This document shows positions 1-64,000 of a stretch of 64,000 nucleotides of DNA, piece after piece. A model generated the notes under the pieces. It did not search any database. It saw only the letters and a program-made list of their open reading frames with translations, and was not told the DNA's origin. The DNA is taken from positions 3,724,501-3,788,500 of the forward strand of contig JAGTPG010000002.1 of assembly GCA_018195615.1 (NCBI GenBank), given 5' to 3'. This stretch comes from Streptomyces tuirus. Lineage in GTDB: Bacteria > Actinomycetota > Actinomycetes > Streptomycetales > Streptomycetaceae. Numbering within the stretch: the first letter of the stretch is position 1; each line of letters opens with the position of its first letter. Position numbers and translations under genes: made by a program.

Positions 1-1141
1 ACGCGTCCGTCCAGTAGTGGCGGCCCGTCCTGCCCGCTCTGACGCCCGTCGGGTCGACGGCCGACAGGACCTGGAGCATCGTCATGGCGAGCTGGTCGTA
101 CGTGTCGGTCGTCAGCTCGTGGGACGAGCGGGCGTCTATCGCCCGTTCGCGGTGCAGGAGCCAGAGGGTGAACGCGAGCGTCGAGACGTCCGTGTTCAGG
201 GGGTGCAGCGTCGCGTCGGGTTCGCTCCAGCTCAGCACCGCGCCCGTCGCCCCGTCGATGACCAGGCTGTTGTCCTCGACCAGGTGGCCGAGGCGTATCA
301 AGTGGGCGGCACGGGCCGGGAGTCGCATGATGCGGTCGGACTCGGCGTAGTACTCGGCCGGCGTCGCCAGTGGTACGTCCGTGTCCAGGGAGAAGACGTG
401 GGCGTCCTCCGGCAGGCCGACCTCGCGCAGGAAGCGGCGGGTCGGCTCGTGGGTGAGGGTCGCCGGGAAGTCGACGTCCTCGAAGCGGGCCACCTTGCCG
501 GGGCCGAACTCCTGGTCCAGCAGGCGGTGGGGAAGGTCCAGGGCAAGGCCTGACGCCCCGCCCCGGCCCGCCACCAGGGACAAGGGGCGGATCAGGGCCG
601 CCATCTTCCAGAACGGGGCCGGTTCGCCGTCCGTCCCGTCGCGGAAGACCGAGAGCAGGTGCTGGGAGGCGTCCGCGACCGCCTTCAGGCCGTAGCGGCC
701 GGCGTAGGAGGCGAACTGGCCGCGCAGGCCCGCCAGTTCGTCCGTCGCCTCGGCGAAGCGGACCAGCGTCCGCAGCGAGGGGGCCAGGGGGCGGCGGCCC
801 ATCAGGTCGGGGCGGCCGTGGAGGAAGTACGTCGTCGAGATCTCGCCCGTCGCGCCGTCCAGCAGGACCGACTCCGTCTCCAGGCCGCCGGGGCCCAGGA
901 GCCCGCCTATCACCAGCTGCTCGCGCAGCTCCGCGGACAGCCGGTCCGCCGAGACGTCGCCCGTCGAGTCCGCCACCCTGCGCAGGCCCTCCCGGCGCAG
1001 CCCGGCGAAACTCACCACGCCGCTGCCGGACGGCAGTCCGGGCCCGGTCAGCCAGTGCCGCGTCGACGCGTGCGTCACCCACGGGTCCAGCTCGGCCTCG
1101 GTCAGGGTGATCACCGCGGCACCGGCGTCGGTCGTACTCAT
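1..1141 (-). CDS. SUKH-4-like immunity protein, 3' end cut by window
   Basis: The reading frame opens with ATG at 1141 (MSTTDAGAAVITLTE) and stays open to the window edge, giving about 380 residues without a stop. The mix of an early W-hTGPGLPSGSGV segment, a central YFLHGRPDLMGRRPLAPSL stretch and repeated short beta-strand-like blocks ending in cargo such as ATGAVLSWSEPD is what I recognise from Streptomyces SUKH-4 family immunity proteins. Members of that superfamily neutralise polymorphic toxins in the cytoplasm. No toxin gene is visible next to it; the partner, if any, lies outside the window. The family call is from memory of the fold's sequence pattern, so moderate. Confidence 0.6.
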   Translation of the reverse strand, partial: MSTTDAGAAVITLTEAELDPWVTHASTRHWLTGPGLPSGSGVVSFAGLRREGLRRVADSTGDVSADRLSAELREQLVIGGLLGPGGLETESVLLDGATGEISTTYFLHGRPDLMGRRPLAPSLRTLVRFAEATDELAGLRGQFASYAGRYGLKAVADASQHLLSVFRDGTDGEPAPFWKMAALIRPLSLVAGRGGASGLALDLPHRLLDQEFGPGKVARFEDVDFPATLTHEPTRRFLREVGLPEDAHVFSLDTDVPLATPAEYYAESDRIMRLPARAAHLIRLGHLVEDNSLVIDGATGAVLSWSEPDATLHPLNTDVSTLAFTLWLLHRERAIDARSSHELTTDTYDQLAMTMLQVLSAVDPTGVRAGRTGRHYWTDA

Positions 1142-1308
1142 GGGCTCCCCCGCATGTGCTTGCTCACCGTCCCCTGGCGGAGCACGGCAGACCGCCCGGC
1201 GATGCCCGGCAGCCGTCCCCCACTGCCCAGAACAGTACGCCCGACCACTGACAACGCCCCGGAACAGCGACGCGCGCCCAGCGACGGCGCGTTCACCTCA
1301 CCAGACGC

Positions 1309-1848
1309 TCAGGCGACCCTCGCGCGTTCCCGCTCCGCCAGGATCTGCTCCACCGTCTGGCCCACCGTCAGCTCCGACGTGTCCAGCCACAGTCCGATGC
1401 GCGGGGTCCGCGTGCGCAGTGCCTCGTCCAGCGCCCCGACCGTCCAGGCTCCGCCGTAGCCCGTCTTGGCACGGGCCTCCTCCCGGGCGGTCACGGCCTC
1501 GGGACTCGGCGCGAGGACGATCACGTGCAGCGGGCGGGTGCGTACGAGGCCCGCGTACGTCCGCAAGTCCTCGCCCAGCACCACGTCCTGCACCACCGCC
1601 GTGAATCCGGCCTCGGCGTACGCGTCCGCCGTCGCCGCCGACAGCCGGTAGCGCAGGAGGAGCTGGGCCCGCGCCTCGCCGTCCGCGCCGGGGACGTACT
1701 CCTCCCGGCCCGAGACGATCATGCGGCGGAACGCGTCCCCGCGGACGTGGGCCGCCTTCGGCAGGGCCCTGGCCAGTGCCTGGGCGACCGTCGACTTGCC
1801 GGCCGCCATGACGCCGGTGACGAGAACGACCCCTCCCAGGAGGGACAT
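1309..1848 (-). CDS. P-loop kinase/ATPase, last gene of the hydroxylase operon
   Basis: A 179-residue protein starting MSLLGGVVLVTGVMAAGKST, with a clear Walker A motif (G-V-M-A-A-G-K-S-T, about residues 12-20). It looks like the small AAA_33/chloramphenicol-phosphotransferase-like kinases that phosphorylate a small molecule. Its ATG overlaps the TGA of the molybdopterin subunit gene (ATGA), so it is translationally coupled to that operon. The substrate cannot be told from sequence; a role in cofactor or substrate handling for the upstream hydroxylase is inference from position only. Confidence 0.75.
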   Translation of the reverse strand: MSLLGGVVLVTGVMAAGKSTVAQALARALPKAAHVRGDAFRRMIVSGREEYVPGADGEARAQLLLRYRLSAATADAYAEAGFTAVVQDVVLGEDLRTYAGLVRTRPLHVIVLAPSPEAVTAREEARAKTGYGGAWTVGALDEALRTRTPRIGLWLDTSELTVGQTVEQILAERERARVA

Positions 1849-4164
1849 CAGGGCCTGTCCGTGACCACCGCGGCCTGCGGGCGGATCGGCAGGCGGTTCA
1901 CGGGGCGGCCCGTGGCGGCCCGTACGGCGGACGCGATGGCCGCCGGGGACGTCACCACCGGCACCGCGCTGACCGCCTTCGCCCCGAAGGGGGCCACCAC
2001 GTCGCGTTCCTCGACCAGCCTGACGATGCGGATGTCGGGCGCGTCGAGGGCCGTCGGGAGGGCGTAGCCGGTCAGGTCGGGGTGGCGGATCAGACCGCGT
2101 GGCGTGCGGAGGTTCTCGGTGAGCGCGATGCCGACGCCCTGCGTCACGCCCGCCTCGATCCGGGCGGCGAGCTGGGTCGGGTTCAGGACCCGGCCCACGT
2201 CCTGGGCGACGGCCAGTTCCACGACCCGTACGGAGCCGATCTCGATGTCGACGTCGACCACCGCGCGGATCGCGCAGAAGGCCATGCCGACGAAGGCGTC
2301 GCCCTGTCCGGCCTCGTTCAGCGGCTCGGTCGGGTGCGGACGGCACTGGGCGGTGGCCCACAGTTCCTTGCCGTCCAGCGCCTCGGTGACCGTCGTCGAG
2401 AGGACTCCGTCGTACGAGGTGATCTTGCCGTCGGTGATCTGGAGGAGCTCCGTGGACATGCCGAACTTGTGGGCGAGCGGCTGGAGGAGCTGCGTACGGA
2501 CCATCTTGGCCGCGCGCTCCACCGCGCCGCCCGAGACCCAGGTGTGCCGGCCGCGGCAGCCCGGGCCGGCCGGGGGCTGGTCGGTGTCGACCGGCGCCAC
2601 GTGCACCTCGTCTATGCCGAGGGTCTCCTGCACGATCTGCCGGGCCAGGGTCGTGAAGCCCTGGCCGGTCTCGACGGCCGCGCACAGCACCGTCGCCACA
2701 CCGTCGTGGACCTTCACGGTCGCCGTGGAGACCTCGTCCGCGCCTTCGGCGCCGAGCATGTGCACCATGCCCAGGCCGTAGCCCACGCCCCGGCGCACCG
2801 CGCCCGGTTCACCCGCCCCCTCGGGACCGCCGGGCAGCAGCCAGTCCTCCTCGGGCGTGTCCTTGGGCAGCGGGGGAGCGGGAAGTCGCGTACCGCCTGG
2901 AGGAGTTCGGCGACGGGGGCCGGGCAGGTCACGGTCTGGCCGGTCGGGAGGACGTCGCCCGTCGCCATGGCGTTGATCAGCCGTACCTCGGCCGGATCGA
3001 TGCCGAGCTTCTTCGCGATCTTGTCCATCTGCGCCTCGTAGGCGGCACAGACCTGCATGGCGCCCTCGCCGCGTACGTGGCCGGACGGGGGGTTGTTGGT
3101 GCGGACGGCCCAGCCCTCGATGAAGGCGTTCGGGACGACGTACGGACCGCAGGCGAACCCGACGGCGGCGGCCAGGGCGTCGGCGGAGGTGTCGGCGTAG
3201 GCGCCCGCGTCGAGCAGGATCTGCGCCTCGACCTTGACGAGTCTGCCCTCGGCGTCGGCGTGGTGGCGGTAGCGCAGCAGGGTGGGGTGCCGGTGGGCGT
3301 GGCCGAGGAACGACTCCTCGCGGGTGGCCGCGAGTTTCACCGGGCAGCCCGTCCGCAGCGCCAGCAGGCCGAGCGGGAGCTGGAAGCCCTGGTCCTCACG
3401 GTCGGCCGTGGCGCCGGGGACGCCGGTGACGACGACCTTGACCCGCTCGGGTTCAAGGCCGAAGGCGGCGGCGGCCGTGTCGCGGTCGCCGTGCGGGTCG
3501 GTGGAGGCGAGGTACAGCTCCACGCCGCCGTCCGGGCGCGGTACGGCCAGGCCGGCCTCGGCGCCGATCGGCGCCGGGTCCGCGCGGCCGATGCGGTACA
3601 GGCCCTCGACGACGATCTCGCCGGCCGCCTCCGGGTCGCCGTGGTGCAGCGGGATGTGCCGGATCAGGTTGCCGTCGGGGTGCAGCGGCTCGGCCTCGAA
3701 GGCCTGCTCCGGGTCGGTCACCGGGTCGAGCACCTCGTACTCGACGATGACCGCGGCGGCGGCCATCCGTGCGGTGTCCGGGTGGTCGGCGGCGACGGCG
3801 GCGATGGGCTCGCCGTGGTGGCGTACGACCTCGGAGGCGAAGACCGGGCGGTCGGCCTTGCCGCGGCCGTGCAGCGGGCTGCCGGGGACGTCCTCGTGGG
3901 TGACGACGGCGCGTACGCCGGGCATCTCGCGCGCGTGGGAGGTGTCGATGGAGACGATGCGCGCGTGCGGGTGCGGTGAGCGCAGCACGGCCGCCCAGAG
4001 CAGGCCCTCGGCCCACAGGTCGGCGGCGTACGGGAAGGTTCCCTCGGTCTTCGCGCGGGCGTCGGCGGCCGGGAGGGAGGCGCCGAGGCCGTGCGGCAGC
4101 GGTTCGGGGCTTGGGCGGCCTCCGCGGCCTGTGCGGCCTGAGCGGTGGCTGCTTCGTTGCTCAC
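1848..4164 (-). CDS. Xanthine dehydrogenase-family molybdopterin subunit (two apparent frameshifts)
   Basis: Large catalytic subunit of a molybdenum hydroxylase, about 772 residues once two missing bases are restored (G runs at 4106-4109 and 2872-2876). The GTG start at 4164 overlaps the stop of the 2Fe-2S gene (GTGA). Visible blocks are the hammerhead domain (LRSPHPHARIVSIDTS, GVRAVVTHEDVPG), HVRGEGAMQ, ETGQGFTTLARQIVQETLG and a C-terminal ATGRPVNRLPIRP. Two active-site elements look unusual: where xanthine dehydrogenases have the K-A-V-G-E-P-P motif with the catalytic Glu, this protein reads K-A-V-S-A-V-P, and the usual GGxFGGK loop is replaced by GATADREDQGF. It may be a divergent hydroxylase or catalytically altered. 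Subunit assignment is firm; substrate is unknown. Confidence 0.85.
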
Positions 4165-6791
4165 GCGGGGCCTCCGTCCTGACCGTGGGACTGGTCGTGC
4201 GGGTCTGGGGAGTGCGCGTCCGGGGCGTGCGGTTCCGCTCCCGGGGGCAGGCCGAAGGCCGACGGGTTGACGCCGCCCGCCCCCGGGCCCGCCTGGTGCG
4301 GGATACGGGCCTCTTCGGCGTCGCCGTCGGCGGGCGCGGCGTGCGCCTCGCGCTCGGCGACGACCTCCTGCACGGCGTCCACCACGCCCCGGTAGCCGGA
4401 GCAGCGGCACAGGTTGCCGCAGAGCGCCTGGCGGGTCTCCAGCTCGGTGGGCGCCGGGTTGCCCTCCAGGAGGTCGTGCACGGTCATCGCCATGCCCGGT
4501 ACGCAGAAGCCGCACTGCACGGCGCCGCAGCGCGCCAGCGCCCGCTGCACGTCCGACGGCTGCCCGTCCTCGGCCAGGCCCTCGACGGTACGGACCTCGC
4601 TGCCGGCCGCGGTCACCGCCGGGACCAGGCAGGACGCGACGAGCCGCCCGTCGACCTGGACGTTGCACGCCCCGCACTCGCCCTGCGAGCAGCCGTCCTT
4701 GGCCCCCGCGAGCCCGAGCCGCTCGCGCAGCACGTACAGCAGGGACTCGCCGATCCACGCGTCGGTGACGGGGCGCTCGGCGCCGTTGACACGCAGGACG
4801 TAGGAGGCGAGGGGGTGCTCCTCCTGCGGCATCGTGGGAGGCGTGTCGTGGGACGCCTCGTCGGGTTGGGCGGCCGGGGCGTCGGAGGCCGGGTCGTTCG
4901 GGGGCTCGGCGTCGGCGGGCTCCGCCGCGGCGTCCGTGTCCGCCAGGGCCGGGAGGGGCCCGGCGGGCGGCTCGGCGGGGCCGCCGGCGCCCGCTGCGGC
5001 CTCCGGGGCGTCCTCCGCGGGCCCACCGGCCTCACCGGGCCCGGGGGCGCTCTGTGAGGCTTCCTGAGCGGGCCCCGGCGGGGCGGCGGCTTCCGCGTGT
5101 GCCTCGGGTGCGGGGGCGCCGGGGATCTCGCCCGGGGTTTCTGGGTACGGCTGGGGCCCCGCGGCGGGTTCGGGCTGCCCGGCCCCGGGGTGCTCGCGTC
5201 CGTGCGCGGCGGCAGCGGGGTGCTCGACCGGGCCACCGGCGGGGCCGGACGGCTCGGTCGAGTGACCGGGAACGCCCGACGGCTCCGGACCGTGAGCGGC
5301 TACGCCCGACGGCTCCTGTCCATGGCCGGGGAAGCGGGAGGGGTCGGACCCGTGGTCGGCGTAGGTGGAGGGCTCCGGCCCGTGGTCGGCGAAGGGGGGC
5401 TGTTCCGGCCCGTGGCCGGTGAAGCGGGAAGGCTCCGAGCCGTGGTCGGGGAAGCCGGAGGACTCCGGCCCGTGGCCGGGGAAGTCCGACCGCTCCGGCG
5501 CGGGTCCGGTCGCCATCGGCTCAGCCGCGTGACCGGCCGCCCCGTGTTCCCCCGGCACATGGCCGGCTTCGCCGGACGGCTGACGTGCGTGCTCGGCGCC
5601 GGGCGACTCCGGCCCACGACCGGCGAACCCGGACGACTCAGGCGCGTGGCCGGCATCCTCGTACGGCCCGGCCTCCTCGTACGGCTGACGTGTGTGCTCG
5701 GCACCCGGCGACTCCGGCCCACGACCGGCGAACCCGGACGACTCAGGCGCGTGGCCGGCATCCTCGTACGGCCCGGCCTCCTCGTACGGCTGACGTGTGT
5801 GCTCGGCACCCGGCGACTCCGGCCCATGACCGGCGAACCCGGACGACTCGGGCGCCTGGCCGGCATCCTCGTACGGCCCGGCCTCCTCGTACCGCTGCGG
5901 CCCGGGACGGCCGCTCTCGGGCGTTCCCGGGGCCTGACCGGCCGTCGGATCCGGCTCCCGCGGGAGGGGTGGCTGCTCCGGGGCGGGTGCGCTGCGCGTG
6001 ACCTGGTCCGGTGCGTAGCCGGAGGCCGGTCCGGCGGCGTCCTGACGCCCGTGATCACGGCCGTGCTCGTGCGGGTAGCCCGGCCCGGCCTGCTCCTGGG
6101 CCGCCGGGTCCTGCTGCCCCCACGGCCGGCCCGCCGCCTGCGTCGCCCAGGGCGCGGGCGCGCCGCCCGGCAGCGTCGGCGGCGGGGTGCCGCCCCACTG
6201 CTCGACCAGCGAGGAGGTGGTGTACTCGCCCGACTCGTCCGGAAGGTCACCCCCGGCGACGGGGATGGACCACTGCCCGGTCACGTCATGGCCGGGCGCG
6301 GTCTCCGCCGTCGCGGCCTCTTCGAAGTTCCACTGCCCGGTGGCTCCCGGGTGGTAAGTGAACCGGTCGTCCCCGCCGTGCTGCCCCGCCCCCGCGCCGG
6401 AACCGTACGGCGTCCCGGAGCCGTACGGCGCGTCGTACGCCCGCTCCCCGGTGTCATGCCCCTGCTGCTGGTGCCCGCCGTGCTCGTGTCCCTGCTGGTG
6501 CGCCGCGTGCGGATCGTGCCACTGGGCGCCGTCGACGGGCGCTCCGGGCACCGGCCAGCCCGTGGCCGCCGGGTCGGTTCCGGCGGTCGTGGCGGGGTCG
6601 ACCGTTATCTGCGGCGGTACGTAGCCGTGGCCGGGCGCGGCGAGGGGACTGTCGGCGGCCAGCAGGGCGTCGACGCCCCCCTCGGGGAGTTCGACGAAGG
6701 CGGTGGCGCCGTCGTCGTACTCGCCCTGGGGCAGCGGGTCCCACCGGCCTCCACCCCGGGGCGTGCCCTCTCCGTGCTGGTCGTCGGTCAC
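4161..6791 (-). CDS. 2Fe-2S subunit of molybdenum hydroxylase with giant repeat-rich N-terminus
   Basis: The C-terminal part (about residues 665-835) is a complete two-cluster [2Fe-2S] subunit: plant-type cluster ligands in CSQGECGACNVQVDGRLVASC and the second cluster in CGFC...CGNLCRCSGY. This subunit passes electrons between the molybdenum and FAD subunits encoded on either side. Family members are usually 150-200 residues; here about 660 residues precede the domain, rich in Pro, Gly, Glu, His and Ser, with three perfect-length 35-residue repeats and shorter HGPEPSG-type repeats. The N-terminus (MTDDQHGEGTPRGG, FVELPEGGVDALLA) looks conserved rather than random. GTG start at 6791 overlaps the FAD gene stop. 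The frame is intact over 2.6 kb. Confidence 0.88.
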   Translation of the reverse strand: MTDDQHGEGTPRGGGRWDPLPQGEYDDGATAFVELPEGGVDALLAADSPLAAPGHGYVPPQITVDPATTAGTDPAATGWPVPGAPVDGAQWHDPHAAHQQGHEHGGHQQQGHDTGERAYDAPYGSGTPYGSGAGAGQHGGDDRFTYHPGATGQWNFEEAATAETAPGHDVTGQWSIPVAGGDLPDESGEYTTSSLVEQWGGTPPPTLPGGAPAPWATQAAGRPWGQQDPAAQEQAGPGYPHEHGRDHGRQDAAGPASGYAPDQVTRSAPAPEQPPLPREPDPTAGQAPGTPESGRPGPQRYEEAGPYEDAGQAPESSGFAGHGPESPGAEHTRQPYEEAGPYEDAGHAPESSGFAGRGPESPGAEHTRQPYEEAGPYEDAGHAPESSGFAGRGPESPGAEHARQPSGEAGHVPGEHGAAGHAAEPMATGPAPERSDFPGHGPESSGFPDHGSEPSRFTGHGPEQPPFADHGPEPSTYADHGSDPSRFPGHGQEPSGVAAHGPEPSGVPGHSTEPSGPAGGPVEHPAAAAHGREHPGAGQPEPAAGPQPYPETPGEIPGAPAPEAHAEAAAPPGPAQEASQSAPGPGEAGGPAEDAPEAAAGAGGPAEPPAGPLPALADTDAAAEPADAEPPNDPASDAPAAQPDEASHDTPPTMPQEEHPLASYVLRVNGAERPVTDAWIGESLLYVLRERLGLAGAKDGCSQGECGACNVQVDGRLVASCLVPAVTAAGSEVRTVEGLAEDGQPSDVQRALARCGAVQCGFCVPGMAMTVHDLLEGNPAPTELETRQALCGNLCRCSGYRGVVDAVQEVVAEREAHAAPADGDAEEARIPHQAGPGAGGVNPSAFGLPPGAEPHAPDAHSPDPHDQSHGQDGGPA
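5602..5900. repeat. 105-bp tandem repeat, three copies, inside the Fe-S gene
   Basis: The motif beginning ggcgactccggccca starts at 5602, 5707 and 5812, an exact 105-bp period (35 codons), the third copy decaying near 5900. It encodes repeats of the type GPYEDAGHAPESSGFAGRG on the minus strand. Copies differ by a few substitutions. Being a multiple of three keeps the frame open. Confidence 0.95.
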
Positions 6792-7679
6792 GACAGCGCC
6801 CTCCCCAGTGCTCGTCGGGCCAGCGCGGCGACGGTGCGCCGCAGGTGCAGTACGGCGGGCGGAAGCTGCGGTACCGAGCCGTCCTCGGCCGGGCCGCGTC
6901 GGGGATGCAGGCCGCGGCGACGTACTCCCCGAAGGCGTTCAGGGCCTCCGGGACGAGCGCGCGGTTATTGTCCCAGTCGATGAGGCCGGCCACCCACTGC
7001 TCGGCCTCCAGGGGCCGCAGCGCCATCGGCGCTATGGCGCCCACCGCGCAGCGCACGCCCCGGCGCGCGGGTCCAGGACCAGGGCCACGGACGCCACCGC
7101 GCGCCCCGGGCCGGTCCGGCCGGTCGCTTTCAGGAACACCTGCGGGGCGTGCAGCAGCGGCACGCGCACGTAGCCGATGAGTTCACCGGCGCGCAGCATG
7201 TCCATCCCGGCCAGCAGGTGCGACACCGGGATCTCCCGGCGGGCTCCGCCCGGGCCCGCGATGATCAGTGTCGCCTCCAGGGCGGCCAGCACCGGCAGCG
7301 CGTCCCCGGTGGGGGCGGCCGAGGCGATGTTGCCGCCCAGGGTGCCCGCGTTGCGGATGTGCGGCGGGCCCGCGGCGCGCGCGGCGGCGGCGAGCGCCGG
7401 GATCAGGGCCGCGAAGTCGGGGCGGCCCATGCGCGCGTGCGTGAGGCCCGCGCCGAGCAGCGCGTGACCGTCCTGGTACTGCCAGCCGCGGATCTCGCTG
7501 ATCCGGCCGAGTCCCACCAGGGCGGCGGGCCTGAGCAGCCCGGAGTTGACGGCGGCCATCAGGTCGGTGCCGCCCGCTACGGGCACGGCGGCGGGCACGG
7601 CGGTGAGTGCCGCGACGGCCTCGTCCAGCGTCGTGGGCAGCGTGACGGCCTGCGCCGCCTGCGGTGCGTGCGTGGTCAA
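6788..7679 (-). CDS. FAD-binding subunit of molybdenum hydroxylase (two apparent frameshifts)
   Basis: First gene of the operon, about 297 residues after restoring two bases (7069-7071 and about 6887-6893). Typical FAD_binding_5 features are present: VPVAGGTDLMAAVNSG, IRNAGTLGGNIASAAPTGD and the C-terminal CO-dehydrogenase flavoprotein-like domain (RCAVGAIAP..., ending in ALGRALS). It would pass electrons from the Fe-S subunit to NAD or oxygen. I place the start at TTG 7679 (LTTHAPQAAQAV) because an AAGGGG Shine-Dalgarno sits about 10 bases upstream and the protein aligns from there; the longer open frame upstream has no family-like sequence. The stop overlaps the Fe-S gene's GTG. Confidence 0.85.
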
Positions 7680-7938
7680 ACCGGCTGCCCCTTCCCGCTG
7701 CCCCACCTGGTCCCACCTGTGCTGCCGTACGGTACGTGCTGACAGGGCGGACGTGGCAACTCTGGCACATCTTGGCGAGAGCCGAAGACACGGGTCCGCT
7801 AGGAGGCATTCGCCCACCTCATCGCAGAGATGGTCCGTTTTCGTACGGGTTCACCAGTGCATGCCGATTGGCACTTTCGGTGACCCTTGTGCGCATTTTC
7901 CGTGGCCTGTTCGAGCTGTTCGGTAGCGGCAGCGGGTC

Positions 7939-9564
7939 CTACCGGTGGGGTGGCGGGCCGTCGATCGGGCGGCCCAGCACCCCGGGGCGCCGCTGCCAGG
8001 GCAGGGGCCCGGAGGGTGGCCGGTAGGCGACGCCGAGGGCGTCGAGCCGCCGGTAGTGGGCCGCCATACGGCGCTCGAAGCCGGTGAAGTCCCGTTCCGC
8101 CGGGGCGGGCAGGGCACTCCAGGCGACCTCGGCGAAGGCCGCGAGCCGGGGGAACGTCTGGTAGTCCACGCGCGCCTGGTCCTCCATCACCTCGGTCCAC
8201 ACGTTGGCCTGGGTGCCCAGCACGTGCCGGGCCTCCTCGGGCGTCAACTCCGGGGGAACGGGCTCGAACCGGTAGACGTCCTCCAGGGTGCGCACCCACC
8301 CGATCGGTACCGGCTCGTCGGGGCCCGGGTCCTGACGGTGGTCCAGATACACCTGCTGTTCGGGGCACATGACGACCTCGTGGCCGGCCCGGGCGGCGGC
8401 GACGCCTCCGGCGTAACCGCGCCAGGACGACACGGCCGCGCCCTTCGCCAGCCCGCCCTCCAGGATCTCGTCCCAGCCGATCAGCCGGCGCCCGCGCGCG
8501 GAGAGCCAGTTGCCGAAGTGCCCGATGAACCAGGACTGGAGCTCGTCCTCGCCGGCGATTCCCAGTTCCCTGATGCGTGCCTGGGCGGTATCCGACTGCC
8601 GCCACTGGTCCTTGGGACATTCGTCGCCGCCGATGTGGACGAACTCCGACGGGAACAGCTCGAGCACTTCCTCGAAGACGCCCTCGTAGAAGCGCAGGGT
8701 GTTGTCAGTGGGGGCGAGTACGTTCGGGTTGATTCCCCAGGTGTCCCAGACGGAGAGGGTGCTCGTGTCGATGACGTCGGTGTTGCCGAGTTCCGGGTAC
8801 GCGGCGATGGCGGCCTGCGAGTGGCCGGGTACGTCGATTTCCGGGACGACGGTGATATGCCGCTCGGCGGCGTAGGCGACGATCTCCCGGATGTCGTCCT
8901 GGCTGTAGTGGCCGCCGTGCGGCTTCTCCTCCCACAGCGGCGAGGCCCGATAGCCGGTTTTGGTCCGCGCGCGCCAGGAGCCGATCTCCGTCAGCCGGGG
9001 ATGCCGCTTGATCTCGATGCGCCAGCCCTGGTCGTCCGTCAGATGGAAGTGGAAGACGTTGAGTTTGTGCGCCGCCATCAGATCGAGGTAACGCAGGACG
9101 CCTTCCTTGGGCATGAAGTGCCGGGCGACGTCGAGCATGAGGCCGCGCCAGCTGAATCGGGGCGCGTCCTCGATCGTGACGTGCGGCACGGTCCAGGCGC
9201 GGTCGCGGCTGAGCGGTGCCTTGCGGTACGCCTCGGGGCCGAGAAGCTGCCGAAGGGTCTGGGCGCCCCAGAAGACACCGGCCCCGCTGCCGCCCTCGAT
9301 GAGGACACCGTTCCGGTCGCTGACGAGGCGGTACTCCTCGGGGCCCAGCTCGGGGTCGAGCTGGAGCGCGATGCCGTCGCCGCCGGAGTCGTCGAGTTCC
9401 CGCGCTTCGAGGAGCGACAGGCCGGTGGCCTGCCCGAGGACGGTGCGCAGCCAGTGGCCGACGCCCTGCGTCCCGGTGTCGGCGTAGAGCTGGGAGTGCG
9501 CCGTCAGCCGTACCGCGCCGGAACCGGAGACGACACTGCGGGGAGCCGGAATCAGTTCAGTCAC
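7939..9564 (-). CDS. Beta-N-acetylhexosaminidase, GH20
   Basis: A 541-residue glycoside hydrolase family 20 enzyme that removes terminal GlcNAc from chito-oligosaccharides. The catalytic Asp-Glu pair is in FVHIGGDECPK, and family motifs FSWRGLMLDVARHF, FHFHLTDDQGWRIEIK, PEIDVPGHS and WGINPNVLAPT are intact. There is no signal peptide, so it should act on imported oligosaccharides in the cytoplasm. The GTG start at 9564 lies one base from the stop of the preceding permease gene, so it belongs to the ABC importer operon. That operon begins with a DasR-like site, which fits a chitin-derived substrate. Confidence 0.93.
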   Translation of the reverse strand: MTELIPAPRSVVSGSGAVRLTAHSQLYADTGTQGVGHWLRTVLGQATGLSLLEARELDDSGGDGIALQLDPELGPEEYRLVSDRNGVLIEGGSGAGVFWGAQTLRQLLGPEAYRKAPLSRDRAWTVPHVTIEDAPRFSWRGLMLDVARHFMPKEGVLRYLDLMAAHKLNVFHFHLTDDQGWRIEIKRHPRLTEIGSWRARTKTGYRASPLWEEKPHGGHYSQDDIREIVAYAAERHITVVPEIDVPGHSQAAIAAYPELGNTDVIDTSTLSVWDTWGINPNVLAPTDNTLRFYEGVFEEVLELFPSEFVHIGGDECPKDQWRQSDTAQARIRELGIAGEDELQSWFIGHFGNWLSARGRRLIGWDEILEGGLAKGAAVSSWRGYAGGVAAARAGHEVVMCPEQQVYLDHRQDPGPDEPVPIGWVRTLEDVYRFEPVPPELTPEEARHVLGTQANVWTEVMEDQARVDYQTFPRLAAFAEVAWSALPAPAERDFTGFERRMAAHYRRLDALGVAYRPPSGPLPWQRRPGVLGRPIDGPPPHR

Positions 9565-9565
9565 G

Positions 9566-10411
9566 TCAGTCCTTTACCGCCCCGCCCAGCCCCGACACCA
9601 GCCGTCGCTGCACGAGTACGAAGAAGATCAGCACCGGAATCGTCATCACCGTGGACGCCGCCATGACGCCGCCCCAGTCCGGGTCGTCGGGCTTGTAGAA
9701 GACCAGCAGCGCCATGGGCAGCGTCGACTGGGAGGTGTCACTGATGATGAACGACTTGGCGAACAGGAAGTCGTTCCATGCGGAGATGAAGGAAAACACG
9801 CTGGTGGCCACGAGGCCCGGCAGGACGAGCGGGAAAAGGATCTGCCACAGGAATCGCGCCCGGCTCGCTCCGTCGATGTACGCCGCCTCCTCCAGCGCCT
9901 CCGGAACGGCTTTCACGAACCCCCGCAGCATCCAGATCGCGAAGGGCAGCGAGAAGGCGATGTGGGGCAGGATCAGCGAGCCCAGCGTGTTCAGCTGGCC
10001 GAAGTCCCGCATGAGGAAGAAGAGGGGGATCGTGAGGGCTTCCACGGGCACCATCTGGGCCACCAGAAACATGATCAGCAGGGTGGTCCGGAGGCGGAAC
10101 CGGAATCGTGTCACGGCGGTCGCGGCGAGAAACGCGACGAGCGCGGAGGCGATCACCACACAGCCCGCGACCACGAGGCTGTTGAGGAAGTAACGGCCGA
10201 ATTCCTGCTGCCCGAAGACGCGCCGGAAGGCATCCAGAGAAGGGGCGAGAGTCCAGGGCCGGGGCTCGGACGACTCGATCTCCCCGGCCGGTTTGAAGGC
10301 GCTGAGCACCATCCAGTACAGCGGGAAGGCGACGACGACGGCGATGAGCAGGGCGGAGGCCTCGGCGGCCAGCCGCCCCGGGCGGCGGAGCCGGACGCGT
10401 GGCGGATTCAC
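9566..10411 (-). CDS. Carbohydrate ABC transporter permease (MalG type)
   Basis: A 281-residue inner-membrane permease with six predicted helices and the EAA-loop signature EALEEAAYIDGASRARFLWQ, which contacts the ATPase. It lacks its own ATPase gene, as usual for Streptomyces CUT1 importers that share the multiple-sugar ATPase MsiK. Start is GTG at 10411, overlapping the upstream permease stop (GTGA). The frame continues upstream over the other permease in a wrong frame; that portion has no membrane segments and is not part of the protein. Confidence 0.92.
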   Translation of the reverse strand: MNPPRVRLRRPGRLAAEASALLIAVVVAFPLYWMVLSAFKPAGEIESSEPRPWTLAPSLDAFRRVFGQQEFGRYFLNSLVVAGCVVIASALVAFLAATAVTRFRFRLRTTLLIMFLVAQMVPVEALTIPLFFLMRDFGQLNTLGSLILPHIAFSLPFAIWMLRGFVKAVPEALEEAAYIDGASRARFLWQILFPLVLPGLVATSVFSFISAWNDFLFAKSFIISDTSQSTLPMALLVFYKPDDPDWGGVMAASTVMTIPVLIFFVLVQRRLVSGLGGAVKD

Positions 10412-11630
10412 AGTTCCTCCCCTTGGCGGCGCAGCAGCCGCAGGTACACCAGCGTGACGGCGAGCAGGATCAGCAGCATCACGACGCCGATCGCCGAGCC
10501 GAGGCTGTACTGCGAGGACGCGAAGGCCTGCTGGTAGGCGTAGACGTTGAGGACGAGGTTCTGGCCGGCGATGCCGCCGCCGTTCGTCATGACGTAGATC
10601 TGGGTGAAGACCTTGAAGTCCCAGATGACCGACTGGATGGTGACGACGACCAGGATCGGCCGGAGCATCGGGGCGAGCACGGAGCGCCAGACGCGCCACT
10701 GCGAGGCGCCGTCGAGGGAGGCGGCCTCCAGTACCTCGGCGGGTACGGCGCGGATCCCCGCGTACACCGTCACCATCACGAACGGGAAGGAGCACCACAC
10801 CACTTCGAGCAGGACGAGGAAGAAGGCGCTGATACGCCCGTACGTCCACGAGTGGTCGCCGAGGCCCAGCATCCGGTTGACCGGGCCGAAGTCCGGGTCG
10901 AAGAGGAACAGCCAGACCGTGGAGCCGGTCACGGCCGGGGTCGCCCACGCGCCCAGGGCAGCCAGCATCAGCGCGAGCCGCGGTACGGCCCGCACGCGTG
11001 TGAGCAGCACGGCCAGGGCGCAGCCGACCACGAGCGTGGAGACGACACACGCCGCGGCGAACAGCATGGTGGCGAGCAGCACCTGCCAGAACTGCGGGTC
11101 GCCGAACAACTCGGTGTAGTTCGCGAACCCGCGGAAGGTGGTCGGCTCTCCGCCGCTGACCTGGGCCTGGGTGTACTGGAAGAAAGAGATCAGGCCGAGC
11201 TGGTAGATGGGGTAGACGAGCAGTCCCCGAGCACGACGAGCGCGGGCGCGAGATAGAGCCACGGTGTCCAGCCACCGGACACGAGCGGGGACTTGCCGAC
11301 CGCGCCCCGGCGGGCCCCGCCCGGGCCCCCGGCCGAAGGCCGTCCCTGCGCCCCGCCGCGATGCGCGGCGGGTGCCCGGCCGGAACCGTCCACCGACGGA
11401 GAGCGACCTGCGGGCGGCCCCGCCGGGGCCGCCCGCGGCGCGGTGCCGGTCAGGGGAGCGGACGCGGAAGGGCCGCCGAGCGAGTCGCGCGCGGCTCCCG
11501 CCGGGCCGGTGGCCCGCGCGGCGCCGACCCCACCCGCACCGGCCCCGCCCGAACCAGTCCCAGCCGAGCCACCCCCGGCCAAGCCAGATCCAGCCGACTC
11601 GCCCCCGGTCGATTCCCTGCTGTCGTTCAC
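10408..11630 (-). CDS. Carbohydrate ABC transporter permease (MalF type), one apparent frameshift
   Basis: About 407 residues after restoring one C at 11225-11228. The membrane part runs from TPWLYLAPALVVLG through LLVYPIYQLGLISFFQY and carries the EAA loop EVLEAASLDGASQWRVW. The GTG start at 11630 comes five bases after the binding-protein stop. About 110 residues before the first helix are Gly/Ala/Ser/Pro-rich low complexity, an unusually long cytoplasmic tail for this family. Alternatively translation may begin further in, but no better start with a ribosome site was seen. Confidence 0.87.
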
Positions 11631-11635
11631 CCGGC

Positions 11636-12934
11636 TCACCCGGCGGAGCCGAACGCCGCGTTCATCTTCTTCGCGGCGTCCTCCGAGGCGGCGGGCACGT
11701 CCTTCTTGCCGCTGATGATCTCCTGGAACATCGTCGGCAGGACGAGGGAGGAGTCGATCTGGGCCCAGGCGGGCGAGGCGGGGACGAACTTGGTGCCGGC
11801 CGAGAGGGTCCGCACGAAGGGCTTCACGAACGGCTCCTTCGCGGCGACCTGCTGCCGTACGTCCGTGAAGGTCGGCAGGAAGCCCATCGCGTCGAAGAGC
11901 TCGGTCTGCGTCTTCTTCGAGGCGAGCTGTTCCATCAGATCGACGGCGAGCGTGCGGTGGGACGTGCTCTTCAGGACGCCGATGTTGTTGCCGCCCGCGA
12001 AGGCGGGGGCGATCGAGCCGGACTTCACACCCGGCAGCGGGACCACGGCGTACTTGCCCTTGACCTTCCCGGCCTCGACGGCGGTGTGGCTGAAGTCGCC
12101 GCCGATCGCCATCCCGGCCTGGCCGGCGGCGAAGGCGGAGATCGTGTCGTTGCCGCCCATGCCCGCGCACTTGGCGGCAGGACAGTTGTCGTCACCGAAG
12201 AGTGAGGTGTACTCCTTGATGCCCTTCTGCGCCTCGGGGCTGTCGATGCCGGCGGCGTACGACCCGCCCTTGCCGCTCGCGAGTTCCCCGCCGTTGGCCC
12301 AGACGAACGGCATCGCGCCGTAGGTGTAGGCGCCGCCGACCACCAGCCCGTAGAGGCCGGGCTTCGCGGCGCGTATCTTCCGGGCAGTGGAGGCCAGTTC
12401 GGCCATGGTCTTCGGAGGCTGAAGGCCCAACTCCTCGAAGACGTCGGTGCGGTAGTAGAGGGCGCGGACGCCGACGTAGAACGGGGCGCCGTAGATCTTG
12501 CCGTCCACCGTCACGGACTGCCTGGCCGTCGGGTCGGTGTCCTTCGCCTCGTTCCAGTCCCCGAACTCCCCGGTCACGTCGAGGAGTCCGCCGTCCTTCA
12601 CATAGCCGGCCGTGTCGGTGTTGCCGTACTCCATCACGTCGGGCGCGGAGTCGGGGTCGTTGAAGGCGGCCTTGACGCGCTGGGCGCGGGTGTCGATCGG
12701 GATGTACTCGACCTTGACCTTGGTGCCCTGGTGCGCCTTCTCGAAGTCGGCGACGACCGAGTCGACGACCTTCTCCTTGGGGGTGTTGCCGACCTCCTGG
12801 AACAGCCAGACGCGCAGCGTGCCGGTCTTCTCGTCCTTGTCGGAGGAGGAGTTCGAGGAGGTCTGGGGCGCGCAGGCGGTGGCCAGGAGGGCGGCGAGCG
12901 CGGTGAGCCCGGCAAAACGGACGGACAGCTTCAT
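11636..12934 (-). CDS. Sugar-binding lipoprotein of ABC importer
   Basis: A 432-residue extracellular solute-binding protein (family 1). It begins MKLSVRFAGLTALAALLATAC, a lipoprotein signal with the acylated Cys at residue 21, followed by a Ser/Asn-rich linker. The body has SBP_bac_1 features such as GTLRVWLFQEV, PDVMEYGNTDTAGYV and GVRALYYRTDVFEELGL. The ATG at 12934 has GGAGGAG about eight bases upstream; an open frame that extends higher is untranslated leader. It heads the operon with two permeases and the GH20 hexosaminidase, so chitobiose or another GlcNAc oligosaccharide is the likely ligand (inference). Confidence 0.92.
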   Translation of the reverse strand: MKLSVRFAGLTALAALLATACAPQTSSNSSSDKDEKTGTLRVWLFQEVGNTPKEKVVDSVVADFEKAHQGTKVKVEYIPIDTRAQRVKAAFNDPDSAPDVMEYGNTDTAGYVKDGGLLDVTGEFGDWNEAKDTDPTARQSVTVDGKIYGAPFYVGVRALYYRTDVFEELGLQPPKTMAELASTARKIRAAKPGLYGLVVGGAYTYGAMPFVWANGGELASGKGGSYAAGIDSPEAQKGIKEYTSLFGDDNCPAAKCAGMGGNDTISAFAAGQAGMAIGGDFSHTAVEAGKVKGKYAVVPLPGVKSGSIAPAFAGGNNIGVLKSTSHRTLAVDLMEQLASKKTQTELFDAMGFLPTFTDVRQQVAAKEPFVKPFVRTLSAGTKFVPASPAWAQIDSSLVLPTMFQEIISGKKDVPAASEDAAKKMNAAFGSAG

Positions 12935-12954
12935 GGAGTGCTCCTCCGAGGGAG

Positions 12955-12964
12955 TGTTGCAACA
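12955..12964. promoter_or_regulatory. Perfect palindrome TGTTGCAACA in the sugar-importer leader
   Basis: A 10-bp perfect palindrome, 20 bases upstream of the binding-protein start, with a second short palindrome TGTGCACA at 12984-12991. Such dyads are common LacI/ROK-type operators; no regulator gene is adjacent, so the function is inference. Confidence 0.35.
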
Positions 12965-13000
12965 TGCGCAATGAAGGTTTCGCTGTGCACAACACATCGG

Positions 13001-13030
13001 AGGCTAGGGACTGCATGAACACGCCCACAA
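13001..13030 (-). promoter_or_regulatory. Predicted promoter of the sugar-importer/hexosaminidase operon
   Basis: On the minus strand TTGTGG (13025-13030) and TAGCCT (13001-13006) are 18 bases apart, resembling -35 and -10 boxes of the principal sigma factor. The start would fall near 12994, about 60 bases before the first gene. Confidence 0.45.
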
Positions 13031-13045
13031 GAGGTCTCAACCACT
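13030..13045. promoter_or_regulatory. DasR-responsive-element-like site
   Basis: AGAGGTCTCAACCACT matches 13 of 16 positions of the known DasR operator consensus A(C/G)TGGTCTAGACCA(C/G)T. It touches the predicted -35 box, where a repressor would block RNA polymerase. DasR is the GntR-family regulator of GlcNAc and chitin use in Streptomyces; the downstream operon encodes an importer and a hexosaminidase, so the context agrees. Confidence 0.6.
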
Positions 13046-13091
13046 CTGTGACCGGCAGACGCATCCTGCGCAACGTCCGAACAGCACAAAA

Positions 13092-13124
13092 GCCTCCAGG
13101 GCGCGCAAAACGCACCCTGGAGGC
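13092..13124. terminator. Hairpin terminator after DUF3039 gene
   Basis: GCCTCCAGGG and CCCTGGAGGC form a perfect 10-bp stem around a 13-base loop, 22 bases past the DUF3039 stop. Confidence 0.7.
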
Positions 13125-13145
13125 CTCACGCCGTACGGGCGGGCG

Positions 13146-13427
13146 TTACTTGTCGCCCTTGCCCTTGTCGTCGTCGCCGGAGCCCATGGACTCGTAGATC
13201 TCCTTGCACATGGGACACACGGGGTACTTCTTCGGATCGCGGCCCGGCACCCAGACCTTGCCGCACAGCGCCACGACGGGGGTGCCGTCGAGGGCGCTCG
13301 CCATGATCTTGTCCTTCTGGACGTAATGGGCAAAGCGCTCGTGGTCACCGTCACCGTGGGAGGTCTGCGGCGTCGGCTCTACGAGGGTCCCCGTACCAGT
13401 CCCGCGCTCGGGCTCGAGAGTGCTCAT
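13146..13427 (-). CDS. DUF3039 domain protein
   Basis: A 93-residue protein of an actinobacterial family of unknown function. It starts MSTLEPERGTGTGTLVEPTPQ and holds a small putative zinc site: VALCGKVWVPG and YPVCPMCKEIYESMG, with a conserved HERFAHYV before it. The tail is Asp/Lys-rich. The ATG at 13427 is preferred to an upstream one because family members begin at this point. It is 29 bases downstream of the YqgE gene on the same strand, so the two may be co-transcribed. No biochemical role is known to me. Confidence 0.85.
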   Translation of the reverse strand: MSTLEPERGTGTGTLVEPTPQTSHGDGDHERFAHYVQKDKIMASALDGTPVVALCGKVWVPGRDPKKYPVCPMCKEIYESMGSGDDDKGKGDK

Positions 13428-13456
13428 AGGCACCAGGGTACTGAAGGTCACAGACA

Positions 13457-14038
13457 TCAGTTGAGCGAAGGGTCGTCCGGGTAGGTGGCCACCATCGCCA
13501 GCTCGCTGCGCTGGCGGCGCAGCACCTCGCGCCAGAGCCGCTCCGGGGACGGCGAGGAGACGTCACCGGGCTCCGACTCGACCACGTACCACGCGCCGTC
13601 CACCAGCTCGTCCTCCAGCTGGCCCGGGCCCCACCCGGCGTACCCGGCGAAGATCCGCAGGGAGCCGAGAGCGGAGGCCAGCAGTTCCGGCGGGGCCTCC
13701 AGATCGACCAGACCGATCGCACCGTGCACCCGCCGCCAGCCCAGCGGAGCGGCCTCCCCGGACGCGCCACCGGGGACGACGGCGACACCGAGGGCCGAGT
13801 CCAGCGACACCGGACCGCCCTGGAACACGACGCCGGGCTCACCGGCCAGGTCCCCCCAGCCCTCCAGGATGTCGTCCACGTCCACCGGGGTCGGACGGTT
13901 GAGGACGACACCGAGGGAGCCCTCCTCGTCGTGGTCGAGGAGCAGCACCACCGCGTGGTCGAAGTTCGGGTCCGCCAGGGCGGGCGTGGCCACGAGCAAC
14001 CGCCCTGTGAGCGAGGACACCTCGGTCATGCCAGACAT
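13457..14038 (-). CDS. YqgE/AlgH family protein (UPF0301)
   Basis: A 193-residue member of the UPF0301 family. Recognisable blocks are TGRLLVATPALADPNFDHAVVLL, GSLGVVLNRPTP, VFQGGPVSLDSALGV and IFAGYAGWGPGQLEDEL. Function is not established; the fold is a small alpha/beta protein found across bacteria. It is divergent from murA, with 242 bases between the starts. Two ATGs (MSGM, MTEV) lie at the start and either could be used. Confidence 0.92.
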   Translation of the reverse strand: MSGMTEVSSLTGRLLVATPALADPNFDHAVVLLLDHDEEGSLGVVLNRPTPVDVDDILEGWGDLAGEPGVVFQGGPVSLDSALGVAVVPGGASGEAAPLGWRRVHGAIGLVDLEAPPELLASALGSLRIFAGYAGWGPGQLEDELVDGAWYVVESEPGDVSSPSPERLWREVLRRQRSELAMVATYPDDPSLN

Positions 14039-14208
14039 GATCCCGCATCTTCCCGCCGCGTGGGGAGCAATGCGGGCGACCGGAGTGCACGCAGCTCAGG
14101 GCGCACCGATGCGTCCCACGCGCACGAACGTGACCGTGACCCCATGTGCCCGGCACGAAACGGTTCGTGTTGTGACAGAGCTATGACGTGGCTGGGTCTG
14201 ACTCAGGC

Positions 14209-14238
14209 TTACAGAAGGGGGGTGGGGGCGATTACCCT
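14209..14238 (+). promoter_or_regulatory. Possible murA promoter
   Basis: TTACAG (14209-14214) and TACCCT (14233-14238) lie 18 bases apart, 43 bases before the murA ATG. The match to the principal-sigma consensus is only fair. Confidence 0.3.
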
Positions 14239-14280
14239 TTCCCTTCTGGCCCCTGCCCGACTCCACGGAACGCGAGATTC

Positions 14281-15621
14281 ATGACCGTCAACGACGATGT
14301 CCTGCTTGTCCACGGCGGAACCCCGCTGGAGGGCGAGATCCGTGTCCGCGGTGCGAAGAACCTCGTACCGAAGGCCATGGTCGCAGCGCTGCTGGGCAGC
14401 GCTCCGAGCCGGCTGCGCAATGTTCCGGACATCCGTGATGTACGGGTCGTACGGGGTCTGCTGCAGCTTCACGGTGTGACGGTCCGTCCGGGTGACGAGC
14501 CCGGCGAACTCGTGATGGATCCGACGCGCGTGGAGAGCGCGAACGTCGCTGACATCGATGCCCACGCGGGTTCCAGCCGCATCCCGATCCTGTTCTGCGG
14601 CCCGCTGCTGCACCGCCTGGGCCACGCGTTCATCCCCGGCCTCGGCGGCTGCGACATCGGCGGCCGGCCCATCGACTTCCACTTCGACGTGCTGCGGCAG
14701 TTCGGCGCGAAGATCGAGAAGCGGGCGGACGGGCAGTACCTGGAGGCACCGCAGCGGCTGCGCGGCACGAAGATCCGGCTGCCGTACCCGTCCGTGGGCG
14801 CGACCGAGCAGGTACTGCTGACGGCCGTCCTCGCAGAGGGCGTCACGGAGCTGTCCAACGCGGCCGTCGAGCCGGAGATCGAGGACCTGATCTGCGTCCT
14901 GCAGAAGATGGGCGCGATCATCGCGATGGACACCGACCGGACCATCCGCATCACCGGTGTGGACAAACTCGGCGGCTACACCCACCGCGCCCTGTCGGAC
15001 CGCCTGGAGGCCGCGTCCTGGGCGTCGGCGGCGCTGGCGACCGAGGGCAACATCTACGTCCGGGGCGCGCAGCAGCGCTCGATGATGACGTTCCTCAACA
15101 CCTACCGGAAGGTGGGCGGGGCCTTCGAGATCGACGACGAGGGCATCCGCTTCTGGCACCCCGGCGGGCAGCTGAAGTCCATCGCGCTGGAGACGGACGT
15201 CCACCCCGGCTTCCAGACCGACTGGCAGCAGCCGCTGGTGGTGGCCCTCACTCAGGCCACGGGCCTGTCCATCATCCACGAGACGGTCTACGAGTCCCGC
15301 CTCGGCTTCACCTCGGCGCTGAACCAGATGGGCGCACACATCCAGCTCTACCGCGAGTGCCTGGGCGGCTCCGACTGCCGCTTCGGCCAGCGCAACTTCC
15401 TCCACTCGGCGGTCGTCTCCGGCCCCACCAAGCTCCAGGGCGCCGACCTGGTCATCCCCGACCTCCGCGGCGGCTTCTCGTACCTCATCGCCGCCCTGGC
15501 GGCCCAGGGCACGTCCCGGGTCCACGGCATCGGCCTGATCAACCGGGGCTACGAGAACTTCATGGAAAAGCTGGTGGAGCTGGGCGCGAAGGTCGAACTG
15601 CCGGGGAAGGCGCTCGGCTGA
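14281..15621 (+). CDS. murA: UDP-N-acetylglucosamine 1-carboxyvinyltransferase
   Basis: MurA transfers enolpyruvate from PEP to UDP-GlcNAc, the first committed step of peptidoglycan synthesis. The 446-residue protein shows RVRGAKNLVPKAMVAALL (substrate-binding Lys-Asn), the active-site loop LGGCDIGGRPIDFH with the catalytic Cys near residue 123, the fosfomycin-sensitive residue, and the closing NRGYENFMEKLVELGAKVEL. The start at ATG 14281 (MTVNDDVLLVHGG) is preferred to upstream in-frame starts because the extension is G-rich non-family sequence containing the probable promoter. The last 60 bases are repeated downstream (see repeat at 15686). Confidence 0.96.
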   Translation: MTVNDDVLLVHGGTPLEGEIRVRGAKNLVPKAMVAALLGSAPSRLRNVPDIRDVRVVRGLLQLHGVTVRPGDEPGELVMDPTRVESANVADIDAHAGSSRIPILFCGPLLHRLGHAFIPGLGGCDIGGRPIDFHFDVLRQFGAKIEKRADGQYLEAPQRLRGTKIRLPYPSVGATEQVLLTAVLAEGVTELSNAAVEPEIEDLICVLQKMGAIIAMDTDRTIRITGVDKLGGYTHRALSDRLEAASWASAALATEGNIYVRGAQQRSMMTFLNTYRKVGGAFEIDDEGIRFWHPGGQLKSIALETDVHPGFQTDWQQPLVVALTQATGLSIIHETVYESRLGFTSALNQMGAHIQLYRECLGGSDCRFGQRNFLHSAVVSGPTKLQGADLVIPDLRGGFSYLIAALAAQGTSRVHGIGLINRGYENFMEKLVELGAKVELPGKALG

Positions 15622-15685
15622 TCGCGGCCCTGCGGCAACGCCCGCCCGGCTGGGGGTCCGGGGGTCGGCCCCGGGAAAGCACAGC

Positions 15686-15745
15686 ATGGAAAAGCTGGTG
15701 GAGCTGGGCGCGAAGGTCGAACTGCCGGGCAAAGCGCTCGGCTAG
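15686..15745 (+). repeat. Second copy of the murA 3' end
   Basis: These 60 bases repeat the last 60 of murA (15562-15621) after a 64-base spacer, coding the same peptide MEKLVELGAKVELPGKALG. Differences are confined to two silent codon changes (GGG to GGC, AAG to AAA) and the stop (TGA to TAG). It has no initiation site of its own and is not expected to be translated. Confidence 0.95.
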
Positions 15746-15756
15746 CAGTCCGGTAC

Positions 15757-15800
15757 GCCGATGGGGCGGTCACCCTGACTCGGGTGACCGCCCCATCGGC
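15757..15800. terminator. Strong bidirectional terminator between murA and hup
   Basis: A perfect 19-bp inverted repeat (GCCGATGGGGCGGTCACCC and its complement) with a 6-base loop lies between the convergent murA and hup genes. It sits just beyond the duplicated murA tail. Confidence 0.9.
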
Positions 15801-15810
15801 GTTCGGTGCA

Positions 15811-15894
15811 GCGCCCCAAGGGGCGCGCGTCCTGTTCGATATGCGGCTCCGTCGCGCGGGCGCGACAAGCCACAACGGGCCCGCAGCCGCCGAC
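15811..15894. repeat. Dispersed Streptomyces intergenic repeat
   Basis: The stretch contains gcgccccaaggggcgc, then tgcggctccgtcgcgcggg and gcgacaagccacaacgggcc. I recognise this word order from repeats scattered through Streptomyces intergenic regions. A related element is at 23159-23218. Confidence 0.55.
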
Positions 15895-15924
15895 GGCGCT
15901 GACCCGTAGCGGCGCCTACGCGCC

Positions 15925-16206
15925 TTACTTGCCCTTGGCCGCTTCCTTGAGCTTCGAGCCCGCGGAGACCTTCACGCTGTAGCCGGCCGGGATCTGGATG
16001 GGCTCGCCGGTCTGCGGGTTGCGGGCGGTACGAGCGGCACGGTGGGTGCGCTCGAAGGTCAGGAAGCCGGGGATGGTGACCTTCTCGTCGCCCTTGGAGA
16101 CGATGTCGCCGACGACGTCGGCGAACGCGGCCAGCACGGCGTCGGCGTCCTTGCGGGTCACCTCGGCGCGGTCGGCCAGCGCGGCCACCAGCTCACTGCG
16201 GTTCAT
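15925..16206 (-). CDS. hup: DNA-binding protein HU
   Basis: A 93-residue HU histone-like protein that binds and bends DNA as a dimer, helping to compact the nucleoid. Family hallmarks are MNRSELVAALADRAEVTRKDAD, the GFLTFERTHRAARTARNPQTG beta-arm start and the IQIPAGYSVKVSAGSKLKEA end. It is the short HU form without the Lys/Ala-rich C-terminal tail of the second Streptomyces HU. The ATG at 16206 follows a GGGAG site. Confidence 0.96.
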   Translation of the reverse strand: MNRSELVAALADRAEVTRKDADAVLAAFADVVGDIVSKGDEKVTIPGFLTFERTHRAARTARNPQTGEPIQIPAGYSVKVSAGSKLKEAAKGK

Positions 16207-16548
16207 GTTCTTACTCCCGTGTTCATCTTGCCGTTGAGGCGTCAGATCGAAGCCGATGCTGCCAGGGTCCTCACTGAGTCCCCGGACCCGGGTCCGTCGT
16301 CAGACCCTCGCGCCCAGGGAGGCATCCTGCCTCTACCTGCGGCGGGAAAGCCAATCCGGCACCCGCAGGAGTCGTGAGAACACCCTTGGGGAGTCACACG
16401 AAAAGAGGGCCTGAGCCTGGCCGACACGATAGGGCTCCGCTGGTGACAGGAGTCCTGCGACGCGCCGGTCTCCGGGCCGCGTGGGGATCCTCACAGTCCG
16501 GGAGCCACCGCCCCCGGACCCCCTGCTTCGGCCTGGACGGCCGAGTCC
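16207..16548. other. Intergenic region upstream of hup
   Basis: About 340 bases hold no gene. They should contain the hup promoter, but no convincing -35/-10 pair was seen. A small hairpin (GTCCGGG/CCCGGAC, 16496-16519) lies about 30 bases past the malic enzyme stop and could be its terminator. Confidence 0.6.
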
Positions 16549-17982
16549 TCAGACGCCGGACGGACTGATCGCCGCCGCCCCGACCGCCTTCGCGGCCTCG
16601 CGCACGGCCCCGGCGACAGCACCCGCGACCTTGTCGTTGAAGACGCTCGGGATGATGTAGTTCGGGTTCAGCTCGTCCTCGGTCACCACGTCCGCGAGGG
16701 CGGTCGCGGCGGCCAGCATCATCTCGGTGTTGACCGTACGCGACTGGGCGTCCAGCAGACCGCGGAAGACACCCGGGAAGACCAGCACGTTGTTGATCTG
16801 GTTCGGGAAGTCGGAGCGGCCGGTGGCCACAACGGCCGCGGTCTGACGGGCGATTGCCGGGTCGACCTCCGGGTCCGGGTTCGCAAGCGCGAACACGATC
16901 GCACCGTCGGCCATGGCGGCCACGTCGTCGCCGTCGAGGACGTTGGGAGCCGAGACGCCGATGAAGACGTCGGCGCCGCGCACGGCCTCCTTGAGCGTGC
17001 CGGTGAGGCCCTCGGGGTTGGTGTTGTCAGCGATCCAGCGCAGCGCCGAGTCGGGCGCGGCGTCCACCAGGTCCTCGCGGCCGGCGTGCACGACGCCGTG
17101 GATGTCGGCGACGACGGCGTTCTTCACGCCCGCGGCGAGCAGCAGTTTGAGGATGGCCGTACCGGCGGCGCCGGCGCCGGACATGACGACCCGGATGTTC
17201 TCGATCGCCTTGCCCGTGACGCGAAGTGCGTTGGTGAGCGCGGCCAGGACGACGATCGCGGTGCCGTGCTGGTCGTCGTGGAAGACGGGGATGTCGAGGG
17301 CCTCGCGCAGCCGGGCCTCGATCTCGAAGCAGCGCGGGGCGGAGATGTCCTCGAGGTTGATGCCGGCGAAGCCGGGGGCGATGGCCTTGACGATCTCGAC
17401 GATGGCGTCGGTGTCCTGGGTGTCGAGGCAGATCGGCCAGGCGTCGATGCCGGCGAACCGCTTGAAGAGGGCCGCCTTGCCCTCCATGACGGGCAGCGCG
17501 GCCTTCGGGCCGATGTTGCCCAGGCCCAGCACGGCGGAGCCGTCCGTCACGACCGCAACGGAGTTGCGCTTGATGGTGAGGCGGCGGGCGTCCTCGGGGT
17601 TCTCGGCGATCGCCATGCAGACGCGGGCGACGCCCGGCGTGTAGACCATGGACAGGTCGTCACGGTTGCGGATGGGATGCTTCGACGCCATCTCGATCTT
17701 GCCGCCGAGGTGCATGAGGAAGGTCCGGTCGGAGACCTTGCCCAGGGTGACGCCCTCGATGCCGCGGAGTTCCTCGACGATCTCGTCCGCGTGCGCGGTC
17801 GACGAGGCCGCGATGGTGACGTCGATGCGGAGCTTCTCGTGACCGGACGCGGTGACGTCGAGGCCGGTCACCGAGCCTCCGGAGGACTCCACGGCGGTGG
17901 TGAGCTGCGAGACGGCGGTTCCGCTCGCGGGCACCTCCAGCCGGACCGTCATCGAGTAGGAGACGCTGGGCGCCGTTGCCAT
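16549..17982 (-). CDS. NAD-dependent malic enzyme
   Basis: A 477-residue malate dehydrogenase (decarboxylating) making pyruvate, CO2 and NADH from malate. The N-terminus (residues about 8-85) is an ACT-like regulatory domain, then malic-enzyme motifs SMVYTPGVARVC, VVTDGSAVLGLGNIGP, NLEDISAPRCFEIE, PVFHDDQHGTAIVVLAALTNAL and a Rossmann GAGAAGTAIL. GTG/ATG choice: ATG 17982 has AGAGGAAG about nine bases upstream. A structured RNA ending in a strong terminator lies 120-255 bases upstream on the same strand and may control or precede it. Confidence 0.93.
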   Translation of the reverse strand: MATAPSVSYSMTVRLEVPASGTAVSQLTTAVESSGGSVTGLDVTASGHEKLRIDVTIAASSTAHADEIVEELRGIEGVTLGKVSDRTFLMHLGGKIEMASKHPIRNRDDLSMVYTPGVARVCMAIAENPEDARRLTIKRNSVAVVTDGSAVLGLGNIGPKAALPVMEGKAALFKRFAGIDAWPICLDTQDTDAIVEIVKAIAPGFAGINLEDISAPRCFEIEARLREALDIPVFHDDQHGTAIVVLAALTNALRVTGKAIENIRVVMSGAGAAGTAILKLLLAAGVKNAVVADIHGVVHAGREDLVDAAPDSALRWIADNTNPEGLTGTLKEAVRGADVFIGVSAPNVLDGDDVAAMADGAIVFALANPDPEVDPAIARQTAAVVATGRSDFPNQINNVLVFPGVFRGLLDAQSRTVNTEMMLAAATALADVVTEDELNPNYIIPSVFNDKVAGAVAGAVREAAKAVGAAAISPSGV

Positions 17983-18070
17983 GGCCGACTTCCTCTGCTT
18001 TCACCTGACGCTGAGTTGTGCCGTCCGATCGTCGCACCTACCGCTGGGTAGCGGGTAGCCACCCTCGATT

Positions 18071-18087
18071 GCGAACGTTTTGTTCGC
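18071..18087. promoter_or_regulatory. Dyad GCGAAC-N5-GTTCGC before malic enzyme
   Basis: A 6-bp perfect inverted repeat with a 5-base spacer lies between the upstream terminator and the malic enzyme start, about 90 bases before the ATG. It could be a repressor site; no partner regulator is known. Confidence 0.35.
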
Positions 18088-18100
18088 GGAACAGGCCAGC

Positions 18101-18134
18101 AAAAAGAGACCCACGTCACTTGGACGTGGGTCTC
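18101..18134 (-). terminator. Intrinsic terminator ending the structured RNA
   Basis: On the minus strand GAGACCCACGTC and GACGTGGGTCTC form a perfect 12-bp stem with a 5-base loop followed by TTTTT, a textbook Rho-independent terminator, rare in such G+C-rich DNA. It lies 119 bases before the malic enzyme start. Confidence 0.92.
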
Positions 18135-18237
18135 CTCAGAGAAGAAGTGGCACCGACCCGCCATGCTCGCCTCGCGGCAAGTGGTCGCTCGTAGCGACGA
18201 AGGTTGGGCCCGGGGGCTTGGATCGGGCCGGTGCCAC
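18101..18237 (-). ncRNA. Candidate structured small RNA or riboswitch leader
   Basis: Minus-strand RNA of about 137 bases. Its first 14 bases (GTGGCACCGGCCCG, 18237-18224) pair fully with CGGGTCGGTGCCAC (18160-18147), one G-U included. Inside are two hairpins: GTCGCT-ACG-AGCGAC and CTTGCC-GCGA-GGCGAG, the latter with a GNRA tetraloop. The terminator at 18101-18134 follows directly. A TAGCCT box at 18242-18247 sits the right distance for transcription to start at the helix's first base. It could be an independent sRNA or an attenuating leader for the malic enzyme gene. I cannot assign it to a named RNA family. Confidence 0.65.
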
Positions 18238-18336
18238 ATCCAGGCTAACAAACGGATCCCGTAAGGCCATTCCCGTACCGGGAGTTCATTTCGCCGGCAA
18301 CTGGGTATCGGGGCACGGCCCGTCAGGGAGGCCTGA

Positions 18337-20622
18337 TCAGTCCCGCAGCAGGTCCGGGACTCCCGCCGCGTCCGGCTCGTCCCGCTCCGCCGAGACGACC
18401 GTGAGCTGCTGGGTGGCCCGGGTCAGTGCGACGTAGAGCACACGCAGGCCGGCCGGGGACTCGTCGGCGATCTCCGCCGGGGAGACCACGACCGTCGCGT
18501 CGTACTCCAGGCCCTTGGCCTCCAGGCTGCCGAGCGCCACCACCCGGTCGCCGAGACCGGCGAGCCAGCGGCGGGCCTCCTCGCGGCGCTGCATGGCGAC
18601 GACCACGCCGACCGTGCCGTCGACGCGCTCCAGCAGCCGGGCCGCCTCGTCGCGGACGGTTTCGGCCAAGGTGTCGCCCACGACCGTGAAGCGGGGCTCG
18701 ACGCCGGTGGAGCGGACCGCCTTCGGTGAGACGGAGCCGGGCATCGCGAGGGCGAGCACCTTCGAGGCGAGCTCGGCGATCTCGGCCGGGTTGCGGTAGT
18801 TCACGGTGAGCTCGAAGCGGCGGCGCGGGCGGGTGCCGAGGGCCTCGTCGCGGGCCTGGGCGGCCTCGTCCGGGTCGGACCAGGAGGACTGGGCCGGGTC
18901 GCCGACGACCGTCCAGGTGGCGTGCCGGCCGCGGCGGCCGACCATGCGCCACTGCATCGGGGTGAGGTCCTGCGCCTCGTCGACGATGACGTGGGCGTAC
19001 TCGACGCGCTCCTGGGCGAGACGCTCGGCCCGCTCGCGCTGGGACTCCTCGCGCACGGGCATCAGCTCCTCCAGGCCGGTGAGCTGGTCGAGCGGGTCGA
19101 GTTCGCGCTTCCTCCGGGGGCGCGCGGGGGCGCCGAGGATCGCCTGGAGTTCGTCGAGCATGGCGACGTCGTGCACGGAGTTGCCGTCGCGCCTGAGGGA
19201 GCGGGCGACCTTGCGGACCTCGCCGGGGTTGAGGATCCGCCGGGCCCAGCGGCCGAGGCGCCGCTCGTCGGCCATGGCGGCCAGGACGGCGGCCGGGGTC
19301 AGCTCGGGCCACCAGGCGTCGAGGAAGGCGATGAAGGAGTCCTCGCCGGTGATGTCCTCGTCGAAGGAGGAGCGCAGCTCGGCGGCGAGCTCCGGGTCGG
19401 TGTGCCGGCCGGCCGCGCCGGACCGCTCCCACAGGGCGTCCAGGAGCAGCTTGCGGGCGCGGGGGCGCAGCAGGTTCACGGGGGCGGTGCCGCCGAGGGC
19501 GGTGCGGCGGATGCCCGCGAGTTCCTCGGCCTCCAGCTCCAGGCGGCGGCCGAAGGCGACCACGCGCAGCCGGGCCGGTGAATCGTTCAGCTCCAGGGCT
19601 CCGCGCGCGGCCTTGCGCAGCACCTTGAGCATGCGGGAGGAGCCCTTGGCGCGGGCCACGGACGGGGAGTCGTAGAGCATGGCCTCGGCTCCCTCGACCA
19701 GTGAGCCGATGGCGCGGATGGCGACCTGGCCCTCCTCGCCGAGGGAGGGCAGCACGCCCTCGGTGTAGGAGACGAGCAGCGGGGTCGGCGAGACGATCAG
19801 GATGCCGCCCGCGTACCGGCGCCGGTCCTGGTAGAGGAGGTAGGCCGCGCGGTGCAGCGCGACGGCGGTCTTGCCGGTGCCGGGGCCGCCCTCGACGTAG
19901 GTGACGGAGGCGGCGGGGGCGCGGATGACCAGGTCCTGCTCGGCCTGGATGGACGCGACGATGTCGCGCATGGTGTGGCTGCGGGCCTGGCCGAGCGCGG
20001 CCATCAGGGCGCCGTCGCCGATCACGGACAGTTCGTGACCGTCGAGGAAGGCCTTCAGCTCGGGGCGCATCAGGTCGTCCTCGACGCCGAGCACCCTGCG
20101 TCCCTTGGAGCGGATGACCCGGCGTCGTACGACCCGGCCGGGGTCGACGGGCGTGGAGCGGTAGAAGGGGGCGGCGGCCGGGGCGCGCCAGTCGATGACC
20201 AGCGGGGCGTAGTCCTGGTCGAGGACGCCGATGCGGCCGATGTGCAGGGTTTCGGCGATGTCGGCGGTGCTGTCGTCCCGGACCGCGCCCTCGGCGGGCT
20301 CGACGGCGGTGTACGCGCCGTCGGGTCCCTTCTTGCCGTCCTTGCCGAGCAGCAGGTCGATACGGCCGAAGAGGAAGTCCTCGAACTCGTTGTTGAGCCG
20401 GTTGAGGTGGATGCCCGCACGGAAGACCTGGGCGTCCCGCTCGGCGAGCGCGCCGGGCGTGCCGACCTGGCCGCGCTGGGCCGCGTCGTTCATGAGGAAC
20501 TCCGCCTCGTGGATCTTCTCCTCGAGGCGCCGGTACACCCGGTCCAGGTGTTCCTGTTCGACGCCGATCTCTCGGCCTCTGAGGGAGTCGAGCGCGGTTT
20601 CCTGTTGCGCCTGAGCGGCCAC
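18337..20622 (-). CDS. HelD-type RNA polymerase-associated helicase (UvrD/Rep-like)
   Basis: A 761-residue superfamily 1 ATPase. Walker A is in YVEGGPGTGKTAVALHRAAYLLY, Walker B in HVIVDEAQDLTPMQW, motif IV-VI in ELTVNYRNPAEIAELA and VLYVALTRATQQL. The N-terminal coiled-coil (about residues 10-70, QEHLDRVYRRLEEKIHEAEF) and the IGRIGVLDQDYAPLVIDWRAPAAAPFY block mark it as HelD rather than UvrD. HelD proteins bind RNA polymerase and release stalled complexes; some actinobacterial ones protect against rifampicin. I looked for the rifampicin-associated inverted repeat upstream and did not find it. GTG start at 20622 with AGAAGGGGG before it. Confidence 0.9.
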   Translation of the reverse strand: MAAQAQQETALDSLRGREIGVEQEHLDRVYRRLEEKIHEAEFLMNDAAQRGQVGTPGALAERDAQVFRAGIHLNRLNNEFEDFLFGRIDLLLGKDGKKGPDGAYTAVEPAEGAVRDDSTADIAETLHIGRIGVLDQDYAPLVIDWRAPAAAPFYRSTPVDPGRVVRRRVIRSKGRRVLGVEDDLMRPELKAFLDGHELSVIGDGALMAALGQARSHTMRDIVASIQAEQDLVIRAPAASVTYVEGGPGTGKTAVALHRAAYLLYQDRRRYAGGILIVSPTPLLVSYTEGVLPSLGEEGQVAIRAIGSLVEGAEAMLYDSPSVARAKGSSRMLKVLRKAARGALELNDSPARLRVVAFGRRLELEAEELAGIRRTALGGTAPVNLLRPRARKLLLDALWERSGAAGRHTDPELAAELRSSFDEDITGEDSFIAFLDAWWPELTPAAVLAAMADERRLGRWARRILNPGEVRKVARSLRRDGNSVHDVAMLDELQAILGAPARPRRKRELDPLDQLTGLEELMPVREESQRERAERLAQERVEYAHVIVDEAQDLTPMQWRMVGRRGRHATWTVVGDPAQSSWSDPDEAAQARDEALGTRPRRRFELTVNYRNPAEIAELASKVLALAMPGSVSPKAVRSTGVEPRFTVVGDTLAETVRDEAARLLERVDGTVGVVVAMQRREEARRWLAGLGDRVVALGSLEAKGLEYDATVVVSPAEIADESPAGLRVLYVALTRATQQLTVVSAERDEPDAAGVPDLLRD

Positions 20623-20682
20623 CGGGCCCCCTTCTGACGTGCTGGGCAGCCGTCTACCGTACGCGAAGGGGACCCGGAAAGG

Positions 20683-21516
20683 CTACGCGTCGACCTCGAC
20701 GAGCCGCTTGCCGTCGAAGGTCACGACCTCGAAGTGGTCGATCTCGTTCGGTTCGAACGCGGCGCCGCCCTGGACGTAGAGGGGCTCCTTGGCCTGGTCG
20801 GTCTTGGCGTCCGGGATGCCATAGCCCCAGTTCGGGACGGACCAGGAGGACAGGGTCTCGCGCTCGCCGTTCTTTCCGACCGCGACGAGGGCGCACTTCT
20901 GCGGGCCCTTGAGGTTCTTGAGCTCCAGGATCGTCCCGGTGCCCCAGTCCTTCTTCTGGACGGCGACCGTCGCGGTGACCTTGCTGGTCGGGTCGGTGGC
21001 GGTGATCTTGTCGGAGATGCCGTCGAAGGCCTCCTTGGCGGGGCTCGACGCGAGCGGGCGGTTCTCCGCGCCGCCGCCGTCACCGCCGCCGTTCGTCGCG
21101 ACCGCGACGAAGGGGCCGCCGATGATCAGCGCGCCGGCCGCGGCCACCATGTAGAAGCTGCGGCGGCGCTTCTGGGCGCGGCGTTCGGCGACCTCGTCGA
21201 CCAGCTTCTCCACCAGGCGCGGCCGGGGCTTGGCCGACAGCGACTCGCCGATCGCGGGGGTGCTGCCGGAGCCGGGCAGGTCGGCGAGGGCGGCGAGCAT
21301 CGGCTCCATGCCGGCCAGCTCGTCGAGCTGCTGGGCGCACCATTCGCAGGTCGCGAGGTGGGCTTCGAAAGCGGTTGCTTCGGCGTCGTCGAGGATGCCG
21401 AGGGCGTAGGCACCGACGGTTTCGTGCTCGTTCGGCACCGGAGACTCCTGCATGGGACCAGACATACCCATGCCTCCCGTACCGAACCCTTGGTTACCCC
21501 CGTAAACACTCATCAC
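20683..21516 (-). CDS. rsuA: Anti-sigma factor RsuA
   Basis: A 277-residue membrane anti-sigma factor. The N-terminal half has the zinc-binding anti-sigma motif H-x3-C-x2-C in AHLATCEWCAQQLDEL, then a Gly/Pro linker, a cluster RRAQKRRR and a single membrane helix (SFYMVAAAGALIIGGPFVAVA). The outside half resembles the RskA domain. It starts four bases after the sigma factor stop, the usual sigma/anti-sigma pair arrangement. Neighbour order (malic enzyme, helicase, this pair) matches the S. coelicolor sigU-rsuA locus, which is why I give the names. Confidence 0.88.
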   Translation of the reverse strand: MMSVYGGNQGFGTGGMGMSGPMQESPVPNEHETVGAYALGILDDAEATAFEAHLATCEWCAQQLDELAGMEPMLAALADLPGSGSTPAIGESLSAKPRPRLVEKLVDEVAERRAQKRRRSFYMVAAAGALIIGGPFVAVATNGGGDGGGAENRPLASSPAKEAFDGISDKITATDPTSKVTATVAVQKKDWGTGTILELKNLKGPQKCALVAVGKNGERETLSSWSVPNWGYGIPDAKTDQAKEPLYVQGGAAFEPNEIDHFEVVTFDGKRLVEVDA

Positions 21517-21520
21517 GCCG

Positions 21521-22087
21521 TCACCCCCGCTCCTCCAGTGCCAGCTTCATCGAACGCAGGGCGTAGAACACCCTTGAGCGGACCGTTCCGCTGGGTATGC
21601 CCAGGGTCTCGGCCGCCTCATTGACGGTACGCCCCTTGAAGTACGTCTCGACGAGCACCTCCCGGTGAGCTGGGGTCAGGTCGTCGAGTGCGTCCGAGAG
21701 AGTCATCAGCCACAGCGCCTTGTCGATCTCGTCCTCCGCGGGGATGACCTCCAGCGGCGACGGGTCGACCTCCTGCGGCCGGGCCTGCCGGCTGCGGTGG
21801 CCGTCGATGACGATGCGCCGGGCGACCGTCACCAGCCAGGGGCGTACCGATCCGGTCGCCCGATTGAGCTGACCGGCGTTCTTCCAGGCACGGATGAGCG
21901 TCTCCTGCACGACGTCCTCGGCGCGCTGCCGGTCTCCGGCGACCAGGCGCAGGACGTATGCCAGCAGGGGTCCGGCGTGTTCGCGATAGAGCGCACGCAT
22001 CAGCTCCTCGTCGGGTTCCGAGGGCTGGGACATGCGATGTCGGGCCCTCGGTGCACGTTCATTGGCCACGACGGAATCCTTGCGCAC
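21521..22087 (-). CDS. sigU: ECF RNA polymerase sigma factor SigU
   Basis: A group 4 sigma factor of about 188 residues. Region 2 is ELMRALYREHAGPLLAYVLRLV...AEDVVQETLIRAWKN, region 4 is LTPAHREVLVETYFKGRTVNEAAETLGIPSGTVRSRVFYALRSMK. I choose GTG 22087 because GGAGGT lies four bases before it; ATG 22132 has no ribosome site and ATG 22033 would also keep region 2. In S. coelicolor SigU blocks sporulation when freed from RsuA. An ECF-type promoter upstream (22193-22221) suggests it activates its own operon. Confidence 0.88.
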   Translation of the reverse strand: MRKDSVVANERAPRARHRMSQPSEPDEELMRALYREHAGPLLAYVLRLVAGDRQRAEDVVQETLIRAWKNAGQLNRATGSVRPWLVTVARRIVIDGHRSRQARPQEVDPSPLEVIPAEDEIDKALWLMTLSDALDDLTPAHREVLVETYFKGRTVNEAAETLGIPSGTVRSRVFYALRSMKLALEERG

Positions 22088-22192
22088 GCCCACCTCCGGT
22101 GTCCGGGGGTTCCCCAGTCGGTCGCTCCCCATGCCGTACGGAAGCGAGCGGTTGGGCGTTCAAAGAGACGTGACAGATTTCTTCGAGGTGAC

Positions 22193-22221
22193 GTGACGAG
22201 CGGGACATGAGGTTACATTCC
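22193..22221 (-). promoter_or_regulatory. ECF-type promoter upstream of sigU
   Basis: On the minus strand GGAATG (22216-22221) and CGTCAC (22193-22198) are 17 bases apart, close to the general ECF pattern GGAAC-N16/17-CGTC. The position, about 105 bases before the chosen start, fits autoregulation by SigU. Confidence 0.5.
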
Positions 22222-22329
22222 TACCCCGCGATCTTTACATTTCCGCCACATCGGCAAGATCAAGCCAGTCCTTCCCTACGGGTGCGTAGGTAAACGGCAT
22301 GTAATCGAAATCACTTCGACAGTGGGGTC

Positions 22330-22977
22330 TCAGAAGTCGCATTTAGGACACGGGAATTGGATGCACGGACCACCCAATTCCGTTTCACGCGCGGAGAGTG
22401 CCGCGCGGCGGCGGTGCCGGGCGACGCGTTCGCGGTTTCCGCAGACCTCACTGGAGCACCAGCGCCGTCGGCGTCCCCGGGAGGTGTCGAGGTACACGAT
22501 GGGGCAGTTGTCGCCCTCGCACTGGCGCAGGGCCGCGCGGGCCACGGGGTCGGTGAGCAGGTCGACGGCGTCCCGGGCGACGGCCGCGAGCAGGGCGGCG
22601 CAGTCGGGAGGGCCGTCCAACTGCCGTACGAGCTCACCGTCTCGACCGCGGACGGCACGCGGGGCCGGGGGCGCGGTACGGGCGAGGTCGTTGACGCGCG
22701 CGAGCGCGAAGTCGTAGGCCCGGGCCGCGGGCCCCGACCAGCCGCGCACCAACCGGTCCGTCTGACCTCGCAGTTCGCGGAAGGCGGCCGGCCAGGTGGC
22801 GTCGACGTGGGTCAGCGCGGTGCCCGGCGGGACGAGCCCGGAGCCGGTGATCCAGGCGCGCAGCACGTCCACGGAGTCGAGCCGCTCCTCCGGGTGCGTG
22901 GTGGAGAGCAGATCCAGGCAGATCCGCCCGGCATCGAACCGCAGCTCGTACGGGGCCGTGGCCGTACCCAGTGCCAT
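22330..22977 (-). CDS. ABATE/CGNR zinc-finger protein
   Basis: A 215-residue putative transcription regulator. The N-terminus (ELRFDAGRICLDLLSTTHPEERL) is the ABATE ligand-binding-like domain. The C-terminus is the zinc finger CEGDNCPIVYLDTSRG...WCSSEVCGNRERVARHR, which carries the eponymous C-G-N-R motif. These proteins are thought to bind DNA, but targets are unknown. An extra Cys-rich end (CIQFPCPKC) follows the finger. The ATG at 22977 begins a family-like sequence. Confidence 0.9.
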   Translation of the reverse strand: MALGTATAPYELRFDAGRICLDLLSTTHPEERLDSVDVLRAWITGSGLVPPGTALTHVDATWPAAFRELRGQTDRLVRGWSGPAARAYDFALARVNDLARTAPPAPRAVRGRDGELVRQLDGPPDCAALLAAVARDAVDLLTDPVARAALRQCEGDNCPIVYLDTSRGRRRRWCSSEVCGNRERVARHRRRAALSARETELGGPCIQFPCPKCDF

Positions 22978-23158
22978 GTGCCTGTCACCGCCTAGGGGTT
23001 CCCCTCAGACGCGAGAGGTTCGGTGAGATGCCAGTGAGAGGGCTGGGAAACCGTTCCCTCTTACAGTGCCTGCCCACCGCGACGCCCGAAACCCCTCGCA
23101 CGGGCAGGACTGCCACGCGCACCGGGAATTCGGCCTCGGCTGACGAACGCCACCGGTG

Positions 23159-23218
23159 CAGCACCCTCAGGGGCGCGGGGAACTGCGCGAGAACAGCCCC
23201 ACCGGCCCGCAGTTCCCC
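23159..23218. repeat. Dispersed Streptomyces repeat with 11-bp hairpin
   Basis: The stretch caggggcgcggggaactgcg is a very common Streptomyces intergenic word. Here GGGGAACTGCG (23177-23187) and CGCAGTTCCCC (23208-23218) form a perfect inverted repeat, so it could also act as a terminator for the HemD-regulator gene, about 100 bases beyond its stop. The surrounding 22978-23316 holds no gene. Confidence 0.6.
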
Positions 23219-23316
23219 GCGGCCCGAGCACCACGCGGCGCACACCCCGACCCGGATCGACTCGGGCGGCCCCTGCGCGTCGCCGTGGCGGTTTCTCGCC
23301 CAACTCGCGGGGCGCC

Positions 23317-24467
23317 TCACGCGTCCGCGTACTTCGACTCCGCTGCCGGGTCCAGGGCCAGACGGTAGCCCCGCTTGACCACCGTCTGGATCAGCTTCGG
23401 GTACCGAGGGCGGTGCGGAGGCGGGCCATGGCCGTCTCCACCGCGTGTTCGTCACGTCCCGCGCCGGGCAGCGCGCGCAGCAGTTCGGCACGGGCGACGA
23501 CCCAGCCGGGGCGGCGGGCGAGGGCCCGGAGCAGGGACATGCCGGCGGGCGGTACGGGCTTGAGGGCGTCGTCGACCAGAACCGCGTGGCCACGGATCTC
23601 CACCCGGTGCCCGGCGATCGGCAGCGAGCGCGCCCGGGTGGGCAGTTCCTGGCAGAGGAGCTGGACGAGGGGGCCGAGCCGGAATCGCTCGGGCTGAATC
23701 GTGTCGATGCCGTGGGACTGGAGCGGCAGCGCGGTGACCGGGCCGACGCAGGCCGGCAGTACGTCGTGGCTCAGGGCGGCCAGGACGTCGGGGAGCAGCC
23801 CCCGCTTCTCGGCCCGGGACAGCAGGGATGCCGCGGCCGGGGCGCTGGTGAACGTCAGCGCGTCCAGGCCCCGGGAGACCGTCGCGTCGAGGAGGCGGTC
23901 CACCGGGCCGATGTCCTCCGGCGGCATCCACCGGTAGACGGGCACGCCGACGACCTCGGCCCCGCCCTCCCGCAGCGCCTCCACGAACCCGGGCAGCGGC
24001 TCGCCGTGCAGCTGGACCGCGATCCGCAGACCGTCGACGCCCTCCTCCAGCAGCCGGTCCAGCACCTCCGCCATGGACTCCGACGACGGCGACCACTCCT
24101 CCGTCAGCCCGGCGGCCCGCACCGCGCCCTTGACCTTGGGCCCACGCGCCATGATCCGTACGCCGCCCAGCCGCGACAGCAGGTCGTCGCCGAGCCCCCA
24201 GCCGTCGGCGGCCTCGACCCAGCCCCGGAAGCCGATCGCGGTCGTGGCGATCACGATGTCCGGCACCTGCTGGATGATCTCCTTCGTCGCGGCCAGCAGT
24301 TCACTGTCGTCGGCGAGCGGCACGATCCGCAGGGCAGGGGCGTGCAGGACGGCGGCACCACGTCGCTGCAGCAGCGCCCCGAGCTCATCGGCCCGGCGCG
24401 CGGCCGTGACACCCACGGTGAAGCCGGCCAGGGGCCCGTGGTCCGGTCGCTGTTCTTTCTCGTACAT
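23317..24467 (-). CDS. Uroporphyrinogen-III synthase fused to winged-helix regulator domain (one apparent frameshift)
   Basis: About 383 residues after restoring one base in the G run 23399-23401. The first 255 residues are HemD-like (GFTVGVTAARRADELGALLQRRGA, VIATTAIGFRGW, LTFTSAPAAASLL), which would close the tetrapyrrole ring on the way to siroheme, heme and cobalamin. The rest is an OmpR-type DNA-binding winged helix (GMSLLRALARRPGWVVARAELL, AVETAMARLRTALG, then LIQTVVKRGYRLALDP after the break). Such fusions sit beside nitrate/nitrite genes in actinomycetes, and narK is next. It may sense tetrapyrrole or act as regulator of nitrogen genes (inference). Confidence 0.87.
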
Positions 24468-24518
24468 GGCTCTCGTCCCGCACTCGAGTCGTCGTACTTC
24501 ATGGGTACGGCGTACCTA

Positions 24519-24567
24519 CATGCCGATCGAGCCTGTCAACGGCTCGTGACAGGCCCGGATCGGCATG
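24519..24567. terminator. Terminator after narK
   Basis: CATGCCGATC..GCCTGTCA pairs with TGACAGGC..GATCGGCATG, an 18-bp interrupted stem with an 8-base loop, 18 bases past the narK stop. Confidence 0.8.
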
Positions 24568-24584
24568 ATGTCGTCGGTGTTACG

Positions 24585-25970
24585 TCACACCTCGGCGTAG
24601 CTGAGCTGCGGCTTCTCCTCCGAGGTCGATGCGGTGACGGGTACCCGGGGAGTCGTACGGCGAAGGTATACGGCCCAGGTGACCACGAAGCACACCGCGT
24701 AGAAGGCGAGGAAGGCGACGAACGCGCCGGTGCCGGAACCGTAGGAGAGGAAGGACTGGCGGAAGGCCAGGTTGATGCCGACGCCGCCGAGCGCGCCCAC
24801 CGCGCCGATGAGCCCCATGGAGGCACCGGAGAGCCGGCGCCCGTAGGCCGCGGCCTCCTCGCCCTGCAGTCCCTTGGCGAGGGCCTTGTTCTGGAAGATG
24901 CCCGGGATCATCTTGAACGTCGAGCCGTTGCCGAGCCCGCTGAGCACGAACAGCACCACGAACGCCGCCGTGAACAGCGCCAGCGACTTCTCCATGGAGG
25001 CACCGATCAGGATCGCCGTCGCGACGCCCATGCCGACGTAGTTCCACAGGCTGATCCGCGCGCCGCCGTACCGGTCCGCGAGCCAGCCGCCGAGGGGCCG
25101 GATGAGGGAGCCGAGCAGCGGGCCGAGGAAGGTGACGTACGCGGCCTGCAGCGGCGTACGGCCGAACTGGTTCTGGAGCACCTGGCCGAAGGCGAAGCTG
25201 TAGCCGATGAAGGAGCCGAAGGTGCCGATGTAGAGGAGGGACATGATCCACGTGTGGGCGTCCCGCGCGGCGTCCTTGGCGGCGCCGGTGTCGTTCTTCA
25301 CGTTCTCCAGGTTGTCCATGAAGAGCGCGGCCATGACGGCGGCGACGACGATCAGCGGGATGTAGACCCCGAGCAGCACGCGCGGCCCGCCACCGGCGCC
25401 GATGATCGCGAGCGCGGCCAGCTGGATCACCGGTACGCCGATGTTGCCGCCGCCCGCGTTCAGGCCGAGGGCCCAGCCCTTCTTCCGCAGCGGGAAGAAC
25501 GCGTTGATGTTGGTCATGGAGGAGGCGAAGTTGCCACCGCCGATGCCTGCGAGCAGGCCGACGAGCAGGAAGGTGGAGAAGGAGGTGCCCGGCTCCATCA
25601 CGGCGAACGCGGCGACGGTCGGGACCAGGAGCAGACCGGCCGAGATGATCGTCCAGTTCCGGCCGCCGAAGATCGCGACAGCGAAGGTGTAGGGGACGCG
25701 GACGACGGCGCCGACGAGCGTGACCATCGAGGTCAGCATGAACTTGTCGGCCGGCGTCAGGCCGTACTCCGGGCCCATGAAGAGCACCAGCACGGACCAC
25801 AGGGTCCAGATCGAGAAGCCGATGTGCTCGGACAGGACGGAGAAGAAGAGGTTCCGGCGGGCGATCTTCTCTCCGGTCTCCTTCCAGAACGTCTCGTTCT
25901 CCGGATCCCAGTGCTGGATCCAGCGTCCGCCCTTGCTCGGGGGTGCGGGTGCCGTGCCAGGGCCTGTCAT
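24585..25970 (-). CDS. narK: Nitrate/nitrite transporter NarK
   Basis: A 461-residue major-facilitator protein of the nitrate/nitrite porter family with about 12 membrane helices. The nitrate signature is seen twice: GGGNFASSMTNINAFFP with GWALGLNAGGGNIGV, and GLGNGSTFKMIPGIFQNKAL. The N-terminus WIQHWDPENETFWKETG is typical of actinomycete NarK. It should import nitrate and/or export nitrite at the membrane. Same strand as the HemD-regulator gene but a strong terminator separates them. Confidence 0.94.
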   Translation of the reverse strand: MTGPGTAPAPPSKGGRWIQHWDPENETFWKETGEKIARRNLFFSVLSEHIGFSIWTLWSVLVLFMGPEYGLTPADKFMLTSMVTLVGAVVRVPYTFAVAIFGGRNWTIISAGLLLVPTVAAFAVMEPGTSFSTFLLVGLLAGIGGGNFASSMTNINAFFPLRKKGWALGLNAGGGNIGVPVIQLAALAIIGAGGGPRVLLGVYIPLIVVAAVMAALFMDNLENVKNDTGAAKDAARDAHTWIMSLLYIGTFGSFIGYSFAFGQVLQNQFGRTPLQAAYVTFLGPLLGSLIRPLGGWLADRYGGARISLWNYVGMGVATAILIGASMEKSLALFTAAFVVLFVLSGLGNGSTFKMIPGIFQNKALAKGLQGEEAAAYGRRLSGASMGLIGAVGALGGVGINLAFRQSFLSYGSGTGAFVAFLAFYAVCFVVTWAVYLRRTTPRVPVTASTSEEKPQLSYAEV

Positions 25971-26123
25971 GACGCCTCCACTGTGCTCCGGGGCCGGGTC
26001 GTACTTCGAGTGACTGACCCGAAGGTAGGGAGGACGCGTTTCGTGGCTGTGCCAGCGAGTGACCGCGAAGGAACTTTACTCTCACCCCGCGCTCGGGCGG
26101 GATGAGAGGTTCGGTGCCGTCTG

Positions 26124-27117
26124 TCAGCGTTGCGGGGGCTGCCAGTGGGGGTTCTGCTGGGGGTGGGGCGGCTGCTGAGGAGGGCAGGGCGTGGGAGCGG
26201 GCTGCGCTCCGTACGGACCACCCGGCGCCGGCTGCGCTCCGTACGGACCACCCGGCGCCGGCTGCGCTCCGTACGGACCACCCGGCGCGGGCTGGGCGGC
26301 GTACGGGCCGGAAGCCGGCTGAGCCGGGTAACCCGGGACGGGCTGCGGTGGGTACGGACCCGGCGCGGGCTGGGCGTACGGCCCTGGCTGCTGATGGCCG
26401 TACCCTGCCGGTGGTGCCGCGGGCGCCCCCATGGCCGGCCCCGGCGTCCCGGGCGCCTGCCCAGGCACCCCGGCCTGCGGACCCCCGTAGGGCCCGCCCC
26501 GAACGGATTCCCGTGGCCCGGCACCTGCGCCCCGGCGGCAGATACCGCAACCGCCCGGTCTCGTCCGTCACCGGCATGAAGCCCGCCGTCTGCAACCGCG
26601 CGGCGAACTTGGCGTTGCGCTTTCGCGTGACCAGCAGCCCGATGCCGAAGATCGCCATGAAGAGCAGCCACACCACGCCCGCCATGATGAAGTCGAAGGA
26701 CTCCCCGCCGGCGCGGAAGCCGAGGACCGCGCAGCCGACCGTGACGCCGAGGGCCGCGTACCCCATGCGCTTCTCGGCGCTCTTGCCGGTGAGGTCGAAG
26801 TTGATACGGGCCTTGAGCAGTTCGAAGGCGTCGGGCACGAGGGGCGGCAGCGACACACCGTCCCCGGCGCTCGGGTACTGCGCCCAGTTCTGCGCGGCCC
26901 GGGCCCTGGCCTGCGGGCTGGGGTCGGGCAGGATCAGCATGGTGAGCGCGCCGTTGCGGCCGCTGCTCTGCCGGACGTCCGCGTACTCGTAGCCGAACTG
27001 CTGCGCCACGAAGGCCAGCCGGGCGAGCTTCTTCACGGACGCCATCGGACTGGTGAGCTCGACGGGCTCCCCGCTCGCCATCAGCCGCAGCATCTTCTGT
27101 GTCTGCCGCTTACTCAT
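26124..27117 (-). CDS. Membrane protein with Pro/Gln-rich C-terminus (two apparent frameshifts)
   Basis: About 331 residues after restoring two bases (26530-26533 and about 26490-26495). The N-terminal part MSKRQTQKMLRLMASGEPVEL...FVAQQFGYEYADVRQ is conserved-looking; two membrane helices follow (MGYAALGVTVGCAVLGF, FIMAGVVWLLFMAIFGIGLLV). The C-terminal 120 residues are Pro/Gln/Gly-Tyr-rich with three GGPYGAQPAP repeats. I do not recognise a function. The start at 27117 follows GGAGCGGTGGGG. A much longer open frame on this strand runs on across narK in the wrong frame and is not real. Confidence 0.72.
26201..26290. repeat. 30-bp tandem repeat, three near-perfect copies
   Basis: gctgcgctccgtacggacca followed by cccggcgccg occurs at 26201, 26231 and 26261. 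It encodes decapeptide repeats GGPYGAQPAP in the membrane protein's tail. Confidence 0.95.
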
Positions 27118-27242
27118 CCCCACCGCTCCTGCCGGCCACATTGTTCACTTGCGCAACTCGGGCAGTTTTCCACACCGGGAAGGGCCGGGGGAACGGGGTC
27201 CCGTTATCCTCTAGCGGACCCCACACGGGAAGGGGAGGGTCC

Positions 27243-27785
27243 ATGTCCGCTGAGTCGGGGGCCGAGCGGCCGGAGGCGCAGCGCCCGCAGCGCTCCCTCG
27301 CCGGGAACATCGCCTTCGGAGCGGGCGTGCTCCTCGTGCTGGCGACGGCGACGCTCGGCGCGTTCGCGGCTGTGAGCCTGCTGGGCGGTGCGGTGGACGC
27401 GGCCCCGCTGTCGAGCGTCGTGCCCGAGGACGGGAACAACGCCGTCGTGGTGGGAGGCATCGCGATCGGCGGGCTGACCGGGCTGATGCTGCCGGTGATC
27501 CTCTTCGGCATGGTGCGGGGGAACGAGAACACGCCCCGGGTCGGCCCGGTCTCCGCTGCCCGCAAGGTGCTGGCGGTTCTGGTGTTCGACGTCTGCCTGC
27601 TGCTCGTGGCGCTGCTCGTCGCCCAGCTGGGCCGGTTCCTCCCGGCCCAGCTCACCACGGTCGTCGCCGTCTTCGCGGTCGGGTTCAGCTGGATGCCGCT
27701 GGCGATGGTCCCCTGGGAGCGGTTCGGGCTGGGTGAGGTGTTCGGCAAGCGGCGCGGCTCGTCCGCGTCAGACCAGGCGGAGTGA
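27243..27785 (+). CDS. Hypothetical four-helix membrane protein
   Basis: A 180-residue protein starting MSAESGAERPEAQRPQRS with AAGGGGAGGG upstream of the ATG. Four membrane helices are visible (IAFGAGVLLVLATATLGAFAA, AVVVGGIAIGGLTGLMLPVIL, VLAVLVFDVCLLLVALLVAQ, VVAVFAVGFSWMPLAMV). I recognise no family. Its 3' end overlaps the convergent next gene by 18 bases. Confidence 0.75.
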   Translation: MSAESGAERPEAQRPQRSLAGNIAFGAGVLLVLATATLGAFAAVSLLGGAVDAAPLSSVVPEDGNNAVVVGGIAIGGLTGLMLPVILFGMVRGNENTPRVGPVSAARKVLAVLVFDVCLLLVALLVAQLGRFLPAQLTTVVAVFAVGFSWMPLAMVPWERFGLGEVFGKRRGSSASDQAE

Positions 27786-28355
27786 GTCCGCCAGTTCGTC
27801 GGCGACCCTCGTGAGTTCCGCGCCGAGCCCGAGTGACGTCCACAGCATCCGGCACTCCAGCGCCGTGGGGTGCCGGCGCGGCAGCACGTAGTGCGCCACG
27901 CCCTCCACGACCGTTCCGCTCTCCGCGTCCGGGTCCGTCGGCTCCTGGCGGTGCACACGCAGGGCCGGTCCCAGGGGCAGCTCGACCTCGGTGAGGACCT
28001 GCCCGCCGAAGTACGGGCCCTCCGCGCGCTCGGCCTCCGCACGGAACGCGGCCGTACTCCGGGCCTCCGGCGGGACGTTCAGCTCCCGCACCGTGCAACT
28101 GGCGACGACCGGCCCGTCCTGGGGTGCCAGGACCGCCGCGCACAGGGCGCCCTGGCGTACCGCCGCACCCCAGTACCAGAGCAGGTCCGTCGCGAACGCC
28201 TCGTGCCACTGCTCGGGGACGCCGTCGCCCAGGTGTTGTCCGGCGAGGGTGCGCGCCCATGCCTCGGGGTCCTCGCATCTGAGGTCCAGGACCAGCCAGT
28301 TGTGGTGGGCGGGCAGCGCGACGCGGCACTCCCGCCACTCCCCCGGGTTCGTCAT
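27768..28355 (-). CDS. Hypothetical protein, last gene of the type VII-like cassette
   Basis: A 195-residue soluble protein beginning MTNPGEWRECRVALPAHHNWLVLDL. It has conserved-looking hydrophobic/aromatic blocks (LLWYWGAAVRQGALCAAVLAP, HYVLPRRHPTALECRMLW) but no motif I recognise. It starts seven bases after the stop of the putative secreted protein, so the two are probably co-translated; an immunity or accessory role is possible but only inferred. It overlaps the convergent gene by 18 bases. Confidence 0.72.
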   Translation of the reverse strand: MTNPGEWRECRVALPAHHNWLVLDLRCEDPEAWARTLAGQHLGDGVPEQWHEAFATDLLWYWGAAVRQGALCAAVLAPQDGPVVASCTVRELNVPPEARSTAAFRAEAERAEGPYFGGQVLTEVELPLGPALRVHRQEPTDPDAESGTVVEGVAHYVLPRRHPTALECRMLWTSLGLGAELTRVADELADSLRLV

Positions 28356-28362
28356 GGCCGGC

Positions 28363-29754
28363 TCACACTCCGGCCAGTGACGCGTCGGAGCCGGTGACAT
28401 CGGGCTGCGGCTCGCTGCCGAACAGGCCGACGAAGCTGTTGGTGTCGGAGGCCGCGCCCGTCCCGGTGCCGCCGAGACCCACCGCGTTGAACGCCATGGC
28501 CTGCTTGAACGCGTCGGGCGTGCCGATGAAGGCCAGGTCCGCCGGGTCGATGTTCTTGATGCGGGCGAGTTCGTCGACCATGCCCGGCCCCGCGTACATG
28601 CTGGCCAGGCCACGCGGACCGGCGGCGGTGTAGGCGTCGCGGGCGGCCGAGAGGTTGTCGCCGACCTTGAACAGGTCCCGCCAGTTGCCCCGGATGGTGG
28701 CCAGGTCGTCCGCGAAGGAACTCGGCAGTCCGCGGAAGGCCGCCCTCAGGCCCACGTCCGGCAGGGCCGCCCCGGGGCGCGCTCCGGCCCTGGCCCCGAC
28801 CATGGACTCGACGAGTGCGCGGCGCGCGGCCGAGTTCATGCCCGGGTTCCAGCCGCGCACGTACTGCGTGGCCGCCGTCCAGACGCGGCTGCGGCCGACG
28901 GTGGCGGCGGCCTTGGCGCCCGCGGAGAAGACGCGTCCGATGCCGAACGTGGCGAGGCCGAGCACGTCGATCGCCACGTCGCCCCAGGAGCCGTCGCCGT
29001 TGATGGCGAGCAGCACATGGCAGACCAAGGAGATCGCCGTCATCACCAGCGCGATGGTGCCGAGCACGCCTGCCAGCGCCTGTCCGATGACGGGAATCCA
29101 GCCGACGAGCAGCGACAGCACTCCGCACACGGCGGCGATGGCTCCCGTGATGTCGCTGACGATCTTCAGGGTGTCGCGCAGGTCGTCCAGCCAGCCGTCG
29201 TTGAGGCCGTCGCCCTCGGTGGTGTCGTGGATGCGCTTGGCGGCCTTGTCGCCGGCCTCCTTGTGACGGGTTTTCAGCTTGTCGAGCTGGCCGCGCAGTC
29301 CGTCCAGCCCCTCCTGGAGGTCGGTGACCGCCTTGTCGAGCTTGTCCTGTCCGGCGTCGTCGGTGCCCTTCGGCGGGTTCTCGGCCTTGGACCTGGCCGT
29401 GGACAGGCTGTTGTGCTTCGTCTCGGCCTGGGTGAGGAGCTTGTCCGCCTCCCCCTGGATCGTCTCCAGGTCGGTGGAGTAGTCCTTGAGGGCGACACCG
29501 GCATCCGCGTAGCGGTCATGGGCCTTGCTCACCGTCTTGGCCGTCTCGTTCGCCTTCTCGGCGAAGGCCCGTCCGGCCTCGGAGTCCCAGCTCTCCAGGT
29601 TGCCGATCCGGCGCAGGGCGTCGGCGGTCCTGGTGATGGTCTCGGCCGTGGCCGTGAACCGGCGGGCGAGTGCCTTCATGTCGTGGACGTCGCCGGGCAC
29701 GGGGTCACCGCTCTCCCCCAGCACCTCCCACCGGTGGTCGGCGGGGCGGGTCAC
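28363..29754 (-). CDS. Putative type VII-secreted protein with WXG-like N-terminus
   Basis: A 463-residue protein. The first 110 residues resemble the helical-hairpin T7SS-substrate domain: GDPVPGDVHDMKALARRFTATAETITRTADALRRI, then the tryptophan in LESWDSEAGRAFAEKANE. A coiled-coil region follows (about 90-175), then hydrophobic helices (about 195-275, SLLVGWIPVIGQALAGVLGTIALVM). The C-terminal 190 residues match no toxin domain I know. Its GTG overlaps the small WXG-like gene's stop. Operon with three unknowns points to secretion through an ESX-like system, whose core is not in the window. Confidence 0.7.
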   Translation of the reverse strand: MTRPADHRWEVLGESGDPVPGDVHDMKALARRFTATAETITRTADALRRIGNLESWDSEAGRAFAEKANETAKTVSKAHDRYADAGVALKDYSTDLETIQGEADKLLTQAETKHNSLSTARSKAENPPKGTDDAGQDKLDKAVTDLQEGLDGLRGQLDKLKTRHKEAGDKAAKRIHDTTEGDGLNDGWLDDLRDTLKIVSDITGAIAAVCGVLSLLVGWIPVIGQALAGVLGTIALVMTAISLVCHVLLAINGDGSWGDVAIDVLGLATFGIGRVFSAGAKAAATVGRSRVWTAATQYVRGWNPGMNSAARRALVESMVGARAGARPGAALPDVGLRAAFRGLPSSFADDLATIRGNWRDLFKVGDNLSAARDAYTAAGPRGLASMYAGPGMVDELARIKNIDPADLAFIGTPDAFKQAMAFNAVGLGGTGTGAASDTNSFVGLFGSEPQPDVTGSDASLAGV

Positions 29755-30053
29755 TTCTTCTTCCCCTTGCCGACGAGCGCGTTGTACAGCGCGGTGTCGA
29801 GCTCTGTGTAGGCCTTCCCGGCCTCCTTGGCGATGGTGCCGAGCCCCTGGATCTCCTCGATCATCTTCTTGCGGTTGTCGTCCCAGCCGTCGGAGAACTC
29901 CTGGAGCCGGTCGTGCAGCGTCTGGTGGCCGACGGTGCGGCGGTCGTAGGACTCCATGAGCTTGTCGAGCCCTTCCAGCTCGGTCGCCACCGTCCGCAAG
30001 CCCGTTCCGGCCGTGTCGAGATCCTTCGTCGAGACCCTGAGCTTCTTGCTCAC
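29751..30053 (-). CDS. Small WXG100-like partner protein
   Basis: A 100-residue all-helical protein, MSKKLRVSTKDLDTAGTGLRTVATELEGLDKLMES...GWDDNRKKMIEEIQGL, ending GKGKKK. Size and two-helix layout with a central Trp (W-D-D rather than W-x-G) are like ESAT-6/WXG100 proteins, which pair with larger T7SS substrates. It overlaps both neighbours (ATGA/GTGA-type junctions), so the three genes are translationally coupled. Confidence 0.68.
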   Translation of the reverse strand: MSKKLRVSTKDLDTAGTGLRTVATELEGLDKLMESYDRRTVGHQTLHDRLQEFSDGWDDNRKKMIEEIQGLGTIAKEAGKAYTELDTALYNALVGKGKKK

Positions 30054-30679
30054 TCCCGCTCCTCCCCCGTCCGCTCCTGCTCGCGGTGCTGCCAGCGCAA
30101 GGTTCCGGCCACCGCGTCGAACAACTCCACCATGGCGTCCGCGATCGGCTCCAGCGGTGTGCTGAAGGTCAGCATCAGCACCTCGTCGCGGTCCGGGACC
30201 GGTACGAAGTACTCGACGACGGTGTCCTCGAACTCGGAGCCCAGCTTCCGTGACTGCTTCGTCCGTTCCTGCCGCCGCACCCGGGCCACGCGTCCGACAG
30301 CGGGCAGCGTCGCCAGCGTGACCTCGCCGGATCCGGCCAGGGCGGCGACCGCGTCGAGGCCGTCGAACCTCTCGTAGAGGCGGGAGATCAGCAGGGAGGC
30401 CGACAGCGGGATGCCACCGGCCTCCAGGAACGACAGGTACAGCACCACTCCGCCCTGTTCGACGGCGCTCTCGGCCGTGCCGAGCAGCTGCTGCTCGGCC
30501 TTGCGGCGCAGGACGGGCTGGTCGTCGACGCCCGTGAACTGCCGTCTGACCAGGGCGTTCACGGACGCCTCGCGGCGGTCCGCGGGCAGCAGCGGGATGC
30601 GGTACCAGTCCTCGGGCGTCATCAGCCCGAAGACCGGCGCGCGCGGCCCGGCCGGCTCTGTCGTCGGGGCTTGGCTCAC
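30050..30679 (-). CDS. Hypothetical protein heading the type VII-like cassette
   Basis: A 209-residue soluble protein. The second half (EFEDTVVEYFVPVPDRDEVLMLTFSTPLEPIADAMVELFDAVAGTLRW) is reminiscent of the LpqN/PsbP-like folds associated with secretion substrates; the first half has DWYRIPLLPADRREASVNALVRRQF. No signal peptide. By position it could be a chaperone or regulator for the downstream WXG pair. This is inference; the family is not firmly identified. Confidence 0.65.
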   Translation of the reverse strand: MSQAPTTEPAGPRAPVFGLMTPEDWYRIPLLPADRREASVNALVRRQFTGVDDQPVLRRKAEQQLLGTAESAVEQGGVVLYLSFLEAGGIPLSASLLISRLYERFDGLDAVAALAGSGEVTLATLPAVGRVARVRRQERTKQSRKLGSEFEDTVVEYFVPVPDRDEVLMLTFSTPLEPIADAMVELFDAVAGTLRWQHREQERTGEERE

Positions 30680-30758
30680 TGTCGTTCTCTCACGTGCGAC
30701 CGAAAAGGGACCTCGTCAAGGGCCGCTCGTCGTCCGCCCCCAGCGATGCCGGCCCAGC

Positions 30759-31970
30759 TTAGCCGCCGGGTGCCCGGCGCCTCCGGCTCCCGCGAACCCT
30801 CACCCGAGGCTCACTTTTCGGCCACAAGCGGGGCTTCTGCTTCGCCGCCAGGTCCTCCACCCAGCCGAACGCCAGCACACAGCAGCCGATCAGGATCCAC
30901 ACCACGACCAGCACCGGCCAGACGCTCTCCAGCAGCCCGGGGACGTTCTGCTCCAGCGCGGGGATGCCCCACAGCCGGTCCCACAGCGTCGCGGCGGCCA
31001 GGATGCAGATGTTGTGCCAGAGGTAGATCGTCACGGCCCGGGAGTTGAGCAGGGTGATCGCCCCGGCCCAGGGGCGCAGCCGGCGCGGCCACTCGGACCA
31101 GGACGGGCTGACGTGCAGCAGCAGCAACACCGTGCCGAAGGACCACAGGGCCTGCGCCAAGGGCATGCTGTCCAGGTCGTTGCCCGGGCCGAAGCCGTGG
31201 TGCAGGGCGTACCAGAGGCCGACCAGGGCGATGACGGGCGCCACGGACGGGACGAGGTAGCTGGGCAGCCGCCGCAGGACGCCCTCCTGGTGGGCCATGC
31301 CGAGGATCCAGCAGGCGCCGAAGGTGGAGAAGTCCGTGAGCTCCGAGGGGATCCGCTCGCCGGGCAGCGTGAGCCAGCCCTGCTCGAAGGCGACCGCCAG
31401 GGCGATCGGCGCGAGCAAGGTGACCGCCGGCATCGCGCGCAGGGCCTTCAGCAGCAGCGGGGACAGCAGGACGAACCAGAGGTAGGCGCGGATGTACCAC
31501 AGCGGGCCGGCGAGTTCCGCCGCCCAGTCCTCGCCGACGAAGCCGTGCAGGCCGGGCAGCCCCTCGGCGTACGGCGGGTCGCTGAGCGGGACGATCCAGA
31601 AGGTGAGGTGGAGCCACCACCAGCCGGGGTGCCCGTCGGCGTCCGGTCCCCAGCCCTGCAGGACCATGCCGGTGACGCCGACGACACCCAGCAGCCACAG
31701 CGGAGGCAGCAGCCGGCGCATCCGGCCGCGGATCACCTGGACGGCCGGGCGCCGCAGCGAGCGGGCCATGAGATGGCCGGCGAGGGCGAACATCACGCCC
31801 ATGGACGGGAACAGCAGCGGCAGCCAGGCCCACCCGGTCAGGTGGTAGAGCACGACCCGGAACAGGGCGAGGGCGCGCAGCAGGTCGAAGTACCGGTCGC
31901 GGGCGGGTGCGGTGCCGGGTGCCCGCGCGTCCGCCGGCGCCTGGGCGACGGGAGTCTGCTGCATGGTCAT
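30759..31970 (-). CDS. Acyltransferase 3 family membrane protein
   Basis: A 403-residue integral membrane protein with about ten helices, beginning after a short Ala/Pro-rich tail with RYFDLLRALALFRVVLYHLTGWAW, the family's start with the catalytic His. Other marks are FPSMGVMFALAGHLMARSL, WYIRAYLWFVLLSPLLL and YLWHNICILAAATLWD. These enzymes O-acylate cell-surface sugars, moving acyl groups across the membrane. Its ATG overlaps the TGA of the deacetylase-glycosyltransferase gene, so both likely build or decorate the same polysaccharide. Confidence 0.9.
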   Translation of the reverse strand: MTMQQTPVAQAPADARAPGTAPARDRYFDLLRALALFRVVLYHLTGWAWLPLLFPSMGVMFALAGHLMARSLRRPAVQVIRGRMRRLLPPLWLLGVVGVTGMVLQGWGPDADGHPGWWWLHLTFWIVPLSDPPYAEGLPGLHGFVGEDWAAELAGPLWYIRAYLWFVLLSPLLLKALRAMPAVTLLAPIALAVAFEQGWLTLPGERIPSELTDFSTFGACWILGMAHQEGVLRRLPSYLVPSVAPVIALVGLWYALHHGFGPGNDLDSMPLAQALWSFGTVLLLLHVSPSWSEWPRRLRPWAGAITLLNSRAVTIYLWHNICILAAATLWDRLWGIPALEQNVPGLLESVWPVLVVVWILIGCCVLAFGWVEDLAAKQKPRLWPKSEPRVRVRGSRRRRAPGG

Positions 31971-34168
31971 CCGGCGGACCTCCCGCCCACCGGCTGCTCG
32001 GAAGTGCCGCTGCCCGGCCCGGGCAGGCCCACCGCGCCGGTGCGCCGGAGCTTCTGCCAGCGCAGCCGGCCGCCGGTGAGGGCGGTGATCCAGGACTGGA
32101 GCAGGACGACGTACATGAGCTGGCGGTAGAGGAGCTGCTGGAGCGGCAGCGAGATCAGGTGGGTCATGCGTTCCTTGTCCAGATGGAACGCGTAGGCGGC
32201 GCACACCCCTTGCACCGCGAGGACGCCCAGCCAGGCGCCGATGGTCTTCTCCGTCGGGCCGAACACCAGCCCGTACAGCAGGAACACGTCGATCAGCGGG
32301 GCCAGCAGCGGTGCCACGACCATGAACATCGACACCAGCGGGAGGCCCACGCGGCCGAAGCGGCCCGAGTGGCCCCGGTCGACGACGGACCGGCGGTGCT
32401 TCCAGATCGCCTGCATCGTGCCGTAGGACCAGCGGTAGCGCTGGGACCACAACTGCTGGACGGACTCCGGGGCCTCGGTCCAGGCGACGGCCTTCTCGGC
32501 GTACACCACGTGCCAGCCGTCGCGGTGCATGGCCATGGTGATGTCGGTGTCCTCGGCGAGCGTGTCGTCGCTCATGCCTCCGACGCGTTCCAGTGCGCTG
32601 CGCCGGAACGCGCCGACCGCGCCGGGGATCGTCGGCATGCAGCGCAGCACGTCGTACATCCGGCGGTCGAGGTTGAAGCCCATCACGTACTCGATGTGCT
32701 GCCACGCGCCGATGAGCGAGTTCCGGTTGCCGACCTTGGCGTTGCCCGCGACGGCGCCCACCCGCGGGTCACCGAAGGGCTGCACCAGTTCGCGGACGGT
32801 GGTCGGTTCGAAGACCGTGTCGCCGTCCATCATCACGATCAGGTCGTACCGGGCGTTGGCGATGCCCCGGTTGAGGGCGGCGGGCTTGCCCGCGTTGAGC
32901 TGGCGGACGACGCGTACGCCGGGCAGGTCGAGGTTCTCGACGATGCGCGCGGTGCCGTCGCTCGACCCGTCGTCGATGACCAGGACTTCGATGGGATGGT
33001 CGCTCGCGACCAGCGAACGGACCGTCTGCTCGATGCACTTGGCCTCGTTGTAGGCGGGCACGAGGACGGACACCGGTTCGGTGACGGGCTCGCCCCAGCG
33101 GAAGCCGCGCCGGCGGACCCGGCGGGCGTGCGCGACGGAGAGGATCAGCATCAGCCCGAGCCGCCCGAAGACCAGCACACCGACGACGGCGAGACCGGCG
33201 ACGAGCACGTCGGTCGTCTTCTCGGAGGCCTGCACGAGGAAGACCCACGCCTCGCCCTTCAGCGACTCCAGCCCGGCGACCGTCGTGTGCGCGCTGGGGG
33301 CGTCCAGGGCTCCGGTGAGGGTGTCGAAGCGGTAGCCCTTGTCCTTCAGTCCGGAGATGTACCGGTCGAGCGCGGCCACGGTCTGGGAGCGGTCGCCGCC
33401 GGAGTCGTGCATCAGCACGATGGCGCCCTCGCCGCCCTTCGGCGTGGCGTTGCGGATGATCTGCTGGACCCCGGGCCTGCGCCAGTCCTCGCTGTCGGTG
33501 TTGTTGACGACGGTGATGTAGCCCTTGCTGCCGATGTACTCGGTGACCGGCCAGGAGTTGTTGTCCATGTTCTGGGAGAACGACGAGTAGGGCGGGCGGA
33601 ACAGCGAGGTGCGGATGCCGGCCGCCCCGGCCAGCGCGAGCTGGTTCTGCGACAGCTCCCAGTCGACGCGGCTCCTGCTCTGCAGGGACAGGTCGGGGTG
33701 GTTGAAGGTGTGCAGCCCGATCTCGTGGCCCTCGTCGACCATGCGCTGGACGAGGTCCGGGTAACGGGAGGCCATCGTGCCGGTGATGAAGAAGACGGCG
33801 TGGGCGTCGTACTTCTTCAGCACGTCGAGGACCTTGGGCGTCCACATCGGGTCCGGCCCGTCGTCGAAGGTCAGCACCAGCTCGTGGTCCGGGAGTTCCA
33901 GACTGGTGGGCCGCCCTTCGCGGGTGTCGATGACGGGCCCGCCCTTCAGGATGTCCTTCGGGACACGGTCGTTCGCGGCAGGTGGTCCGACGCGGTGGTC
34001 GGCGAGGATCTCGCTGTGCACATAGCCGCGCAGCATGAGCATCGCCATCAGCGCGACGAGCACGAGCAGGGGCAGCAACAGGCGCATGGGCAGGCGGCGG
34101 CGCGAGCGGTTGCGGGAACCGCCACGGGCTCGGGGCGCGCGGCCGGGGCGGTGGGAACGGGTTGCCAT
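31967..34168 (-). CDS. Bifunctional polysaccharide deacetylase / family 2 glycosyltransferase
   Basis: A 733-residue membrane fusion. After a TM helix (LPMRLLLPLLVLVALMAML) comes a NodB deacetylase (LVLTFDDGPDPMWTPKVLDVL, HTFNHPDLS, RPPYSS, VLMHDSG). A second TM leads to a processive GT2 synthase: VSVLVPAYNEAKCIEQT, IDDGSSDGT, MMDGDTVFEP (DxD), DDTLAEDTDIT and QLWSQRYRWSYGTMQ (QxxRW). Four C-terminal helices follow. The layout resembles chitin/hyaluronan-type synthases joined to a deacetylase, suggesting an exported partly deacetylated amino-sugar polymer. Start ATG 34168; coupled to the acyltransferase. Confidence 0.93.
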   Translation of the reverse strand: MATRSHRPGRAPRARGGSRNRSRRRLPMRLLLPLLVLVALMAMLMLRGYVHSEILADHRVGPPAANDRVPKDILKGGPVIDTREGRPTSLELPDHELVLTFDDGPDPMWTPKVLDVLKKYDAHAVFFITGTMASRYPDLVQRMVDEGHEIGLHTFNHPDLSLQSRSRVDWELSQNQLALAGAAGIRTSLFRPPYSSFSQNMDNNSWPVTEYIGSKGYITVVNNTDSEDWRRPGVQQIIRNATPKGGEGAIVLMHDSGGDRSQTVAALDRYISGLKDKGYRFDTLTGALDAPSAHTTVAGLESLKGEAWVFLVQASEKTTDVLVAGLAVVGVLVFGRLGLMLILSVAHARRVRRRGFRWGEPVTEPVSVLVPAYNEAKCIEQTVRSLVASDHPIEVLVIDDGSSDGTARIVENLDLPGVRVVRQLNAGKPAALNRGIANARYDLIVMMDGDTVFEPTTVRELVQPFGDPRVGAVAGNAKVGNRNSLIGAWQHIEYVMGFNLDRRMYDVLRCMPTIPGAVGAFRRSALERVGGMSDDTLAEDTDITMAMHRDGWHVVYAEKAVAWTEAPESVQQLWSQRYRWSYGTMQAIWKHRRSVVDRGHSGRFGRVGLPLVSMFMVVAPLLAPLIDVFLLYGLVFGPTEKTIGAWLGVLAVQGVCAAYAFHLDKERMTHLISLPLQQLLYRQLMYVVLLQSWITALTGGRLRWQKLRRTGAVGLPGPGSGTSEQPVGGRSAG

Positions 34169-34483
34169 CAGGGGTGGTACTCCGGGCTGGTGCGGGGACG
34201 GGGTGCGTGCGGGGAGGCGGGCCTGGGCCGGGCCGGGGCGGGGCCGGCGGTGAGCCGAGCGGGGTGGGCCGGGTGATGGACGTTCGTCGACGGGCCGTGC
34301 GGAGGGGTGGCGGCCTGCGAGCCGGCCAACCTGGGCCGCCCGGCAGGGCTGCGGTGTCGCGGCTGGGCCGGACGGCACGACGCCCCAGCCGTCGGCCGGG
34401 CCGGCTCACCTGACGACACGGCTGATCAACAGCCCTCAGGCGCTCCGGACCCGGCGTCCGCGGTCGGCCGGCCGGCGGCCCGG
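34169..34483. other. Gene-free G+C-rich stretch
   Basis: About 315 bases between the two minus-strand genes. No coding frame with family-like sequence, no clear promoter and no strong hairpin were seen. Confidence 0.55.
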
Positions 34484-35488
34484 TTACGCCGTCGGCGACT
34501 CGGCGACCGGCTGGGGCGGAGCCGCACCGTCGGCGACCGTGCCGGTGTCGCCGCCGTCGCCGGTGCCCGTGGTCACGGTCGGCTCGGGCGACGGGACGGT
34601 CGTCGGCGTCGGGTCGGATGCGGGCGTGCCCGGCGGGTCCGCCGGCGTGCTCGCAGTCGGCTCGGCGCCGCCGCTGCCAGGGGCGGGTGAGGTCCGGGTC
34701 ACGGCCGGCGAGGGCTCGGCGGTCGTGCCGGGACGCCCTGGGCCGGCGGAGGCCGCGGGTTCACGGGCGCTCACGCCGGGCGCGGGTGCCGTGGCCTCGC
34801 CGGTCGTCGGCGCGCTGTCCGGGGCGGTGGCTCCGGTGCCGGCGGTCGGTGCCGACTGCTCCGGCTGGGGCGGGGTGTCGACCTGCCCCGCCGGCCGGCC
34901 CTCCTGCTGGCCCGGCACGGGCAGCCAGGGGGCGTTGGAGTTGCCCGACATCAGCGTGGCGACGATGACGACGGCGTAGCCCCCGCAGGCCAGGGCGACG
35001 GCCATGCCGATCCGGCGCAGGCGGCTCCTGCGGCGGCCGGACTCGTCGACGAACACGGGCCGGTCGGCCGCGGACTCGGGGCTCGCGCCGGGACCTTCCT
35101 TGACATGCCGTATGAACCCGTCGCCGAGCTGTACGGCGTCGAGCTGCACGGTGACCTCGTGCGGGTCGTGGGTGTGCTCGGCGGGGTCGTCGCCCGGCGG
35201 GGTGGTCCCGGCCGGCTCGACATCCTCCTGCCAGGGGTCACGGACGGCGGGCCGGCTCGCGGTGTCCGGGGCCGGGGAGCCGGTCCCGCCGTCGTTCTGC
35301 CGGGGGATGCCGCGCAGTATCTCCGTCCCGGCGGGCGGCCGGCTGCCGGTCGCCTGGACGTCGCTGCCGGTGAAGACCTGCGTGGCTCTCCGGTCCCGGC
35401 CTCTGCCGTCCGTGGGGAGTTCACCGGTCGTCGCCGAGGCCTCGGGCCATTCGGGTTGGGCGTCTTCTCGCCACTGTGTCACGCGCAC
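34484..35488 (-). CDS. Single-pass membrane protein with long Pro/Thr-rich outer domain
   Basis: A 334-residue hypothetical. The cytoplasmic half is acidic and Pro-rich (EDVEPAGTTPPGDDPAEHTHDP, VTVQLDAVQLGDGFIRH), then RRRSRLRRIGMAVALACGGYAVVIVATLM forms one membrane helix, and about 150 residues of Pro/Thr/Ala/Ser repeats follow outside. It lacks a cell-wall sorting motif. It lies upstream of the deacetylase-glycosyltransferase gene on the same strand and could be a partner in that envelope pathway (inference). GTG start. Confidence 0.75.
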   Translation of the reverse strand: MRVTQWREDAQPEWPEASATTGELPTDGRGRDRRATQVFTGSDVQATGSRPPAGTEILRGIPRQNDGGTGSPAPDTASRPAVRDPWQEDVEPAGTTPPGDDPAEHTHDPHEVTVQLDAVQLGDGFIRHVKEGPGASPESAADRPVFVDESGRRRSRLRRIGMAVALACGGYAVVIVATLMSGNSNAPWLPVPGQQEGRPAGQVDTPPQPEQSAPTAGTGATAPDSAPTTGEATAPAPGVSAREPAASAGPGRPGTTAEPSPAVTRTSPAPGSGGAEPTASTPADPPGTPASDPTPTTVPSPEPTVTTGTGDGGDTGTVADGAAPPQPVAESPTA

Positions 35489-35715
35489 GCACTTCCCCCA
35501 CGGGATGGTTCAGGTGCGCGTACGACCTGAGCACCCGTCGTCGGACCCGGGCCCCCACCCGTTCCGAGCGCCCCCCTTTACCACACCGTGCTCAGGCGTC
35601 GAAGATAGCGCACGCGCAGGTTCTGTGTGGACCGCGTGCGGAATCGTGTCAGCCGTGATACGTCATGAGGACATCGTCCATGGCGGGAACCCGCCCCCGG
35701 CGGGGCCGGGAGCCC

Positions 35716-36761
35716 TCAGGCCCCGGCGCCCTGCTGGCCTCCCCCGCCCTGCCCGGTCGCCCCGCCACCTGGGACTTCGCCAGCGGCCGGATCCCTGGGC
35801 GGCGCCTGCCCCACGCGATGCCGGGGCACCGTCCGCACCGGCGGGCGCGTCAGTGTGATCTGCCGGACCACCTGCTGGAAGCAGGCCAGCGCCGCCAGGC
35901 CCGGCAGGGCCGCCGCCACGGTGCCGAGGACCGTCCTGGGCGCCTGGGCGACGCACAGCAGCACTGCGACGCACGAGAAGACGAGGACCACGCACCAGGA
36001 GTGCACGGCACGGCGCTGGTGCAGGGCGGCCCGCAGGACGGACAGGGAGGCCACCAGCCAGGGCCCGTACACCAGCAGGGGCCACCAGGCGCGCAGGCCT
36101 CTCCCCGCGGGGGACACGGCGACGAGGCGCAGCGGGTCGTAGGCGACCATTCCGCTCAGGAGGCTCACGGCGGAGGCGATCACGGCCGCCAGGGCGGCGA
36201 CGAGGAAGCTGGTGGTGCGGAGCACGCCCGGGGCCCGGCGGGTCCGGACCTTGCGGTGACGCCGGGGGACTTCCCGCACGGGCGGCAGTTCCTCGGTGAT
36301 GTCCTGGAGCCGCCTCATATGACCGTCCGGGACGACGTCCGCCGTCCCGGACCGCGTCTCGTCACGCGGGGCGGGAATCCTCCGCCCCTGTTCCTCTCGC
36401 CCCTGCCCGTACTCCTCGCGGCTCTGCGCGTACTCCTCGCGGGCCTGCCCGTACTCCTCGCGGGCCCGCCCGTACTCCTCGCGGACCCGTCCGTACTCCT
36501 CTCGGGCCCGCCCGTACTCCTCGCGGACCCGTCCGTACTCCTCTCGGGCCTGCCCGTACTCCTCGCGGACCCGTCCCTCTTTCTCTCGGGCCTGCCGGTG
36601 TGACCCGCGGGCCTGCCCGTGTGCCCGAGGGCTTCCTCGAGGATGAACGCCAGTTCCTCGGCCGGGTCCCAGGTCGGGTCCGGCGGCGTGAGGGGCGTCG
36701 TGAAATCCCGCGTCGGAGCCCGGTGCCGTCCGGTGCCGCCCTCGATCCCTTTGTCGTACAT
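35716..36761 (-). CDS. DUF2637 membrane protein with heptad-repeat linker (one apparent frameshift)
   Basis: About 348 residues if one base is restored near 36575-36600. The start MYDKGIEGGTGRHRAPTRDFTTPLTPPDPTWDPAEELAFILEEALG is in one frame, the rest in another. The middle is seven-residue repeats of the type REEYGRV/REEYGRA. The C-terminal half is DUF2637 (TTSFLVAALAAVIASAVSLLSGMVAYDPLRLVA, then three more helices). DUF2637 proteins are common on actinomycete chromosomes and plasmids, function unknown. Because the break lies in repeats, a real repeat-length change is harder to rule out here than elsewhere. Confidence 0.72.
36403..36583. repeat. 21-bp tandem repeat, eight to nine copies
   Basis: The word gtactcctc recurs at 36409, 36430, 36451, 36472, 36493, 36514, 36535 and 36556, an exact 21-bp period, with a decayed ninth copy at about 36577. 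It codes heptads on the minus strand that would make a charged helix or coiled coil. Confidence 0.96.
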
Positions 36762-36773
36762 AATGCGGCCCGA

Positions 36774-37019
36774 CTATTCCGCGAGCGCGAAAGCGGGCCA
36801 TTCCGTCGCGCTGCTCCACCGCCGGGCGAGATCGTTTTCCAGCACGCTCATGGCGTCCAGGAAATCGCGCAGCACCGGCTCGGTCACCTGCAACGTGACC
36901 GGACAACCGCCTTTGGTGAGCGTGCCGTTGACGGTGGCCGACGAGTGCGCCGGAGCGGGAATGTAGGTGTAGGGGCCGAGCGTTACCGCCCACCCGTCTT
37001 TCCTGGTCGCCTCGGTCAT
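36774..37019 (-). CDS. Small hypothetical protein
   Basis: An 81-residue soluble protein, MTEATRKDGWAVTLGPYTYIPAPAHSSATVNGTLTKGG..., ending WPAFALAE. It ends 12 bases before the DUF2637 gene start and has normal Streptomyces codon use, so I take it as real. No motif recognised; its position suggests it is co-transcribed with the DUF2637 gene. Confidence 0.62.
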   Translation of the reverse strand: MTEATRKDGWAVTLGPYTYIPAPAHSSATVNGTLTKGGCPVTLQVTEPVLRDFLDAMSVLENDLARRWSSATEWPAFALAE

Positions 37020-37177
37020 GTACCGACTAACCGTCGGCCCACTTCACCGGATGCGCGGCAAACGAGTGAAGGATTTCCCCGTTGAGCATCTTTTCCATGT
37101 GCCATTAGGGCTCTCCATATCTCTGTATGAAGAACAGCAAACGATCTTTTCTCGACAGTCCTGCCGACGCCCAGCCG

Positions 37178-37206
37178 TTGACGGCCTCACGCGCCCCACA
37201 TACGTT
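37178..37206 (+). promoter_or_regulatory. Predicted promoter of the alpha-xylosidase gene
   Basis: TTGACG (37178-37183) and TACGTT (37201-37206) are exactly 17 bases apart, a good principal-sigma promoter. Transcription would start near 37213, inside the operator below. Confidence 0.6.
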
Positions 37207-37211
37207 TCGTC

Positions 37212-37229
37212 CGTCGAAGCGCTTCGACG
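37212..37229. promoter_or_regulatory. LacI-family-type operator, 18-bp perfect palindrome
   Basis: CGTCGAAGCGCTTCGACG is a perfect palindrome with the central AGCGCT found in Streptomyces LacI-type sugar operators such as CebR's. It overlaps the predicted start of transcription, the classic place for repression. The regulator gene is not in the window. Confidence 0.7.
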
Positions 37230-37270
37230 ACCCGTCTCCCGCCCCTGACGCAGGGAAGAAGGCCCCCCAC

Positions 37271-39519
37271 ATGAAGTTCACCGACGGCTACTGGCTGCTG
37301 CGCGAGGGCGTCACCGCGGCGTACCCGGCCGAAGTGCTCGACGTCACCGAGCAGGACGGCGCACTGGAGATCCACGCACCGACCCGCCCCGTCCGCTCCC
37401 GAGGCGACCTGATGAGGGGCCCCGTCCTCACGCTCCGTGCGCACACCCCCATGCCCGATGTCATCGGCCTGACGCTGACGCATTTCACGGGCGGGCGGCC
37501 CCGGGGCCCGAGTTCGAGATCACCCCGTCGGCGGCCACACCGCGGATCTCGTACGACGACGAGCACGCGACCCTGACCTCGGGCGACCTGTCGGTCCGGG
37601 TGGCTCGCGGCGGCCCCTGGCACGTCGAGTTCCGCGCGCACGGCCGCACGCTCACCAGCAGCGGCCACAAGAGCATGGGCATCATGCGCGACGCGACCGG
37701 CGCACACCACCTGCGCGAACAACTGGTGCTCCAGGTCGGCACGTCCGTCTACGGCCTCGGGGAGCGCTTCGGCCCGCTGGTGAAGAACGGCCAGGTCGTC
37801 GACGTCTGGCAGGCCGACGGCGGCACCTGCACCGAACAGGCCTACAAGAACGTGCCCTTCTTCCTCACGGACGCCGGCTACGGCGTCTTCGTCGACCACC
37901 CGGGCAAGGTGTCCTTCGAGGTCGCCTCGGAGGTCGTGTCCCGGGTGCAGTTCAGCGCGGAGACGCAGGAGCTGACGTACTACGTCGTCCACGGCCCGTC
38001 CCCGAAGGAGATCCTGCGCAAGTACACGGCCCTGACCGGCCGCCCGGCCCTGCCGCCGGCCTGGTCGTTCGGGCTGTGGCTGTCGACGTCCTTCACGACC
38101 TCGTACGACGAGGAGACGGTGACGTCCTTCATCGAGGGCATGAGGGAACGGGAACTCCCCCTGTCGGTCTTCCATTTCGACTGCTTCTGGATGCGCGAGT
38201 TCAACTGGTGCGACTTCCAGTGGGACGCACGCGTCTTTCCGGACCCCGAGGGCATGCTGGCCCGGCTGAAGAGCCGGGACCTGCGGGTCTGCGTCTGGAT
38301 CAACCCGTACATCGCCCAGCGGTCCCCGCTGTTCGCCGAGGGCATGGCGCTCGGGCACCTGCTGAGACGCCCGGACGGCAGCGTCTGGCAGTGGGACATG
38401 TGGCAGCCCGGCATGGCCCTGGTCGACTTCACCAGCCCGGCCGCCCGCGACTGGTACGCCGCCAAACTGGAGGCGCTGCTCGCGCAGGGCGTCGACTGCT
38501 TCAAGACCGACTTCGGCGAACGCGTGCCGCTCGATGTGACCTGGTCGGACGGCTCCGACCCGGAGCGGATGCACAACTACTACACGTACCTGTACAACCG
38601 CACGGTCTTCGAGGTGCTGGGCAAGCACCGCGGCGCGGGGGAGGCCGTTCTCTTCGCCCGTTCGGCGACGGTGGGGAGCCAGCGGTTCCCGGTGCACTGG
38701 GGCGGCGACTGCGAGGCGACGTACGAGTCGATGGCCGAGTCGCTGCGCGGAGGCCTGTCCCTCGGCCTGTCCGGCTTCGGCTTCTGGAGCCACGACATCG
38801 GCGGCTTCGAGGGCACCCCGACCCCGGCCCTGTTCAAGCGCTGGCTGGCCTTCGGACTGCTCTCCTCGCACAGCCGCCTGCACGGGAGCAGCTCCTACCG
38901 GGTCCCCTGGCTGTTCGACGAGGAGTCGGTGGACGTGGCACGGCACTTCATCCGGCTGAAGCTGCGCCTCATGCCCTACCTGTACGAGGTGGCCCGGACC
39001 ACCCATAGCGAGGGCGTGCCGATGATGCGGGCGATGGTCCTGGAGTTCCCGGACGACCCGGGCTGCGCGCACCTGGAACGCCAGTACATGCTCGGCCCGG
39101 ACCTGCTGGTCGCGCCGGTGTTCAGCGACGAGGGCGACGTCACGTACTACGTGCCCGAGGGCACCTGGACGCACTTCCTGACCGGCGAGACGGTGACCGG
39201 CCCGCGGTGGGTGCGCGAGCGGCACGCCTTCGGAAGCGTTCCGCTGCTGGTCAGGCCTGGTGCGGTGGTCCCGGTGGGCGCGGTGTGCGACCGCCCGGAC
39301 TACGACCACGCCGACGGGGTGACGCTGCGGGCGTACGGCCTCGGGCCGGGCGACGAGACGACCGTGCGGGTCGGGGAGGTGACCTTCACGGTCGTACGCG
39401 ACGGCGACACCCTGCGGGCGTCGTGCAGCGACCCGTCGGCCCCCTGGGCTCTGGCGGCCGGCGACCGCCAGGTCCGGGCAGCGGCCGGAACCGGCACTCT
39501 GACGCTGGAGCCGGCCTGA
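37271..39519 (+). CDS. Alpha-xylosidase, GH31 (one apparent frameshift)
   Basis: About 749 residues after restoring one C at 37499-37502. It resembles YicI-type alpha-xylosidases that cut xylose from xyloglucan oligosaccharides. Visible motifs are YGLGERFGPLVKNGQ, FHFDCFWMREFNWCDFQWD, the nucleophile block CFKTDFGERVP (about residue 413) and the acid/base region WGGDCEATYESM (about 479), then GFGFWSHDIGGFEG. No signal peptide, so cytoplasmic. ATG 37271 has GAAGAAGG upstream. Runs alone with its own promoter and operator. Confidence 0.93.
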
Positions 39520-39540
39520 TGGTCGCGGTAGCCGCATGAC

Positions 39541-39574
39541 ACAGGCCCCGCCGCTCTTGAGCGACGGGGCCTGT
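39541..39574. terminator. Bidirectional terminator between alpha-xylosidase and ssrA
   Basis: ACAGGCCCCG-CGCT pairs with AGCG-CGGGGCCTGT around a CTTG loop. It lies 22 bases past the xylosidase stop and 17 bases past the tmRNA 3' end. Confidence 0.85.
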
Positions 39575-39590
39575 GCCCACATGGGATGAG

Positions 39591-39992
39591 TGGAGATGGC
39601 GGGAATCGAACCCGCGTCCAACGGTGCGGAACCAGGGCTTCTCCGTGTGCAGTCGGCTGTGCTTTTCTCGGCCCCGGAGATCACGCCGACAAGTCTCCGA
39701 CGGGCCCAGTCACTGTGTGGTTTCCCTCTTCACCCCGTGACCGGGATCGAGGTTTAGTTCCCTAGATGATGCCAGGATCCGGGTCGGGAACACCCCCGGG
39801 CTGACACTCCCTTTAAGTAGGGGAGCCGCTGCTCGCTACCTGAAGATCAGGCAGCGAGGGCGAGCTCGCCCTGGGAGATGGATCGCTTGGAATTGGCGAT
39901 TATTTTTCTCGGCCTGTGGTTTACGAGATCATGGCCGCTTCCTCGACACGCTTCCCCTGCTTCGACAGCCGCTGTCGAAACCGATCATCCCC
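39591..39992 (-). ncRNA. ssrA: Transfer-messenger RNA (tmRNA)
   Basis: A 402-base tmRNA that rescues stalled ribosomes with SmpB. The 5' end GGGGATGATCGGTTTCGAC pairs with the 3' CATCTCC of the acceptor stem; the T-arm reads GGTTCGATTCCCGCC. CCA is not encoded. The tag frame starts with GCC at 39895-39897 and ends with TGA at 39847-39849, giving ANSKRSISQGELALAA, with the LAA degradation signal. smpB lies 113 bases upstream on the same strand. Confidence 0.97.
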
Positions 39993-40105
39993 ATGTTGTG
40001 TTTTCAATCCCCCGCGAGAGGGGCTCCGCACCCGCTGTGAGGTGCAGGTGCCATCGTACGTGACCAACGCCCGACGATGCCACCGTATTCCCCCGTGCCG
40101 GGGCG

Positions 40106-40585
40106 CTACGCCCGGGCCTTCCGCCGTACCGCCGAGATCGCCCGCTCGGTCTCACGCCGGTCCTGCTTCTCACGGAGCGTCTGACGCTTGTCGTACTCCT
40201 TCTTGCCCTTCGCCAGCGCGATCTCGACCTTGGCGCGGCCGTCCTTGAAGTACAGCGCGAGGGGCACGATGGTGTGGCCCGTCTCGCCGGACTTCGCCTC
40301 CAGCTTGTCGATCTCGGCGCGGTGCAGCAGCAGCTTCCGCTTGCGGCGGGCGCTGTGGTTGGTCCAGGTGCCCTGGCTGTACTCCGGCACGTGCACGTTG
40401 TGCAGCCACGCCTCGTGCCCGTCCATCTGCACGAAGCCGTCGACCAGCGACGCTCGTCCCTGGCGCAGCGACTTCACCTCGGTCCCGGTGAGGACCAGAC
40501 CGGCCTCGTAGGTGTCGATGATGAGGTAGTCGTGCCGCGCCTTCTTGTTCTGCGCGATCAGCTTGCGCCCTTTTTCCTTAGCCAT
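40106..40585 (-). CDS. smpB: SsrA-binding protein SmpB
   Basis: A 159-residue beta-barrel protein that binds tmRNA and brings it to stalled ribosomes. Motifs: [53 protein letters not shown] and the basic tail [22 protein letters not shown] 40585 (MAKEKGRKL) is preferred; an in-frame ATG four codons earlier is possible. It lies just upstream of its partner ssrA on the same strand. Confidence 0.96.
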
Positions 40586-40631
40586 AGTGCCGCCCATTTT
40601 CGCACTACGGAGGGGGTCTGCGGAAAGCCGA

Positions 40632-41800
40632 TTACGAGGGATTCGCGAGGCCCCGCAGCACGGTCTCGGCCCGCTGGAGCGCTCCTTCGTCGGTCTCCAG
40701 GTCGGGCGTGATGCCCCGGCCGTCGACCCCGCGGCCGGAGGGGTGCGGTAGTGCCCGACGGTGAGCTCCGCGACGGAGCCGCCGGGCAGTGGGCTCGGCA
40801 TCTGGACCGAGCCCTTGCCGAAGGTGCGGGAGCCCACGACGAGTGCTCGTCCACGGTCCTGGACGGCGCCGGTGAGGAGTTCGGCCGCGCTCATCGTCCC
40901 GCCGTCGACGAGGGCGACCAGGGGTCTCGTCGTGTCGCCGCCGGGCTCGGCGTGCAGGGCACGCTGCTCGCCGTCGACGTCGTAGGTGGCGACCAGGCCG
41001 CCGTCGAGGAAGGCGGAGGCGGCGGTGACGGCCTCGGTGACCAGGCCGCCGGAGTTGCCGCGCAGGTCGAGGACGATGCCGGCGCCGCTCGGGGCCTGCC
41101 GGACGGCCTCCCGGACCTGGTCGCCGGCGCCCTTGGTGAAGGTGTCGACCCGGATAAGGGTGAGGGGGCCGGGGAGTTCCCGGACGCTGACCGAGTCCGT
41201 GGACAGCTGGGCCCGGCGCAGGGTCTCGGTCCACGCGCGCGTGCCGCGCTCCAGGCCGAGGCGGACGGTGGTGCCGGCGGGTGCGTCGGTGGCGTCCCCG
41301 CGCAGTAAGGAGACGACCTCGGTGACGGGCCGCCCGTCGGTCGCCCGGCCGTCGACGCTGCGCAGCAGGTCCCCGGGGCGGATCCCGGCGGTGGCGGCGG
41401 GCGAGCCGGGGCGGACCTTGGTCACCTCGATACGGCCGTCGCTGTCGCCGCGTGCCCACAGTCCGACGCCGGTGTACTGGCCGTCGAGGGCCTCCTCGAA
41501 CTCCTCGTAATCGCCCTGGGAGTAGACGGCGCCCCAGCGGTCCCCGCTGCGGCTGACGGCGCGCTTCGCGGCCTCCATCGGGGACTTGCCGTCGGCCATG
41601 GCCTCCTCGGCCGCCCGGGCGACCTCCGCGTGACGCCCGGTCGGAGTGGCCGAACGGACCTCGTCGGGCGCGGACTTGCGGTCGGCCTGCGGGAGGGATC
41701 CGGTGGCCGCGCCGGCCACGAGCACGCTGGTGAACAGCAGTGTCAGGGCGGCCCCGCGGCGGATGCGGCGGGGCTCACAGAACGGGTCACGACCTGACAT
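40632..41800 (-). CDS. S41 family carboxy-terminal processing peptidase (one apparent frameshift)
   Basis: About 389 residues after restoring one base in the G run 40740-40743. The N-terminus has a membrane/signal segment ([21 protein letters not shown]). A PDZ domain ([10 protein letters not shown]...[17 protein letters not shown]) is followed by the S41 protease core: [17 protein letters not shown], the serine in [15 protein letters not shown] and the lysine in [11 protein letters not shown]. It should trim secreted or membrane proteins outside the cytoplasm. A terminator separates it from ftsX upstream. Confidence 0.92.
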
Positions 41801-41825
41801 GCCGGTGAGTCTAGGACAGACGCAA

Positions 41826-41855
41826 GGGCCGTACGGTTGGTTGACCGTACGGCCC
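41826..41855. terminator. Terminator after ftsX
   Basis: GGGCCGTACGGT and ACCGTACGGCCC form a perfect 12-bp stem with a 6-base loop, 13 bases past the ftsX stop. Confidence 0.85.
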
Positions 41856-41868
41856 CTGTTGGCATGTG

Positions 41869-42786
41869 TCACACCTTCAAGTACTTGCGCAGCGCGAAGA
41901 ACGCGGCCAACGCGGGCATCAGCAGGCTCGTCGCGAGGATGAGCGGCAGCTTCGTGAGGACGGCGTCCCAGCCGATGAAGTTGATCAGGTTCAGCTTCTC
42001 GGACAGCGCCAGGCCGTGGTCGATGATGAAGTATCTGGCGACCAGCAGGAAGGCGCACGCGAGGGTGCCGCCGATGAGGCCGGCGACCGCGGCCTCCATG
42101 ATGAACGGCGCCTGGATGTAGAAGCCCGAGGCGCCGACCAGGCGCATGATGCCGGTCTCACGCCGCCGGCTGAACGCCGAGACGCGCACGGTGTTGACGA
42201 TCAGCATCAGCGCTACGACGAGCATGAGCGCCATCACGGCCCGGGCGGCCCAGTTCATGCCGTTGAGCAACCCGAACAGGTTGTCCAGAATGCCCTTTTG
42301 GTCCTGAACGGACTGCACGCCGTCCCGGCCGTCGAAGGCGGTCGCGATGACCTGGTACTTCTGCGGGTCCTTCAGCTTGATGCGGTACGACTCCTGCATC
42401 TGGTCCGGCGTGAGGGAGCTGGCCAGCGGGGAGTCGCCGAACTGCTCCTTGTAGTGCTTGTACGCCTGGTCCTGCGACTCGTACGTGACCTTCTGGACGA
42501 CGCCCATCTTGTCGAGGTCGGCTTTGATCTGCTGCTTCTGGTCGTCCGTCACCGCGCCCTTGGCGCAGTTCGGGTCGGACTCGGCGTCGCTCTTGTTGCA
42601 GAGGAAGACCGAGACGTTGACCTTGTCGTACCAGTAGCCCTTCATGGTGTTGACCTGGTCGCTCATCAGGAGCGACCCGCCGAACAGGGCGAGCGACAGG
42701 GCGACGGAGACGATGACGGCGAAGGTCATCGTCAGGTTGCGGCGGAGACCGACGCCGATCTCCGACAGGACGAACTGGGCGCGCAT
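41869..42786 (-). CDS. ftsX: Cell division protein FtsX
   Basis: A 305-residue four-helix membrane protein that with FtsE couples division to peptidoglycan hydrolase activation. The N-terminal helix is [23 protein letters not shown]; the outside loop (about residues 45-170) holds two Cys ([17 protein letters not shown]) that may form a disulfide; three helices follow from [21 protein letters not shown], with the FtsX motif [15 protein letters not shown]. It follows ftsE by 41 bases. Confidence 0.96.
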
Positions 42787-42827
42787 GGCGGCTGGTTATG
42801 CCTTTCCGTGGATCTCGGGATGCGGTC

Positions 42828-43517
42828 TCAGTGCTGGTAGCCGTAGACACCGCGGGCCTGGTCGCGGACGAGTCGGCCCTTCTCCAGTTCGATGACGCGC
42901 TTGCGCATCTGGTCCACGATGTTCTGGTCGTGCGTGGCCATCACCACGGTCGTGCCCGTCCGGTTGATGCGGTCGAGCAGCTTCATGATGCCGACGGAGG
43001 TCTGCGGGTCGAGGTTGCCGGTGGGCTCGTCGGCGATGAGCAGCTTCGGCCGGTTGACGAACGCCCGCGCGATGGCGACGCGCTGCTGCTCACCACCGGA
43101 CAGCTCGCCGGGCATCCGGTCCTCCTTGCCGCCGAGCCCGACGAGGTCGAGCACCTGCGGCACGGACTTGCGGATCTCGCCGCGCGACTTGCCGATGACC
43201 TCCTGCGCGAAGGCGACGTTCTCACCGACCGTCTTGTTCGGCAGCAGGCGGAAGTCCTGGAAGACCGTCCCCAGCTGGCGCCGCATCTGCGGCACCTTCC
43301 AGTTGGAGAGGCGCGCGAGGTCCTTGCCCAGGACGTGCACCTGCCCGTGGCTGCACCGCTCCTCGCGGAGGATCAGCCGCAGGAAGGTGGACTTTCCGGA
43401 GCCGGAGGACCCCACGAGGAACACGAACTCGCCCTTCTCGACCTCCAGGGAGACATCCCTGAGGGCGGGGCGGGTCTGCTTGGGGTAGACCTTGGAGACA
43501 TTGTCGAATCGGATCAC
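42828..43517 (-). CDS. ftsE: Cell division ATP-binding protein FtsE
   Basis: A 229-residue ABC ATPase. Walker A is [12 protein letters not shown], the signature is [15 protein letters not shown], Walker [14 protein letters not shown] and the switch His is in [11 protein letters not shown]. Start is GTG 43517 ([14 protein letters not shown]), because the sequence aligns with FtsE from there; the open frame extends upstream without family sequence. Confidence 0.96.
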
Positions 43518-43772
43518 GGATGCACCACGGGTCGCCGGGGTAGATGAGCGTGACCATACGCGAACCGGAGTGCCGACCGCAGTCACCGGCTGTGGTTGCG
43601 CAGTGGATGTGCCGTTTTGTACCGACCCGAGGCGCAGCCGCGAGACGATGCGCGACCACCCCTTCGGCAGCGACCGCGCGGCCTCCGAAGGAACCTGGCA
43701 CAGTGGGGAGGGGAACATTCCCGCACCCGCGAACGTTGAACAACGTGGAACCGGCGCAAGGAGGGCGAGCGC

Positions 43773-43964
43773 ATGACGTACGACCGGCTGGTGTGCGCTA
43801 ACTGCGCGGCCCCCGTGAACGAGGGCCGCTGCCCCGTGTGCCGCGCGAACCGCGAGCGGCTGCAGCAGGAGAACTTCCTCGCGAACCTGAGCCCGATGGC
43901 GCTGATCGCCCTGTTGACGGCGCTGATCGCCGCCGTGGCGCTGCTGGCCCACCAGACGGCGTAA
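43773..43964 (+). CDS. Small zinc-ribbon membrane protein
   Basis: A 63-residue protein. The N-terminus has two CxxC pairs ([25 protein letters not shown]), the rest is one membrane helix ([23 protein letters not shown]). The ATG follows AAGGAGG. Divergent from ftsE. Function unknown. Confidence 0.82.
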
Positions 43965-43994
43965 AACAAACACCCCGAGGACCCGAAGACACGG

Positions 43995-44029
43995 CCGAGG
44001 GCCCGGAGCGTGACGCTCCGGGCCCTCGG
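43995..44029. terminator. Strong terminator between convergent genes
   Basis: CCGAGGGCCCGGAGCG and its exact complement flank a 3-base loop, a 16-bp stem. It serves the small zinc-ribbon gene and the LAETG-protein gene. Confidence 0.9.
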
Positions 44030-44069
44030 TGTTGCGCTGTGCCCACGGTCCGTGAGGACGCGGCTACCG

Positions 44070-44699
44070 TCAGGCGGCGGCTCCGCCGCGGCCGCCCATG
44101 AGGCGCGGCAGGACGCGGAAGCCGACACCGCCGGCGATCATCGTCGCGGCGCCGATCACCAGGAAGGTGGTCTGCGCGGCACCCGTCTCGGCGAGCTCCT
44201 CGCCATTGCCCTGGGCCTGCGCCTGCGGGGCAGCCGGGGTGGAGTCCGAGCCGGTGTCGGTGAGGGAGGAGGAGCCCTCCTCCTGCGGGGAGGTGCCGCC
44301 GTCGGGGTCGGCCGCGTTGCCGCCGCCGTTCCCGCCACCGTTGGCGTTGCCGTTCCCGCCGCCGTTGCCGTTCCCGTTGCCCGGGTCGGTCGGCTGGTCC
44401 GTCGGGTCCTCGGTCGGCTCGGTGGGCTCGTCCGTGGGCTCGGTCGGCTCGTCGGTGGGCTCCTCGGTCGACGGCGGGTCCGTCGGGAGGTCCGTCGGCA
44501 GGTCCGTGGGAATGTCGGTCGGGACCGGCGGGGTGGTGGGCGGTGTCGGGACCGGCGACTCCTCGGCGCACAGAATGCCGAGCAGGCAGTCCTCGGTCTC
44601 CGCGGCGGAAGCGGCACCGGCGGCGGTCAGCGAGGCACCGGCGGCGATCACGGCGCCGGCCGCTATCCGCGCGACACGGATCCGCGTCTTCTTCGTCAT
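44070..44699 (-). CDS. LAETG-anchored cell-wall surface protein
   Basis: A 209-residue secreted protein. A signal peptide (about residues 1-31, ending GAASA) is followed by Pro/Thr/Glu repeats (PTDEPTEP, PTDLPTD) and a Gly/Asn stretch, then the sorting signal LAETG (about 169-173), a membrane helix (FLVIGAATMIAGGVGF) and a basic tail (RVLPRLMGGRGG). LAxTG is the motif cut by class E sortases in Streptomyces, which link chaplins and other proteins to peptidoglycan. The extended Pro-rich region would span the wall. Its only Cys pair is DCLLGILC near the mature start. Confidence 0.88.
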   Translation of the reverse strand: MTKKTRIRVARIAAGAVIAAGASLTAAGAASAAETEDCLLGILCAEESPVPTPPTTPPVPTDIPTDLPTDLPTDPPSTEEPTDEPTEPTDEPTEPTEDPTDQPTDPGNGNGNGGGNGNANGGGNGGGNAADPDGGTSPQEEGSSSLTDTGSDSTPAAPQAQAQGNGEELAETGAAQTTFLVIGAATMIAGGVGFRVLPRLMGGRGGAAA

Positions 44700-44944
44700 G
44701 TGGTTGCTACCCCCAGTAGCTCATCGTCATTAGGCAGCGCTCGGGGCTGTGCTCGACGGGGACAGCTGCGGTGAAAGGCTCCCCGGTTCACATGCGCCCC
44801 AGAGATACGCATGCCGCGCTTTACCCTTCCCATTTTTCAAGGGCACGTCAAGGGCGTTTGCGGGCGCCATGTCCAAGTACAGGGACTATGCCGGGATTCA
44901 GAGTCTGTGAGTGTGATGTAAAACCCAGACATGCGGGCACAGAA

Positions 44945-44979
44945 AAGGCAACTGCCGCACTCGCGTGGGCAGTTGCCTT
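44945..44979. terminator. Terminator after prfB
   Basis: AAGGCAACTGCC and GGCAGTTGCCTT form a perfect 12-bp stem with an 11-base loop just past the prfB stop. Confidence 0.8.
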
Positions 44980-44988
44980 GTCGATAAA

Positions 44989-46095
44989 TTACTTCTCCTG
45001 CTGCTTGCGCCAGCGAATCCCGGCCTCGAGGAACCCGTCGATCTCGCCGTTGAACACGGACTCGGGGTTGCCGACCTCGAACTCGGTGCGCAGGTCCTTG
45101 ACCATCTGGTAGGGGTGCAGGACGTAGGAACGCATCTGGTTGCCCCAGGAGTTGCCGCCGTCGCCCTTGAGGGCGTCCATCTTGGCCTGCTCCTCCTGGC
45201 GGCGCCGCTCCAGCAGCTTGGCCTGGAGGACGTTCATGGCCGTCGCCCGGTTCTGGATCTGCGAGCGCTCGTTCTGGCAGGAGACGACGATGCCGGTGGG
45301 GATGTGCGTGATGCGCACCGCGGAGTCGGTGGTGTTCACGCCCTGGCCGCCGGGGCCCGAGGACCGGTAGACGTCGATCCGCAGCTCGCTCTCGTCGATC
45401 TCGACGTGGTCCGACTGCTCGACCACGGGCAGCACCTCCACGCCCGCGAAGGAGGTCTGGCGCCGGCCCTGGTTGTCGAAGGGCGAGATGCGCACGAGGC
45501 GGTGTGTGCCCTGCTCGACGGAGAGCGTGCCGTACGCGTAGGGCGCCTGGACGGCGAAGGTGGTCGACTTGATGCCGGCCTCCTCCGCGTACGACGTCTC
45601 GTAGATCTCGGTCTTGAAGCCGCGCTGCTCGGCCCACCGCAGGTACATGCGCTGGAGCTTCTCGGCGAAGTCGGCGGCGTCGACGCCACCGGCCTCGGCG
45701 CGGATGTTCACCAGGGCCTCACGGGCGTCGTACTCGCCGGACAGGAGGGTGCGGACCTCCATCTCGTCCAGCGCCTTCCGCACGGCGGCGAGCTCGGACT
45801 CGGCCTCGGCGCGGGTGTCCGGGTCGTCCTCCTCCTCCGCCATCTCGAAGAGGACGGCGAGGTCGTCGATACGACCGCGCAGGGCCTCGGCCTTGCGCAC
45901 CTCGGCCTGGAGGTGGGACAGCTTGCTGGTGATCTTCTGCGCCTCGTCGGGGTTGTCCCACAGGGACGGCGCGGCCGCCTGCTCCTCGAGCACGGCGATG
46001 TCTGCCCTCATCTTCTCGAGGTCCAGAACGGCCTCGATCGACTCCATGGTCGAGGAGAGGGACTTGAGCTCTTCGGATACATCGACGACTGCCAC
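44989..46095 (-). CDS. prfB: Peptide chain release factor 2
   Basis: A 368-residue RF2 that ends translation at UGA and UAA. It has the SPF codon-recognition tripeptide ([13 protein letters not shown]) and the GGQ catalytic loop ([16 protein letters not shown]). The N-terminal helical domain starts [25 protein letters not shown]. Unlike E. coli prfB there is no internal UGA frameshift site; the frame is continuous. Confidence 0.97.
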
Positions 46096-46167
46096 GCCCT
46101 CCAGCGTAACGGCTCCGCCCGGCGGCCAGCGCCGGGCGGTCCGAGCCGGCCGGTGCCGACCAAGAGG

Positions 46168-47414
46168 TCAGGGGACCTGCGGGGCCGAGTTCTTCGTGTC
46201 CTGGGGAGGGGTGCTCGCGTCGTCGTCCGACGTGGACAGCCACGCTCCGACGCCGACGGCCGCGGCCAGGACGACCGCGCCCGCTGCCAGGGCCACGCGG
46301 CGGCGCCGGGTGGCGGCGCGGTTGCGGGCCGAGCCCGGCCGGGGGGTGCCCGACGCGCGTGGGGCCCGGGCCGTGCCGTGGGCGCCCCCGGCCAGCTCGT
46401 CGGGGCCGGTACGCGCATCGAGGTGTGGGTGTCCCGGTTGGAGTCGGCCGGTTTCGCGCCCGGCACCAGCGGGACCGCGCCCCGCCGCCGGACCCGCTCC
46501 CCGGCCGGTGCCGGTCCGGCGGGCTGCTCCTCCCGGTCGGCCTCCTCCGCGGACTCGGTGTCCGGTTCGTCCACCTCCAGCGGCGGCATGCCCACCAGCA
46601 TCGGCAGCAGCTCCCGCAGCCGCGACCCGAGCTCCGAGGCCCGCAGCCGGGAGGCCGGCGCCTTGGCGAGGCACTGGACGAGCAGCTGCCACAGCTCGTC
46701 CGGAATGCCGGGCAGCGGGACGACCGTCTCCGTGACGTGCCGCCGCAGGACCGCGCCCGGGTGGCCGCCGCCGAACGGGGTGAAGCCCGCGAGCAGCTCG
46801 TAGAGGACCGTGGCGAGCGCGTAGATGTCGACGGAGGCGCGGGGCGGCAGGCCCTCGACGATCTCCGGGGCGAGGTAGTCCGGGGTGCCGATGATCTTCG
46901 TGGCCCGGGTTCGGCGCGGGGTGTCGATGAGCTTCGCCACGCCGAAGTCGGTGAGCAGCGCCCGGTGGGAGCCGCCCGGGCCGAGCGGGCCCTGCATGTC
47001 CAGGAGGACGTTCTCGGGCTTGACGTCACGGTGCACGACGCCCGCGGCGTGCGCGGCGGCCAGTCCGTCGGCGATGTCGGCCGCGATCGCGACGGCGGCC
47101 TCGGGGGCGAGGCGCCGGTCCCGCTCCAGCCGGGTCCGCAGGTCCGTGCCCCGGACGAGGTCCATGACCAGGGCCAGGTCGTTGCCGTCCACGACCAGGT
47201 CGCGCACGGACACGACGTGCGGGTGCTCCAGACCGAGCAGCGCCGTCCGCTCCTGGACGAAACGGCCGACGAGTTCCTGGTCGGAGGCGAGGTCCTCGCG
47301 CAGGAGCTTGATGGCGACGGGGCCTTCGGGCCCCTCACCCAGCCACACCGTGCCGGCACTGCCCCGCCCCAGGATCTGGTGGGCGGTGTACCGGCTGCCG
47401 ATCTTCCGTGCCAA
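46168..47414 (-). CDS. pkaB: Serine/threonine protein kinase PkaB-like (one apparent frameshift)
   Basis: About 415 residues after restoring one C at 46402-46405, near the published PkaB size of about 417. The kinase domain fills residues 8-265: LGRGSAGTVWLG, VAIKLL (Lys 36), GVVHRDVKPENVLL, LTDFGVAK, GTPDYLAPEIVEG. A Pro/Arg linker follows, then a membrane helix RRRRVALAAGAVVLAAAVGVGAWL and a short outside tail. It is next to prfB and downstream of a second kinase, the order of S. coelicolor pkaB-pkaA. Confidence 0.9.
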
Positions 47415-47547
47415 GGCTGCTCCTACCGACGCGTGTTGTCGCTAAAACTACGCGTCCGAAGAGCCAACCTTCACCGCCGAGGCGGAAATCACCCGCCAGG
47501 TGTCGACAAATCACCAACCCCGTAGGCCGGTTCCGGTCGGCTCGCGC

Positions 47548-49219
47548 CTAAGCGCCCCCGTTGCCGCCCAGCTTCTCGAACCAGCCGGTCACGGTGCTGA
47601 ACCAGTCGGTGAGCTGCTCCCAGTAGCCCTTGCCGGTGCCGATCCACTCCTGAAGCGGGCTCAGTTCCCAGATCAGCCAGCCGGCGACGAAGAGGATGAC
47701 GATCGTGAAGAGGCAGCCCTTCAGGCAGCCGAGCCCGGGGATCCGCATCGGGTTGGCGCTGCGCTGCCGCGGCTGCCGTGGCTCGCGCTGCGGCTGCTGG
47801 GGCTGGGGCGGCGGCGCCGGCGGGGCGTAGCGCTGCGGCGGCTGGGCCGCTGAGGCTGGGGCTGCGGGGCGTACTGCTGGGGCTGCTGCTGCGGATGGCC
47901 GTAGCCGGGCCCGGGCGGGGGTGCCTGGCGGCGCGGCTGCTGCTGCGGGCGGGCGACCTGGCGCTGGGGGCGGCGGCGCAGCGGGTCCTCGTTCGGGTCG
48001 AGGTACTGGACCTGCGTCTGCTCGTTGCGGTCGCGGGCCGCGCGCAGCTGGTTCTGCCAGGGGTGCGGGTCCTCGGGCCGCCCTGCTGGCCGGGATGGCC
48101 GGGCGAGCCCGGCGGGACCGGCGGCATGACGGCGGTCGGGTCGGCCGCTCCTCGGTTGGGCAGGACGGCGGTGGGATCGGCGGCACCGGCCGGGCCGCCG
48201 GTGTGCGGCAGGACGCTGGTCGCGCCGTTCGGGTCGTACGCGGCCGCGCCCTGCGGGAGGACCTGCGTGGGATCGGCCGAGCCGGGCATGTCCGGCACGG
48301 GAGCGGGCGCCGGGTCGGGCACCAGGAGCGCGCCGACGCCCTCGGCGGCGGCGATCTGCGCGGAGTTCGCGTGCACGCCGATGCCCTCGGCGACGACGCG
48401 CAGGCCGCGGGCGAGGTTCTCGGCGCTGGGCCGCTCGTCCGGGTTCTTGCGCAGGCAGCGCTCGATGACCGTCCACAGCGGGTCGGGGACCGTGGAGGGG
48501 CGGCGCGGCTCGGCGCTCAGGTGCTGGTGCAGCACCTCCAGGGCGGAGCCGCCGGCGAACGGCGGGCGGCCGGTGACCAGCTCGTAGAGCAGGATGCCGG
48601 CGCCGTAGATGTCGACGGCGGAGGTCTGCGGGCGGCCCTCGGCGGACTCGGGCGCGACGTACGCGGGCGTGCCGACGAACTCCTGGGTACGGGTCAATCC
48701 CGGGGAGTCGGCCAGGCGGGCGATGCCGAAGTCGGTCAGCAGCGGGTGCATCTGGCCGTCGTACTGCTGGAGCAGCACGTTCGCCGGCTTGAGGTCGCGG
48801 TGGACGACGCCGTCGGCGTGGCTGGCGGCGAGCGCGTCGGCGATCTGGGCGGTGAGCAGCGCCGCGGCGACGGGAGTGAAGGGGCCGTTCTCGCGGAGGT
48901 AGCGGTGCAGGTCGGGGCCCTCGACGAGGTCCATGACCAGCGCCAGCAGCTCGCCCTCGACCACCAGGTCGCGGACCCGCACGATGTTCGGGTGGGTCAG
49001 CCGGAGCAGGACGGAGCGCTCCCGGAGGAACCGCATGACGATGTCCGGGTCGCTGGCCAGCTCCTCCTTGAGGACCTTGATCGCGACGGTCTCGCCGGGC
49101 TGTCCCGGCACGGCCGCCTCGGCGCCCGCGGTCTCGCGCTGGCGGGCTCGCCAGACGGTGCCCGTGGCGCCGCGCCCGAGCGGCTCCTCGAGCAGGTACT
49201 TGCTGCCTACCGGCCGCAC
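47548..49219 (-). CDS. pkaA: Serine/threonine protein kinase PkaA-like (two apparent frameshifts)
   Basis: About 557 residues after restoring bases at 48075-48077 and 47844-47846. Kinase motifs: LGRGATGTVWRA, VAIKVLKEEL, GVVHRDLKPANVLL, LTDFGIARL and GTPAYVAPESAEG. After the domain (residue about 275) comes a Pro/Gln-rich region (QVQYLDPNEDPLRRR, PQQQPRRQ), then a membrane helix CLFTIVILFVAGWLIWEL and a 40-residue outside tail ending WFEKLGGNGGA. GTG start at 49219. Paired with pkaB, 133 bases upstream of it; autophosphorylating kinases of this type affect differentiation in S. coelicolor. Confidence 0.9.
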
Positions 49220-49581
49220 GTCATGCGCTCCCTGGTGCTTGCCTTGCCTGCTGGCCTGTCCGACCCACTGTAGTGCCGTGCCGCCGAGGACCGGAGTGTC
49301 GTCTTTCTGTGGGTCTTACGTATCCGGTCTCCCAGCTGTTCGAAAAGAAGACGCTCACCTCGGTCTTCTGGTTGCCGAGAGGAAACGTGACCGATCTCAA
49401 GTGATCGCGAGTGGGTCATTTCTCAGGCACTTTTACGGGCAGAGCCGACCAATCAAGATCACTTGTTCCGGAGCAAGGGGCACGCTGTCAGTGGCAGGTG
49501 CGAGGATGCGTGCAGTACTGGCCGACGTGCTGGGGCGGGGTGGGGGACTCCGCGCCTGAGCAGAAGGGACCGCTGACGGCG
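49220..49581. other. Divergent intergenic region between pkaA and the FHA-FtsK gene
   Basis: No gene. It should hold both promoters, but none is clear. A 9-bp inverted repeat, CAAGTGATC (49398-49406) and GATCACTTG (49457-49465), with a 50-base gap could be a regulator site. Confidence 0.5.
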
Positions 49582-52500
49582 ATGCAGATCCGGCTGACCG
49601 TCGTAGACCCCCAGGGCCCGTCGGTGCCGGGGCGGGATCGCGCCCCACGCAGCGACGTGCTGGTCACGGCGCCCGCCGGCACGGCGCTCGCGGCGGTGGC
49701 CTCGGCGCTCGCCCAGGTGGTCCTGGGCGGTGACGGCTCGGGCACGCCCGTGCTGTACGCCGGGGAGCAGCGGCTGGACGCGCAGCGGTGCACGCTCGGC
49801 GAGCCCCCGCTGACCGACGGTGCCGTGCTGTCCGTGGGCGCGCCGGGCGAGCCGGAGCCGCATCCGGAGCTGGAGGACGCCCCGGCCCAGCTGCAGGTGG
49901 TCGCCGGCCCCGACGCCGGCGGCGTCCACCTCCTGCACGGCGGCGAGATCCGCATCGGCCGCTCCGCCGACGCCGACGTGCCGCTGGACGACCCGGACGT
50001 CTCCCGGCTGCACTGCGCGGTGACGGTGAGCCCCGACGGCCGGGTCTCGGTCGCCGACCTCGACTCCACGAACGGCACGACGCTGGACGGCACCCGCGTG
50101 GGCCCCCGCCAGGTCCGTTTCGCCCCGGGGCGCTGCTGCGGATCGGTGAGTCGGCCCTGCGGCTGGCTCCCGCCGGGGGCCGGGTGGCCGGGTGGACACG
50201 ACGCCGGACGGGGAGGGGCATGTGCGCGTGCCGGGGCCTGTCGGCGGTTCGGGGGCGGATGCGCGCGTGCCGGGCGCCTCCGGCGGGGCGGGCTCACGCG
50301 GGCCCGATCCGGCACCTGCCGGTCCTGCCGGTCCTGCCGGTCCTTCCGGGCCCACCGGGCACACGTACGGCTCGGCGGCCTGGGGCACGCCGGGCAGGGC
50401 GGGGCGCAGGCCCGGTGACCCGGCCGTGGTGCCGGAGCAGGGCGGTGCGCCTCGGGTGGAGAGCAGGAGGGTGAGCGCGGCCGCGGAGGCTTCACGGGCG
50501 GGCGGTGCGCGCTCGGAGGGCAGCGGGCGTCCCGGGCCTGCCGGGAGTGGGGCACGGTCCGCAGCCGCTGAGCGTGCGGCGTACCCGCAGCCCGAAGGAG
50601 GCGAGCCGGCCGCCGGACTCGGGACCCTGGGACGCACGCGTCCCGAACCCGGGGGGACGCGGCGTCCGCCGGCTCTCCGGGAGACCCGACGCGCTTCTCT
50701 TCACCCGACGGGGTGGTCGGGGCTCCCCGGCAGCGCGGGGCCACCGGGGACTCATCGGCCGTGGCTTCCCCCGACGGCATCACCAGCACTCCACAGCCAC
50801 AGCCCCATCCGCGCGGTGCGACGCGGGCCGGCCTCGGGGCCGGGGACACACACGCGGGGTACTCCGGGGTCGGGCCGCTGGGCGGCGCGTTCGCCGACGG
50901 TGGTGCGGACGGCTCCGGTCGGCGGGGCGGCGGAGCCGACGGCCCGGCTCCCCATACGGGCAGCTCCAGTCGGCGCGCCGGAGGAGCCGATCACCTGGCT
51001 CCCCGTACGGACAGCTCCGGTCGGCGCCCCGGTGGGGTCGACGGCCCGGCCCCCGGTGTGGACAGCGGGCGTAAGGGCACGCCCCTGCGGGGCACCGACC
51101 TGCCGCAGGGCACGCGCAGGCGGGGCGGGCTCGGGGCGTGGGCGCGGCGGTTGGCCGGAGGGCGTGGCGAGCAGGGCGCGGCTCCCGCGCGGGCGGCGCA
51201 TGAAGAGATGCCAGCCGGAGTCGCGGCGGAGCGGTCGGCCGTCGCGCCGGCCGTGCCGGAGACCTGGCCGGACCCGGCCGCCGTGCTGCTGACGGCGCTG
51301 GGGCCGGGGCCCGGCTGTGGGAGCGGGGGCCTGGCCACCCGGAGGCGCTCGCGGTGCGCCTCGGTACGGCCGACCGTGCCGCGCCGGACGGCTCGGGCCT
51401 GCTGCCCGCCGTGCCGGTGACCGCCGGGCTGCGCGAGGTCGGCGCACTGGGGCTGGCCGGGCCGCGGGCGCGACTCGCCGGGCTGGCCCGTGCCGTGCTG
51501 GCCCAGCTCACCGCGCTGCACTCCCCCGACACGTTGGAGATCGTCCTGATCGCCGCGGACCGCTCACGCCCCCTGGAGGAGCGCACCGCCGAGTGGTCCT
51601 GGCTGGGCTGGCTGCCGCATCTCCGTCCCGGGCACGGCCAGGACTGCCGCCTGCTCCTCGCCCACGACCGTGAACAGGCCGCGGCCCGTACCGACGAGCT
51701 GCTGCGCCGTCTGGAGGACGAGCTGGCGGAAGCGGGGCCGGCGGCCGGCGGCGCCCCCGGCAGCACCGTCCGGCCCGGTGCGGCTCCCCGCCGCCCCTCC
51801 TGGGCCCAGGACGACCCCGGCGCGGAGGCGACGGACGGCTTCCCCGGCCCGTACACCGTCCTGGTCGTGGACGGCGACCCGGGCGGCGCGGGCCTGCGCG
51901 AGGCCGTGGCACGGCTCGCGCTGGAGGGCCCCCGGGCCGGTATCCACGTGGTGTGTCTGGCCGAGACGGCCGCGGCCTCCCCGGCCTCGCCGGTGACCGA
52001 GACGTACGAGGCGGCCTGCTCGGTGTCGCCGACGTTCCGGCAGTGCGGTGCGGTCGCGCTGCTCAGCGGGGACGTGGCGACGGCGCTGCGGCTGATGCGC
52101 GTCGCCCGGGCCGGCGGCGGCTCCGCGCCGGCCGGGCCGGTGGGCCACGGGACCATCGCCGCCGTCGACGCGGTCTCCCCCGCCTGGGCCGAGCGGTTCG
52201 CGCGGGCGCTGGCGCCCTTGCGTACGGACGGCGCGACGAGCGATCGGCAGCCGCGCGTCTCCGCGCCGCTGCCCCAGGCGGCCCGGCTGCTGGACGAGCT
52301 GGGCCTGGCCCGGGCGACCCCGGCGTCACTGATGGCGCGCTGGGCGGACGCGGCCGACGACACCGAGGCGCTGGGCGGGAGGGCGCGCGCGGTGCTCGGC
52401 GCCGGGCCACGCGGCCCGGTCTGCGCGGACCTCGCGGCCCAGGGACCCCACCTGCTGATCGAGGGCCCGCCGGGCAGCGGTCGTACGGAGCTGCTGCGGG

Positions 52501-53429
52501 CGGTCGTCGCGTCCCTGGCCGCCGCCGAGCGGCCGGACCGCCTGAGCGTCGTGCTGGTCGACGGCCGGGGCGGCCCCGGGGCGGGCGGCGGGCCCGGCGA
52601 CGGGTTGCGCGTGTGTACGGACGTACCGCATGTCACCACGTACCTCACCGCCCACGACCCGGTCCTCATGCGGGAGTTCGCGCAGTCGCTGAGCGCCGAG
52701 CTGAAGCGGCGCGCCGAGCTGCTGGGGCGGTCCGACTTCGCCGAGTGGCACAGCGGGCGCGAGGTGTCGGGCCGTATCGTCGCGCAGCGCACGGCGATAT
52801 CCCGGGGCGGCGCCCAGGCCGAGGCCGCCACCGGTGCCGGGGATCTCGACAGCCCGCCCAGTTCCACCCTGCGGCTGCGGCCCGGGGCGGCCCGGCGCCA
52901 GACGGCAGCGGCGCCGCCGCTGCCCCGGCTCGTCGTGGTCGTCGACGACCTGGACGCGCTGGTCTCCCCGGCGCTCGGTTCCACCGGACGGCCCGCGGCC
53001 GGGTCGGTGATGCGCGCGCTGGAGGCCGTGGCCCGGGAGGGTGAGCGGCTGGGCGTGCACCTGGTGGCGGCCACCGGCCCGTGCGCCCGTACGGCCGAGA
53101 CGGAACCGGCCCGCCGGGCCACCCTCCGTGTGACCCTCGACGCGCCGGCAGCGGGTCCGGACGAGCCTGCTCCGGGCCGTGGGCGCCTGGACCGGGCGGA
53201 CGGGCGGAGCACTCCGTTCCAGGGCGGGCGGGTCACCGGCCGTATCCCCCGGACGGCGACCTTGCGCCCCACGGTCGTACCCCTCGAATGGCACCGCATG
53301 GGTGACCCTCCGGCCCGGCGTCCGGTGCGGGAGCTCGGAAACGGCCCGACCGACCTGGCACTGTTGGCCAGCGCGCTGGAAAGGGCGGCGCGGGAGGTCG
53401 CGGCGGCGAAGGTGCCGTCACTTCTGTAG
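49582..53429 (+). CDS. FHA-domain FtsK/EccC-like ATPase (four apparent frameshifts)
   Basis: About 1283 residues after restoring bases at 50127-50130, 50190-50192, 50651-50656 and 51310-51312. An N-terminal ubiquitin-like stretch (MQIRLTVVDPQGPSVPG) precedes an FHA phosphothreonine-binding domain (about 120-180: IRIGRSADADVPLDD, VSRLHCAV, DLDSTNGTTLDG). A long Pro/Gly region with 17-residue repeats leads to the FtsK/SpoIIIE-like half: LGLAGPRARLAGLARAVLAQL, LLIEGPPGSGRTELLRA (Walker A with Arg for Lys, about 963) and LPRLVVVVDDLDAL. It resembles the EccC ATPase of type VII secretion. Facing pkaA/pkaB suggests it reads their phosphorylation (inference). Confidence 0.82.
50908..51060. repeat. 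51-bp tandem repeat, three copies
   Basis: Units begin at 50908, 50959 and 51010 and encode 17-residue repeats of the type DSSGRRPGGVDGPAP in the linker of the FHA-FtsK protein. Copies are diverged but period is exact. Confidence 0.85.
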
Positions 53430-53631
53430 CACTGGTTCGTGACACTCGCCCGTGGCGCTGACCGGATGCCGACCCCGTACGTCGATCAGGGACGAGCCCC
53501 TGGTCACGACGGGGTCACGATCCCCCGCTTGACAGCCGACGCCATCTTGCCGCCCCCGCACACCCGGGCGTAGACCAGATCGCACGGGAGCGCGCTCGAC
53601 GTTCGACGACGGATCGAAGAACGGGGCAGTC

Positions 53632-55042
53632 ATGCGCATGACGAGCAGCACCATCCGGACACGCTGGTCGCCTCAGCGGAACAAGGCGACCCCCAGAACC
53701 GCAGAGCCACCAAGGCAGCAGCCACCGTCGCCGCGGGAGCGCTCGCGCTCTCGCTCACCGCCTGCGGAGGCGACGACAACGACAGCAGTGGAAACACGGG
53801 CGACACCCAGGAGACCGCGAACAGCGTCACCCTCCCAAGCTGGACGGGACGAGCCTGGAGATCGCCGCCGTGTGGACCGGCACGGAACAGGCCAACTTCA
53901 AGAAGGTCCTGCAGGAGTTCGAGAAGCGCACGGGCGCCACGGTCACGTTCGTGCCCGCCCAGGACCCGATCATCAACTTCATCGGCTCGAAGGTGGCCGG
54001 CGGGCAGCCGCCGGACATCGCGATGCTGCCGCAGCCGGGCGCCATCAAACAGGCCGTCGACCGGGGCTGGGCCAAGCCTCTCGGCGCCGAGGCCCTGAAG
54101 GAGCTCGGCGAGAACTACTCGAAGGGCTGGCAGGACATCGGCAAGGTGGGCGGCAAGCAGTACGGCGTCTACTACAAGGCCGCCAACAAGTCCCTGATCT
54201 GGTACAACAACCAGGTCTTCGAGAACGCCGGGGCGAGTGAGCCCGAGACCTGGCCGGACCTGCTCAACACCGCGCAGACGGTCTTCGACTCCGGCGTCAC
54301 CCCGTTCTCCGTCGGCGGCGCCGAGGGCTGGACGCTGACCGACTGGTTCGAGAACGTCTACCTCTCCCAGGCCGGCCCTGAGAAGTACGACCAGCTGGCC
54401 GCTCACGAGATCAAGTGGACGGACCCGTCCGTGAAGGACGCGCTCACCACCCTGGCGCAGGTCTGGGGCAAGGCGGACTACGTCGCGGGCGGGGCGAACG
54501 GCGCGTTGCAGACCGACTTCCCGGCCTCCGTCACGCAGGTCTTCACCGGCGGGGACCAGCCCAAGGCGGCCATGGTCGCCGCGGGCGACTTCGCGCAGGT
54601 CAACATCCCGTCGAGCATGAAGATCGGGACGGACGCGAAGGTGTTCCCGTTCCCGGCCGTGGGTGACCAGGGGCCGGTGGTCTCGGCCGGCGACGCGGCC
54701 GTGATCCTCGAGGACTCCAAGGGATCCCAGGCCCTGGCCACCTGGCTCGCCTCGCCCGACGCGGCCCAGATCCAGGCGAAGCTGGGCGGCTACCTGTCGC
54801 CGAACAAGAACGTGCCGAACTCCGCGTACCCGAACGCGGTGCAGCAGAGGATCGCCAAGGCGCTCATCGACGCCGGTGACGACTTCCGCTTCGACATGTC
54901 CGACCAGGCCCCGCAGGCCTTCGGCGGCACGCCCGGCAAGGGTGAGTGGAAGATCCTCCAGGACTTCCTGAAGAACCCGAAGGACATCGCGGGTACGCAG
55001 CAGAAGCTGGAGGCCGAAGCGGCCGCGGCCTACGGGAACTGA
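53632..55042 (+). CDS. agl3E: Sugar-binding lipoprotein Agl3E-like (two apparent frameshifts)
   Basis: About 470 residues after restoring bases at 53690-53694 and 53834-53836. The lipoprotein signal TVAAGALALSLTACGGDD is in one frame, the start MRMTSSTIRTRW and the mature body in two others. The body is a family 1 binding protein (IAAVWTGTEQANFKKVLQEFEKRTGATVTF, PPDIAMLPQPGAIK, YYKAANKSLIWYNN). With the two permeases it forms a CUT1 importer; synteny after pkaA matches agl3EFG of S. coelicolor, an alpha-glucoside-type importer under a GntR regulator. A TTGCCG-N18-TAGACC pair upstream could be its promoter. Confidence 0.85.
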
Positions 55043-55047
55043 CGGAG

Positions 55048-56394
55048 ATGACATCTGCCACAGCGGCAGGGGGCACCGAGCCCCCTGCCGCTCCCAAGTC
55101 GCGCAAGAGCGTGACCGGCACCCGCAGGACCGTGGCGGCGCTGTTCCTGCTGCCCGCCCTGGTCCTGCTCGGCGCGCTCGTGGTGTACCCGATCGGGTAC
55201 TCGGTGGTCCGCAGCTTCTACGACCAGTCCGGCGACGGCTTCGCCGGCATCGACAACTACAAGGCCCTCTTCACCGACGAGGGCATCCGCACCGCGCTGA
55301 AGAACAACATCATCTGGGTGGTGTTCGCGCCGACGGTCGCGACGGCGCTCGGCCTGATCTTCGCGGTGCTGACCGAACGGGTGCGCTGGGGCACGGCCTT
55401 CAAGCTGGTCGTCTTCATGCCGATGGCGATCTCGATGCTGGCGGCGGGCATCATCTTCCGGCTGGTGTACGACCAGGACCCGGACAAGGGCGTGGCGAAC
55501 GCGGTGTGGGTGGGTGTGCACGACACCTTCGCCCAGGCGTCGGCGTTCCCGAAGGCCCACCCGGGCCGGGAGTCGCCGCTGGAGCCGGCCGGCGGCGGCG
55601 CGTTCATCACCAAGTCGCCCGTCCGCGCGGGCGATGCCGTCTCGCTGCCCCTCGTGGGTGTCGCGCCGGACCTGATGCCCGACGACGCGAAGCCCGCCGT
55701 GGCGGCGAAGCCCGAGCCGGACGAGATCACCGGGACGACCTGGCAGGACTTCACGCGCGGCAAGGGCGTCGGCACGCTCAACCAGGTCGACTCGACCGAG
55801 CTGGGCTATGCGGGCATGAAGGTCGAGGCCGTGAAGGACGGCAGGGTCGTGGCGTCGGCGACGGCCGGCGACGACGGCACCTTCACGCTGCCGGCCTCGG
55901 CCGACGGGGCCCAACTACGGCTCCCGGCGAGCAACTTCAAGGAGCCGTACAACGGCCTGGACTGGCTCGGCCCGTCCCTGGTCACCCCGGCCATCATCGG
56001 CTCGTACATCTGGATGTGGGCGGGCTTCGCGATGGTGCTGATCGCGGCGGGGCTCGCGGGAGTGCCGCGCGAGCTGCTGGAGGCGGCCCGGGTCGACGGA
56101 GCGTCGGAGTGGCAGGTGTTCAGACGGGTCACGGTGCCGCTGCTGGCGCCGGTCCTCGCGGTCGTCACCGTCACCCTGATGATCAACGTACTGAAGATCT
56201 TCGACCTGGTCTTCATCATCGCCCCCGGCTCCTCCCAGGACGACGCGAACGTCCTCGCCCTGGAGCTGTACCGCAAGGGCTTCTCCGAGGACCAGCCGGG
56301 CATCGCCAGCGCCATCTCGGTGTTCCTGCTGCTGCTCGTGATCCCGGTGATGTGGTTCAACGTCAGGCGGCTGAGGCGGGAGGTCAGGCGATGA
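55048..56394 (+). CDS. agl3F: ABC permease Agl3F-like with inserted outside domain
   Basis: A 448-residue permease; family members are near 300. Helices include RTVAALFLLPALVLLGALVVYPIGY and the EAA loop ELLEAARVDGASEWQVFRRV. Between them about 150 residues (about 145-300) are inserted on the outside face: ESPLEPAGGGAFITKSPVRAGD...GMKVEAVKDGRVVASATAGDDGTFTLPASA, which looks like a small beta-sandwich of the carboxypeptidase-regulatory type. The ATG at 55048 follows GACGGAG and is five bases after the binding-protein stop. Confidence 0.9.
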   Translation: MTSATAAGGTEPPAAPKSRKSVTGTRRTVAALFLLPALVLLGALVVYPIGYSVVRSFYDQSGDGFAGIDNYKALFTDEGIRTALKNNIIWVVFAPTVATALGLIFAVLTERVRWGTAFKLVVFMPMAISMLAAGIIFRLVYDQDPDKGVANAVWVGVHDTFAQASAFPKAHPGRESPLEPAGGGAFITKSPVRAGDAVSLPLVGVAPDLMPDDAKPAVAAKPEPDEITGTTWQDFTRGKGVGTLNQVDSTELGYAGMKVEAVKDGRVVASATAGDDGTFTLPASADGAQLRLPASNFKEPYNGLDWLGPSLVTPAIIGSYIWMWAGFAMVLIAAGLAGVPRELLEAARVDGASEWQVFRRVTVPLLAPVLAVVTVTLMINVLKIFDLVFIIAPGSSQDDANVLALELYRKGFSEDQPGIASAISVFLLLLVIPVMWFNVRRLRREVRR

Positions 56395-57305
56395 CCACGG
56401 ACGCGGGCAGTCTGCCCGGGAAGGCGGAGCGGCCCTCCGGGTCGGTGAAGGCGAAGCACTCGCTGGGGTCCCGGCTGGTCGAGGGGGTCAGCGGCGGGCT
56501 CGTGCGGGTGTTCCTCATCGTGGTGGGCCTTTTCTGGCTGGTGCCGACCATCGGCCTGCTGCTGTCCAGTCTCCGTTCGCCGGAGGACATCGCGGCGAGC
56601 GGCTGGTGGAAGGTGTTCACCGAGCCGTCGCAGATCACCTTCGACAGCTACTCGAAACTGCTGGAGAACGAGGACATCACCAGCAGCCTGCTGAACACGG
56701 TGTGGATCACGGTCCCGGCGACCCTGCTGGTCGTGATCATCGGCTCCCTGGCGGGCTACGCCTTCGCCTGGATGGAGTTCCCCGGCCGGGACTGGTGGTT
56801 CCTGGGCGTGGTCGGCCTGCTGGTCGTGCCCGTACAGGTCGCGCTGATCCCGATCGCCGAACTCTTCGGCAACATCGGCATCTTCGGCTCCGTGATCGGC
56901 GTGGTGCTCTTCCACGTCGGCTTCGGCCTGCCCTTCGCCGTGTTCCTGCTGCGGAACTTCTTCGCGGAGATCCCGAGAGAGCTGCTGGAGGCCGCGCGGC
57001 TGGACGGGGCGGGCGAACTGCGGCTGTTCTTCCGTGTCGTGATGCCGCTCGGCGCCCCGGCGATCGCCGCCCTCGGCATCTTCCAGTTCCTGTGGGTGTG
57101 GAACGACCTGCTGGTCGCGCTGATCTTCTCGGACTCCGGGAGCCAGCCGATCACCGTCGCGCTGCAGACGCAGGTACGGCAGTTCGGCAACAACATCGAC
57201 GTGCTGGCACCCGGCGCGTTCATCTCGATGGTGGTCCCGCTGGCCGTCTTCTTCGCGTTCCAGCGGCAGTTCGTGTCCGGAGTGATGGCGGGCGCGGTGA
57301 AGTAG
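56391..57305 (+). CDS. agl3G: ABC permease Agl3G-like
   Basis: A 304-residue MalG-type permease starting MTTDAGSLPGKAERPSG, with six helices and the EAA loop ELLEAARLDGAGELRLFFRVVMPL. The ATG overlaps the stop of the first permease (ATGA). No ATPase gene follows, so the shared MsiK ATPase probably drives the importer (known for Streptomyces CUT1 systems). Confidence 0.93.
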   Translation: MTTDAGSLPGKAERPSGSVKAKHSLGSRLVEGVSGGLVRVFLIVVGLFWLVPTIGLLLSSLRSPEDIAASGWWKVFTEPSQITFDSYSKLLENEDITSSLLNTVWITVPATLLVVIIGSLAGYAFAWMEFPGRDWWFLGVVGLLVVPVQVALIPIAELFGNIGIFGSVIGVVLFHVGFGLPFAVFLLRNFFAEIPRELLEAARLDGAGELRLFFRVVMPLGAPAIAALGIFQFLWVWNDLLVALIFSDSGSQPITVALQTQVRQFGNNIDVLAPGAFISMVVPLAVFFAFQRQFVSGVMAGAVK

Positions 57306-57324
57306 CCCCCGTCACAAGGCAGTT

Positions 57325-57356
57325 GAAGGGGCGGGCCGGTCGCGGGCCGCCCCTTC
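57325..57356 (+). terminator. Terminator after agl3G
   Basis: GAAGGGGCGG and CCGCCCCTTC form a 10-bp stem around a 12-base loop, 20 bases past the agl3G stop. Confidence 0.75.
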
Positions 57357-57434
57357 CGCGTTCCCCGGATGACGTAGCCACCGTAACCAACCGGCCCCAC
57401 CGGCCGTTCCCGGGCCGAACGCCCGCGCCGACCG

Positions 57435-59695
57435 ATGGATGGCCTCTTGCCCAGGTTCAGTGTCATTGTCCCGCGTACCAGGTTCAGGCGTACCTGCACG
57501 AGTGCCTCGAATCGGTGCTCACCCAATCCTGTCCCGATCTGGAACTGATCGTCGTCGACGACTGCTCGCCGGACGCGTGCGGCGCGATCATCGACGAGTT
57601 CGCCGCCCGCGACGCGCGCGTCCTGCCCGTCCACCTGCCGGAGAACGTCGGTCTGGGCCCGCCCGCAACGCCGGCGTGGCACACGCCGGCGGCGACTACC
57701 TGCTGTTCCTGGACGCCGACGACACCTTCACGCCCGACGCGCTGCGGTCGATCGCGGACCGGCTGAAGGAGACGGGCGACCCGGACGTCCTGGTCTTCGA
57801 CTACGCGCGGACCTACTGGACGGGCGAGGCCGTCCGCAACCAGGCCGCCCTCCAGCTCACCGAGCAGGGCCCGGCCCCGTTCCGGCTGGAGGACCGGCCA
57901 GGACTGCTGAGGCTGCTGATGGTCGCCTGGAACAAGGCCTACCGGCGGGAGTTCGTCGAGGAGCAGGGTTCCTCTTCCCGCCCGGGTACTACGAGGACAC
58001 GCCGTGGACGTACCCGGTGCTGATGACCGCGGAGTCGATCGCCACCCTCGACCGGGTCTGCGTGCACTACCGGCAGCGACGGCAGGGCAGCATCCTGCGC
58101 ACCACCAGCGAGCGACACTTCGACGTCTTCGAGCAGTACGACCGGGTCTTCGCCTACCTGGACGAGCGCCCCCAACTGGCCCGCTGGCGGCCGGTGTTGT
58201 TCCGCCGCATGGTCCATCACCTGGCGATCGTGTACTCCCGGCGGGACCGGCTGCCGCACGGTTCGCGGGCGCGCTTCATGCGCCGGGCCCGCGCCCACTG
58301 CCGCCGCTACCGCACCCCGGGCGCGACCGTCCCCTGCGCGCCCGTGTGCACCACACCCTCATCCGCTTCGGCCTGCACCGCACCTACCGCACGCTCCAGC
58401 TGGCGTCGGCCCTGCAGCGCGCCGCCGCCCGGACCGCCGGGAAGGTGCTGCGGGGCTTGAGGTCCGCCGCGCTCAGGGTCCACTACCGCCTCCAGCGCTG
58501 CCTCCCGCTGCGCACCGACCGGGCCGTCTTCGCCGCGTACGACGGCCGCGGCCACAGCTGCAACCCGGGTGCGCTGGAGACGGCGTTCCGGGACCTCGCG
58601 CCGCACATCCGCACCGCGTGGATCGCCCGTCCCGAGCACCACCACACGACCCCGCCGGGCCCGCGCCGCATCGTCCCCGGCACGGCCGCCTACTGGACGG
58701 CGCTCGCCCGGTCCGCCTACCTGGTCAGCAACACCGACTTCGACCACCGCCTGGTCAAGCGGCGGGGCCAGGTCATCGTCCAGACCGGGCAGGGCACCCC
58801 GCTGGGGCACATCGGCCTCGACCTGCAGGAACGCCCGGCAGCCGCCCGCGGCAGGGACTTCGCCCGGCTGCTCAGGGGCGTCGACCAGTGGGACTACGTG
58901 CTGTCCGCCAACCGCCACACGACCCTCACCCATGAGCGGGCCCACCCGGGCCGCTACACGACGCTGGAGTACGGCTACCCCCGCAACGACGTGTTCCGGA
59001 CGGCGACCGCGGCGGACGTGGCCCGGCTGCGCGCCTCGCTGGGCATCCCGGAGGGCACGGTGGCGATCCTGTACGCGCCGACCCGCCGCGACTACCGCCG
59101 CTCCCAGCGCCGCAGCCTCGACCTCCAGCGGATCGTGCGCCGCCTGGGCCCGCGCTTCGTCGTGCTGGCCCGCGCCCACCACGCCTACGGCGCCCCGCTG
59201 ACCGGCACCTGCGGCAGGGTCGTCGACGTCAGCGACCACCCGAGCGTGGAGTCACTGTGCCTGGCCTCGGACGCCCTGGTCACGGACTATTCGTCGCTGA
59301 TGTTCGACTACGCCAACCTGGACCGGCCGATCGTGATCCACGCCGACGACTGGGAAGCGTACGAGGCGGCCCGCGGCACCTACTTCGACCTGCGGTCCTT
59401 CCCGCCGGGCGCGGTCGCCCGCAGCGAGGACGAGCTGATCGACATCTTCGCCACCGGCCACTGGCGCGGCTCCCGGTCGGCCCAGCTGCGCTCGGCGTTC
59501 CGTGAGCGGTTCTGCACGTACGACGACGGCCGGGCCGCCGAGCGGGTCGTACGCCGGGTCGTCCTCGGGGAGTCGGACCTGCCGCCGGTCGTGCCGCTGG
59601 AGGAGCGCCGTCCGGTGCCGTCGGCGGCCTCGTCGGCGCGCGAGCCGCTCACCACGGTGCCGGCCGGGTCCGCCGTCGTCACCGACCGCGTATGA
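57435..59695 (+). CDS. Family 2 glycosyltransferase fused to TagF-like glycerophosphotransferase (four apparent frameshifts)
   Basis: About 754 residues after restoring bases at 57470-57472, 57658-57660, 57966-57968 and 58331-58334. The N-terminal 250 residues are GT2 (LPRFSVIVP, VVDDCSPD, ARNAGVAHAGGDYLLFLDADD, AWNKAYRREFV). The C-terminal half is CDP-glycerol glycerophosphotransferase-like: VIVQTGQGTPLGHIGLD, YGYPRNDVF, YAPTRRDYRR, VDVSDHPSVESLCLASDALVTDYSSLMFDYA, IHADDWEAYE. Such proteins build phosphate-linked wall polymers at the membrane. ATG 57435 is chosen as it is in frame with the GT2 start; TTG 57447 is possible. Confidence 0.82.
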
Positions 59696-59849
59696 ACACG
59701 TTTCTCGCTCCGGGGAGTCCGCATGCCCTCCAGTCCGTCGCGGCCGACACCCAGCCGGCCGACCTCCTGGCGTCCGTCCGGACGGCCGGGACGCCGCAGC
59801 ACCGCGTGAGGCCGCCCCGCTCCTGAAGACCCTCGACAGAAAGAGCAGA

Positions 59850-62036
59850 ATGCCCCGCTTCAGCATCGTCGTTCCGTCCCATGGGGTCGCGGGCCGGCTG
59901 TCCCAGGCGCTGGACTCGATTCTCGGCCAGTCGTTCGGCGACTTCGAGCTGATCCCCGTGTGCGACGCACCCGACTCACCAGCCGCGGACGTCGTCGCCG
60001 GGTACGCCGAGCGGGACTCCCGGGTGACGCCGGTGGACTCGCCGCCGTCGGCCGGTCTGGCCGGGGCCCGCAACACCGGGCTGCGAGCGGCGGTCGGCGG
60101 CCATGTGCTGTTCCTCGACGGGGACGACGTCCTGGTCCCGGGGCGCTGGCGGCGCTGGACGCCCGGCTGAGCGAGGTCGGCGACGTGGACGTCCTGTACT
60201 TCGAGCACGAGCGCACCCCCTGGTGGGAGGGCGAGCCGACCAACCCGGCCGCGCTCCTGCTGGCCGGTACGCCGGACGGCGCCTTCTCCCCGACCGGGCG
60301 CCGGAGCTGACGGGCGTGGCGCTGCCGGCGTGGAGCGCGGTCCACCGCCGTGCCTTCCTGACGGAGCAGGGCATCGTCTTCCCGGGGACCACTACACCGA
60401 CGTCGGGTTCGGCGGGCTGGTGGCCCTGCTTGCGGAGCGGGTGGCGGCCCTGCGCACCGTCGTGGTCCGGCACCTGCTGCGCCGGCAGGGCAACCGCCTC
60501 AACCACCCGGGCGAGCACCACGCCGAGCTGCTCGACCAGACGGAGCTGGTGCTGACCCGGGCCGGGGAGCAGGGGCTGTCGCCGGACCGGCTGAAGCCGC
60601 TGTTCGAGCAGCTCTTCGCCGCCGTGCTCAAGACCGCCGCCCACCCGCGGCGGCTGCCGGCCGGACGCCGTGCCTTCTTCCGCCGGGCGAGCGGGCTCTA
60701 CCGGCGGCACCGGCCCGCCGGCTACCGGGCGCCCGGCGGCAGCCTCGGCGTCCAGCACCGGCTGCTGGCGGCCGGGTCGTACACGGCGTTCCGCACGCTG
60801 CGTGCCGCCAACCGCGGGGCGGCGCGGGCCGCCGCGCTGCTCCCCCGGCCCCGCGGGCTGCGCACCCGCCTGCGGTACGCGGCCCAGCTGCGCCGACCGC
60901 TCGACGAGAACCTCGCCGTGTACTGCGCGTACTGGGCCGCGGCTACGCCTGCAGCCCGGCCGCGATCCACGCCCGGGCCGGGAACTCGCCCCGCATCTGC
61001 GCTCGGTGTTCCTGGTGGAACCGGAGGCGGTGGCCGGCATGCCTCAGGACGTGGAGTACGCGGTGATCGGCAGCCGGAAGTACTGGGAGGTACTGGCCCG
61101 CGCCAAGTACCTCGTCAACAACGCCAACTTCGCGGACGCCGTCGTCAAACGCCCCGGCAGCGTGCACCTGCAGACCCAGCACGGCACTCCGCTGAAGAAG
61201 ATGGGCGTCGACCAGGCGACCTACCCCGTGGTGGCCGCGGCGACCGGGAGTTTCGCCAAGCTGCTGGCGCGGATCGACCGCTGGGACTACAACCTCACCT
61301 CCAACCGCCACTCCACCGAGATGTGGGAGCGGGCGTTCCCCGGCGCCCACGAGATCCTCGAGTACGGCTATCCGCGCAACGACGTGTACTGCACCGCGTC
61401 CGCCGAGGACGTCGCCCGCGTCCGCGGGGAACTGGGCGTCCCCGAGGGGAAGAAGGCCCTGCTCTACGCCCCACGCACCGCGACTACGCCACCGGCTTCG
61501 CGTCGGGCCTGGACCTGGCGGAGTTCTGCGAGGCGATCGGGGACGACTACGTGGTGCTGCTGCGCGCCCACTACTTCTACGACCAGGGGAAGAGCCGGGG
61601 CGGCGGCCGGATCATCGACGTGACCGGGCACCGCTCCTCGGAGGACGTGTGCCTGGCCGCGGACGCGCTGATCACCGACTACTCGTCGATCATGTTCGAC
61701 TACGCCAACCTGGACCGGCCGATCGTCGTGTACGCCGACGACTGGGACGTCTACCGGGAGATCCGGGGCGTCTACTTCGACCTGATGCGGCTGCCGCCCG
61801 GCCGGATCGCCCGTACGCCCGAGGAACTGGCGGCGCTCTTCCGCGACGGCGGCTGGGCGGACGAGTCGGCCGCGACCCTGCGCGCCGCGTTCCGGGAGCG
61901 CTTCTGCCAGTTCGACGACGGGCGGGCCGCCGAGCGCGTCGTACGCCGGGTGCTGCTGGGGGAGCCGCCCGAGTCGATCCCGCCCGTGATCCGCTCGCGG
62001 AGCGCGTCCCGGCCCCCGCCGCCGCCACCCTCGTAA
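59850..62036 (+). CDS. Second GT2/TagF-like fusion (six apparent frameshifts)
   Basis: About 730 residues after restoring bases near 60140-60143, 60296-60298, 60384-60387, 60934-60936, 60975-60982 and 61469-61472. GT2 part: MPRFSIVVPSHGVAGRLSQALDSILGQSFGDFELIPV, GARNTGLRAAVGGHVLFLDGDD. Transferase part: VHLQTQHGTPLKKMGVDQ, LTSNRHSTEMWERAFPG, EYGYPRNDV, LLRAHYFYDQG, CLAADALITDYSSIMFDYA. The GT2 acidic motif (VCDAPDSP instead of VDDxSPD) is altered, so the first half may have a different or lost activity. It follows the first fusion by 154 bases, same strand. Confidence 0.8.
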
Positions 62037-62052
62037 GGAGCTGACCGAAGAA

Positions 62053-64000
62053 GTGCCCCGCTTCAGCATCATCGTCCCCGTCTACAAGGTGCAGGGCTAT
62101 CTGCGCGAGTGCCTCGCCTCGGTGCTCGGCCAGTCGTACGGCGACTTCGAGGTGGTCGCCGTGGACGACCGCTCGCCCGACGGCAGCGGAGCGATCCTCG
62201 ACGAGTACGCCGCCCGCGACGCCCGGGTCCGGGTGCTGCACCTGCCCGAGAACGTCGGTCTGGGCGGGGCCCGCAACGCCGGTCTCGATCAGGCGGCCGG
62301 CGACTACGTCCTGTTCCTCGACAGCGACGACCACTACACGCCGGGCCTGCTGGCCGCGGTCGCCGCGCGGCTGGAAACGACCGGCGACCCGGACATCCTG
62401 GTCTTCGACCACGTGCGCACGTACTGGTGGGGCCGGGGCGGGCGCAGTGAGGCGGCGGACCTGCTGGCCGCGGCGGGCACGGAGACGTTCCGCATCCGGG
62501 AGAGCCCGGGTACCTGAACCTGTTCCTGGTCGCCTGGAACAAGGCCTACCGGCGGTCCTTCTTCCAGGAGCACGGCCTCCGGTACGCGCCGGGCTGTACG
62601 AGGACGCGCCGGTCACCTACCGGTCGATGGTGCTGGCGGACCGGATCGCCTGCCTGGACCGGATCGGGGTGGAGTACCGGCAGCGCCGGCAGGGGGCGAT
62701 CACCAAGACGCCGGGGCGCCGGCACTTCGAGATCTTCCCGCAGTACGAGGGCTGTTCGCGTTCCTGGAGCGGCGCTCCGACCTGGACTGGGCGCGTCCGC
62801 TGCTGCTGGAGCGGGCGCTGGACCACATGCTGTTCGTGCTGGCCCGCGAGGACCGGGTGCGGCCCGCCGACCGGGTGACTTCTACCGGGAGATCCGTTCC
62901 TTCCACCGCCGCCACCTTCCGAGGGCGGTTTCGAGGAGCCCGGCGGCTGGCGCGGGGTCGAGATGCGGCTGCTGGCCTCGGCGCCCTACGCGTCGTACGC
63001 GGCGGTGCGCGGTCTGCGGGAGCTGCGCGGGCCGCCCTGGCCGGGAAGCGGCGGGTGGCGCGGAAGACGTCGGAGACCGCCCAGCGCACCTGGTACCGGG
63101 CCCAGTCGAGGCGCGCCCTCGATCCGCACCTCGCCGTGTACTCGGCGACCCACCACCGGGGCGTCTGCGGCGACCCGGCCGCGATCCACGCCAAGGCCCG
63201 TGAGATCGCCCCGCACATCCACGGCGTGTGGGTGGTCCGGGAGGACGCCGTGGACGCGCTGCCGCCCGGCATCGACCATGTGACACCCGGCTCCCGGCGC
63301 TACCACGAGGTGATGGCGAGGGCCACGTACTGGGTGAACAACGTCAACTGGCCCGGCACCCTCGCGAAGCGGCCCGGCAGTGTCCACATCCACACCCACC
63401 AGGGCACCCCGCTCAAGTACATGGGCGCCGACCTGCTGACCAAGCCGGGCGCCCGGCACGGCTTCGACGTGCCGCAGATGCTGCGCCGGGCCGACCGCTG
63501 GGACTACAGCCTGGTCGCCGGGCGGCACGCGGAGCGGGCCTGGGAGCGGGCCTACCCGTGCCACTTCACCTCGCTGCGGACCGGCAGCCCGCGCAACGAC
63601 GTCCTGGTCGGCGCGGGGCCGGAGCGGGGCCGGGAGGTGCGCGAGCGGCTCGGCATCCCCGCCGGGCACACGGTCGTGCTGTACGCGCCGACCCGCCGCG
63701 ACTACCGGCGCGGCGGCCACGTCGACCGGTTCGACCCGGCCCGGTTCGCGGCGGACCTCGGCCCCGGCCACACCCTCGTCGTGCGCCTGCACCCCTCGCT
63801 GGCCGGGGTGTGGCGCGCCGCCTGGGGCTGGCCGACCTGCACCAGCGGGGCGTGCTGGTGGACGCGACGGACGAACCGCAGGTGGCGGACGTGATGCTCG
63901 CCTCCGACGTACTGGTCACCGACTACTCCGCCCTGATGTTCGACTACGTCCTCCTCGACCGGCCGGTCGTCGTCCACGCCGACGACTGGGGCGCGTTCGC
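62053..64000 (+). CDS. Third GT2/TagF-like fusion, cut by window end (seven apparent frameshifts)
   Basis: GTG 62053 has AAGGAG about ten bases before it and is 16 bases past the previous gene. Breaks are near 62505-62510, 62591-62593, 62749-62751, 62873-62875, 62919-62924, 63029-63037 and 63810-63813. GT2 part: PRFSIIVPVYKVQGYLRECLASVLGQSYGDFEVVAVDDRSPDGSG, ARNAGLDQAAGDYVLFLDSDD. Transferase part: VHIHTHQGTPLKYMGAD, YAPTRRDYRRGGHVD, LVVRLHPSLAG, VLVTDYSALMFDYVLLDRP. The GT2 acidic motif is intact here, unlike in the second copy. The 3' end lies outside the window. Confidence 0.8.

Follow-up and report, generated by a model that had tools for sequence, protein, structure and literature searches.

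The small RNA scr2952 of Streptomyces coelicolor reportedly goes back to Vockenhuber et al. in 2011. It is listed as one of 11 expression-confirmed sRNAs of this species, conserved in more than half of the Streptomyces tested, and is stated to be in Rfam (PMC8388888, sRNA passages); SCO2952, where its name places it, is a HelD protein of 744 amino acids (PMC8655204, abridged text). Streptomyces sRNAs with a known function are few, according to the same passages on sRNAs (PMC8388888), which also describe the actinobacterial 6C RNA, with two stem-loops each holding at least six Cs. Ms1/scr3559 and 6S RNA are further conserved structured noncoding RNAs of bacteria; RIP-seq found scr3559 and scr0792 associated with the transcription machinery of S. 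coelicolor, and the main text of that report does not contain "2952" (PMC11077062). Promoters of the form GGAAT-N18-19-GTT are given for SigR (PMC9205884) and GGAAYR-N17-GTT for SigH of M. tuberculosis (PMC4803200), the latter equalling an 18-base spacer in the counting that we use for GGAA[TC] motifs; within the consulted portions of these papers, the targets are tallied as protein genes or operons. An sRNA screen in C. glutamicum described SigH-type promoters at 44 start sites (PMC4046766, partial text), so that SigH-driven sRNAs are, as a general idea, already published.

Here we analyse an RNA locus in a 64,000-nucleotide stretch of the Streptomyces tuirus genome (the window). It looks like a structured RNA family undescribed so far that recurs across many actinobacteria. 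Like scr2952 it is a conserved RNA beside a HelD-like gene, and from name and gene context, by which the two were compared, the RNA of S. coelicolor is probably this known transcript; the description of scr2952, in the portions consulted, differs in that it holds no SigR, no structure and no relatives outside Streptomyces. An Rfam search, which an earlier sequence-only reading of this DNA had proposed, matched no Rfam 15 family: by cmscan, neither the RNA of the window nor the copies covered by 29 locus scans, types 1 and 2 (see below) included, reached a gathering threshold, the tRNA and tmRNA matches in these scans lying away from the RNA, and permissive thresholds returned only chance-level matches over window positions 10000-26000. 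Given that scr2952 is stated to be in Rfam, this empty scan counts either against the identity or against that statement. The RNA resembles 6C RNA in being actinobacterial and C-rich, but it carries a single C-rich junction strand, and cmscan found no 6C match in the window or the 29 locus scans. It shares with Ms1/scr3559 and 6S RNA the character of a conserved structured RNA, and in Streptomyces it adjoins the gene of an RNA polymerase motor, but it forms a three-way junction and lacks an Rfam match. Its promoter agrees with the SigR and SigH forms, whereas the consulted portions of the regulon papers do not name this RNA. A literature search over a limited set of article texts returned no report of a class-wide family, a SigR/SigH link, a second subtype or plasmid copies.

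The RNA locus in the Streptomyces tuirus window

The minus strand from 18237 to 18101 encodes a compact predicted RNA of ~137 nt (type 1), equipped with its own promoter and intrinsic terminator, between a HelD/HelR-like gene and a malic enzyme gene, all three on the same strand (Table 1). Its fold reaches -78.6 kcal/mol (z = -7.2), with 0 of 200 dinucleotide shuffles as good; the plus strand of the same interval gives z = -5.8. Read from 5' to 3', the RNA consists of the helix P1, a short P2, the strand J2/3 (CCCCGGGCCCAACCUUC), the hairpin P3, two bases, the hairpin P4, a linker and the terminator, which ends in five Us. Much of this architecture had been recognized from the letters by the sequence-only reading. 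The 14-bp closing helix and both inner hairpins are present in the computed fold, one of them with the GNRA loop GCGA, and the judgement that so strong a fold is unlikely by chance agrees with the shuffles. The terminator hairpin and its five Us are also as described, but the fold gives it 15 pairs instead of 12. Elsewhere in the window, strong inverted repeats at 13092-13124 and 15751-15806, with sub-threshold and probably chance Rfam matches, are possibly transcription terminators.

Table 1. Predicted elements of the RNA locus, its neighbours and related loci (positions refer to the window unless a locus is named)
Feature	Location	Strand	Evidence or remark
Whole predicted sRNA transcript, 137 nt	18101..18237	-	Fold z -7.2, genus-wide presence, covariation
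P1 closing helix, 14 bp, 5' strand	18224..18237	-	Fold; double-sided changes class-wide
P1, 3' strand	18147..18160	-	Fold; double-sided changes class-wide
P2 5' strand (CCA), partner 18161-18163	18219..18221	-	Fold, class-wide alignment
J2/3 C-rich strand CCCCGGGCCCAACCUUC, proposed functional site	18199..18215	-	Conservation; mostly unpaired in consensus
P3 hairpin, UACGA-like loop	18184..18198	-	GC to CG covariation; longer arm instead in type 2
P4 hairpin, GNGA tetraloop (here GCGA)	18166..18181	-	Fold, Streptomycetaceae cores, class-wide alignment
Intrinsic terminator hairpin and U5	18101..18137	-	Sequence, fold; relatives carry a different hairpin sequence there
-35 element GGGAAT, SigR/SigH-type promoter	18269..18274	-	Window match; conserved in flanks
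-10 element GTT, same promoter, 19-nt spacer	18247..18249	-	Overlaps TAGCCT 18247-18242 (TANNNT)
Upstream neighbour, HelD/HelR-like RNA polymerase recycling motor gene	18337..20622	-	ORF; NCBIfam matches all below curated cut-offs
Downstream neighbour, malic enzyme gene	16549..17982	-	ORF; NCBIfam subfamily match below cut-off
Gene of ~200-aa neighbour protein	L308:1631-2278	-	Homologues in alignment A8
Type-2 loci	L332, L333, L335, L377-L390, L392-L396, L397-L454		Mostly with SigR-type promoter and terminator
Plasmid copies between mihF and Lsr2-family gene	L372:3630-4737, L373:3641-4680, L374:3637-4695		Rhodococcus

Distribution, covariation and a second subtype

The type-1 RNA was found with a 181-base query in 293 of 295 sampled Streptomyces genomes, and 95 of the 150 loci examined carry it, 69 distinct cores being present among the 95. 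Covariance model R1 matched 60/61 Streptomycetaceae genomes (16/17 genera) and, at E <= 0.01, 163 of 296 genomes of the class (56/114 genera), 28 of the 163 being Streptomyces; 133 of the 296 gave no type-1 match with R1 under its strict filters. Family searches with model R2 matched 34/35 genomes in f18, 21/22 in f19, 48/61 in f26 and 59/121 in f4 (18/31 genera). All 14 genomes matched in a sample of 198 from the phylum lie inside the same class, so we see no evidence for the RNA outside it. Similarity of malic enzymes, which is partly informative, places family f3 near Arthrobacter (85%) and f45 near Isoptericola (83%), and f4 is tied to Rhodococcus/Gordonia solely via plasmid matches of one of its copies. 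Matches to this copy occur in 50 plasmid records, 41 from Rhodococcus and 9 from Gordonia, some plasmids having several, and no annotated feature lies under the match among the 15 matches listed, for which the gene table is incomplete. Of five plasmid loci inspected, three, from Rhodococcus, have the RNA between genes of nucleoid proteins, mihF and an Lsr2-family gene, and two have it elsewhere. A one-pattern search of viral contigs gave 0 matches, as did blastn of phage records with one Streptomyces and one f4 copy. Locus L212 bears two copies in tandem (2787-2878 and 2969-3060), each with its own GGAA[TC]-N18-GTT. Some loci entered the counts twice (e.g., L196/L255, L201/L308, L207/L256 and L223/L239), and L333 and L408 are one place.

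The first 14 bases of J2/3 (CCCCGGGCCCAACC) are invariant in 69/69 Streptomycetaceae cores, as is P4, and the CCCCGG core of J2/3 is kept class-wide and in type 2; P3, the P4 tetraloop and the junction geometry are largely frozen both in these cores and in the class-wide alignment. The helices covary. The sequence-only reading had staked its proposal in advance on compensatory changes across relatives, and these are abundant, as expected of an independent structured sRNA gene predicted from sequence: the Streptomycetaceae cores show 23 double-change cells versus 5.9 in shuffles, and 49 diverse sequences of the class show double changes in 24/32 pairs, with 206 cells versus 67 shuffled and 17-34 when the pairing is slid. 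With 88 distinct sequences we counted 325 such cells versus 95 shuffled and 37-69 for slid pairings. Further pair types exceed the shuffles class-wide (66 vs 50.7) and are no higher than shuffles in the Streptomycetaceae cores (12 vs 11.4). Alignments A3, A4 and A5 were fitted to models seeded from Streptomyces, which biases them towards the stated pairs, although the slid controls clearly fail. P1 has changes on both sides in 14/14 pairs class-wide. RNAalifold recovered P1, P3 and the inner part of P4 from the set of 49 sequences, P2 not being recovered, and J2/3 is mostly unpaired in the class consensus.

A two-pair extension, P2b, joins the bases immediately 5' of CCCCGG to those immediately 3' of P4. 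It is complementary in 54/58 copies with four Cs (shuffled mean 25.9, maximum 38), and was not found in 21/32 copies with five Cs at the offsets tried. A GCC-loop-GGC hairpin inside J2/3 was also considered as a feature of the class and dropped because pair 28-39 is not standard in 24/49 rows. Single-sequence folds of six relatives are uneven (z from -5.5 to -0.5). Locus L195, at z -0.5, folds no more stably than its shuffles, and in L239, L333 and L388 the structure of lowest energy lacks the proposed inner arms as drawn.

Model R2 also returned matches of ~115 nt that share the C-rich strand and P4 and carry a long P3 with a conserved, GGANTWCCGTTCGGCTGGAGC-like internal loop (type 2). This P3 covaries, with 36 double-change cells versus 10.4 shuffled, further pair types not rising above shuffles (13 vs 13.7); L391, which looks like a chance match, was left out of alignments A6 and A7, and the near-duplicates L377 and L394 also of A7. 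Model R3 found type 2 in 118/199 Streptomyces genomes, with up to 7 matches per genome (G111), and in 74/394 genomes of the class (29/137 genera), among them f17 genomes (for example G362 and G382) that lacked a type-1 match in the class-wide R1 scan. The genome of the window itself has no type-2 match with R3. Several type-2 loci lie near chromosome ends.

Promoters of the RNA family

The TAGCCT box that the sequence-only reading had placed ahead of the RNA is present (18247-18242), but it shares bases with the GTT of GGGAAT-N19-GTT (18274-18247), a perfect match to the SigR form that ends 9 nt before P1 (mostly 3-10 nt in other copies). The upstream element is best read, from its sequence, as a promoter of SigR/SigH (ECF) type rather than as a housekeeping box. 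The 64-kb window contains three occurrences of the form GGGAAT-N18/19-GTT, versus 0.18 expected; the further exact occurrences, at 36957-36984 (+) and 40066-40092 (-), are possible SigR promoters of other genes.

Within ~60 bases upstream, GGAA[TC]-N17-19-GTT precedes the RNA in 80/95 Streptomycetaceae loci (shuffles 0.4) and in 20/41 copies outside the family (shuffles 0.06), with spacers of 18 or 19 and never 17 in both sets. The background is 2/3793 tiles; a single strand was scanned, and the 60-base tiles, which did not overlap, split some motifs, so that the figure is low by perhaps twofold. By family, the motif lies within 70 bases upstream in 19/19 copies of f4 (a set of 20 loci, L249 left out), 9/13 of f18 and 4/5 of f19, and in 15/29 copies of a mixed set (three Streptomycetaceae copies included). 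Among 25 further copies 20 have it, with 14/16 for f4, which brings f4 to 33/35. In type 2 it stands ahead of 19/24 copies, L391 being one of the 24, and of 56/58 best-scoring loci. The loci returned by the searches are the best-scoring ones and L332-L335 were counted in two promoter sets, so these counts are partly dependent on one another and do not represent a random sample.

By promoter sequence the RNA would fall in the SigR/SigH (ECF) regulon, most copies of f26 excepted, where the motif precedes 3/25. Many f26 copies show, in our reading, housekeeping-like -10 boxes instead. The same pattern is missing from 15/95 Streptomycetaceae copies, those of Kitasatospora included, and of two copies in one genome, L231 is without the motif and L232 has a GGGAAT -35 with no GTT at the set spacing. 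Given these exceptions in f26, in the mixed set and in Streptomycetaceae, SigR control is not universal, and predicted SigR/SigH-type promoters are widespread before members of the family. Some lineages seem, from these boxes, to run the RNA from housekeeping-like promoters, and it therefore probably also has a basal role. The TANNNT box overlapping the SigR-type element may act in some lineages; since it overlaps the GTT, HrdB could also use the Streptomyces promoter, and it is possible that other ECF factors with GGAA-type -35 boxes read it. In the f19 copies L221 and L226 the motif lies ~30 nt further upstream, and an apparent extra 5' hairpin precedes P1.

Proposed function and alternative readings

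We read the locus as a free-standing small-RNA gene of a broad actinobacterial family, probably induced by thiol stress and acting in trans, whose three-way junction would display an invariant C-rich strand; we put the probability of this reading at roughly 0.72. A predicted promoter and intrinsic terminator of its own, both in the window and in many relatives (terminators outside the window being judged by eye), mark it as an independent gene, and together with the conserved structure and the lack of a fixed neighbour across the class they favour the sRNA side of the sequence-only reading, which had wavered between an sRNA and an attenuator. In the mechanism that we propose, disulfide or electrophile stress would free SigR (or SigH) from its anti-sigma factor, and the RNA would then be made in quantity and act in trans, with J2/3 as its presumed working site. 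Held by the stack of P1, P2 and P4 and by the P3 arm, J2/3 (CCCCGG-N-Y-N-C-A) would stay accessible to a single conserved partner, for which a protein or ribonucleoprotein is the likeliest candidate. We rank such binding above antisense pairing because the whole junction with its loops, and not one seed, is frozen. The CCGG in J2/3 is self-complementary, so homodimers of the RNA could form through it, which is speculation.

If this reading is right, an RNA arm would be added to the well-studied thiol-stress response, whose SigR/SigH regulon, in the portions of the literature consulted, was counted as protein genes, and several families would have the RNA behind a SigR/SigH-type promoter, one subtype being multi-copy and some copies lying on plasmids. 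The field would also gain a conserved, genetically tractable Streptomyces sRNA, directly testable through its frozen core, its promoter and the available model genomes.

A stronger form of the proposal, which we offer tentatively and rate somewhat below even odds, is that the two subtypes make up a new structured RNA class, carried on Rhodococcus/Gordonia plasmids too, which would work across Actinomycetia as a ribonucleoprotein effector dedicated to the thiol-stress response, with an uncharacterised helical protein of ~200 residues as its possible partner. The gene of this protein adjoins the RNA in 24/25 copies of f26, 4/5 of f19 and about 20/73 of the mixed set. The protein is predicted to be all-helical (mean pLDDT 84.5). 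It matches no Pfam or NCBIfam family at 0.001, and only weak matches below cut-offs appear at E <= 10; the PDB holds no convincing sequence relative (best E 0.0046, desmoplakin), and Foldseek found no fold match (best E 0.48).

The main competitor is a classical antisense sRNA, in which J2/3 would pair with the G-rich ribosome-binding sites of many mRNAs and cut their translation in thiol stress. C-rich loops of sRNAs elsewhere act by such pairing, the CCCCGGGCCCAACC part of J2/3 is both invariant in the 69 cores and mostly unpaired, and there is no constant neighbour gene, as with trans-acting sRNAs. A seed-only sRNA, however, needs neither P3 nor the P4 tetraloop nor the junction geometry, all of which are largely frozen too, and we consider this account unlikely, though a serious one.

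The remaining alternatives tie the RNA to its surroundings. That it is processed from the 3' UTR of the helD mRNA, with no promoter of its own, might be suggested by its place on the same strand 99 nt downstream of helD, but we find this very improbable in view of the conserved promoter-like element just before the helix and of the absence of HelD beside the RNA outside the family, where tblastn against 158 loci gave no match at 1e-5 (stretches of 3-8 kb or less). A shared neighbour was rejected as a rule for the whole family: no neighbour gene is constant across the class, and the RNA adjoins many other genes, on plasmids too.

The sequence-only reading had offered, as its other option, a ligand-sensing attenuator of malic enzyme, and a cis-acting leader or riboswitch of this kind would account for the compact junction fold, for the terminator between the RNA and the malic enzyme gene, and for the position upstream on the same strand in the window and most Streptomyces loci examined. 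The RNA nevertheless points away from malic enzyme in the three Kitasatospora loci examined (L089, L090, L131) and in S. chumphonensis (L091), and 55/55 malic-enzyme loci examined outside Streptomycetaceae have no RNA match at E <= 0.01. Its own terminator, the reversed orientation and the changing neighbours, plasmid copies among them, rule out a malic-enzyme switch as the role of the family, and we give it almost no credence.

Just as implausible is a leaderless small protein gene. In the window a frame of 33 codons begins with GTG at base 1, and in 43/95 Streptomycetaceae loci the frame from this position runs for 12 codons or more, but the start codon is not conserved, the helices covary, and across the class between 37 and 43 nt separate the C-run from P4. 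There is no third-position bias, and of the codon differences from L001, counted in ungapped rows, 155 are non-synonymous and 35 synonymous; a small-protein mRNA was accordingly rejected.

Directly past the terminator, at window positions 18080-18100, lies a GAACAAAACGTTCGCAATC-like stretch that recurs in some relatives and may belong to a promoter or operator of the malic enzyme gene.
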